This document shows positions 1 to 36,335 of a stretch of DNA of 36,335 bases, in pieces. The DNA comes from Candidatus Thalassospirochaeta sargassi (GTDB lineage: Bacteria > Spirochaetota > Spirochaetia > UBA9216): NCBI GenBank assembly GCA_028532855.1, contig JAQQAL010000032.1, positions 1-36,335 of the forward strand, in the 5' to 3' direction. The position numbers were made by a program, and so were the translations under genes. Every line of letters starts with the position of its first letter. Position 1 is the first letter of the stretch. The notes under the pieces were generated by a model. The model worked only from the letters and a program-made list of their open reading frames with translations. It did not search any database and had not been told where the DNA came from.

Positions 1-2
1 AG

Positions 3-1091
3 TATTACAGTGAAAAAACAGTCTTTGATGGCCGTGAAGTGCAGGCTGCGCTTGAAGGGCGTTATGGCGCGGCTACGAGATTTTCAACTGGCGGACAGCG
101 CTCAATCAATCTCTATTCGGCAATACCCGTATATAGTGATATAAGCGAAAGCGAGGTTGCAGGTGCCGTACTTGTTTCCCGTTCCACATATCAGCTTCTG
201 ACCTATCTTTATGAGCTGCGACTCGATATTATTCAAATTTTCCTGATATTTCTCGTGCTCTCAATTGCTCTTTCTTTCGGTCTTGCCATGACAATTACAG
301 TCCCTGTTGTCCGTCTGAAAAATGAGGCAGGAAACATTCTTGATGAATCCGGAAACTTTCGCAATCATTTCACCGGCTTCAAACGTGGTGATGAGATTGG
401 TGAGCTTTCAAGATCGCTTACCAGACTAAGCGGAAATCTTGAAAACAAGATGGAATTTATCGACAAATTTACATCAGATATGCTGCACGAACTTAAAAAT
501 CCGCTATCGGTAATAAAAAGCTCAGCCGAGCTTGCTCTTAAATCACCGGATAAAACTCCTGAACTGCTCAGGCGTCTGCTTGATGAAGAGCGGAGGATGG
601 AAAGGATGCTTGGCGAGTTGCGTGAAATAAGCAGCCTGGAAAGCAGATTTGAAGGAGAACAGAAGGAAGAAGTGAATCTTTCAGAGGTCCTCCCTGTAAT
701 CCTGTCGCGCTACAGCAGGATCGAATTTGCAGATAAAAGCGACGGAAAATGCATTATCCTTATGAATGTGGACAGGCTTGTTCAGGCTGTCTGTAACCCT
801 GTAGATAACGCTCTGTCATTCAGTTCGAAGGCTCCTGTTCAGGTATCACTTGAACAGGAGCCAAATACGGCTGTTATTAAAATTGCAGATAACGGTCCTG
901 GTATTTCTCCCGGCGACGAAACAAAACTCTTCACACGTTTCTACTCCGACAGGCCCGAAGAAGAAAATGCGGCTCACTCCGGTCTAGGTTTATCCATTGT
1001 GAAATCGATTCTCGACTTCTACGGAGGCAGTTGCCGGATCTCAAACAGAACAGAAGGCGGTTGTCTTTTTCGTATTGAATTTCCTATGTAG
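3..1091 (+). CDS. Sensor histidine kinase, 5'-truncated by the window edge
   Basis: The frame is open from base 3, so the gene begins before the window; 362 residues are visible. Order: end of an extracytoplasmic sensor region, one membrane helix (about residues 75-100), a HAMP-like linker containing GDEIGELSRSL, a HisKA dimerisation domain with the phospho-acceptor His in LHELKNPLSVIKSS (about residue 162), then a HATPase_c domain with an N box (VDNALSF), G1 box (DNGPGIS) and G2 box (GLGLSIVKS). This is the core of a membrane two-component kinase. The partner response regulator is probably upstream, outside the window. The kinase class is certain from these motifs; the signal is unknown. Confidence 0.93.
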   Translation, partial: YYSEKTVFDGREVQAALEGRYGAATRFSTGGQRSINLYSAIPVYSDISESEVAGAVLVSRSTYQLLTYLYELRLDIIQIFLIFLVLSIALSFGLAMTITVPVVRLKNEAGNILDESGNFRNHFTGFKRGDEIGELSRSLTRLSGNLENKMEFIDKFTSDMLHELKNPLSVIKSSAELALKSPDKTPELLRRLLDEERRMERMLGELREISSLESRFEGEQKEEVNLSEVLPVILSRYSRIEFADKSDGKCIILMNVDRLVQAVCNPVDNALSFSSKAPVQVSLEQEPNTAVIKIADNGPGISPGDETKLFTRFYSDRPEEENAAHSGLGLSIVKSILDFYGGSCRISNRTEGGCLFRIEFPM

Positions 1092-1126
1092 TCTTTTGTG
1101 GTTTTTATCCTGATTTTTTATAAAAA

Positions 1127-1155
1127 TTGTAACTTTTAATACTCTAATTTATTTA
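1127..1155 (+). promoter_or_regulatory. Possible promoter for the secreted protein gene
   Basis: TTGTAA (1127-1132) and TATTTA (1150-1155) are separated by 17 bases in an A/T-rich gap between the kinase gene and the next gene. Both are imperfect matches to the sigma-70 boxes, so this is tentative. Confidence 0.3.
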
Positions 1156-1199
1156 TATAGTAGATGGGAGGAGATTACCTGAAATTTTTTGGAGGACAC

Positions 1200-1835
1200 A
1201 TGGAAAAGTTTGCCTTAGCAATTCTATTCGTAATGCTAGTTCTACCCCTCAGCCTTTTTGCAGCTGAAGATTACGGATTCGCATGCGGAGATTGGGAAAT
1301 CAAGGGTAACAGGATTTACCAGGAGGATGCTGATACCGGTATCGCAAAAGCCTGGCTGGTATATCCTCAGAAGGGCGTTGTGGAATATATTTTCAATGTA
1401 ATGTATGAGGAGGGGCTGTTTGAAGACGGTCATGCCGGTTTTGGTCTTCATATATTTGTTGATAAACCAGCAAAGGGTTTCAGCTGGGGCGAAGGCAAGT
1501 CTTATCTGCTGTGGCTGAATTATGATGAGAATCCAGAATCAGATGATATTCCTGAAGGCTTGAGTGCGCAGCTTTATCGAAGCGATACAAACTGGGATAT
1601 GGAACTGCTTGATTCAATCAGCCTCAAGGCACTTGAGAAGGTCGTTATGAAGTATCCGAAAAGTACCGAGGTTCCCATAAGGATTACTGTCGATGGAAGA
1701 AGCGGCGTTGTGAAAATTTATGATCCTGTAACATCAGGCCTGTTTTATACAATGAATCTTGACAATAAAAAGTCACTTTCCGGAAATTACGTAACTCTGA
1801 GAACTAACAGCGGGGCATTCAGCTTCGGATATTAA
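1200..1835 (+). CDS. Secreted protein of unknown function
   Basis: A 211-residue protein. An in-frame ATG at 1164 exists, but the ATG at 1200 is preceded by a strong Shine-Dalgarno GGAGG (1191-1195) and gives a clean signal peptide: MEK, then a hydrophobic stretch ending LSLFAAED with probable cleavage after AA. The mature part is rich in aromatic and acidic residues and alternates short strand-like segments, which suggests a beta-rich periplasmic or surface domain. I do not recognise a family. It has its own terminator and no operon partner, so context gives no role. Confidence 0.75.
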   Translation: MEKFALAILFVMLVLPLSLFAAEDYGFACGDWEIKGNRIYQEDADTGIAKAWLVYPQKGVVEYIFNVMYEEGLFEDGHAGFGLHIFVDKPAKGFSWGEGKSYLLWLNYDENPESDDIPEGLSAQLYRSDTNWDMELLDSISLKALEKVVMKYPKSTEVPIRITVDGRSGVVKIYDPVTSGLFYTMNLDNKKSLSGNYVTLRTNSGAFSFGY

Positions 1836-1856
1836 TCAGGACGTCAATAAAATTAC

Positions 1857-1887
1857 AGCGTCTTGTTTAAGCAGGGCGCTTTTTTTT
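1857..1887 (+). terminator. Rho-independent terminator
   Basis: A six-pair stem AGCGTC/GGCGCT (one G-T pair) with a 12-base loop is followed by eight T residues. It ends the transcript of the secreted protein; the flavodoxin gene converges from the other side. Confidence 0.75.
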
Positions 1888-1944
1888 AGCGTCCTATTCG
1901 CCCTGTATCAAATCCCATCGGCTTTTTTACATTTGCTTTGTTGT

Positions 1945-2409
1945 TTACAGTTCGTTAGCGAAGGCGGTGAGCTTTTCCACCCAGACGTCGCTTTTTCGCT
2001 CGAAATCCGAAAAATGGACAGTTTTTTCAGCCTTGCCGCCAAGTTCTTCCAGCTTGGCAATTGTCTTGTCCTGTCCTCCTCCGTTGAACGTGAGCAGGTA
2101 GGAGAGCTTTTTGCAATCATCTTTATGCGCATCCAGCCATGTTCTAACGGGGCTGGGTATATTTGAGGCCCAGACCGGCATGCAGAGAATTACTCCATTA
2201 TATTTTTCCGGATTCAACTCCGGTTCGATAATCTCAACCTTGAGCTCTCTCATTGATGCACGCCCGGCCGCAAGCCAGCCGATAGGGCCCCGGTATTTCT
2301 TTTTAGAGACAATCTCGGTAATATCGCAGTTCAGGTATTCCGAGAGCTTCTCGGCTGCTTTCCTTGTCGCACCGTTTCTGGAATAGTACACAACTAATTT
2401 GTCTGACAT
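1945..2409 (-). CDS. Flavodoxin family protein
   Basis: A 154-residue flavodoxin-fold protein, probably an FMN-binding cytoplasmic electron carrier or quinone reductase. It begins KLVVYYSRNGATRKAA, the phosphate-binding loop after the first strand, and has the second flavin loop region at VILCMPVWASNIPSPV, then LLTFNGGGQ. The loop is YSRNGAT rather than the usual T/S-x-T-G-x-T, so cofactor binding is slightly atypical. An AAGGAG ribosome site lies just before the ATG. The nearest minus-strand neighbour upstream is the frameshifted small gene at 2445-2716. The physiological partner is unknown. Confidence 0.85.
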   Translation of the reverse strand: MSDKLVVYYSRNGATRKAAEKLSEYLNCDITEIVSKKKYRGPIGWLAAGRASMRELKVEIIEPELNPEKYNGVILCMPVWASNIPSPVRTWLDAHKDDCKKLSYLLTFNGGGQDKTIAKLEELGGKAEKTVHFSDFERKSDVWVEKLTAFANEL

Positions 2410-2444
2410 ATTTGTCTCCTTGAATCAGATAAAATAAGATATTT

Positions 2445-2716
2445 TCAGTAAAGGTAATTCTTATCTTCTTGAATTTTATTAATATATTTAAAAAGTACAC
2501 CCAGGTCATAAGCAAGATCAAGTACTGTGAAGCGGTTTCTCATACATTGTGCAGACGCAAAGGCTGCAATGGCTACTTCTCTGCTCATGTTGATTTCGCC
2601 TGGCCGATACCGGGTCAGGACCTCCTCAACATGCAGGGGGCATCCTCAATCGCACCGCTGCGGATTACCAGTGCACTGGAGTCTTTGAGCTTTGTCATTA
2701 TTTCATTTAAATCCAT
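2445..2716 (-). pseudogene. Small gene (about 90 codons) broken by a one-base frameshift
   Basis: Two minus-strand frames meet at a run of five G on the plus strand (2636-2640). The first frame starts at an ATG at 2716 and encodes MDLNEIMTKLKDSSALVIRS, continuing GAIEDAP before running to a stop at 2615. The second frame opens exactly at the G run and continues LHVEEVLTRYRPGEINMSRE, then AFASAQCMRNRFTVLDLAYD, to a stop at 2445. Restoring one base in the run joins both into a continuous protein of about 90 residues. I do not recognise the family. No good ribosome site precedes 2716. It could be a real pseudogene, a phase-variable homopolymer, or a sequencing error. Confidence 0.5.
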
Positions 2717-2789
2717 GAAAATATATTATCATAAAATATACTTGATTTTTGTTTTCTATCCGATAAACTGAAACGTATTGGAGACCATT

Positions 2790-4454
2790 ATGTACAGCGG
2801 CAGTTTGCTCGATTCATTGCAGTTGGCGATATCCGTCAATTGTTTGACCCTGCTTGTTATAATCACAGGGGTTTATTTCGTTTATTCTTATAAAACCAGA
2901 GAGAAAACCTTTCTTGCCGGAGCTTTAATGACATTCAATGTGATGTTGTTTGTTCTTGCAGAAACTATCATCATAATTACCGGATGGACTGGTAATATGG
3001 AGCTTGGAAGACATCTTCACAGGGCTGAACAGATAGCTATATTGATGTTTCTGGCAAGTTTGCCTTATTTCCTGATGAATGCCTTTCCAACTGAAGGATT
3101 CTTGAAAAAAGCACTTGATATTTTCATGTGGCTGGGGCTTGCCCTGACTGTTGCAATGACTGCTGCGGCTTATATTTTCCCAGATTCTGTGATATCGGTT
3201 ACAACTGGCTCAAATATTCCCTTATTATCTCCCGGCGATTTTACCCGGGGTATGGAAGGTCCTCTTTTTATAGTGCGTGATATTGGTTTGTCCTTGTTTA
3301 TAGTCCTGGCTTTAGTCTACTCTATATACTATCTGATTAAAAAGAACCGCAATTTTCAGAGCTTGGCTCTTTTTATCGGGGTATTGATAGCGATACTCGG
3401 CGGTCTTGATGATATGCAGTATTTCTATAGCGGACGCAATTATTTTATTGAGAATGTTCGTTTTTCCAGATTTGTTTTTGGCTCAACAGTTATGATGCTT
3501 TTCTTTCTTGCTTCTGTATTCAGCAAATATTTTAAGGTTCTTGATCTGCTTGAAAATAAAACCAGAGAACTTAAGGCCTCCGAAAATAAATACAGTCTGG
3601 TTATGGATGCAGCTGATGAAATAATGTTCTCACTTTCGAATGAACTCGAGATTGTTTCTGCGAACCAGAAGGCTGAGAAGATTTTTCATATAGGAGATGA
3701 GCCTCTTAACTTTATAGACTGTCTTTATCTTAATGAGATAGATGAAGAAAAAGATAATCAGTATTTCAGGGAACAGCTTCTTGAACTGCAGGATGACGGT
3801 GACAAACTTTCATTTAATACATATATCAAAGACTGGGTAACCTTTGAACCTGTTGAATATCACTTCAGGTTTGATTGTTTTATTAACGGTGATAAGAAAG
3901 AGCTTATTGCAAGAGCCTGGCCTACTGCTTCTTCAAAGTTATCGGAGTATATTGGAACCGAAAGAATTTCTCTTGATGTTGATAATTACATTACCATGGT
4001 AGGTGACATTGTAGATAAGCTTACTGCCAATCTCAGACGCCGGCTTGAGAAGGGTGATGTGATGATGATAAAGATGGGGCTTAATGAGATGATTGTAAAT
4101 GCCATGGAGCATGGAAATCTGAATGTAACCTTTGATGAGAAGACAAAGGCTCAGGCTGAGGGCAGGTTGTTTGATTATATGAGTGAGCGCAGACAGCTCC
4201 CTGAAAACCGGGATAAAAAGGTTTCTATTGATTATTTTTTTGATGAAAAAAAGGTTATTTATCGTATAACCGATATGGGCCCCGGGTTCGATTATGAACA
4301 TATAATGAATAAGGTACAGAACGAAGTAAATCAGCAGGAACTGCAGCATGGCCGCGGAATTATCATGACGCAGGCTGTATTTGATAAGGTAGAATATAAT
4401 AAAAAAGGGAATCAGGTTCTGCTTATGAAGGAATTCCCTGATAAGGAGCAATAA
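2790..4454 (+). CDS. Membrane sensor with PAS-like region and HATPase_c (RsbW/kinase-like) domain
   Basis: A 554-residue protein. A TTG at 2778 would add four residues, but the ATG at 2790 is preceded by TGGAG (2779-2783) at proper spacing. About residues 10-250 hold seven or so hydrophobic helices, followed by a short coiled linker (LDLLENKTRELKASENKYSL) and a PAS-like region (MDAADEIMFSLSNELEIVSA). The C-terminal part is an ATPase domain with an N box in LNEMIVNAMEHGN and a G1 box DMGPGFD. No HisKA phospho-acceptor is obvious, and the ATPase resembles anti-sigma-factor kinases, so it may signal by serine phosphorylation or partner switching. The last base of its stop is shared with the next start (TAATG), so it is translationally coupled to the FMN reductase. 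Confidence 0.82.
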   Translation: MYSGSLLDSLQLAISVNCLTLLVIITGVYFVYSYKTREKTFLAGALMTFNVMLFVLAETIIIITGWTGNMELGRHLHRAEQIAILMFLASLPYFLMNAFPTEGFLKKALDIFMWLGLALTVAMTAAAYIFPDSVISVTTGSNIPLLSPGDFTRGMEGPLFIVRDIGLSLFIVLALVYSIYYLIKKNRNFQSLALFIGVLIAILGGLDDMQYFYSGRNYFIENVRFSRFVFGSTVMMLFFLASVFSKYFKVLDLLENKTRELKASENKYSLVMDAADEIMFSLSNELEIVSANQKAEKIFHIGDEPLNFIDCLYLNEIDEEKDNQYFREQLLELQDDGDKLSFNTYIKDWVTFEPVEYHFRFDCFINGDKKELIARAWPTASSKLSEYIGTERISLDVDNYITMVGDIVDKLTANLRRRLEKGDVMMIKMGLNEMIVNAMEHGNLNVTFDEKTKAQAEGRLFDYMSERRQLPENRDKKVSIDYFFDEKKVIYRITDMGPGFDYEHIMNKVQNEVNQQELQHGRGIIMTQAVFDKVEYNKKGNQVLLMKEFPDKEQ

Positions 4455-5023
4455 TGAAGGTTATAGGTATAAACGGCAGCCCGTCAAAAGACGGAAACAC
4501 AGTTGGAATGATGCGCACGGTTTTCAAACCTCTTGAAGCTGCGGGCCATGAATGTGAAGTATTCAACATAGGCGGTAAGGCTGTACATGGTTGTACGAAT
4601 TGCGGTTGGTGCAAGACCAATCATGAGGGGCGTTGTGCGTTAGATGATGACTGCATAAATGAAGCTATTGCAAAGATGGCGGCAGCAGATGCTGTTATAA
4701 TTGGCTCCCCTACATATTTTGCCTCCCTCACAACCGAAACAAAGGCGCTCGTAGACAGGGCCGGCCGGGTGTGCCGAGGTCAGGGGCTTCTGAAGCATAA
4801 AATAGGTGCTGCTGTTACTCCCGCAAGAAGGGCCGGCACCCTGAACGTTTTTCAGTCAATAAACAACTTTTTTCTTGTTCAGGAAATGATAGTGCCCGGC
4901 TCATCCTACTGGAATGTCGGAATGGCTGCAGCCCCCGGAGACTTTGAAAATGATGCTGAGGGGCAGGGTATAATGAAGACGCTGGGTGAGAATATCAGCT
5001 GGCTGCTTGAGAAGCTGAACTGA
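4454..5023 (+). CDS. NADPH-dependent FMN reductase / flavodoxin family protein
   Basis: A 189-residue iron-sulfur flavoprotein-like oxidoreductase. The N-terminal GINGSPSKDGNTVGMM is the FMN phosphate-binding loop; IIGSPTYFASLTTETKAL is the second flavin loop. A cysteine cluster, HGCTNCGWCKTNHEGRC (about residues 45-62), resembles the compact Cys motif of archaeal and clostridial iron-sulfur flavoproteins and may bind a cluster or act as redox thiols. Its start overlaps the stop of the membrane sensor by one base, implying the pair acts together, perhaps in redox sensing (inference). A strong terminator follows. Confidence 0.88.
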   Translation: MKVIGINGSPSKDGNTVGMMRTVFKPLEAAGHECEVFNIGGKAVHGCTNCGWCKTNHEGRCALDDDCINEAIAKMAAADAVIIGSPTYFASLTTETKALVDRAGRVCRGQGLLKHKIGAAVTPARRAGTLNVFQSINNFFLVQEMIVPGSSYWNVGMAAAPGDFENDAEGQGIMKTLGENISWLLEKLN

Positions 5024-5046
5024 GATAATAACATACACAGTTTTAG

Positions 5047-5073
5047 AGCCCTGTCTTTTTGCAGGGCTTTTTA
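5047..5073 (+). terminator. Rho-independent terminator
   Basis: A perfect seven-pair stem AGCCCTG/CAGGGCT with an eight-base loop is followed by a T run. It ends the sensor and FMN-reductase operon. Confidence 0.88.
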
Positions 5074-5120
5074 TATTAATTCCCGTTTGTGTTTATTATT
5101 AATCCTGTCGAAAATATGAT

Positions 5121-6080
5121 ATGTCCGATTATAAAGTTGTTATTCTCGATCATCGCTATGATCACTATGATTATGAAACCGAAGTACTGGGTGAGCTGGG
5201 TATAAAGCCTCTAGTAGCCTTCCCCGAATCCGAAGCGGCCGCCCGTGAGCTGCTGCATGACGCAGACGGGGTTATGTGTAATTTATACCAGATGGACGCC
5301 AGCGTTATTAATATGCTTGATAAATGCCGTGTTATTTCACGTTACGGTGTCGGTTATGACAATGTTGATGTGGATGCTGCGGCGGCAAAGGGTATTGCTG
5401 TATGCAATGTACCTGATTATTCGATGGAAGATGCATCTGATCATGCGCTTGCCCTGCTTTTCAACTGTACCAGGAAAATAAGCTATAAAGACAGGAAGAT
5501 TAGAGATGGGCAGTGGAACCTGCACAATGATCAGCCCTGTTTTCGTATGACGGGCCGGACCCTGGGGGTTATCGGCTTCGGGCATATCGGCAGTACTCTC
5601 GTTCGAAAAATATCAGGTTTCGGTTTTGCGGAAATTCTTATAGACAGTCCCAATACCGAGCCTGCTCTTATAGGGGTTGCGGGCGGACGGAAAACCGACC
5701 TTGATGAGGTGCTGCGCCGCAGCGATTATATTTCTATTCACTGTCCGCTTAAAGAGGATACAGTAAATATGTTTGACGACAGGGCATTTGCGAAGATGAA
5801 AGACGGCTCTATACTGATAAATACCGCCCGTGGCCCTATCGTGAATGAAAGAGCCTTGTGCCGGGCGCTGGAAAGCGGTAAGCTTGCTGCTGCTGGAATT
5901 GATGTATATGATGAAGAGCCCCTGTCAGCTGACAGCCCGCTGCGCAGGCTTGAAAATGTAACTCTCACTGATCATGCTGCATGGTATAGTGAAGAATCGA
6001 TTATTGAACTCAAGACGAAGGCGGCACGTAATGTTGTAGAAGTCCTTTCCGGAAAAGAACCGCAATATAAGGTTAATTAG
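5121..6080 (+). CDS. D-isomer-specific 2-hydroxyacid dehydrogenase
   Basis: A 319-residue NAD-dependent oxidoreductase interconverting a 2-oxoacid and a D-2-hydroxyacid. The Rossmann domain has GFGHIG (152-157), and the catalytic set is visible: Arg237 in NTARGPIV, Glu in YDEEP (about 266) and His285 in DHAAWYS. The ending DHAAWYSEESI resembles C-terminal-binding-protein-like members rather than SerA; there is no ACT domain. The length is normal. The gene is followed after seven bases by the EFR1-type protein, so they are probably cotranscribed. The substrate cannot be assigned. Confidence 0.92.
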   Translation: MSDYKVVILDHRYDHYDYETEVLGELGIKPLVAFPESEAAARELLHDADGVMCNLYQMDASVINMLDKCRVISRYGVGYDNVDVDAAAAKGIAVCNVPDYSMEDASDHALALLFNCTRKISYKDRKIRDGQWNLHNDQPCFRMTGRTLGVIGFGHIGSTLVRKISGFGFAEILIDSPNTEPALIGVAGGRKTDLDEVLRRSDYISIHCPLKEDTVNMFDDRAFAKMKDGSILINTARGPIVNERALCRALESGKLAAAGIDVYDEEPLSADSPLRRLENVTLTDHAAWYSEESIIELKTKAARNVVEVLSGKEPQYKVN

Positions 6081-6087
6081 GTAGGTT

Positions 6088-7086
6088 ATGAAAGCACTGA
6101 TAATCTACTTTTCGGGAACCGGTAACACCGGAATGATCACCGGCGAAATTATTTCGCGGCTTAGAAGTAAAGGCTGGGATGCGGTGTCGGTTTCGATTGA
6201 AGAAATGCATAAGTCCTCCCGTGATTTTAATTTCAACCTCAGAACCATGGACTTACTTGGGTTTGGCTTTCCGGTGTATAAGTTCAGCTACCCTTCAATC
6301 ATGGATCAGCTTTTTCCCTTTCTTGAAAACCTGAAACCGTCCGGAAAACCTTTTTTTGTGTATTCAACCTACTGCCGTTTCACCGGGACAGCTCTGAGCA
6401 GGTTTGCCAACACTCTTGAGCATACCGTCACCGCGGATGACAACAGAACGCATACACCCGTCGCGCTGAAAACATTCAAATGTCCATCGAATGGTATTGC
6501 ATCACTCAAAGCTCCAGACAGTACCGCCTACCGTGAGATTATGTATTTTGAAGCCGGTATTGGGCACAAGCTGGATGATTTTATATTGGAAATATTAAAG
6601 GGATGGCAGAGTTATCATGATACTGCCGGTGGTTCTGATGCCGGTGTTTTCACTCGTATCCGCTCGATTGATGAGCGGTATGAACGCCTCGCCGGCAGAA
6701 TAGAGAGAGCTCGTTATCCGTTTTTAAAAGTTGATGAGGAGCTGTGCATAGGCTGCGGGCTCTGTGCCAAGCGCTGCCCGGATAATAATCTGTTTATGGA
6801 GGACAGGCTGGACGACGAAGGTTCTGTAGAAGCGAAACCGGTTGCAGTCCCCCGGGACGCGGAAACCTGTCTGCATTGTCTGCGCTGTCTTCATATCTGC
6901 CCCAAACAGGCAATCAGCTTCGGTCCGCTTGTGCATGGGCCTGTTCGCTATACTGCGAAGGTTCGTAAAAGGCTTTTTGCTGAAGCTGCATCTAAACCAG
7001 CTGGATCGCCAGAAAATGGATCAAAGTTAAGAAATATTTGCTGGGCTGCTGGTATTCTTTTGGGGAATCTTTTCAGCAGACGCTGA
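6088..7086 (+). CDS. EFR1-type flavodoxin-ferredoxin fusion protein
   Basis: A 332-residue fusion. The N-terminal flavodoxin-like domain starts with LIIYFSGTGNTGMI, an FMN phosphate loop. The C-terminal part has two [4Fe-4S] motifs, CIGCGLCAKRCPD from Cys220 and CLHCLRCLHICPK from Cys261. EFR1 proteins are taken to pass low-potential electrons between flavin and iron-sulfur partners in anaerobes. A hydrophobic stretch near the C-terminus (ICWAAGILLGNLF) may be a membrane contact. It lies seven bases after the hydroxyacid dehydrogenase, so it may serve as electron partner in the same step (inference). Confidence 0.9.
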   Translation: MKALIIYFSGTGNTGMITGEIISRLRSKGWDAVSVSIEEMHKSSRDFNFNLRTMDLLGFGFPVYKFSYPSIMDQLFPFLENLKPSGKPFFVYSTYCRFTGTALSRFANTLEHTVTADDNRTHTPVALKTFKCPSNGIASLKAPDSTAYREIMYFEAGIGHKLDDFILEILKGWQSYHDTAGGSDAGVFTRIRSIDERYERLAGRIERARYPFLKVDEELCIGCGLCAKRCPDNNLFMEDRLDDEGSVEAKPVAVPRDAETCLHCLRCLHICPKQAISFGPLVHGPVRYTAKVRKRLFAEAASKPAGSPENGSKLRNICWAAGILLGNLFSRR

Positions 7087-7095
7087 GCGATGATA

Positions 7096-7146
7096 AACCC
7101 CGAATCAGAAAATTCTCAGTCTTCTGATTCACTCAGGGGTTTTTTC
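7096..7146 (+). terminator. Rho-independent terminator
   Basis: A nine-pair core GAATCAGAA/TTCTGATTC, extended by an outer CCCC/GGGG pairing with a small bulge, is followed by seven T residues. It closes the hydroxyacid dehydrogenase and EFR1 operon. Confidence 0.85.
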
Positions 7147-7177
7147 ATCCTTTACACCCTCAGGATTAGCGTTTTGG

Positions 7178-8785
7178 TTAACTGTTTGTTAAATTTATCC
7201 TGTAATCCTTTGGAGATTGTCCAAAGTTTTTCTTAAAGATGTAGTTAAAATATGATGGTGTGCTGTACCCCACATTTGCTGAGATTGCGGATATCTTCAT
7301 TTCAGGGTTGTCTTTAAGATATTTCACAGCCCGATCAAGTCTGAGTTTCGTGAGGGTTTCGATATATGATGTTCCATGTGCCTGCTTGTAAAGTCTGCTG
7401 AAATAAGCCGGAGTTAATGACAGATAGTTTGAAACGGTTTCAAGGGATAGGAGTGGATCGCTGTAGTTTTCAATAATGAAGGATTTTGCCCTGTCCATCA
7501 AATTGACTCCGGCACGCTCTTCGCGTGTCTGTTGCTGGCCAATTATCATTTCGCATGCCCAGCGTATTTTTGTAAGCAGTTCCTGTATTGTTTTGAGGTT
7601 TATGTATCGGAAAAGGGCCATCAGATCCGGGAAGAACTCTCTGACTGGAATCCCAAGCTCGTCTCCTGCTGACAGAACGCAGACAAATAGGTTTCGAAGC
7701 AGAGTTCTCTTATGTTCGATACCTATTGAATTGTCTGAAATTTCCTTCTCAATCGGTAAAATAAACTCTTCAAGCTTCTGTTTGTCTTTCTGTTTCAGAA
7801 TTGTATGTAGATTCCTCGTTGTTTCATAGATATTTACAGGAAGTGCGTATTCGGAACTGTCGGGTGATACCCCCTTCGCGTTCAGACCGGAAATCATCGA
7901 GAACATTGCATGGGTTTTCGCTTTCTGATACGAAAGCGAAAGCTCCTGGAGCTTTCCTGTTATTTCACCCATTCCCATAGCCAGCAGGCTAATCTCGGAT
8001 AACTGTTCTATTGCCGATTTTATATCCGGCAGAAGGCGGTTAAGATCGTATGTAAAATTTGTAGAAGAAAGAACAAGAGTGATATCGGTGTAAAAGATTT
8101 CGTTCGGCATCAGGAAAAGGCTGTCTATTGTCAGTGACCAGCGTGTAAGACTGGGTTTTATTACTTCAGTCAATTCGGTTTTCAGACTGGCCCACTCGAT
8201 CGGGTTTTTTATTTCGGTATATAGGATCATCGGAAAATAAAACGCGCTTTTCTGCTCGAATCCGTAAGCTGGAAGAAGTTTATCAAGGTCCTTCTCAGAA
8301 ATTACACCAAAAAGCAGCTCCCTGAAGAATTCATTAATAAGGATCTGTTTGTTGTCATTGTAAAAATCTTCAAGTTTTTTGATATCGTTTCGATCGGATC
8401 GTTCCTGTTGAATTTCAAAAGTCAATTTTTCGATTATGCCTCTAAGTTTCTCTATATCGATGGGTTTCAGGATGTAATCCTTCACTCCAAGTTTGATTGC
8501 CTGCTGTGCATATTCGAAATTGTTATAACCGCTAATTATCACAACCTTAATGTCGGGTGCGTGAAATCTTGCGTTTTTTATCAGATCCAGCCCGTTTCCG
8601 CCTGCCATTTTTATGTCTGTAAGCAAAATATCAGGCTTCTTCTCCTGTATAAGTCCAGCTGCTTCTACCCCGTTCTTAGCGAGACCTGTAACCTCAGCGT
8701 TCAGGGATGCCCAGTCAATTGATTTGAGGATTCCGTTTCGTATCAGTTTCTCATCTTCCGCAATTATTACTGAAAATTCCGCCAT
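7178..8785 (-). CDS. YesN-type response regulator (REC + AraC DNA-binding domain)
   Basis: A 535-residue transcription regulator. Residues 1-120 form a receiver domain: acidic pair in IIAEDEK, phospho-acceptor Asp57 in ILLTDIKM, the switch residue in VIISGYN and Lys in YILKPIDI. A long middle region of about 300 residues has no motif I can name. The last 100 residues are a double helix-turn-helix AraC domain (LSLETVSNYLSLTPAYFSRL, then ISANVGYSTPSYFNYIFKK). It starts one base after the kinase stop, with its ribosome site inside the kinase gene, so the two are coupled. The expected target is the divergent sugar transporter promoter. Confidence 0.95.
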   Translation of the reverse strand: MAEFSVIIAEDEKLIRNGILKSIDWASLNAEVTGLAKNGVEAAGLIQEKKPDILLTDIKMAGGNGLDLIKNARFHAPDIKVVIISGYNNFEYAQQAIKLGVKDYILKPIDIEKLRGIIEKLTFEIQQERSDRNDIKKLEDFYNDNKQILINEFFRELLFGVISEKDLDKLLPAYGFEQKSAFYFPMILYTEIKNPIEWASLKTELTEVIKPSLTRWSLTIDSLFLMPNEIFYTDITLVLSSTNFTYDLNRLLPDIKSAIEQLSEISLLAMGMGEITGKLQELSLSYQKAKTHAMFSMISGLNAKGVSPDSSEYALPVNIYETTRNLHTILKQKDKQKLEEFILPIEKEISDNSIGIEHKRTLLRNLFVCVLSAGDELGIPVREFFPDLMALFRYINLKTIQELLTKIRWACEMIIGQQQTREERAGVNLMDRAKSFIIENYSDPLLSLETVSNYLSLTPAYFSRLYKQAHGTSYIETLTKLRLDRAVKYLKDNPEMKISAISANVGYSTPSYFNYIFKKNFGQSPKDYRINLTNS

Positions 8786-8786
8786 T

Positions 8787-10499
8787 TTATATCCTTGGTA
8801 TATGAACAGAAACCCGAGTACCTTCCCCCGGCGCTGATTTGAACTTAACCCCGTAATCCGGCCCGAAATATAGTTTTATTCTCTGGTTAACGGAACGCAA
8901 CCCTATCCCGACATTTTCTTCTTCCATTTCAGAAAGGTACCCATTAAGTTTTTCGACTTCAGCTGTTGAGATGCCCGGGCCGCTGTCCTCGATTCTAAAA
9001 AAAATGTCATTTTCAGAACAATCCGCGCTTATTTTAATAGTTCCCGTGTCATCCTGCTGCATTATACCATGATAGATGGAATTTTCTACAAGCGGTTGAA
9101 GAATAAGTTTTAGGGTTTTATTCTTCATTATGGTTTCAGGGATGCTGATCACCGATTCAAATTCATCTTCAAATCTAGTTTCCTGGATAACCAGGTAGTT
9201 TTTTATATGTTCTATTTCTTCTTCAATTGTTACAAGTGTCCGTCCCCGACTCAGTCCAATCCTAAGGAGGTTCGTCAAAGAGAATACCAGCCTTATAACG
9301 GCATCGTTTTGACCGGCTCTCGCAAGCCAGATAATCGATTCCAGGGTGTTGTACAGAAAATGGGGATTGATCTGTGCCTCAAGGGTTTTCATTTCTGATA
9401 TTCTAAGCTTTTCATGCTCTTCATACAGATCTTTCATGAGGGTGTTAATTTTTGCTACCATGACATTGAAACTGTTCGAAAGCATTCCTATCTCATCTTC
9501 GGTTTGAATGTCCATGTTGACGTTGAAGTTACCTGATTGAACAATCTTCATAAGCCCAGCGAGATCACGAAGCGGGCTTATTGTTCTGCTTACAAATGAC
9601 AAAGCCGCGATAAAATCAATAGCTGCAATAATCAGAATAAGGATGAAGATGGGTTTAAACATCGAGGTAACCGATGCTTCCAAAGTTTCAGGATGAATGA
9701 AGCCTTTCAATGTCCACCCAGTATAATCGATTGTGATTGAGGCCGAGAGTGCACTTTGGATTAGGGTGTCTGTATCTCTTGAATGCGTTATCTCCTGGTT
9801 TCCCGTTGTCCCAATCAGGCTTAGGTGACCTGAGCCTCCCAGGCCCTGGCTGATTATTTCATGTATGGTCTCTACTTCAATGTCGGTCAAAATAACTCCA
9901 AGTATATCTCCGCTGGACTTATCAATTATCTTTAAACCGAGGGTAATAAGCGGTTGGCCTATAGTATTTACAGTAAATGAGCCCTCGTGAGGTGAAAACC
10001 ATACTGGATTTGAACTGTAAATTATTCTCCGATACCAGGTAAAATTCTGCCAATTCTCATAAATGGGAGAAGAAAAGTTTGATTTAAACTGCATGCCGTT
10101 AGCGCCGATGACGTAAAAGCCGAAAATATCGTCTACATAGTTCTGGATGAAAGAAAGCTGATTATCTATTTCCAGTTCCTGCGAATATACTTCTGCAAGG
10201 TCTTCTGGATAATCGTTACGCAGCACAGCCTGTATCTTCGGATCATCGGCTATTCGTAGTGAATTCTGCATTGCCAGGCCGAGAAGATTGTCAAGTTCTC
10301 CTGCGTTTGCCTTTACTACCTCGCTCAGGACTGATTCAAGATTCTCTTTGATGATGTTTCCAGCAAGATAAAAATAGGTAATTCCCAGAATAAGTACTGA
10401 TGATATGGTTATTACCATTACAAGGGTGAAAATCTGACCGCCGATCGATTTTATATGAAAACGACCTTTTCCCGAATGTCGCCGGTTAGAAAGCTTCAT
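8787..10499 (-). CDS. YesM/LytS-type sensor histidine kinase
   Basis: A 570-residue membrane kinase when started at the ATG at 10499, which overlaps the stop of the upstream lipoprotein gene by 14 bases. Longer in-frame starts up to 10655 lie deep inside that gene and precede a non-membrane-like segment, so I reject them. Order: TM1 (about 22-46), an extracytoplasmic sensor domain of about 235 residues, TM2 (284-304), HAMP, a His_kinase domain with the phospho-acceptor His380 in LEAQINPHFLYNT, and a HATPase domain with VENSIYHG and DSGPGIS. Gene order lipoprotein-kinase-regulator suggests the kinase reads a sugar-bound lipoprotein. Confidence 0.93.
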   Translation of the reverse strand: MKLSNRRHSGKGRFHIKSIGGQIFTLVMVITISSVLILGITYFYLAGNIIKENLESVLSEVVKANAGELDNLLGLAMQNSLRIADDPKIQAVLRNDYPEDLAEVYSQELEIDNQLSFIQNYVDDIFGFYVIGANGMQFKSNFSSPIYENWQNFTWYRRIIYSSNPVWFSPHEGSFTVNTIGQPLITLGLKIIDKSSGDILGVILTDIEVETIHEIISQGLGGSGHLSLIGTTGNQEITHSRDTDTLIQSALSASITIDYTGWTLKGFIHPETLEASVTSMFKPIFILILIIAAIDFIAALSFVSRTISPLRDLAGLMKIVQSGNFNVNMDIQTEDEIGMLSNSFNVMVAKINTLMKDLYEEHEKLRISEMKTLEAQINPHFLYNTLESIIWLARAGQNDAVIRLVFSLTNLLRIGLSRGRTLVTIEEEIEHIKNYLVIQETRFEDEFESVISIPETIMKNKTLKLILQPLVENSIYHGIMQQDDTGTIKISADCSENDIFFRIEDSGPGISTAEVEKLNGYLSEMEEENVGIGLRSVNQRIKLYFGPDYGVKFKSAPGEGTRVSVHIPRI

Positions 10500-11475
10500 C
10501 AATATGTTCTGTCGCATTGTTGACGTCAAACAGCCTTTCTTTAACAATAATTTTATGCGGAACGGTTTTTCCGAGTTCATTTCGCATAATTGCAGCAAAC
10601 ACCTGTTCTGCAAGATAAGGAGTACATTCAACAGTAGCTCCCAGTTCTCCCGCAATAACTGATTTTAGAGCGTCTTTGCTGCCGTCAATTGATATTACCA
10701 GAACATCCTCACCGGGTTGGATGTTTGCTGCCTTAAGAGCCTGTATTGCCCCAATTGCCATCTCGTCATTATGGGCATAGACAACATTGAAATTGCGTCC
10801 GTATGACAGGATGATTTCTTCCATAACGCGCTGGCCTTTAATCCGTTCAAAGTCGGCATATGCAGATACGACTATCTCCATATTATTATACTTTTCGATT
10901 GTTTCTCTGAATCCTCTTTCCCTGTCCAATACGCATGATGCGCCTTCACGACCACGCAGCTCAATTATTTTTGCAGATCCGCCTGTGTTTTCTATGAGCC
11001 ACTCTGCCGCGGTTTTAGCTTCTTTCACGAAGTCGCCGCCGACAAAGGTCAAGAAATCTACGCCGGGAATACCGGCAACCTCTCGATCCAGAGTTATTAG
11101 TGGAATCCCGGCTTCTCTGCATGCATTTAATGCATTATCCCATCCTTCATATATGAGGGGTGCCAATACGATATAGTCTACTTTTCTTCCGATCAGGCTG
11201 ATTACATCAGTTATCTGTTTTTCTTGAGAACTTTCGCCATCAAGGACTATCAGTTTTATCCCCAAATCATCGGCTTTGCGTTTCAAATCATTAGTTTCCG
11301 CAACCCGCCATGGGTTTATATGGTTCATCTGGGAAAAGCCAACTACGAGGTTATCGGATTCCGATTGGCTGTTGTCTAGGGCCGGATCATAGTTGTTGAG
11401 TACATTCCCATTTTTTTGAGTGCAGGCCGATAGCAGGATTATCAGTATAAATAATGGATATATTAGTTTCTTCAT
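10486..11475 (-). CDS. Sugar-binding lipoprotein of the sensing cassette (YtfQ-like)
   Basis: A 329-residue periplasmic-binding-protein-like lipoprotein: MKKLIYPLFILIILLSAC gives a signal peptide and lipobox with lipidated Cys18. The body is the type-1 sugar-binding fold and is closely similar to the transporter protein encoded divergently at 11630 (shared patterns: VGFSQ, RVAETN/RWAETE, DRxRGF/DRKKGF, VYAHNDEMAIGAIQAL/VYCHNDDMAIGAIQAI, SIDG). It has no adjacent permease on its own strand; instead it heads a kinase-regulator operon. A known parallel is XylFII-LytS in clostridia, where a xylose-binding protein activates a kinase. Its role as co-sensor is inference. Confidence 0.92.
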   Translation of the reverse strand: MKKLIYPLFILIILLSACTQKNGNVLNNYDPALDNSQSESDNLVVGFSQMNHINPWRVAETNDLKRKADDLGIKLIVLDGESSQEKQITDVISLIGRKVDYIVLAPLIYEGWDNALNACREAGIPLITLDREVAGIPGVDFLTFVGGDFVKEAKTAAEWLIENTGGSAKIIELRGREGASCVLDRERGFRETIEKYNNMEIVVSAYADFERIKGQRVMEEIILSYGRNFNVVYAHNDEMAIGAIQALKAANIQPGEDVLVISIDGSKDALKSVIAGELGATVECTPYLAEQVFAAIMRNELGKTVPHKIIVKERLFDVNNATEHIDEAF

Positions 11476-11503
11476 AGGCTGTGAAACAATCCTAATGCCG
11501 TTA

Positions 11504-11573
11504 GTGAAATTTCGTCAAGCAGAAAATGTAATTACAAAAGATTGTTATTTTTTCATAAATATTCGAAATTTAC
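11504..11573. repeat. Widely spaced inverted repeat in the divergent control region
   Basis: GTGAAATTTCG (11504-11514) and CGAAATTTAC (11564-11573) are inverted copies with one mismatch, separated by 49 bases. They lie between the sensing cassette and the transporter and are candidate binding sites for the YesN-type regulator. No consensus is available to confirm this. Confidence 0.45.
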
Positions 11574-11597
11574 AGATTTCATTGAACGCATGTAAAA

Positions 11598-11614
11598 TGT
11601 TAACAATATTAACA
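11598..11614. promoter_or_regulatory. Inverted repeat directly upstream of the ytfQ-like ribosome site
   Basis: TGTTAA, five bases, TTAACA form a perfect inverted repeat ending just before the GGGAGG ribosome site (11616-11621). It may be an operator in the leader; at this A/T content chance is also possible. Confidence 0.35.
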
Positions 11615-11629
11615 AGGGAGGTTTCTTTA

Positions 11630-12595
11630 ATGAAGAAACGAAGTGTATTTTTAGTAGCTTTATTGGTTCTCGCCATAGTTGGTGGGACAGTATTCGCAGG
11701 TGGCCAGCAGGACGCTGGAGCTGACAGCCCTAAGGTTGTTGGGTTTTCACAGTGCGACAGCCAGCAGGCATGGCGCTGGGCTGAAACAGAATCAGTACAG
11801 GGTGAAGCAGCAGTAAGAGGCTATGAGCTTAAATATAATGATGCACAGGCTGTTCAGGCCAACCAGATTGCAGCAGTAAGATCTTTCATCGCACAGGGCG
11901 TTGACGGAATTATTCTTGCTCCCCAGGTTATGACTGGTTTTGGTCCTGTCCTGCAGGAAGCAAAAGATGCAGGCATTCCTGTTGTTCTCGTAGACAGACT
12001 TGTTGCTGAAGACGAAGATATGTACTACACCTTCATCGGTTCCGACTTTGTATGGGAAGGTGAAAGAATGGCTGAAATCGTTGTTGAAGAGACCGGTGGA
12101 AAGGCAAGAATTGCCGAGCTGCAAGGAACTCCGGGTGCAGACCCCACCATCGACAGAAAGAAAGGTTTTGAAAACATCATCAATGATTACCCCGATATGA
12201 ACATCGTCCTCTCACAGACCGGTGATTTCAACAGAACAAAGGGTAAAGAAGTAATGGAAGCTTTCCTTAAAGCAGAAGGCGAAAACATCGATGTAGTTTA
12301 CTGTCACAATGATGATATGGCTATCGGTGCTATCCAGGCTATCAAAGAATACGGAAAAGACCCCGGTAAGGACATCCTTGTTTACTCAATTGACGGTATC
12401 AAAGACGCTTTCCAGGCAATGGTTGATGGTGACCTGAATGCGGTTGTTGAGTGTACTCCGCTGCTTGGACCCCAGGCTTACGACGCTCTCGAAGCTGCAT
12501 GGGCAGGCGAAGTTCTTCCGAAATGGGTTATGTCTGAAGACGGTATCTTCCTCCAGAAAGATGCTGCGTCAATTATCGACAGTAGAAAGTACTAA
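11630..12595 (+). CDS. ytfQ: Sugar ABC transporter substrate-binding protein (YtfQ-like)
   Basis: A 321-residue periplasmic binding protein. The longest frame begins at 11420, but the ATG at 11630 has GGGAGG (11616-11621) upstream and gives a proper signal peptide (MKKRSVFLVALLVLAIVGG, cleavage near FAGGQQ). The mature protein matches the E. coli YtfQ pattern throughout: VGFSQCDSQQAWRWAETE, QANQIAAVRSFIAQGVDGI, ELQGTPGADPTIDRKKGF, HNDDMAIGAIQAIKE. YtfQ binds galactofuranose, so a furanose or related sugar is the best guess here, but pocket residues were not compared. It is the first gene of the transporter operon and is probably controlled by the divergent sensing cassette. Confidence 0.93.
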   Translation: MKKRSVFLVALLVLAIVGGTVFAGGQQDAGADSPKVVGFSQCDSQQAWRWAETESVQGEAAVRGYELKYNDAQAVQANQIAAVRSFIAQGVDGIILAPQVMTGFGPVLQEAKDAGIPVVLVDRLVAEDEDMYYTFIGSDFVWEGERMAEIVVEETGGKARIAELQGTPGADPTIDRKKGFENIINDYPDMNIVLSQTGDFNRTKGKEVMEAFLKAEGENIDVVYCHNDDMAIGAIQAIKEYGKDPGKDILVYSIDGIKDAFQAMVDGDLNAVVECTPLLGPQAYDALEAAWAGEVLPKWVMSEDGIFLQKDAASIIDSRKY

Positions 12596-12610
12596 GACAG
12601 GAAGGATAAT

Positions 12611-14119
12611 ATGAGTGAAAAACTCCTGGAGGCAAAGGGTGTCAGCAAGACATTCCCAGGTGTACGAGCTCTCTCAAATGTGGATTTCGCCCTTGGCAGG
12701 GGCGAAATTCATGGTTTAATGGGGGAGAATGGTGCAGGAAAATCTACACTTATTAAGGCTATCACCGGAGTATTCCCCCGAGATGAGGGCGATATTTTTT
12801 TAGACGGTGAAGTCATACATCCCCACTCTCCAATGGATGCAGAGGCTCTGGGCATAAGTACCGTGTATCAGGAAGTGAATCTTCTTCCCAATCTCTCGGT
12901 GGCCGAAAATCTTATCATAGGCAGGCAGCCGATGAAGAGGGGCTGCATAGACTGGAAAACAATCAATAATGATGCCATAAAAATACTCCAAAAATTTGAC
13001 ATCAATATTGATGTAACCGAACTGCTTGGAAGCTATTCAATAGCAATACAGCAGATGGTTGCAATTGCACGTGCGCTTGAACTCGATTCAAAACTGCTTA
13101 TTCTTGATGAACCGACTTCAAGTTTGAATCTCGACGAGGTACAGAAGCTTTTTATACAGATGAGGCGCCTTAAAGAAGAAGGGCAGTCAATAATCTTTGT
13201 TACTCACTTTCTTGATCAGGTGTTTGAGATTACCGACAAGATTACCGTTCTTCGTAACGGAGAATATGTCGGAGAATATAACACGGCAGATCTCACGAAG
13301 CTTGATCTTATATCTAAGTTGATGGGTAAGGCTCTGGATGAGCTTAAAGAGTTTGAACATATCGCAGAAAATAAAGTTGATGAAGACGCAGAAGCTCTTC
13401 TGTGTACTGACGGCTCAGGAAAAGCCGGATATCTCAATCCTTTTAATATCTATATCAATAAAGGTGATGTTGTAGGGCTTGCAGGCCTCCTCGGCTCGGG
13501 ACGTTCAGAAATTGCCAACATGCTTTTCGGTATTGTAAAACCCGATAAGGGAAGCATGTCGATCAGAAACAAAAAAATAAAGATCAGCAGTCCTGCACAG
13601 GCTCTGAAAAATCATATCGCACTCTGTCCGGAAGACAGAAAGAACGAGGGGATAATCGCAGGGCTTTCAGTTAAGGAAAATATAGTCCTTGCGCTGCAGG
13701 TCAAACAGGGCTGGTTGAAAAATATCAATACGAGAAAGCAGAATGAACTAGCTCGGAAATACATTGATATGCTTGATATAAAAACTCCGTCGGTTGATCA
13801 GGCGATTGAAAACCTTTCGGGCGGAAATCAGCAGAAGGTAATAGTTGCACGATGGCTTGCTACAAATCCAGAGCTGCTTATTGTCGACGAACCCACCCGG
13901 GGTATCGATGTCGGTGCGAAAACCGAGATTCAGAAGCTGATTGTCCAGCTTGCTCAGGACGGAATGGGAGTCCTGTTTATATCTTCAGAAATTGAAGAGG
14001 TTGTTCGCTGTTCCAACCGTGTCTATGTTCTGCAGGAACGCTCCGTGGTCGGAGAGCTGGCAGGAAGTGATATTGATGAACACAAGATTATGCATACTAT
14101 TGCCGGGAAAGGGGAGTAA
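12611..14119 (+). CDS. ytfR: Sugar ABC transporter ATP-binding protein (YtfR/RbsA family)
   Basis: A 502-residue protein with two fused ABC ATPase domains, the layout of the CUT2 sugar importers. Domain 1: Walker A GENGAGKST (about 38-46), a degenerate signature in IAIQQMVAIARALE, Walker B LLILDEPTS. Domain 2: degenerate Walker A GLLGSGRSE, a canonical signature LSGGNQQKV, Walker B LLIVDEPTRGIDVGAK. Such asymmetry is usual for the family. It follows the binding-protein gene by 15 bases with a GGA-rich ribosome site and precedes the two permease genes. Confidence 0.95.
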   Translation: MSEKLLEAKGVSKTFPGVRALSNVDFALGRGEIHGLMGENGAGKSTLIKAITGVFPRDEGDIFLDGEVIHPHSPMDAEALGISTVYQEVNLLPNLSVAENLIIGRQPMKRGCIDWKTINNDAIKILQKFDINIDVTELLGSYSIAIQQMVAIARALELDSKLLILDEPTSSLNLDEVQKLFIQMRRLKEEGQSIIFVTHFLDQVFEITDKITVLRNGEYVGEYNTADLTKLDLISKLMGKALDELKEFEHIAENKVDEDAEALLCTDGSGKAGYLNPFNIYINKGDVVGLAGLLGSGRSEIANMLFGIVKPDKGSMSIRNKKIKISSPAQALKNHIALCPEDRKNEGIIAGLSVKENIVLALQVKQGWLKNINTRKQNELARKYIDMLDIKTPSVDQAIENLSGGNQQKVIVARWLATNPELLIVDEPTRGIDVGAKTEIQKLIVQLAQDGMGVLFISSEIEEVVRCSNRVYVLQERSVVGELAGSDIDEHKIMHTIAGKGE

Positions 14120-14121
14120 GA

Positions 14122-15171
14122 ATGTTAAAAGGAAAACAAATCCCGAAGATCATCTGGCCGCTCCTGGCCCTTGCTGCAATTCTGTTATTTAATCTGCTTT
14201 TTACAGATCACTTTTTCAGAATTACAATCAGGGACGGTCATTTATTCGGAAGTTTAATTGATATATTAAGACGATGTGCGCCAACTATGATAATGGCAAT
14301 TGCAATGACCTATGTTATTGCCACCGGTGGAATTGATATTTCAGTAGGTTCGGTACTGGCTATTTCGGGTTCAATTGCATCGCTGGTAGTATGGGGTGGC
14401 AGCACAAACTATCTAGCAGGCGACGACGAGGCGATTTACGCTGCTGTAGGGCTTATCATCCTTATCCCCCTGCTGGCATCGCTGGCTCTCGGGGCATTCA
14501 ATGGGCTTATGGTATCGGTTGTAGGTCTTCAGCCGTTTATTGCGACGCTGATTTTGATGACCGCTGGTCGCGGTATTGCTCAGCTGCTTACAGGCGGAAA
14601 GGTTCTCAACTTTAGTCATGCAGGCTTTGAGTTTGTTGGGCGCGGATACTTTCTGGGTATTCCCTTTCCATTTATACTTGCGATGCTTGTTCTGTTGCTG
14701 GGATTAGCTATTACCAAGCTCACGCCTATGGGGCTGTATATCCAGGCTGTCGGTGGAAACAGATCAGCAAGTCAATATTCGGGAATCAATACAAAATTTG
14801 TGATTTTATTTGTATACATATTTTCAGGTTTTGCTGCAGGACTTGCAGGACTTGTAATGACTGCCGATATCACAGGTGCTGATGCGGGGTTCATGGGGCT
14901 CTATATGGAGCTTGATGCAATTCTTGCGGTTGTTATTGGAGGTACTCCAATGGAGGGCGGTAAATACAACCTTAAGGGTACAGTTGTAGGTGTGCTGATC
15001 ATTCAGACCCTTACTACAACTATACTGACTCGTGGAGTTCCGCCTGAATATACAACAATAGTAAAAGCGATTGTTGTTCTTGCGGTTCTGATTATCCAGT
15101 CAAGGAAGGTTCGTGAGCTTATCGAACACCGGACCATGATAAGAGCTGCAAAGGAGGCTGAGAGCGTATGA
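14122..15171 (+). CDS. ytfT: Sugar ABC transporter permease (YtfT-like)
   Basis: A 349-residue inner-membrane permease of the BPD_transp_2 (CUT2) family with about eight to ten hydrophobic helices. Family motifs: ATGGIDISVGSVLAISG in the N-terminal half and AVGGNRSASQYSGI in the later cytoplasmic loop, then DAILAVVIGGTPMEGG. The start lies two bases after the ATPase stop and the stop overlaps the next permease start (ATGA), so the three are coupled. Two different permeases in one operon is the hallmark of the YtfQRT-YjfF arrangement. Confidence 0.94.
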   Translation: MLKGKQIPKIIWPLLALAAILLFNLLFTDHFFRITIRDGHLFGSLIDILRRCAPTMIMAIAMTYVIATGGIDISVGSVLAISGSIASLVVWGGSTNYLAGDDEAIYAAVGLIILIPLLASLALGAFNGLMVSVVGLQPFIATLILMTAGRGIAQLLTGGKVLNFSHAGFEFVGRGYFLGIPFPFILAMLVLLLGLAITKLTPMGLYIQAVGGNRSASQYSGINTKFVILFVYIFSGFAAGLAGLVMTADITGADAGFMGLYMELDAILAVVIGGTPMEGGKYNLKGTVVGVLIIQTLTTTILTRGVPPEYTTIVKAIVVLAVLIIQSRKVRELIEHRTMIRAAKEAESV

Positions 15172-16157
15172 AACTCCTGGAAAAATTAGGTATATCAAGA
15201 CGGTCAATGCCTTTAATTGCGACCTTTGTTGTATTTATTGCACTTTATGTTTACGGCGGTATCAGCTACAGAAATTTCTTCTCAGCGAGGGTTTTCTTCA
15301 ACCTGCTGACTGATAATGCTGTTCTCGGTATTACCGCTGTGGGTATGACCTTTGTTATTATCTCAGGCGGTATCGACTTATCTGTCGGTGCAGTAATATC
15401 GACGACTGCTATGGCAGTTGCAGTAATGACCCAGGCAGGAGTGCCAAACGGATTAGTTATACCGATTGCACTGCTTTACGGAACAGTTTTGGGCTTTTTG
15501 ATGGGGTTTATCATAGAATACTTTAAAGCCCCGCCGTTTATAGTTACGCTTGCCGGAATGTTCTTTTCACGCGGATTCGGATATGTTCTGAGTCTCAGCT
15601 CGGTTCCAATCGTGTACGAGTTTTATGCAAAGGCTTCAGCCTTTGGTCTAAAGATTGGGAACGGCAGGTTCACTATTCCGGGGATAGCCTTGATTGTTGT
15701 AATAATTGCAGCTATTTTCCTTTCCCGTTCAACCAAGTTCGGGAGAAATATTTATGCAATCGGCGGAAGTGAGCAGTCTGCTGTATTTATGGGTCTACCT
15801 GTTTTCAGGGTCAAGGTTCTCGTTTATACACTGAGCGGATTCTGTGCTTCACTTGCAGGGTTCATATATACCTTTTATACGCTGTCAGGCTACGGCCTTG
15901 CAGGAATAGGGCTTGAGATGGATGCAATTGCATCCGCTGTAATCGGCGGTACGCTGATGACCGGCGGATACGGGACTATATTCGGTACCCTTATTGGTAC
16001 GCTTATCCAGGGTCTGATAAAAACAATAATTTCGTTTAACGGTCAGTTTTCAGTTTACTGGATACGCCTTTTCACCGGCGGTATGCTGCTTCTGTTTATC
16101 CTCCTTCAGAAAGCATTTGTTGCAGGTACTGCCGGAATGAAGAAGGCTGAAGGATAA
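15168..16157 (+). CDS. yjfF: Sugar ABC transporter permease (YjfF-like)
   Basis: A 329-residue second CUT2-family permease. Signature segments are ISGGIDLSVGAVIS, AIGGSEQSAVFMGL and DAIASAVIGGTLMTGG. It overlaps the first permease by four bases. The heterodimeric permease pair supports assignment to the galactofuranose-type transporter group rather than the homodimeric ribose type. An SDR gene follows after nine bases, which ties the transporter to a catabolic step. Confidence 0.94.
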   Translation: MKLLEKLGISRRSMPLIATFVVFIALYVYGGISYRNFFSARVFFNLLTDNAVLGITAVGMTFVIISGGIDLSVGAVISTTAMAVAVMTQAGVPNGLVIPIALLYGTVLGFLMGFIIEYFKAPPFIVTLAGMFFSRGFGYVLSLSSVPIVYEFYAKASAFGLKIGNGRFTIPGIALIVVIIAAIFLSRSTKFGRNIYAIGGSEQSAVFMGLPVFRVKVLVYTLSGFCASLAGFIYTFYTLSGYGLAGIGLEMDAIASAVIGGTLMTGGYGTIFGTLIGTLIQGLIKTIISFNGQFSVYWIRLFTGGMLLLFILLQKAFVAGTAGMKKAEG

Positions 16158-16166
16158 GCCGCTAAC

Positions 16167-16940
16167 ATGAATATAAAATGGGATTTCACGGGTCGGAACT
16201 ATGTTGTTACAGGTTCCACCCGCGGAATCGGGTTTGAAATTGCCATGCAGCTTATGGCTGCAGGGGCAGCCGTCGGAATAACCGGCAGAGACAGCGGCAG
16301 GCTTGCAGAAATCGAAGAGGACTGTCGCGACAAAGGCTATAAGTGTTTTACCGCCGGGGCCGATCTTACGAGAGCCTCCGATTTAACGACCCTGGCGGAT
16401 TCTTTTATAAACAGGATGGGCTGCATCGACGGCCTTGTAAACAACGCCGGTATCAACATTCTTGAACCGGCTGACGGTCTCAGCCTTGAAGCTGTTGAAA
16501 AGGTGATTAAGACAAACCTTACTGCACCGATGATTTTGACAAGTCTTTTCACGGCCGGGATGAAAAAGCAGGGTGGAGGCAGCGTTGTCAATGTTGCGAG
16601 TCTTTCCAGTAAAACTGCTTTCATGAACCACTCTGCCTATTGCGCCTCGAAGGAGGGGCTGCTAGGGTATACGAAGGTCGCTGCAATGGAGCTGGGCTCT
16701 CATAATATAAGGGTTAATTCCGTTGGACCTACAGTTGTACTAACCGAACTTGGAAAACGCGACTGGAACGCTGATCCGGAAAAAAGAAAGCACATGGAGG
16801 GCTTCATTCCTCTTAACAGGTTTGTTGAACCTGAAGAGGTTGCCTCGGCCGTGCTTTTTCTTTTATCGGATGAGGCGGCAATGATCAGTGGAGAGTTTAT
16901 GCTGATTGACGGCGGCTATATGGCCGGAAAGGGTATTTGA
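16167..16940 (+). CDS. Short-chain dehydrogenase/reductase, sugar or polyol type
   Basis: A 257-residue classical SDR. The NAD(P) loop is TGSTRGIG (15-22), then NNAG (92-95) and the catalytic Ser147 region with Tyr158-x3-Lys162 in SAYCASK. The C-terminal part (NSVGPTVVLTELGKRDW, then FIPLNRFVEPEEVASAVLFL) resembles L-xylulose reductase and related polyol or ketose reductases. It probably oxidises or reduces a hydroxyl of the imported compound. It lies nine bases after the permease and overlaps the MFS gene, so it belongs to the transport and GRE operon. The substrate is not determined. Confidence 0.92.
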   Translation: MNIKWDFTGRNYVVTGSTRGIGFEIAMQLMAAGAAVGITGRDSGRLAEIEEDCRDKGYKCFTAGADLTRASDLTTLADSFINRMGCIDGLVNNAGINILEPADGLSLEAVEKVIKTNLTAPMILTSLFTAGMKKQGGGSVVNVASLSSKTAFMNHSAYCASKEGLLGYTKVAAMELGSHNIRVNSVGPTVVLTELGKRDWNADPEKRKHMEGFIPLNRFVEPEEVASAVLFLLSDEAAMISGEFMLIDGGYMAGKGI

Positions 16941-18157
16941 CGGTCAGAGTTATGAACAGTTCTGTGAATAGTTCAGGCAGACACATCCGTAGCAGCACCA
17001 TCGGGCTTGCCGCAGCAGCGTTCATATCCTTTTTTATCTTTGGGTTCTCGGACGTTCTGAAAGGAACCGCAATTCCCGAAATAATTTCAACCACCTCAAT
17101 CGGTTACGGGGGCGGCGGTGCGCTGATAGGTTTTACCTACTTCGGGTTCTTCGCCGGTACGCTGGGTTCGGTTCTCCTGTTGAAAAAATACCCCGCGCCA
17201 AAACTGCTGATCTTTGCGGCTGTATCGGCATGCGCCGGCCTCTGGTTGTTCAGCATTGCAGCAGTCCCCGCGATGATGTTTGCATCAGCTTTTTTAATCG
17301 GAATCGGGGGCGGTTTGATTGATGTTACAGCGAATCTTACCATAAGGATGACGGCCGACAGCAGCAGAATCGGCCACAGACTAAACCAGCTGGCTTTTTT
17401 TCATGGTTTCGGTGCCATTTTATCGCCGTTGTTTGCAGGCATTGTGCTCTCTTTGACCGCGCAGTGGCGACGAATATATTTTTTTGCAGCACTTCTGACG
17501 GTATTGTTGGTTATTGTGATATTTGTCTTAATAAGAAAAGCTGATATACGCCAGTTGAAGGAGGAGACTCCTGAAAAATTAACTATACACCCGGGGGTTA
17601 TTTTGCTTGGCGGAGCTTTGTTTTTTTATATGACTCTTGAAGCGGGAATTTCCGGCTGGATGGTTGAATACGGAAAAAACTCTGTCGGCATTGGAGAACG
17701 TGAAGCCTTATTTTATCTGTCTCTATTTTTCATACTGCTGACTGCCGGAAGGCTTCTTAGCAGCTTTTATGTGGACAGATTCGGTCTGTACAGATCAATC
17801 CTGCTTAATTTTATCGTTATTTTTGTTTTTGTTGCCGGTGGTGTAACCTTCAAATTCCTTTTTGTACTCATTCCTTGCTCAGGACTGTTTATGGCCCCAA
17901 TATTCCCCACCACTGTAGCGCTTATTTCAAATGAACTTGATAGTTCTAATATCAGGATTCTGGGGTTCTTTTTTGCTATAGCGGGTTTAGGCGGTATCTT
18001 CGGACCCTGGATGATAGGACTGCTCGCAGCAGAATTCTCTTTACAGACGGGGCTTACTCTACTCATGGCTTTTACAGTCTGTGCCGTTATTATTTGTGGA
18101 TTATACACATTTACCGGCAGAATGCGGAAACATAAGGGGAAAGAGATTCAACCTTAA
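16937..18157 (+). CDS. MFS transporter (FHS/sugar-type)
   Basis: A protein of about 406 residues with some twelve membrane helices. The start is uncertain: TTG at 16937 overlaps the SDR stop by four bases and has AAAGGG close upstream, while an ATG at 16952 would shorten it by five residues. Family-like features include GFTYFGFFAGTLGSVLL, LIGIGGGLIDVTANLTI and FFHGFGAILSPLFAGI, similar to the fucose/glucose-type sugar carriers. The presence of a second carrier in an operon that already has an ABC importer suggests either import of a related compound or export of a product (inference). Confidence 0.88.
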   Translation: MTVRVMNSSVNSSGRHIRSSTIGLAAAAFISFFIFGFSDVLKGTAIPEIISTTSIGYGGGGALIGFTYFGFFAGTLGSVLLLKKYPAPKLLIFAAVSACAGLWLFSIAAVPAMMFASAFLIGIGGGLIDVTANLTIRMTADSSRIGHRLNQLAFFHGFGAILSPLFAGIVLSLTAQWRRIYFFAALLTVLLVIVIFVLIRKADIRQLKEETPEKLTIHPGVILLGGALFFYMTLEAGISGWMVEYGKNSVGIGEREALFYLSLFFILLTAGRLLSSFYVDRFGLYRSILLNFIVIFVFVAGGVTFKFLFVLIPCSGLFMAPIFPTTVALISNELDSSNIRILGFFFAIAGLGGIFGPWMIGLLAAEFSLQTGLTLLMAFTVCAVIICGLYTFTGRMRKHKGKEIQP

Positions 18158-18201
18158 GACAAAAATAGTCCATTTACGGCAGTTTATTGAGGCATTATAG
18201 T

Positions 18202-19107
18202 ATGTATGGAAAAATGAAAGGTATAATATTTAATATACAGCGATTCAGTACTAAAGACGGTCCCGGCATAAGAACCACAGTATTTCTCAAAGGCTGCAAT
18301 GTGAATTGCGCCTGGTGTCATAATCCGGAATCTATTGATGGTAATCAGATGCTGCGATTTGATTCGAAGCTATGCATCAGCTGCGGACGCTGCGCAGTAG
18401 CATGTCCATCCGGAGCAACCGAAATGGTTGACGGCAGAAGGGTTTATTATCTTGATAAATGCACCCTTTGCGGAGACTGTGTTTCAGCCTGCGGTGCCGA
18501 CGCTCTTGAGATAGTTGGGGAAAATTATACAGCAGAGGAGCTATATAATATAATTATTAAGGATGAAGATTTTTATAAGGAATCCGGCGGCGGGGTCACC
18601 TTTTCCGGAGGTGAGCCACTCCTTCAGCAGGAGTTCCTTATTGAAATGCTCAGACTCTGCAAGGCTGTGGGGATTCATACGGCACTTGATACGGCCTTGA
18701 ATATTGAATGGGACAGGGTCGAAGCCGTACTGCCCTGGGTTGATTTGGTTCTGCTTGATATTAAGGGTATGGACAGCAGGAAACATTTTCAGAACACAGG
18801 CGTATCTAACGAATTGATTCATAAAAATGCTGTTAAACTGGCGTATATGGGGGTCCCCATCATAGTCAGAATGCCCGTTGTAAAAGAGCTTAATGATTCA
18901 ATCGAAGAGCTTGAAGCAGCTGCTGATTTTATGAGGGCCTGGCCAAACCTCAAGGGGGTTGAAATCCTTCCTTATCACAGCCTGGGCGTCGATAAATCTT
19001 TAGAATATGAGGCTTTGGAGGCTCAGAAGAAATTTAAAGCCCCCGACAGTGATTTTATAGACAAAGCCCGTGAGCTGTTTACGGCTTCGGGGATAAAAAT
19101 TCTATAG
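18202..19107 (+). CDS. Glycyl radical enzyme activating enzyme (radical SAM)
   Basis: A 301-residue protein. A TTG at 18187 is in frame, but TTGAGG there serves better as a ribosome site for the ATG at 18202. The SAM-binding [4Fe-4S] motif is CNVNCAWCHNPES with Cys32, Cys36 and Cys39, preceded by the activase pattern STKDGPGIRTTVFLKG. Two extra ferredoxin clusters follow (Cys58/61/64/68 and Cys87/90/93/97), as in activases of non-PFL GREs. SGGEPLLQQEF is the GGEP motif binding SAM. It installs the glycyl radical on the partner encoded 12 bases downstream. An in-frame neighbour this close makes the pairing secure. Confidence 0.95.
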   Translation: MYGKMKGIIFNIQRFSTKDGPGIRTTVFLKGCNVNCAWCHNPESIDGNQMLRFDSKLCISCGRCAVACPSGATEMVDGRRVYYLDKCTLCGDCVSACGADALEIVGENYTAEELYNIIIKDEDFYKESGGGVTFSGGEPLLQQEFLIEMLRLCKAVGIHTALDTALNIEWDRVEAVLPWVDLVLLDIKGMDSRKHFQNTGVSNELIHKNAVKLAYMGVPIIVRMPVVKELNDSIEELEAAADFMRAWPNLKGVEILPYHSLGVDKSLEYEALEAQKKFKAPDSDFIDKARELFTASGIKIL

Positions 19108-19119
19108 CAGGAGTTGGTT

Positions 19120-21426
19120 ATGTTACCTGAATATGTAGAGAAATCCATTGATCAATGGTTTAAAAAAAGCGATGAAGCAACCTTTTTTGAAAGAATTGAA
19201 CTGCAGGAAGAAGCTGTTAAAAAATATTATGATAAACCCTACGCTGTTCGCTACGGTAAGGTTCTAAACTATATTCTTGAACGGATGACTGTTGTTATCA
19301 ACGAAGGCGAAAAAATAGCCGGAAGTGTAAAGGAGATTATTCCTGATGATGAGCAGCGTGAGTGGGCAGAAAATCTAAGCTGTGAATGGTGGGATGATGT
19401 ATCAGAGGAGGAAAAACAGCGGAGGATCATGTTTTATTATTCGCCGGGCTGGATTAAACGCAGGAATCCCCTTCTGTTCACATTCGGGCATTTATCCTTT
19501 GACTGGGAGGCAATCATCAACAAGGGGCTTGGATGGCATGCGGAGAGGGCCCAGGGGCTGATTGATTCAGGTGAGTTTGCAGACGATCAGGATAAGATTG
19601 ATTTTCTTACCGGGGCTGTCGAATGTTATAAGGCTCAAACAGTTCTTATAAACCGGTATGCTGATGAGGCCGGGAAGGCCGGTAATGATGCTCTATCAGC
19701 CGTCTGCCGCAAGATAGCCTGCGAACCCGCAGAAACTCTGTATGAAGCGTTGCAGCTTATCTGGTTTGTTGTTCTCATTTCACAGAAGGTCGCCGGATGC
19801 GGTGTTTTCTGCTTTGACAGAATGGATCAGTACCTGCTACCGTATTTTGAAAAAGATATTGCAGAAGGCCGGCTTACCGAAGAGGAAGCATTCGGGCTGA
19901 TTGTTGAGTTTTTTAACAAAAATAATGAAATACTTGATCACGGCGACCATATGTCGCAGGAATCTGATGTCGTCAAGAATAACCTTGAGGTCACCTATGA
20001 TGATCCAAACTATATAATAATTGCAGGTCTATTAAGCAAGGGGGTATCCGGCGTTAACAAACTCTCACACATGATGATCAGGGCGCAGCATGAGCTTGGC
20101 CTTCGAAACCCGTTTGTTGTTGTACGATGGCATGAGGGGATAGATCCTGAGTTCTGGAGTGAAGTCTGCGATTCCATGAGGAGTAATTCTACTGTGGTTG
20201 TCTATAACGATGAGACCATGATTCCTGCACTTCTTGAGTTTGGAATTGATGAAGAGGATGTCTACGGTTACGGTTTTTACGGTTGTAATGACCCTTTGAT
20301 TCCAAAGAAAGAGGGAGGGCTGCGTCAGCTGTGGGTGAACCTTGTGTGGCCTTTTGAGCTTGCATTAAACGGAGGCAGTGCGTTTTGTGTCGGTGCAGGG
20401 GATTGGGTGCATGACCCTTCGGCTAATTTCGACATGCGTGACAGGCTTATAGGGCTTATGTCCGGCGTCTACAGCGGTGATACCGAAGGTTACAAAGAGC
20501 CTGAGTCAATGGAAGATTTTATCGCCGGGTATAAGAAACAGCTTCGCTTTCTGCTTCTGCAGTATATGGAAAAGATGGAAGAGGATTACCTCAAAGAACA
20601 GGAGTACAGCAGGGGCCGTATCAGGATTGAGGATCTCTTCCTGCAGGGCACCATCGAAAATGCAACCAACTGGATTGCCGGCGGAACAAAGTACCATAAA
20701 ATTACAATGCAGGGCAGCGGTTTAGCCACGGCGGTGGATTCACTCGCAGCTATTGATCAGGCTGTGTTCAAAGAGAAAAAATACAGTCTTGATGAAATCC
20801 GGCAGGCGCTTCGAACAGACTTTGCTGACCGTGAAGACCTTAGAATATATCTCGACTCGCTGCCGAAGTTCGGCAATGATGTTGAGGAGGTTGATAAGTA
20901 TGCGACAGTGGTTACTAATGCCTTCTGCGACGTTGTAGCTGAGATGAACGAAAAGAGAACAGGGCTCTATACATATATGCCGACTCTGTCCACCGACAGG
21001 GACTTTACCGGTATGGGGGCATGCCTCGCCGCCACAGCCGACGGCCGCCGCGCCGGCGAACAGATATCAGAGAATCAGTCCCCATACATGGGGGCTGATC
21101 ACAGCGGGGTAACAGCATTGCTGAACTCAGTTTCAAAAGTGCCGTTTCACAGGATAACCGGAGGCCCGCTGAATGTGATGCTGCATCCCTCTACCATCGA
21201 AGGTGATGATGGTCTTGCCAAGCTGACGGCGCTGTTCAGTGTTTTTATGAAACGCGGTGGAATGCAGCTGCAGCTGAATGTTGTAGGCCGGGAAGAGCTC
21301 CTTGACGCCCAGAAGAAACCTGAACAGCATAAAAACCTCTGTGTACGGGTAACAGGTTATTCGGCATACTTTGTACAAATGGGCAAGATAGCCCAGGAAG
21401 AACTGATAAATCGGACAGTGAATTGA
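19120..21426 (+). CDS. Glycyl radical enzyme of unassigned substrate
   Basis: A 768-residue protein (ATG at 19120 with AGGAG at 19109-19113; a TTG at 19114 is less likely). The radical-site motif RVTGYSAYFVQMG holds Gly746, close to the C-terminus as required. The thiyl cysteine is Cys389 in GFYGCNDPLIP. Most eliminating GREs (diol, choline, hydroxyproline, isethionate types) have GCxE; here it is GCND, so the usual general-base Glu is Asp. There is no CC pair, so it is not a pyruvate formate-lyase. The C-terminal TADGRRAGEQISENQSP block is typical. Neighbours are its activase, a sugar importer, an SDR and an AllA-like protein; no microcompartment shell genes are in the window. Likely a dehydratase or C-X lyase on a sugar-derived compound. 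Confidence 0.95.
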   Translation: MLPEYVEKSIDQWFKKSDEATFFERIELQEEAVKKYYDKPYAVRYGKVLNYILERMTVVINEGEKIAGSVKEIIPDDEQREWAENLSCEWWDDVSEEEKQRRIMFYYSPGWIKRRNPLLFTFGHLSFDWEAIINKGLGWHAERAQGLIDSGEFADDQDKIDFLTGAVECYKAQTVLINRYADEAGKAGNDALSAVCRKIACEPAETLYEALQLIWFVVLISQKVAGCGVFCFDRMDQYLLPYFEKDIAEGRLTEEEAFGLIVEFFNKNNEILDHGDHMSQESDVVKNNLEVTYDDPNYIIIAGLLSKGVSGVNKLSHMMIRAQHELGLRNPFVVVRWHEGIDPEFWSEVCDSMRSNSTVVVYNDETMIPALLEFGIDEEDVYGYGFYGCNDPLIPKKEGGLRQLWVNLVWPFELALNGGSAFCVGAGDWVHDPSANFDMRDRLIGLMSGVYSGDTEGYKEPESMEDFIAGYKKQLRFLLLQYMEKMEEDYLKEQEYSRGRIRIEDLFLQGTIENATNWIAGGTKYHKITMQGSGLATAVDSLAAIDQAVFKEKKYSLDEIRQALRTDFADREDLRIYLDSLPKFGNDVEEVDKYATVVTNAFCDVVAEMNEKRTGLYTYMPTLSTDRDFTGMGACLAATADGRRAGEQISENQSPYMGADHSGVTALLNSVSKVPFHRITGGPLNVMLHPSTIEGDDGLAKLTALFSVFMKRGGMQLQLNVVGREELLDAQKKPEQHKNLCVRVTGYSAYFVQMGKIAQEELINRTVN

Positions 21427-21436
21427 GGAGAAATAA

Positions 21437-21910
21437 ATGCAGATAGAAAAATTAACAGCTGAATCTTTTAAGGATTTCGGTCAGGTTCTTACTATGGCCC
21501 AGGTTCCGAAGGTTACGGATGACAAGGAATTCGACTGGTATGATACTGCAGGCGGAATTGAGCTTAATGAGAAATGCTGCACCGGCATGCTTGTCTGCAG
21601 ACCGCGACCGAAGAAAGTTGTTAAGATGGAATGCCATACTAAAACCTCCGAGGTGCTTGTAGCTTTAAACGGTGATACAGTTTTTGCGGCTGCACCTGCG
21701 GGTGACAGTCTGGAAAATAATGATAATGTAAAAGCCTTCCTTCTAAGGCAGGGTACTTCTGTTGTAATGAAAACAGCTACATGGCACTGGATTCCTTTTC
21801 CGATGGCTGAAGAAGACGCCAGGATTATGGTTCTCTTCCGCGACGGCACCGGTGCTGATGACCTGAACTTCAAAGATCTATGCTGTGCAGTCAGTATTGA
21901 AGATGTTTAG
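21437..21910 (+). CDS. Ureidoglycolate lyase (AllA)-family cupin-like protein
   Basis: A 157-residue protein. The pattern RPRPKKVVKMECHTKTSEVL, followed by VALNGDTVFAAAP, FLLRQGTSVVMKTATWHW and MVLFRDGTG, matches the AllA fold, in which ureidoglycolate is cleaved to glyoxylate and urea. The expected His is present in ECHTKTSE and TWHWIPF. No purine or allantoin genes are nearby, so the true role is probably a lyase, isomerase or hydrolase step on a product of the GRE. It starts ten bases after the GRE stop with GAGGAG upstream, so it is in the same operon. Confidence 0.82.
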   Translation: MQIEKLTAESFKDFGQVLTMAQVPKVTDDKEFDWYDTAGGIELNEKCCTGMLVCRPRPKKVVKMECHTKTSEVLVALNGDTVFAAAPAGDSLENNDNVKAFLLRQGTSVVMKTATWHWIPFPMAEEDARIMVLFRDGTGADDLNFKDLCCAVSIEDV

Positions 21911-21919
21911 AAGACAGCC

Positions 21920-22228
21920 TTGCTCAGACATATTGTACTTTGAAAGGTCGCAGACCAGATCACCGCGGCCGGGGTCGATGAAGTATTCGAAATACTCAGC
22001 ATCGCTGAAGTTAAAAATATCCGGTATTATCAGCTTTGGTGCCGGATAAACTGCAGCACTTAGAGCCTGAATAAGGGCTATACCCATGTTTTTATGATGG
22101 ATTTTTCAGACAGCGCAGCCCGGGATGCCTACCTGCCTCACCCCGAGCACCAGGCTGTTCAGCCTCCGCTAATGGATATTCTCGCTGATGATGAGGACAA
22201 GATTCTCGTGATTGATTTCGAGTTTTAA
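21920..22228 (+). pseudogene. Decayed Dabb (stress-responsive A/B barrel) gene
   Basis: A frame of 103 codons, the usual Dabb length, runs without shifts but is interrupted by two nonsense codons: TGA at 21941 and TAG at 22061. Between them the protein is clear: LRHIVL-stop-KVADQITAAGVDEVFEIL at the N-terminus, INCST-stop-SLNKGYTHVFMMDF, then ARDAYLPHPEHQAV and ILVIDFEF at the end. The HPEHQ and GYTHVF patterns are diagnostic of Dabb. The stops fit single changes from TGG (Trp) and GAG (Glu); the start is TTG rather than ATG. It lies nine bases after the AllA-like gene, so it was once the last gene of the GRE operon. Confidence 0.82.
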
Positions 22229-22334
22229 TCATTATTCCTTTTACAAATAATAAAGGATCTTCAATCATAACATGCTTAAGAATTTTAATAAAAAATAAAA
22301 AAAGAAGCGAAATTGTAATATTCGTTGATAAATA

Positions 22335-22463
22335 GAAGAATACCGGGAGGGCCAGTTCATTTTAACTGGTTCAAGTGCCAGAAAGCTGAAGCGAACTGGA
22401 ATAAATTTTCTTGGTGGCAGGGCTCTTCTGAAAAAATGTATCCTTTTACCGCAGCAGAAATAG
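22335..22463 (+). pseudogene. Remnant of an AAA_14/DUF4143 ATPase
   Basis: A frame of 42 residues reads EEYREGQFILTGSSARKLKR and then TGINFLGGRALLKK, which is the sensor-1 region pattern (FILTGSSARKL, then GRAL) of the AAA_14/DUF4143 ATPase family. Just before it, in another frame, SEIVIFVDK resembles the Walker B strand, so a frameshift separates them. Family members have about 400 residues, so most of the gene is gone. Confidence 0.6.
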
Positions 22464-22485
22464 GGGAAGCGTTCAATCTTTAAAA

Positions 22486-22626
22486 AATCTTTCATATTCT
22501 TACAGTAAGGATACAAATCCTGCTGTCAACAACATCAGCTTTGAGGTTGAAAAGGGTGAGACCTTCGGGCTTTTAGACCCCTCAGGCGCCGGTAAATCTA
22601 CAACCCAGGGGTTAGAGAAGGATTAA
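22486..22626 (+). pseudogene. Remnant of an ABC transporter ATPase (N-terminal part)
   Basis: The frame reads NLSYSYSKDTNPAVNNISFE and then GETFGLLDPSGAGKSTTQGL before TAA at 22624. This is the start of an ABC ATPase up to and just past Walker A. The usual GPSGAGKST has become DPSGAGKST, and the rest of the domain (signature, Walker B) is missing. It is a truncated relic. Confidence 0.72.
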
Positions 22627-22639
22627 GCTGAACAGGAAT

Positions 22640-22747
22640 ATGTCCGGTGATGCGGCGGCAAAGGCCTGCATGCTGGCGGCAATAGTTGTTCCTGCCGGCG
22701 GAATATTCCTGTTTATTTTCGGCGGTATCCAGAGACCAGCTTCTTAG
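22640..22747 (+). pseudogene. Possible C-terminal membrane-protein remnant
   Basis: A 35-residue frame ends with a hydrophobic segment (MLAAIVVPAGGIFLFIFGG) and a stop at 22745, right after the ABC ATPase relic. It may be the tail of a permease left by the same deletion. Its end overlaps the last codon of the minus-strand gntR gene by a few bases. Support is weak. Confidence 0.3.
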
Positions 22748-23346
22748 ACCACGTTGCTGTGCAGTGAGGCGAGGGCTTTTTTGAGGTCTCCGCTTTCAAC
22801 TGCTTTAAAGATTTTTTCATGTTCTTCAAAACCGCTCTTCAGGTTTTTAAGCCTGTCGTATCGCATCATCATCCTGGCTCTGGCATCCTCCCAGAGGTCG
22901 GTTACGTGCTTATCCGGATACAGCTCAATAAAGAACCGGTGAAACCTGATGTCCGCTTCCATAAAAGTATCAATATCATTCTGCTCACTGGCATCCTGGA
23001 GTTTCTGAAGAATTTTCCGCCATTCTTCGAGGTTTTCATTTTTCAGCTGGTTAAAAACCCTGCTGAGAATAAAATCCTCAATTTTAGTGCGGATTTCCAC
23101 TATAAGAGCGATTGATTCTTCAGTGGGCTGGCTGGCTACTCTCATACCTATATTGGGGGTGGAGGTAACAATCCCCTCTGCAACCAGCTGCATCAGAGCA
23201 TGTCGTATTGTGCCGCGGCTTACTTCAAAGCGGTTTGACAGTTCCTGTTCCTTAAGCAGCGAATTTTCCCCGATAGAGCCGGAGATTATTTCATTCCTGA
23301 TAAGATCAGCAATCTGTTCGGATATTGTACGGTATATGGTTTTCAT
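22744..23346 (-). CDS. GntR-family transcription regulator (FCD type), copy 1
   Basis: A 200-residue repressor-like protein. The winged helix-turn-helix is at about residues 8-70 (LKEQELSNRFEVSRGTIRHA), and an FCD-like all-helical effector domain follows with acidic and His residues (MEADIRFHRFFIEL, EEHEKIFKAVESGD). The gene lies downstream of the sulfur-carrier gene in the AOR operon. A TTGTCAACAG-type site lies 41 bases before its start, and closely related palindromes occur at the AOR and DUF362 promoters, so it probably controls them and itself. The protein strongly resembles the second GntR at 29457, including RMMMRYDRLKNLK versus RMMMRYNRLSSLK. Confidence 0.92.
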   Translation of the reverse strand: MKTIYRTISEQIADLIRNEIISGSIGENSLLKEQELSNRFEVSRGTIRHALMQLVAEGIVTSTPNIGMRVASQPTEESIALIVEIRTKIEDFILSRVFNQLKNENLEEWRKILQKLQDASEQNDIDTFMEADIRFHRFFIELYPDKHVTDLWEDARARMMMRYDRLKNLKSGFEEHEKIFKAVESGDLKKALASLHSNVV

Positions 23347-23386
23347 AACTTAAGTGCTTCCTCCGTTTTATAATGCCATAATTATC

Positions 23387-23396
23387 TGTTGACAAT
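23387..23396. promoter_or_regulatory. Candidate GntR operator before gntR copy 1
   Basis: TGTTGACAAT on the plus strand extends to a minus-strand TTGTCAACAG, nine of ten matches to the palindrome core at 25604 and 25667. The position just upstream of gntR suggests autoregulation. Confidence 0.45.
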
Positions 23397-23399
23397 CAA

Positions 23400-23675
23400 C
23401 TATCCGCCTATAAAAGCCTTTAAGATCTTCAGATTGTCGCCGCCTGTGAGTGGATGGTCTTTTTTTACTACAGTACCGGCAATATGATAAATTGCTCTGA
23501 GATCACCAAGGAGAAACAGTTTTTTATCGTTCATTTTATTTTTAATTTCCGACTTGTCCGAAAGAAATACATCGACAGCATCCCCGACTGTTGAGCCTTC
23601 GGGGATGTCGATATCAACGGAGTCAATTCCTGTTATTGTTTCAAAAAATGTATCAAAGGAAAGCCTTACCTTCAT
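23400..23675 (-). CDS. MoaD/ThiS-type sulfur carrier protein
   Basis: A 91-residue ubiquitin-like protein ending AFIGG. The C-terminal Gly-Gly is the site that MoaD and ThiS relatives use to carry sulfur as thiocarboxylate. It starts three bases after the AOR stop, so it is in the same operon. AOR genes often sit beside such a carrier, which is thought to help make or sulfurate the tungsten/molybdenum-pterin cofactor; the precise partner here is not known. Confidence 0.85.
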   Translation of the reverse strand: MKVRLSFDTFFETITGIDSVDIDIPEGSTVGDAVDVFLSDKSEIKNKMNDKKLFLLGDLRAIYHIAGTVVKKDHPLTGGDNLKILKAFIGG

Positions 23676-23678
23676 GTC

Positions 23679-25544
23679 TTACAGTTTCCCAATCCATTCG
23701 AGCGAAAGTTTCTTTAACGTTTCAGTTGTAGGTCTGCCGTAGGTATCCCAGCCCCGGGCTTCATAGTAAAGGTCGAGCATAGGTTCAACCTTGGGCACGT
23801 GATCAGCCATTCCTCCGTTCATTCTGCGCTTAGACATTCGCGGCGGTAGTCTGTCGTCTTTTCTGCTTACACCGCATTTAACCTGGTATGCGCGTTTCAG
23901 GGTTACAATACGTCTGCCGGCTTCCATGAACTCATCCTTGTCCATGTCCCAGCCGGCAACCTGTTTAATCAGGGTAAGGTAGGCGCCCAGAAACTCGGTA
24001 TCGAGGGAGTACATTGCAAACTTGCATATCGGCATGGAATCCATCATTGCATTGGCATCCTGGTAGTTGATTGTGAGGTTGACGGTATCTTCACCAAAGT
24101 CACGCGGATCATACTTCTGGGGCGGCATGAAGCCGTGACCGCTTGTTTCACCGGTTAGTGCAATTGGATGGGTGTTTGAGTTGCAGTGACATGCCCCGCG
24201 TGTACTTGTCGCGTACTGCAATGCGATGGTTGAGCCTGCTCTGGGATCATGAGCCGGAAATTCAAGGCCCTTAACCTCTACTGCAAACTCCTCAGCAATT
24301 CCGCCGAGTCTTTTTCCTGCGGCTCTTGCCCCTTCAGCAAGTATGTCGCCTATTCCTTCTCTTGCGGCAATTGCTTCTATAAGCCAACGGATGTCTTCAG
24401 CCTCACCCCATCGGATTTTCCTCCCTCCGAGTTCTTCTTCAGTAAGTACACCCTCTTCAAAGGCCTCCATTGCAAATGCTATGGCACCTCCGGTGGATAT
24501 TGTATCCATTCCGAGCTTGTTACAGAGACTGTTGCCCATCTGGATTACTTCAAGATCATCTACCATGAGGTTTGACCCGAGGCAGCCAATTGTTTCGTAT
24601 TCCGGTCCTCCCTGTTCCTCGCAGGCATAAGGACCTTCTTTTATCTCAACTACCCGTCCGCAGCCGATTGTACACTGTGCACAGGAGTAGCTCTTCTTTA
24701 AAAGTCCGCTTTCAGTCATTGTGACGCCGGAAATTTGGCCGCAGGTGGCAAGCTGCCCTTCCTTCCAGTTTTTGATAGGGAGATCACCTGCTGCCTCAAT
24801 AAACTCGACTGCCTCACCTGTTCCGTATTTTCTCATTCCGGGAGAATTTTCGGACAGCGTCTTAGCCCATTTAATCATGGATTGCCGGAATTCCTCCGGC
24901 ATTGCTGTTTCGGGTCTTTGTGTACCAAGAACCGTTATTGCCTTGACATTCTTCGAGCCCATTACCGCACCTAGTCCGGTTCTTGCCGGTGTTCTTGCTT
25001 CTCTGCCGTCGTGCATAATGCAGGCGAATTTGACGAGGTTCTCACCGGCTGGGCCGATACATGCTGTTTCCTGTTTTTTCCCGTAGCGTTCGGTCATGAT
25101 GTCGGCAATCTCAAAGGTATCTTTTCCCCAGAGTTCTGCCGCGTCATTGATTTTTACCTCATTGTCATCTATGAAAATATGAACAGGTTTGTCTGACCTG
25201 CCACAGAGGATAAGCCCGTCTACACCAGTGTATTTCAATTTGGGGCCGAATGTTCCACCACTGTTTGCTTCACCAAGGCCGCCGGTCAAAGGAGATTTGG
25301 CTGTTACCTGAAACCTGCCGCCATTCGGTGTCCGGGTGCCGGTGAACGGACCCGTCATGAATGCCAGAATGTTGTCCGGTCCAAGAGGGTCGGTGTCTCC
25401 ATCAGTCTCTTCAATTAAAAATTTTGCTCCCAGACCGCTTCCGCCTATGTATGTTCTCATTATATCTTCTTCAATCTTCTCATAAGAGACTTTCCCTGTA
25501 GTAAGGTTTATTCTCAGTACTTTTCCCCAGTATCCGTATGCCAT
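23679..25544 (-). CDS. Aldehyde ferredoxin oxidoreductase (AOR) family protein
   Basis: A 621-residue tungsten- or molybdenum-pterin enzyme oxidising an aldehyde to an acid with ferredoxin. The ATG at 25544 is preceded by AGGAAGG; a longer frame to 25604 runs across the promoter and is rejected. The N-terminal YGYWGKVLRINLTTGK, the GSGLGAKFL and the TPARTGLGAVMGSKNVKAI segments are family hallmarks. The [4Fe-4S] ligands are Cys288, Cys291, Cys295 (CAQCTIGC) and Cys507 (DSMPICKF), the same spacing as in the Pyrococcus enzyme. C-terminal CGVSRKDDRLPPR is also typical. The substrate is unknown. It begins a minus-strand operon with a sulfur carrier and a GntR regulator. Confidence 0.94.
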   Translation of the reverse strand: MAYGYWGKVLRINLTTGKVSYEKIEEDIMRTYIGGSGLGAKFLIEETDGDTDPLGPDNILAFMTGPFTGTRTPNGGRFQVTAKSPLTGGLGEANSGGTFGPKLKYTGVDGLILCGRSDKPVHIFIDDNEVKINDAAELWGKDTFEIADIMTERYGKKQETACIGPAGENLVKFACIMHDGREARTPARTGLGAVMGSKNVKAITVLGTQRPETAMPEEFRQSMIKWAKTLSENSPGMRKYGTGEAVEFIEAAGDLPIKNWKEGQLATCGQISGVTMTESGLLKKSYSCAQCTIGCGRVVEIKEGPYACEEQGGPEYETIGCLGSNLMVDDLEVIQMGNSLCNKLGMDTISTGGAIAFAMEAFEEGVLTEEELGGRKIRWGEAEDIRWLIEAIAAREGIGDILAEGARAAGKRLGGIAEEFAVEVKGLEFPAHDPRAGSTIALQYATSTRGACHCNSNTHPIALTGETSGHGFMPPQKYDPRDFGEDTVNLTINYQDANAMMDSMPICKFAMYSLDTEFLGAYLTLIKQVAGWDMDKDEFMEAGRRIVTLKRAYQVKCGVSRKDDRLPPRMSKRRMNGGMADHVPKVEPMLDLYYEARGWDTYGRPTTETLKKLSLEWIGKL

Positions 25545-25574
25545 ATCCTTCCTCTTGTAAAGTATTAAACTTCT

Positions 25575-25604
25575 ATTATATAATTCAAACATAACAATTC
25601 TCAA
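25575..25604 (-). promoter_or_regulatory. Promoter of the AOR operon
   Basis: On the minus strand, TTGAGA (25604-25599) and TATAAT (25580-25575) are 18 bases apart, well placed before the AOR start at 25544. The -35 box touches the palindrome at 25603-25616, so bound repressor would block it. Confidence 0.65.
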
Positions 25605-25616
25605 TTGTCAACAATT
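25603..25616. promoter_or_regulatory. Candidate GntR operator 1 (AOR side)
   Basis: AATTGTCAACAATT is an inverted repeat AATTGT-CA-ACAATT, fitting the TNGT-N2-ACNA type of FCD-GntR operators. It lies at the -35 box of the AOR promoter. Confidence 0.7.
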
Positions 25617-25666
25617 AACCATATAATATTAGCAATTCCATATGATATGACATTAAATATTTGTAA

Positions 25667-25678
25667 ATTGTCAACAAT
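25667..25678. promoter_or_regulatory. Candidate GntR operator 2 (DUF362 side)
   Basis: ATTGTCAACAAT repeats the core of operator 1 exactly, 63 bases away, and ends six bases before the -35 box of the DUF362 promoter. Confidence 0.7.
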
Positions 25679-25684
25679 AAGCAA

Positions 25685-25713
25685 TTGACATATGGGTTTT
25701 TTGAAAGTATTAT
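25685..25713 (+). promoter_or_regulatory. Promoter of the DUF362-enolase operon
   Basis: A perfect TTGACA (25685-25690), 17 bases, and TATTAT (25708-25713) precede the DUF362 start at 25731. It is one of the clearest sigma-70-type promoters in the window. Confidence 0.7.
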
Positions 25714-25730
25714 AATCAACAGAGGTGTCT

Positions 25731-26954
25731 ATGAAAGAGAAATCAGTAGTTTCAATAGTAAAAGGCGATATCACTGAATCTCCTGAAAACTATACAAGAA
25801 AAGACCTTGAAACCGTTAAGGCAATGGTTTTAAAATCGCTGGATCTGATTGGCGGATTGGACAAGGTTGTCGGAAAAGCAAAAAATGTAATTGTTAAACC
25901 GAATCTCGTTGAGGTTCCTTTTGAATCAACAGGAGGATCAGTTGTAACGGATCCCAGGGTGCTTGAGGCTGTGATCGAGATTCTTAAGGAATATGGAGTA
26001 GAAAAAGTTGTCGTTGCAGAAGGTAAATCGGTTAACCTGAAACACATCAGCTCCGGCCCCAAGCAGGCGTTTGAAGATGCCGGTCTTGGAGAAATTATCA
26101 GGCGTGCAGGCGGAGAAACCCTTGGCTGGGATGAAGAGCCCTTTGTTTCGGTGCCTAATCCGAATGGTGAGGTTCTTGCTGAAGTCAACGTGCCGAAATC
26201 AATTCTTGATGCTGATCTGTTCATAAATCTGCCTAAGCTTAAAACCCACGGTCAGACTGAGGTCACCTGCGGAATCAAGGCGCTACAGGGAGTCTATTCG
26301 GTAGAAGACAAAGTCCAGTTCCATACAGAAGCGTTTCCCTGGAAGATGGTTGAAATGCTCAGGGTTGCAAAACCCCATCTGACTATTGTCGACGGTCTTA
26401 TTTGTGGTGAGCATTTCGGACCTATTTATACCGAACCGGTAAAGATGGATCTGGTTGTTTCATCTGAAGATGTTGTTTCAATTGATGCCGTAATCTCCGA
26501 GATTATGGGAATAAAGGCCTACGAAGTGCCCATTACACGTCTGGCAGATACTGAAGGAATCGGAAACGGCAAGATGGAAAATATAGAGGTGAGAGGCGAA
26601 TCTGTTGACTCAGTGATGAAGTATTTTGACAGAGCCTTTCTCTGGAACCCGATTGGATATCATAAAAATATAAGAATTTTTGCCGGTGATGCAGGGCGTT
26701 TTACCCTGGCTCAACTTGGCGCGACAGTTAGAAGGCTTGAACTTGAGGGTCTTATTGACGACCTTGAAGAGATCTGCGTCATTGTTGGACACGGGGCTCC
26801 GATACCGGTCCGGGATTATAAAAATGTCTATGTAATAGGCGATAGTGCTGCTGATCACCCATGGAGAGACAGGGCGTTAGGTTTTATCCCGGGTTCTCCC
26901 CCGCTGCCGTCCGTACAGATAGTTGAAGCGTTTAAAACACACTTAAAGAAATAG
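25731..26954 (+). CDS. DUF362 domain protein
   Basis: A 407-residue protein. The ATG at 25731 has AGAGG (25721-25725) before it; a GTG at 25725 would add two residues. The DUF362 pattern is clear: NVIVKPNLVEVPFESTGGSV, TDPRVLEAVIEILKEYGVEK, then FINLPKLKTHGQTEVTCGIK. DUF362 proteins often accompany iron-sulfur or radical enzymes; unlike many, no ferredoxin Cys motif is present here. Function is unknown. It precedes the enolase-superfamily gene by 16 bases and shares its promoter and probable GntR control. Confidence 0.85.
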   Translation: MKEKSVVSIVKGDITESPENYTRKDLETVKAMVLKSLDLIGGLDKVVGKAKNVIVKPNLVEVPFESTGGSVVTDPRVLEAVIEILKEYGVEKVVVAEGKSVNLKHISSGPKQAFEDAGLGEIIRRAGGETLGWDEEPFVSVPNPNGEVLAEVNVPKSILDADLFINLPKLKTHGQTEVTCGIKALQGVYSVEDKVQFHTEAFPWKMVEMLRVAKPHLTIVDGLICGEHFGPIYTEPVKMDLVVSSEDVVSIDAVISEIMGIKAYEVPITRLADTEGIGNGKMENIEVRGESVDSVMKYFDRAFLWNPIGYHKNIRIFAGDAGRFTLAQLGATVRRLELEGLIDDLEEICVIVGHGAPIPVRDYKNVYVIGDSAADHPWRDRALGFIPGSPPLPSVQIVEAFKTHLKK

Positions 26955-26970
26955 GAAGGAAGAGAAAGTT

Positions 26971-28119
26971 ATGAAAATAAAGAGCGTAGAAGCTTATCCC
27001 GTATCATTTCCCCTCGAGGTTCCATCTCAGGATGCAACAGGTGTCTGGCATGACTGGAGCACTGTGCTTGTAAAGATTACAGCAGAAGACGGAAGCTTCG
27101 GCTGGGGTGAAATAGGCCCTCTTCATGGGGGTGGTATAGCCGTTTTTGTTGCTATCGTAGAACACAAGCTTAAGGATATCCTGATTGGGGAAGACTGTTT
27201 TGATAGAGAACGACTCTACCAGAAGATGCTCGGCCGCGGTACAAGCTCATACGCATTCGGTCAGAAGGGGGCTATAGTAACTGCAATTGCAGGTATTGAT
27301 ATTGCCCTCTGGGATCTTGCAGGCAAGCTGCTTGACACTCCTGTTTACAAGATGCTTGGCGGTGCCACCCACGCAAAAATTCCGGCTTATGCAAGCGGGT
27401 TTTTCGGCAAAGAGGGTAGACCCCTTACCCCGGCGGAATGTGCTGATGAAGCAAAGAGCTATGCCGACCAGGGGTTCAAGGGCGTTAAGATGAAGGTGGG
27501 GTATGGAAGCGAGTCGGATCTTGAAAACCTGGCTGCAGTAAGAAAGGCCCTCGGTCCGGACCTTGGCATCATGGTTGATGCAAATCAGGGGTTCAGTTAC
27601 CACAGTGTTATGAAGATTGCTGGACGTATGGCAGAATTTGACCTGACTTTCTTTGAGGAACCGCTTCCGATTAATGATCTGGATGGTATGGCAGAGCTTG
27701 TTAAGGCAGTTGATTTCCCTATTGCCGCAGGTGAGAATTACTATACACGCTATGAGTTCCGAGAAGTTATTTCAAAACGAGCTGTAAATATTGTACAGCC
27801 TGATATTATTCATGCCGGCGGTATCACTGAAACCCGTAAGATAGCCGACATGGCGAGTGCCTGGAACATCCCCCTCGCACCGCATATTCATGCGACTGTC
27901 GGTACTGCGGCAAGTATTCACCTGCTTACCTCAACTCCTAACACCCTTGCGGCAGAATATATTACGAGCGGCGGATCATTCAGACTCAGACGCGAACTCT
28001 TCGGTGATGAGTACATTGCGGAAGACGGATGGGTTTCAGCATCCGATAAGCCCGGCCTTGGAATTGAAATCAGACCTGAGGCGCTCGAGAAATACTATCC
28101 GAAAATCCTGAAGAAATAA
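26971..28119 (+). CDS. Enolase-superfamily enzyme, mandelate racemase-like
   Basis: A 382-residue barrel enzyme that would abstract the proton alpha to a carboxylate with a bound Mg ion. The catalytic Lys motif is K173-M-K175 (GVKMKVGYG), metal ligands are Asp203 (VDANQG), Glu229 or 230 (FFEEPL) and Glu255 (AAGEN), and the His side is Asp278 and His305 (LAPHIHAT). The arrangement is that of mandelate racemase or acid-sugar dehydratases. Acid-sugar dehydration would yield a 2-keto-3-deoxy acid, but other activities are possible. It is the second gene of the GntR-controlled plus-strand unit. Confidence 0.9.
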   Translation: MKIKSVEAYPVSFPLEVPSQDATGVWHDWSTVLVKITAEDGSFGWGEIGPLHGGGIAVFVAIVEHKLKDILIGEDCFDRERLYQKMLGRGTSSYAFGQKGAIVTAIAGIDIALWDLAGKLLDTPVYKMLGGATHAKIPAYASGFFGKEGRPLTPAECADEAKSYADQGFKGVKMKVGYGSESDLENLAAVRKALGPDLGIMVDANQGFSYHSVMKIAGRMAEFDLTFFEEPLPINDLDGMAELVKAVDFPIAAGENYYTRYEFREVISKRAVNIVQPDIIHAGGITETRKIADMASAWNIPLAPHIHATVGTAASIHLLTSTPNTLAAEYITSGGSFRLRRELFGDEYIAEDGWVSASDKPGLGIEIRPEALEKYYPKILKK

Positions 28120-28141
28120 TTAACTAACTGATAAATTATTA

Positions 28142-28177
28142 AGCAGTTCAGTCCTCAGGGACCGGACTGCTTTTTTT
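28142..28177 (+). terminator. Rho-independent terminator
   Basis: AGCAGT pairs with ACTGCT, with an inner GTCC/GGAC stem, followed by seven T residues. It ends the DUF362-enolase operon, and the convergent MFS gene stops at its edge. Confidence 0.8.
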
Positions 28178-29447
28178 ATAGCTTTTTAATGTCGATAGGG
28201 CAAACCATTCTTTTTATAGAAAGCAGGGCTGCAAGCGGCAGGAGTGAAACTGCGGGAAAAACTACCTGCCATGAAGCTGCTGACAGGATGGCCGCAATCA
28301 GGAGTGGGAAAATGGCCGAGGTAAGGTTAAGAGCTCCGTAAATACCGGAATAAAGAGCCCGTTTATCATCAGGGCTTATCTGTACAAGAACAGCCTCACC
28401 AGACATCTTCTGGGCTCCCGCCATTGCACCCAGCAGCGGCGCGATTACATAGATTACCTGATAACTCAAACCGACGCCTACTGCCGCGGTCAGAAGCAGG
28501 GGCATTGTGAACCCCATTACCGACTGTATTCTCATCATACCCTTGAACCCCAGGGGTTTGACTACCCGCGGCCAGATGAGGTTTGCCAATATCATGCCGC
28601 CTGTCTGCAGCAGCACGATTGTTCCGATGAAGTTGTTGTCTATCGGATAAGTAGACATGAAGATCTTCATATAGAAGGGAATGAGCACAATTGAGCTTGA
28701 GAGCAGATTTGCGGTAATCGCATAATTTCTGAAGGTTCTATCATTTTTAAGTATAGTGAACATTGATGAGAAAATAGATATTCGAACAGGCTTTGATTCA
28801 ATGTTGTCGACAGGCTGTTCTCTAATCATCCAGAATCCTGCCGATGCAAGTGCGAGCATCGATGCGGCCATTGTAAACAGCAGTCCGTAGCGCGACATTC
28901 CGTTTTCGGCGGAGATTATGTATCTTGTAAGCAGTCCTGATAGAAAGACACCGATACTCCAGAAAAATTGTTTGTTAAGGAAGAATCGGCTGCGCAGCGA
29001 CTGCGGAATAGTTGAACCAATCAGGGATACATAGGTAATGCCCGCAAAGGCCCCGCTGAGGGTGAAAAGAATAAGTCCGACGTATACCATCAAAAGGATG
29101 AAGCCGGTAGAGAAGGCTTCTGAGCTGAAAAGCAGGAAGCCGATAAGATAAAAAGCGCTCATCCTTGCGTAGATGCCGGCAAGCAGGAAGGGTTTTTTTT
29201 GCTTCCTTGACTGCAGAAAAGGCGAAAACAGAAGCTGTGATATCAGTGGAAGTCCTATCATAATTGTTGTTAGTATTCCAATGTGAATATCAGAGCCTCC
29301 GCTCTGTATAATCAGGGCGGGCAATACAGTATTAACCTCTGTGAAGGTGACTGCAAGAGCCAGAAATATCCCATGAATCATAAACCCGCTGTAGCTGAGT
29401 CTCTGTGCCCGGGAAGCCCTGGTAAAGGGCGATTCTGCATTTTTCAT
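28176..29447 (-). CDS. MFS transporter
   Basis: A 423-residue membrane protein with about twelve hydrophobic helices, including LPALIIQSGGSDIHIGILTT and LLVQISPDDKRALYSG-like loops (VLVQISPDDKRALYSGIYGA). It is a general MFS carrier; no substrate family can be assigned. It follows gntR copy 2 by nine bases on the same strand, so the regulator and carrier are cotranscribed, and the carrier probably handles the regulator's effector or a related compound (inference). Confidence 0.88.
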   Translation of the reverse strand: MKNAESPFTRASRAQRLSYSGFMIHGIFLALAVTFTEVNTVLPALIIQSGGSDIHIGILTTIMIGLPLISQLLFSPFLQSRKQKKPFLLAGIYARMSAFYLIGFLLFSSEAFSTGFILLMVYVGLILFTLSGAFAGITYVSLIGSTIPQSLRSRFFLNKQFFWSIGVFLSGLLTRYIISAENGMSRYGLLFTMAASMLALASAGFWMIREQPVDNIESKPVRISIFSSMFTILKNDRTFRNYAITANLLSSSIVLIPFYMKIFMSTYPIDNNFIGTIVLLQTGGMILANLIWPRVVKPLGFKGMMRIQSVMGFTMPLLLTAAVGVGLSYQVIYVIAPLLGAMAGAQKMSGEAVLVQISPDDKRALYSGIYGALNLTSAIFPLLIAAILSAASWQVVFPAVSLLPLAALLSIKRMVCPIDIKKL

Positions 29448-29456
29448 AAACTGACC

Positions 29457-30062
29457 CTACTGAATATTCTGGTTGACTGTTTTTATTATAAGATCCTTAT
29501 CTCTGCTTTTAATGGCATCGATTATTTTCTTGTGTTCGCTGTAGCTGTCTTTAAGAGAGCTCAGTCTGTTATAGCGCATCATCATTCTCAGGATTAGAAA
29601 ATTCCATGTGTCGTAAAGATGCGAGTCCTCGTAGCGGGAAATGATGTATTCATGCAGTTCAAAGTCGCTCTCTCTAACCTTGATTATATCTCCTGACTCA
29701 CAGGCAAGTCTGAACCATTCAAGAAGATTATCCAGGCGCAGGCTGTCTTCATCAGTTAGGATTTCTGCCATATGAAGGCCTGCAAAGGTTTCTATATCTC
29801 GCCGCATTTTCTTCAGGAGTTTATGAACATCGTCATTGGGTTTTTCGGCCACACGAACACCAATGTTTGGTTTTGCTTCCAGTAAACCCTCTTTTGTCAG
29901 CTGTATGAATGCCTGTTTTACCGGCCCTCTGCTTACACCAAAGCGTTCGGCTACTTCGGTTTCTTTTAACTGTAGATTAGGCTGCAGTTTTTCAGAATAG
30001 ATATCATGTCTGAGTTTCTGTACTATCTGCTCAGTTATTGTAAGTATGCGATCATCGCCCAT
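29457..30062 (-). CDS. GntR-family transcription regulator (FCD type), copy 2
   Basis: A 201-residue paralogue of the GntR at 22744. Its winged helix (LKETEVAERFGVSRGPVKQA) and the segment PNIGVRV match the first copy (PNIGMRV), as does RMMMRYNRLSSLKDSYSEHK. A 14-base palindrome at 30432-30445 differs from operator 1 at only two central positions, so both regulators may recognise nearly the same sequence. It is upstream of an MFS gene and downstream of a MoaD-like gene. Confidence 0.92.
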   Translation of the reverse strand: MGDDRILTITEQIVQKLRHDIYSEKLQPNLQLKETEVAERFGVSRGPVKQAFIQLTKEGLLEAKPNIGVRVAEKPNDDVHKLLKKMRRDIETFAGLHMAEILTDEDSLRLDNLLEWFRLACESGDIIKVRESDFELHEYIISRYEDSHLYDTWNFLILRMMMRYNRLSSLKDSYSEHKKIIDAIKSRDKDLIIKTVNQNIQ

Positions 30063-30128
30063 TGCCTGCTCCCGATGAAGATTACATCATGATATATTTG
30101 CATGTCCTTCTGATTATGTCAAATGTTA

Positions 30129-30392
30129 TCAATCTGTGTTATTCTCTGCTGCAGGATGGACATAAATATCAGCACCGTCCGCAAGTCGTGAATCCATTGA
30201 TAAATATTCATTTTCTGCCATTCTAAACAGTATTGTAGAATCTTTTGTTATGAAATAATCTTCTAATTCGGGATATATTGAACAAAGACTGCTGATTATA
30301 TCCGAAACATAAGCAGGCTGTTTTGAAAACGATAGAAATAGATTTTGTTTGTAGGATGAGATTCCCATTAAATATACTTTGACGGTTATCAC
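30129..30392 (-). CDS. MoaD/ThiS-like protein without C-terminal Gly-Gly
   Basis: A small beta-grasp-like protein: VKVYLMGISSYKQNLFLSF, then YVSDIISSLCSIYPELEDYF, then DSRLADGADIYVHPAAE. The layout (first strand, TV-DLL-like helix, DGD-I-like turn before the final strand) follows MoaD. It ends AENNTD, so it lacks the Gly-Gly tail and cannot form a normal thiocarboxylate. The frame stays open to an ATG at 30458, but the added residues look non-coding; a GTG at 30392 fits the fold better though its ribosome site is poor. It may be a scaffold or partner-binding protein, or decaying. Confidence 0.55.
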   Translation of the reverse strand: MITVKVYLMGISSYKQNLFLSFSKQPAYVSDIISSLCSIYPELEDYFITKDSTILFRMAENEYLSMDSRLADGADIYVHPAAENNTD

Positions 30393-30431
30393 CTGAATAT
30401 TGTAACATAGCCGATAGTAAAAGCAATGAAA

Positions 30432-30445
30432 AATTGCTAACAATT
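30432..30445. promoter_or_regulatory. Candidate GntR operator 3
   Basis: AATTGCTAACAATT matches operator 1 (AATTGTCAACAATT) in 12 of 14 bases and lies between the divergent MoaD-like and GlcG/HbpS-like genes. It is also part of a perfect AAATTG-N4-CAATTT repeat (30431-30446). Confidence 0.5.
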
Positions 30446-30491
30446 TACATGTTAACAAAGAGGATGTATAATTTTTTAAAAGGAGCTGAAT

Positions 30492-30902
30492 ATGAAAAAG
30501 GTTAATGTTCTGACGAACACCGATATTGAGAAGATATATCAGTTATATAAAGAACGAATCGGGGCTGAGGGCGCTGAGTTTGCACTTGCAGTTGCAGACT
30601 CACACGGAGAGCTCGTGTTTTTTATAAAGACGGACAACTGTCCGGTAAGTGCAGCCTCTATTGCCGTCAACAAAGCCTACACCTCAGCCCGGGACCGGCA
30701 GAAAACAAGCAGTCTCGATGCTGCGTCAAAACAGCTCGGTTTTGCCGTGAGCAGTCTTGGGGACATCAGATACACCGGTCTTGGAGGCGGGGTTCCGGTC
30801 GTAGTCGGCGATGACTGGATAGGTGCAGTTGCGGTTAGCGGAATGTCGCAGGAAGAGGACGAAGCGTTGGCTGAGAAGATGGTGAGGGCTGTTACTGGCT
30901 GA
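30492..30902 (+). CDS. GlcG/HbpS-family (PF03928) protein
   Basis: A 136-residue protein of the GlcG/HbpS family, begun with a good AGGAG ribosome site. Typical segments are ALAVADSHGELVFFIKTDNC, SIAVNKAYTSARDR and GGGVPVVVGDDWIGAVAVSG. Members bind small ligands or haem and occur in glycolate, diol and other catabolic operons, often without a proven reaction. It is divergent from the MoaD-like, GntR and MFS genes across candidate operator 3. Its role is unknown. Confidence 0.88.
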   Translation: MKKVNVLTNTDIEKIYQLYKERIGAEGAEFALAVADSHGELVFFIKTDNCPVSAASIAVNKAYTSARDRQKTSSLDAASKQLGFAVSSLGDIRYTGLGGGVPVVVGDDWIGAVAVSGMSQEEDEALAEKMVRAVTG

Positions 30903-30907
30903 GAGGT

Positions 30908-31768
30908 TTATTTCTGTCTATTCCTGTACTGCCGCGGCGAAGACCCCATCACTTTTTTGAAAACCCTTGAAAAATAATAGGGGTCTTCTATTCCAATTCT
31001 ACTGCTGATACTGCTTATACTTTCGGTTGTCATGTCCAGAAGCCGGCATGCAACCTGAATTTTCAATACTGTATAATGCTCAATGGGTGAATGCCCTGTT
31101 TTATTTTTGAACAGCCGACAGAGGTATTGGGGGGTTACAGATACCATCCGTGAAAGCTCGTTTAAACTGAGACTTCCGTCAATACGCGATTCCATTATAC
31201 CTATACAGCTGCTGATTATACCTGATCCATCTTTTATACCGGATTTTCTATCGGCAGAAAGGCTGCTGATCAAAAACCAGAACTTTCCGCAGGAAAGCTC
31301 ATATCCGGTGGGGCTGAGACCCTTTGAGAGTTCTGCGCATATCTCAGAAAATAGCAGTCTGCTTTTATTTCCTGGTTTAAGTTCAAAAGGTTTGCATGCC
31401 TCAGAGCTATAAACATGTCTGCATGCATCTGCCGCAGCCTTTCCGCTGAAGTGAACCCAGAAAATATCCCATGCATTACCTTCCGCACTGCCGTAATTGT
31501 GCGGATAATATTCTGGAATAATAACGGCCTCCCCGGCTTTTATATCATATCGACCTGAATTGCTTTCGATTATGCCTTTTCCGCGTATGCAAATTATGAG
31601 AATACATGAACTACAGCCCTCCGGTCGTTTTACCCAGTGTTCTGCGGCTTGTGGGAAATAGCCTATATCGGTTATGTAAAGGTTTTTTGTGAACTCTTTT
31701 GCAGAGACATAGAGTTCTGGGGGGATTACTATGAGTATCTGGTCTTTAAATCCGTCCCGTTTCTTCAT
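30908..31768 (-). CDS. AraC-family transcription regulator, copy 1
   Basis: A 286-residue regulator. The N-terminal half is a cupin-like sugar-binding domain (IRGKGIIESNSGRYDIKAGE, then IIPEYYPHNYG). The C-terminal 100 residues carry two helix-turn-helix units (LSLNELSRMVSVTPQYLCRL and ISSRIGIEDPYYFSRVFKK). It stops five bases from the end of the convergent GlcG/HbpS-like gene and is divergent from the first UroD-like gene, which it probably controls. Confidence 0.92.
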   Translation of the reverse strand: MKKRDGFKDQILIVIPPELYVSAKEFTKNLYITDIGYFPQAAEHWVKRPEGCSSCILIICIRGKGIIESNSGRYDIKAGEAVIIPEYYPHNYGSAEGNAWDIFWVHFSGKAAADACRHVYSSEACKPFELKPGNKSRLLFSEICAELSKGLSPTGYELSCGKFWFLISSLSADRKSGIKDGSGIISSCIGIMESRIDGSLSLNELSRMVSVTPQYLCRLFKNKTGHSPIEHYTVLKIQVACRLLDMTTESISSISSRIGIEDPYYFSRVFKKVMGSSPRQYRNRQK

Positions 31769-31901
31769 GCTTTAGGTTAATATAATCCATGTTATTTTGC
31801 AATATGATGTATTTTGTATTCATTAATCATGCCTTAGTATAGAATTAAATATTTACTATAAAAATTTTTACAAGATAATAAATTGTTAATAGGAGTGGGG
31901 T

Positions 31902-33176
31902 ATGACATCAAGAGAGAGGGTGGAGATGGCGTTGAGGCATGAAGAACCGGACAGGGTTCCGCTGGATCTTGGAGCCTCCGGGCAGACTGGAATTAACGCT
32001 TCAGTTCTCTATTCTTTGCGAAGAGAACTTGGGCTGGAGGAAAAACCAATTGATATTTGCGAACCCTTTCAGCTGCTTGGGCAGATTGATGAAGATCTCC
32101 GTAAGGCTCTGGGAATAGATACCGTGGCCCTATGGAATCCGGGGACTATGTTCGGTACCCGGTTCGGCAGCTGGACGGACTGGAAGATGCCGGATGGAAC
32201 CCCTGTGAATATGCCGGGTAATTTTCAGTATACAGAGGCTGATGAAGGAGGTTTACTTGTGTATCCTCAGGGTGACAGAACTGCAGCTCCGTCGGTAAGA
32301 CTGCCGGAGGGTGGGACATTTTTCGATAATATTGACAGGGCGCCTGCTTTCGATGAGGGAGATCTTGATCCCCTCAGGGATTTTCAGAATTTGTACGGAA
32401 CCTACTCTGATGAGGATGCCCGATTTATAGAAAACTCCTGCAATGAGTTATATGAGAAAACCGACTGTGCTATTCACTTTAATTTTAACGGTGGTGGTTT
32501 CGGCGATGCAGCTATTATCCCCGGACCATGGGAAAAACAACCTCGTGGGATCCGGAAGCTGGAAGACTGGTATATGGCACATTATATTCATCCGGAATAT
32601 CTTAAAGATCTGTTTGCCTGGCAGACGGAACTTGCGTTTAAGAATCTGGAAATACTGAAAGAGGCCCTGGGCGATAAAATTACTACCATTAACATCTCCT
32701 GCACCGATTTCGGCAGTCAGGCGGGTGAAATGATGTCGGTGGAACATTTTAGAGAATTTTATAAGGATCATTATATAGCCCTCAATAGCTGGGTTCATGA
32801 GAATACGGAATGGTATTCCCATTTTCACTGTTGCGGTTCTATTGTCAATTTTCTTCCGGAATTTGTAGAATCAGGTTTTGATGTATTCAATCCTGTCCAG
32901 CTTAGCGCTGCAGGAATGGATGGACATGAGCTTAAAGAGAATTATGGTGATAAACTTACATTCTGGGGCGGCGGGGTTGATACGCAGAAAACCCTGCCCT
33001 TCGGAACTCCTGATGAGGTTCGAAAAGAGGTTCGTGAGCGTCTTGAGATCCTGTCACCGGGTGGAGGTTTTGTATTTAATACTATTCATAATATTGTTGG
33101 TAACACGCCGGTAGAGAATGTAATAGCAATGTTTGAAGAGGTGAAGTCCTTCAACGCTGGAACATCAGAGGGGTAA
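31902..33176 (+). CDS. UroD-family (MtaA/CmuA-like) protein, copy 1
   Basis: A 424-residue (beta/alpha)8-barrel protein of the uroporphyrinogen decarboxylase/methyltransferase superfamily. It opens with TSRERVEMALRHEEPDRVPL, the usual N-terminus of the non-haem UroD-like group found in catabolic clusters. A Zn-like motif HCCGS (H-x-C) occurs in YSHFHCCGSIVNF, but the usual third thiol near the C-terminus (GC) is FNTIHNI here. The reaction is not known; a methyl or one-carbon transfer is a family-based guess. It is followed after seven bases by an aldose-epimerase-like gene. Confidence 0.88.
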   Translation: MTSRERVEMALRHEEPDRVPLDLGASGQTGINASVLYSLRRELGLEEKPIDICEPFQLLGQIDEDLRKALGIDTVALWNPGTMFGTRFGSWTDWKMPDGTPVNMPGNFQYTEADEGGLLVYPQGDRTAAPSVRLPEGGTFFDNIDRAPAFDEGDLDPLRDFQNLYGTYSDEDARFIENSCNELYEKTDCAIHFNFNGGGFGDAAIIPGPWEKQPRGIRKLEDWYMAHYIHPEYLKDLFAWQTELAFKNLEILKEALGDKITTINISCTDFGSQAGEMMSVEHFREFYKDHYIALNSWVHENTEWYSHFHCCGSIVNFLPEFVESGFDVFNPVQLSAAGMDGHELKENYGDKLTFWGGGVDTQKTLPFGTPDEVRKEVRERLEILSPGGGFVFNTIHNIVGNTPVENVIAMFEEVKSFNAGTSEG

Positions 33177-33183
33177 TGAATCT

Positions 33184-34092
33184 ATGTTAATCCGGGAAGG
33201 CAGTTATAAACAGCTTGATTCAGTAATAATTGAGAATGAAATCATTCGTGCCGAGATAGTCCCCTCCTCCGGGGCCAGGACCGCTTCACTTATCTATAAA
33301 CCCGAGAATGCGGAGCTGTTATGGCAGAATGAATCCGCAGAGCATGCTCCCGTGAAATATGCCCAGAACTTTCCCGAGGGGGAGAAGTCCGGGTTTGATG
33401 AAATGTTTCCTACAATCAATGAATGTGTATATCCGGATTATCCATGGGAAGGGACGATGCTTCCGGATCATGGTGAAGTATGGGCACTGCCCTGGCAAAA
33501 GGAGATACAACCCGATGCTGCGATTTTTACTGTGCACGGAATGCGGCTGCCTTACAGCTTCTCGAAGCGGGTCCGGCTTGAGGATGCTGTGCTGAAAACC
33601 GTATACCGCCTTGAAAATCACAGCCCGTATTCTATGCTCTTTCTGTATGCAGCGCATCCGCTGTTTAATGTTGAGCCCGGCGACCGGATTGAGGTCCCAG
33701 CCAATCTTGATGAGTTTCGGAACGCAGTCCCCTCAATCGCATTGCCTGAATACGGAAGTCTTCACAGCTGGTCGGACGAGTTTGCGGTTATGCCTGATCA
33801 GTCACCCGACGGCTATAAAAAGTACTATTTTACAGGTGAAAATACAGAAGGCTGGTGTGCGCTTCATCGTGCAGCACTGGGGTTAGAAATCAGGATGTCG
33901 GTTTCAGCAAAACAGCTGCCTTTTCTCGGTATCTGGATGAATGAGGGGGGCTGGGATAAGCAGTTTAACCTGGCCCTTGAACCAGCTTCTGCCCCGATGG
34001 ATGATCTTCCGGCAGCTCGAAAATTCGGTGCTGAGTCAGTTATAGCTCCTAATGAAGTTATCGAATGGAATCTAGATATTCAGTTGAATTAA
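33184..34092 (+). CDS. Aldose 1-epimerase-like (galactose mutarotase fold) protein
   Basis: A 302-residue beta-sandwich protein. Features include IVPSSGARTASLIYKPENAE, FDEMFPTINECVYPDYPW, LPDHGEVWALPW and LYAAHPLFN; the last His and the Glu-rich end (LALEPASAPMDD) match the active-site region of mutarotases. It probably binds or equilibrates a sugar anomer. It is cotranscribed with UroD-like copy 1. Its stop overlaps the stop of the convergent AraC gene by four bases. Confidence 0.85.
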   Translation: MLIREGSYKQLDSVIIENEIIRAEIVPSSGARTASLIYKPENAELLWQNESAEHAPVKYAQNFPEGEKSGFDEMFPTINECVYPDYPWEGTMLPDHGEVWALPWQKEIQPDAAIFTVHGMRLPYSFSKRVRLEDAVLKTVYRLENHSPYSMLFLYAAHPLFNVEPGDRIEVPANLDEFRNAVPSIALPEYGSLHSWSDEFAVMPDQSPDGYKKYYFTGENTEGWCALHRAALGLEIRMSVSAKQLPFLGIWMNEGGWDKQFNLALEPASAPMDDLPAARKFGAESVIAPNEVIEWNLDIQLN

Positions 34093-35003
34093 AGCCAGGT
34101 TTTATCAGTTGTGTTCATCGTGTTTACCCTGCTGATATCATGGAGCTTCTTTCTTAATTCATTGGGAGAAATACTGTATCGGTTTTTAAAACACCTGGAA
34201 AAATAGTATTCATCTTTAAAACCTGAAGCATGTGCAACCTCTCTTATTGCCATTGTCCCCGAGAGCAGGTGAATAGCCTGCTGCAGCCGGATTTCTATAA
34301 GGCAGGCCTGAGGGGAACGGCCGGTTTCTTTTTTGAATAATCTTGAGAAGGCTGAGCGGCTCATACTGACATATTCGGCGAGCCCGCTGATGCTGATGTC
34401 AGATGTGAAATTGCAGTCGAGGTAGGCAAGCGCCCTTAGAATTTTATCATTATTGTTTTCCGGTCCGTGGTTTTCTCCCGCTACAAAATCTTGTATCGAA
34501 GTACCCTCAGAAAGTCTCTTCACGGATATCAATCTGCTGAAAATTTCCAGCAGGCTTGCCGACAAACCGATAGATTCACTGTCTTCGGGGGAGTGTATGA
34601 GTTTATCAATCAAATAGGCAATTTCATTCATTCTGTCCTCGTCCAGGCTGAGGACAGCTCCTGCAGGATGAAGGTTGAGCTCCCGGAGAAATGAAGAAGC
34701 CAGAAAACCATTGAAGCCTATCCAGCAGAGTTCAAGCAGATTCTTTTTTGATGTGTAATAAGAATGCAGAATGCCCGGAAAAAGAAAGAAGCAGTCATTT
34801 TTTTTAAGATTGAAATCGGTTGCTCCTGATTTAAAAGCACCACGACCTTCCTTGACAAAGATGAGGAAATAATCATCAAGAACACGTGAGCGGCAATGAT
34901 AATTTTCAGCGGCCTTCAGGGTTCCGGTCCATGATGGATATAACCCTGTCTGTCGGGCAAGCGGAGAGGGTGTGAATGTCCGGTAGAAGTAATCAATGAA
35001 CAT
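34089..35003 (-). CDS. AraC-family transcription regulator, copy 2
   Basis: A 304-residue regulator with an N-terminal cupin-like ligand domain (FIDYFYRTFTPSPLARQTGL, FLFPGILHSYY) and a C-terminal AraC double helix-turn-helix (ISISGLAEYVSMSRSAFSRL and AHASGFKDEYYFSRCFKN). It is divergent from the second UroD-like gene and likely controls it, perhaps together with the first UroD and epimerase genes. Confidence 0.92.
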   Translation of the reverse strand: MFIDYFYRTFTPSPLARQTGLYPSWTGTLKAAENYHCRSRVLDDYFLIFVKEGRGAFKSGATDFNLKKNDCFFLFPGILHSYYTSKKNLLELCWIGFNGFLASSFLRELNLHPAGAVLSLDEDRMNEIAYLIDKLIHSPEDSESIGLSASLLEIFSRLISVKRLSEGTSIQDFVAGENHGPENNNDKILRALAYLDCNFTSDISISGLAEYVSMSRSAFSRLFKKETGRSPQACLIEIRLQQAIHLLSGTMAIREVAHASGFKDEYYFSRCFKNRYSISPNELRKKLHDISRVNTMNTTDKTWL

Positions 35004-35095
35004 AGAACATTGTAGACGAATTTACATTTAAGTGCAACATAAGTCTATTTATTTTAGGTTGTATGTGCTTCATACTGGGGGCCACGGAGGATGAT

Positions 35096-36271
35096 ATGAC
35101 AAATCTTGAAAGGTTGAAGCTTCAGCTGAGCGGTAAAGAAACAGACAGAATTATGACCTATGATTATATGGATAACTCGGAGGTTTTGAAGGCATACGGG
35201 GGGTGGCTCCCCGGTAAGCAATATTCATTTGAGGAGCTTCTTGAAATTAATGCAAAAGCGCATAAGGGAATTGGTCTTGATCTTACAAGGGCATATCACG
35301 ACCCATCGAACCACTGGATGAAGGGAAAGGTTGAAAACTGGGAGCGCTTTCTCGGGGTCTCTCCCGGTGACTTTTCTGTCGAGACAGGTGGAGATACTGC
35401 CTGGATCAGCAAGCGTCCCTTCGCCAATGTAAATGAGCTAGAAAAAAAAATGCCGCAGATGCCGGATATAGCCGCCGTCCGTGACTGGTATACTCCAGTG
35501 CTGGAGCAGATTACCAGCGTATTCAGTTCGTTTGACAGGGTATATATCGGCGGTACTGAAGGACCGCTAAGCGATGCCTATACATATACAGATATTGAAC
35601 TGTTCTCTATGGCCATATATGATGCTCCTGAATTAGTAGAACGGCTTTTATCTGTTTTTGGTGAGTTTTCTAGATGTTTTACCAGCGTATATGCTGAGAA
35701 TGATACACCTCCGCTGCAGTTTATGGGCGAAGACATTGCGGGTACCGGAGGATCTATGTTTTCACCGGTGTTTATCGAAGAAAAATGTCTTCCGTTATGG
35801 AATGAGATAGCCGCTCCAATACGGGAGCGTGGCGGCAAATTTATCTATCATACCGACGGGCGCTACGGCAGTCTGCTGGAACTGATCTTTGATAAATTTA
35901 ATGCCGATGCCCTGAATCCAATTGAACGATGCGGGTGTAATGACATTTTTGAAATTGTAGAGCAATATCCGGACAGGTTTTATTTCGGTAATGTCTGCTG
36001 TGAAACTACACTTCCTTTTGGAAACCGTTGGGATGTAGAAGATGAAACCCTCGAACTGATTGAGCGGCTGGGACCGTCACGAAATATTTTCATAGGATCT
36101 TCTAGTGAGATGCATGAGAGTATTCCATTACTCAATGTTGAAACCCTGTATGGAACAGTGCAGGAATATGGTGAATACCCAATTGATATAGAGCGCATCA
36201 GACGACGCAGAGCCGATATAGCGCCAAAACTGGAAACAAGATCTGAGGAACAGGCATCCAGCTGGCAATAA
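35096..36271 (+). CDS. UroD-family protein, copy 2
   Basis: A 391-residue UroD-superfamily barrel. A longer frame begins at 35063, but the ATG at 35096 follows GGAGG (35086-35090) at good spacing and gives the expected TNLERLKLQLSGKETDRI start. The metal-site region reads YHTDGRYGSLL, an H-x-D in place of the H-x-C of copy 1 and of MtaA, so a thiolate zinc site is unlikely. The end contains GNVCCETTLPFGNRWDVEDE and FIGSSSEMHESI. Its reaction is unknown. It forms a pair with copy 1 and the AraC genes. Confidence 0.87.
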   Translation: MTNLERLKLQLSGKETDRIMTYDYMDNSEVLKAYGGWLPGKQYSFEELLEINAKAHKGIGLDLTRAYHDPSNHWMKGKVENWERFLGVSPGDFSVETGGDTAWISKRPFANVNELEKKMPQMPDIAAVRDWYTPVLEQITSVFSSFDRVYIGGTEGPLSDAYTYTDIELFSMAIYDAPELVERLLSVFGEFSRCFTSVYAENDTPPLQFMGEDIAGTGGSMFSPVFIEEKCLPLWNEIAAPIRERGGKFIYHTDGRYGSLLELIFDKFNADALNPIERCGCNDIFEIVEQYPDRFYFGNVCCETTLPFGNRWDVEDETLELIERLGPSRNIFIGSSSEMHESIPLLNVETLYGTVQEYGEYPIDIERIRRRRADIAPKLETRSEEQASSWQ

Positions 36272-36281
36272 ATTATCAGGG

Positions 36282-36319
36282 AAAAAAAAGGCTGCCGTTA
36301 ACCTCAATGAACGGCAGCC
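36282..36319 (-). terminator. Minus-strand intrinsic terminator
   Basis: A perfect ten-pair stem GGCTGCCGTT/AACGGCAGCC has eight A before it on the plus strand and no T run after it, so read on the minus strand it is a stem followed by T8. It should terminate a minus-strand gene entering from beyond the window end, convergent with UroD copy 2, and may also act on the plus strand. Confidence 0.75.
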
Positions 36320-36335
36320 CAATAAGCAATATGAA

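Follow-up and report, generated by a model that had tools for sequence, protein, structure and literature searches.

A Putative New Subfamily of Glycyl Radical Enzymes with Aspartate at the Position of the Catalytic Glutamate in Spirochaetota

The Locus and Its Genes

The window, that is, the whole stretch of DNA that was analyzed, is one complete contig (C32, 36,335 bases) of a 3.8-Mb spirochete genome. Nine of its genes are arranged head to tail from 11630 to 21910 with gaps of -4 to 29 nt, in the order YtfQ, YtfR, YtfT, YjfF, SDR1, MFS, activase, glycyl radical enzyme (GRE), and AllA-like (table 1). The GRE, the eighth gene of this series, starts with an ATG at 19120, six bases after an AGGAG (19109–19113); its stop codon ends at 21426, and the activase gene ends 12 nt upstream of the GRE start. 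The sequence-only reading had placed a GRE with the Cys loop GFYGCNDPLIP at these positions, in the company of a sugar ABC importer, an SDR, an MFS transporter, and an AllA-like protein; Pfam matches, the ATG/AGGAG start, and an alignment with glycerol dehydratase (1r8w) confirm the coordinates and the motif, and all of the named neighbors are present, the AllA-like protein by its PF04115 domain.

The ABC importer appears to belong to the galactofuranose-type family, with YjfF alone passing its curated cut-off as a galactofuranose permease and the other three subunits scoring below theirs. A sensor set is encoded divergently upstream of the operon and is conserved beside it in three other genomes that encode the enzyme (G001, G389, and G568). 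On the other side of the operon, an aldehyde:ferredoxin oxidoreductase (AOR), its ThiS-like partner, a DUF362 protein, and an MR/MLE-superfamily enzyme form a block that is syntenic in G001. Between the AllA-like gene and a GntR gene (21911–22743) the window contains no intact gene; G001 has genes for a second SDR (SDR2) and a Zn-dependent dehydrogenase (Zn-ADH) there. This stretch of the window holds debris that includes a fragment resembling the P-loop of an ABC ATPase, and it is likely a rearrangement scar. The operon had been set apart from the known diol, choline, hydroxyproline, isethionate, and arylacetate systems, and its gene set indeed matches none of them. We did not identify BMC shell genes (PF00936) in the window genome, on which grounds a link to the BMC-associated (GRM-type) GREs was rejected.

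Table 1. Features of the window and residues of the GRE discussed in the text
Feature	Position	Strand	Evidence or remark
Sensor set: periplasmic binding protein, histidine kinase, response regulator	7178..11475	-	Divergent, upstream of operon
YtfQ-like sugar-binding protein	11630..12595	+	NF041827, 352 bits, below cut-off of 510
YtfR-like ABC ATPase	12611..14119	+	NF041861, 686 bits, below cut-off of 850
YtfT-like permease	14122..15171	+	NF041862, 320 bits, below cut-off of 535
YjfF-like permease	15168..16157	+	NF008630, 375 bits, above cut-off of 363
SDR1, SDR-family dehydrogenase (GolD/DthD-like)	16167..16940	+	
MFS transporter	16937..18157	+	Activase lies directly downstream in every GCND locus
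GRE activase, radical SAM with ferredoxin-like Fe4S4 motifs	18187..19107	+	TIGR02494, 334.8 bits, cut-off 174
GRE, GCND subfamily, 768 aa	19120..21426	+	PF02901, 331.7 bits; PF01228, 87.4 bits (Pfam)
H124, common beta-1 substrate site	19489..19491	+	His164 of glycerol dehydratase, His160 of HypD (alignment; PMC8473560)
Thiyl (Cys) loop GFYGCNDPLIP	20272..20304	+	C389 codon 20284–20286; D391 codon 20290–20292
R402	20323..20325	+	Asp447 in glycerol dehydratase; Arg also in the ACCH sister clade
D626-R627-D628	20995..21003	+	Charged triplet specific to the GCND clade (alignment)
Glycyl radical loop RVTGY (context CVRVTGYSAYF)	21346..21360	+	G746 codon 21355–21357
AllA-like cupin	21437..21910	+	PF04115, 40.9 bits; next to the GRE in all GCND loci
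ThiS-like AOR partner	23400–23675	-	PF02597, weak
AOR	23679–25604	-	PF01314/PF02730
DUF362 protein and MR/MLE-superfamily enzyme	25725..28119	+	Syntenic with AOR in G001

Active-Site Motifs

The enzyme combines a PFL-like and a Gly_radical domain with an RVxGY loop, an active Cys loop, and a cognate radical-SAM activase, as in the GRE superfamily. The GRE eliminases have a CXE motif in the Cys loop, the Glu of which has a catalytic role (PMC8473560). This motif is absent from the GCND enzyme, and all of its orthologs have CXD instead; in a HMMER alignment, Asp391 falls exactly on the catalytic Glu in the GCVEP of glycerol dehydratase 1r8w. Among the residues that we take to form the active site of glycerol/propanediol dehydratase (His164, His281, Ser282, Glu435, and Asp447), only His164 is kept in the GCND enzyme, as H124. 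R402, which occupies the place of Asp447, may have a role in substrate binding. The charged triplet D626-R627-D628 lies in the strand where IslA has Arg678 and Phe682 and HypD has Thr645, residues whose roles have been described (PMC8473560), although this column mapping is approximate and inferred.

An AlphaFold model of the GRE built with four close sequences was discarded at a pLDDT of 40; the placement of Asp391, R402, and R627 thus follows from alignment at about 30% identity. A separate model of the AllA-like protein (score 44) was likewise set aside.

Phylogenetic Placement of the GCND Enzymes

Our maximum-likelihood tree comprises 32 GREs, including PflB, PflD, and YbiW of Escherichia coli as well as glycerol dehydratase and HplG, the last two as partial sequences (the residues shown in HMMER alignments). 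The GCND sequences are monophyletic (100/100), with a stem length of 1.36 changes per column, and do not cluster with YbiW or PflD. Their sole close sister (100/100) consists of two GREs of the genome G133 that have a PFL-like Cys loop, ACCH. Distances to CutC, HypD, IslA, HpsG, the arylacetate decarboxylases, and the succinate synthases were taken from PDB and NCBIfam scores, as these families lie outside the tree. The best PDB match is glycerol dehydratase (261 bits, about 30% identity). NCBIfam equivalog models of full-length GREs give 103–297 bits against cut-offs of about 994–1150, including the HypD, CutC, HpsG/HpfG, HPAD, and IAD models (167–297 against 1000–1150 bits), none of which is reached, and even the broad PFL2-3 subfamily model gives 363 bits against a cut-off of 678. 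The enzyme does not conform to pyruvate formate-lyase, since its Cys loop has GC rather than CC and TIGR01255 yields 103 against 994 bits.

We therefore saw no clustering with a characterized family that carries GCND, in keeping with the sequence-only reading, which had regarded the motif as setting this enzyme apart: the clade is separate, the equivalog cut-offs are missed, and identity to PDB entries is about 30%. Among the PDB and NCBIfam copies and the open-access papers searched, no characterized family is nearer than about 30% identity. On sequence grounds, the GCND GREs are best read as a new, uncharacterized subfamily.

Glycerol dehydratase (1r8w/1r9d), the B12-independent enzyme, shares the fold family, the Gly and Cys loops, and the beta-1 His with the GCND enzyme, but it has CXE rather than CXD and Asp447 rather than Arg, and the GCND locus lacks its diol/BMC context. 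YbiW and PflD likewise act on a sugar derivative (PMC12441222), but they have CXE, are only 28% identical, and form a separate clade; moreover, their pathways begin with a PTS, whereas the GCND locus has an ABC importer and sugar-acid enzymes. IslA is a precedent for a GRE that binds an anionic substrate through Arg residues (PMC8473560), but it has CXE and is distant by score (166–195 bits). A check for counterparts of its Arg189 and Arg678, the residues of sulfonate binding, found no Arg four residues before H124 and a beta-8 Arg at a nearby place that is not proven equivalent. YbiW and PflD cleave 1,5-anhydroglucitol/anhydromannitol-6-phosphate; further details of these enzymes are reportedly found in work of Ma et al. 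from 2024.

Distribution and Conservation

We searched for GCND orthologs in Spirochaetota among 98 relatives, 393 genomes of the phylum, and 395 genomes of the class (overlapping sets). The enzyme is present in six genomes of three families at about 59–82% identity: the window genome, G004, and G001, which belong to one genus; G389 and G568 of family f9; and G447 of family f26. The G001 gene is split over two contigs, the ends of which overlap by 34 residues. All six orthologs keep GCND, and the codon of Asp391 is GAC in some and GAT in others, as in synonymous turnover. For the only two pairs with an estimable dS, dN/dS values are 0.12/2.8 (window genome and G004) and 0.018/0.20 (G389 and G568). 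The GCND GRE is under strong purifying selection. Given that GCND occurs in all orthologs, that both codons are used, and that dN is far below dS, Asp391 is neither a sequencing error nor a chance substitution. The five full-length orthologs are invariant at GCND, H124, R402, D626-R627-D628, H526-K527, and G746.

We did not find relatives of the clade in viral contigs. A scan of contigs with two peptide patterns from the 34-residue overlap, which detects near identity, returned contigs of the same genus only, and a search of plasmids gave matches at about 27% identity only.

Conserved Gene Neighborhoods

The presence of partner genes was tabulated for seven genomes. The set of MFS transporter, activase, GRE, and AllA-like protein, together with SDR2, the Zn-ADH, and a UlaG-like protein of the metallo-beta-lactamase fold (a lactonase), is found in all three families; the set is visible only in part in G004, where the contig ends inside the AllA-like gene. 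SDR2 is most similar to L-sorbose reductase (3ai1, 312 bits). The upstream one of the two G001 contigs breaks off within the GRE gene; it carries genes for an IclR regulator, a KDPG aldolase, a KDG-kinase-like protein, and a galactonate dehydratase whose score exceeds the equivalog cut-off (NF010624, 642 over 311 bits). A galactonate dehydratase gene also adjoins the UlaG-like gene in G447, and in the window genome it is found with aldolase, kinase, and UlaG-like genes on contig C23, and SDR2, Zn-ADH, and an FGGY kinase are encoded on contig C44. The partner set differs between families in that G389 and G568 lack orthologs of both the AOR and the galactonate dehydratase. An assignment of the Zn-ADH as an L-galactonate or L-idonate 5-dehydrogenase was rejected, identity to LgoD and IdnD of E. 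coli being only 27–32%.

The kinase for KDG/KDGal, the aldolase, and the two dehydrogenase steps of agar catabolism (PMC10163077) and of the carrageenan DauA–DauD pathway (PMC5698469) resemble this partner set. Those pathways rely on an NAD(P)-linked dehydrogenase and a cycloisomerase of the MR/MLE superfamily, and they have neither a GRE nor an AOR. The partner genes point to galactose-type or anhydro-galactose sugar acids, not to furanoses or polyols in general, both of which the sequence-only reading had listed, along with sugar acids, as substrates to try.

The gene following the GRE shares the PF04115 domain with the ureidoglycolate lyase AllA, but it scores at most 35 bits against NCBIfam cut-offs of 212–315 and stands in a sugar context, and the AllA structure 1xsq matches it only at an E value of 0.0066. 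PF04115 occurs in 21 of the 393 Spirochaetota genomes; of the loci inspected, those in the window, G389, G133 (two), and G147 have the AllA-like gene adjoining a GRE. These contexts of GREs and sugar importers make the AllA-like protein look like a member of a sugar-catabolic cupin family rather than an allantoin enzyme. At four loci of other Spirochaetota (L083, L084, L091, and L092), AllA-like genes lie beside ribose-type sugar importers and DhaK/DhaL-like kinases, the kinases being named from a reading of their sequences.

AOR orthologs were identified in G001 and in G447 (72% identity); G003 has only a 44% relative, and no ortholog was found in G389, G568, or G002. In G447 the AOR adjoins a GH117 3,6-anhydro-alpha-L-galactosidase (3r4y, 425 bits), a GH2, and a sulfatase, a combination that recalls an exo-acting set for the use of agar or porphyran; GH117 was found in G447 only. 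For the MR/MLE enzyme that the window genome shares with G001, the best PDB match is DauB, the D-anhydrogalactonate cycloisomerase (5olc, 238 bits). Orthology to DauB was rejected because the enzyme does not conserve a Trp found in the DauB pocket, and G447 has no ortholog of the window enzyme. The absence of the AOR from G389 and G568 weakens the idea that it simply oxidizes the GRE product. Our search of the open-access literature found no papers on GREs with AOR and spirochetes.

A Candidate Reaction and Its Alternatives

Taken together, we propose that the GCND protein is a working, oxygen-sensitive GRE of an uncharacterized subfamily that serves an anaerobic pathway for an imported sugar derivative and employs Asp391 as a base, a reading that, with its mechanism included, we consider evenly balanced between right and wrong. 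The enzyme's probable role is the breakdown of a sugar derivative by a route so far undescribed; judged from its residues and neighbors, it is probably an eliminase that uses Asp as the base on an anionic galactose-type sugar derivative. The activase would generate the radical on G746, from which it would pass to C389, and the resulting thiyl would abstract a hydrogen atom from a carbinol carbon of the substrate. Asp391 would then deprotonate the neighboring hydroxyl, as the Glu does in CXE eliminases, the ketyl radical would expel a beta C–O leaving group, and C389 would quench the product radical. The product could be handed to the AllA-like protein, the pair of SDR and Zn-dehydrogenase, and a kinase and aldolase for 2-keto-3-deoxy-sugar acids. 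R402 and the D626-R627-D628 triplet suggest an anionic polyhydroxy substrate, for example a galactose-configured aldonate or anhydro-aldonate.

Given that the ACCH sister looks PFL-like, C–C cleavage or epimerization could take the place of elimination. The GRE may accordingly be a C–C lyase or a radical epimerase related to the ACCH clade, in which Asp391 is no base. The PFL-like Cys pair of the sole close sister favors this, as does R402, which is common to that clade and not to the eliminases; however, identity to the sister is only about 32%, a Gly rather than a Cys precedes C389, such that the acyl-accepting Cys of PFL is missing, and nothing in the AllA-like and sugar-acid context requires CoA chemistry. 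We consider this alternative unlikely.

A more specific proposal, in our view rather improbable, is that the GRE acts on 3,6-anhydro-L-galactonate, a compound derived from red-algal galactans of the agar type, and opens its ring by C3–O elimination to yield 2-keto-3-deoxy-L-galactonate. In this route the acid would come from the AOR, C5 inversion would fall to the Zn-ADH and SDR2, and the last steps would be those of KDG kinase and KDPG aldolase. It draws on the G447 genome, which has a GCND GRE, carries its AOR ortholog beside GH117, GH2, and sulfatase genes, and lacks an ortholog of the window MR/MLE enzyme. The agar pathway proceeds through L-AHG dehydrogenase, a cycloisomerase, L-KDGal 5-dehydrogenase (closest structure 1E3J), a 5-reductase, KDG kinase, and KDPG aldolase (PMC10163077); these enzymes fit the set of G001, with Zn-ADH and SDR2 as the pair for C5 inversion. 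The cleavage of 1,5-anhydro-sugar phosphates by YbiW and PflD (PMC12441222) provides a radical precedent on anhydro-sugars. On the other hand, GH117 was found in G447 only, no AOR ortholog accompanies the GRE in G389 and G568, and the DauB-like MR/MLE enzyme of the window genome and G001 could perform the step without a radical, although it lacks the DauB Trp. Furthermore, L-sorbose reductase is the best match of SDR2, the PDB matches of which include no KduD-type reductase, and the Zn-ADH has only low identity (27–32%) to LgoD and IdnD of E. coli. That an anaerobic route for 3,6-anhydro-galactose exists in which the AOR and the CXD GRE take the place of the NAD(P)-linked dehydrogenase and cycloisomerase that described algal degraders use is a conjecture to which we attach small weight.

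Last, it is very improbable that the enzyme is a conventional dehydratase of the diol or glycerol type that tolerates Asp in place of Glu: glycerol dehydratase is the best PDB match and its His164 is kept as H124, but His281, Ser282, and Asp447 are replaced by Gly, Val, and Arg, the tree separates the GCND clade from it, and the genome has no BMC genes and the importer is of a sugar family.

The GCND clade is of interest for two reasons. The Glu of CXE is the residue that bears the published mechanism of GRE eliminases, and a clade with Asp is a natural test of its role. Should the enzyme prove to act on a sugar acid or an anhydro-sugar, a radical step would be added to anaerobic sugar catabolism; the only sugar substrates of GREs known to us are 1,5-anhydro-hexitol phosphates.

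Other Glycyl Radical Enzymes of Spirochaetota

The only other GRE of the window genome is encoded on the minus strand of contig C49 (L057, 9639–11858; also L001). Its Cys loop reads DACQDV, with Asp at the place of the Glu and Ala before the Cys, and its glycyl radical loop reads RVWGF; the locus further encodes an activase, a sugar ABC importer, an MR/MLE enzyme, and an AOR. As this enzyme reads ACQD, Asp at the Glu position is not unique to the GCND clade, and the CXD motif alone is not diagnostic. The different geometry or substrate that the sequence-only reading took the Asp to suggest is thus no more than a possibility. The presence in one genome of two Glu-less GREs, each in a locus with a sugar importer and with MR/MLE and AOR genes close by, suggests a wider biology in anaerobic spirochetes. 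AOR genes lie near Glu-less GREs in three loci, a plain observation made without statistics.

The two ACCH GREs of G133 (L030, 8819–11167; L031, 8769–11297) form an uncharacterized clade. They share with the GCND enzymes R402, the Trp that follows it three residues later (W405), and an insertion that precedes strand beta-3, but they differ in their PFL-like Cys pair and are only about 32% identical to them. One copy lies near an AOR that is 47% identical to that of the window, a TPP-type enzyme, and a hydroxyacyl-CoA-dehydrogenase-like gene, and the other adjoins a 216-aa AllA-like gene and a sugar ABC importer.

Contig C29 of G133 encodes a further GRE homolog (L087, 5340–7766) that reads RVAAY, with Ala in place of the radical Gly, and has the Cys loop GCVT. 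It adjoins an FSA-like aldolase and an AllA-like gene and is reminiscent of the noncanonical aminoacyl radical enzymes (PMC11528403). On contig C162 of G147 (L086), two tandem GREs and an activase are found near an AllA-like gene, a DUF362 relative, two URO-D-like proteins, and a corrinoid-binding-like protein. The window itself encodes two URO-D-type proteins at 31902–33176 and 35063–36271, of which the second is assigned only by its resemblance; a DUF4432-like gene and AraC-type regulators lie nearby.
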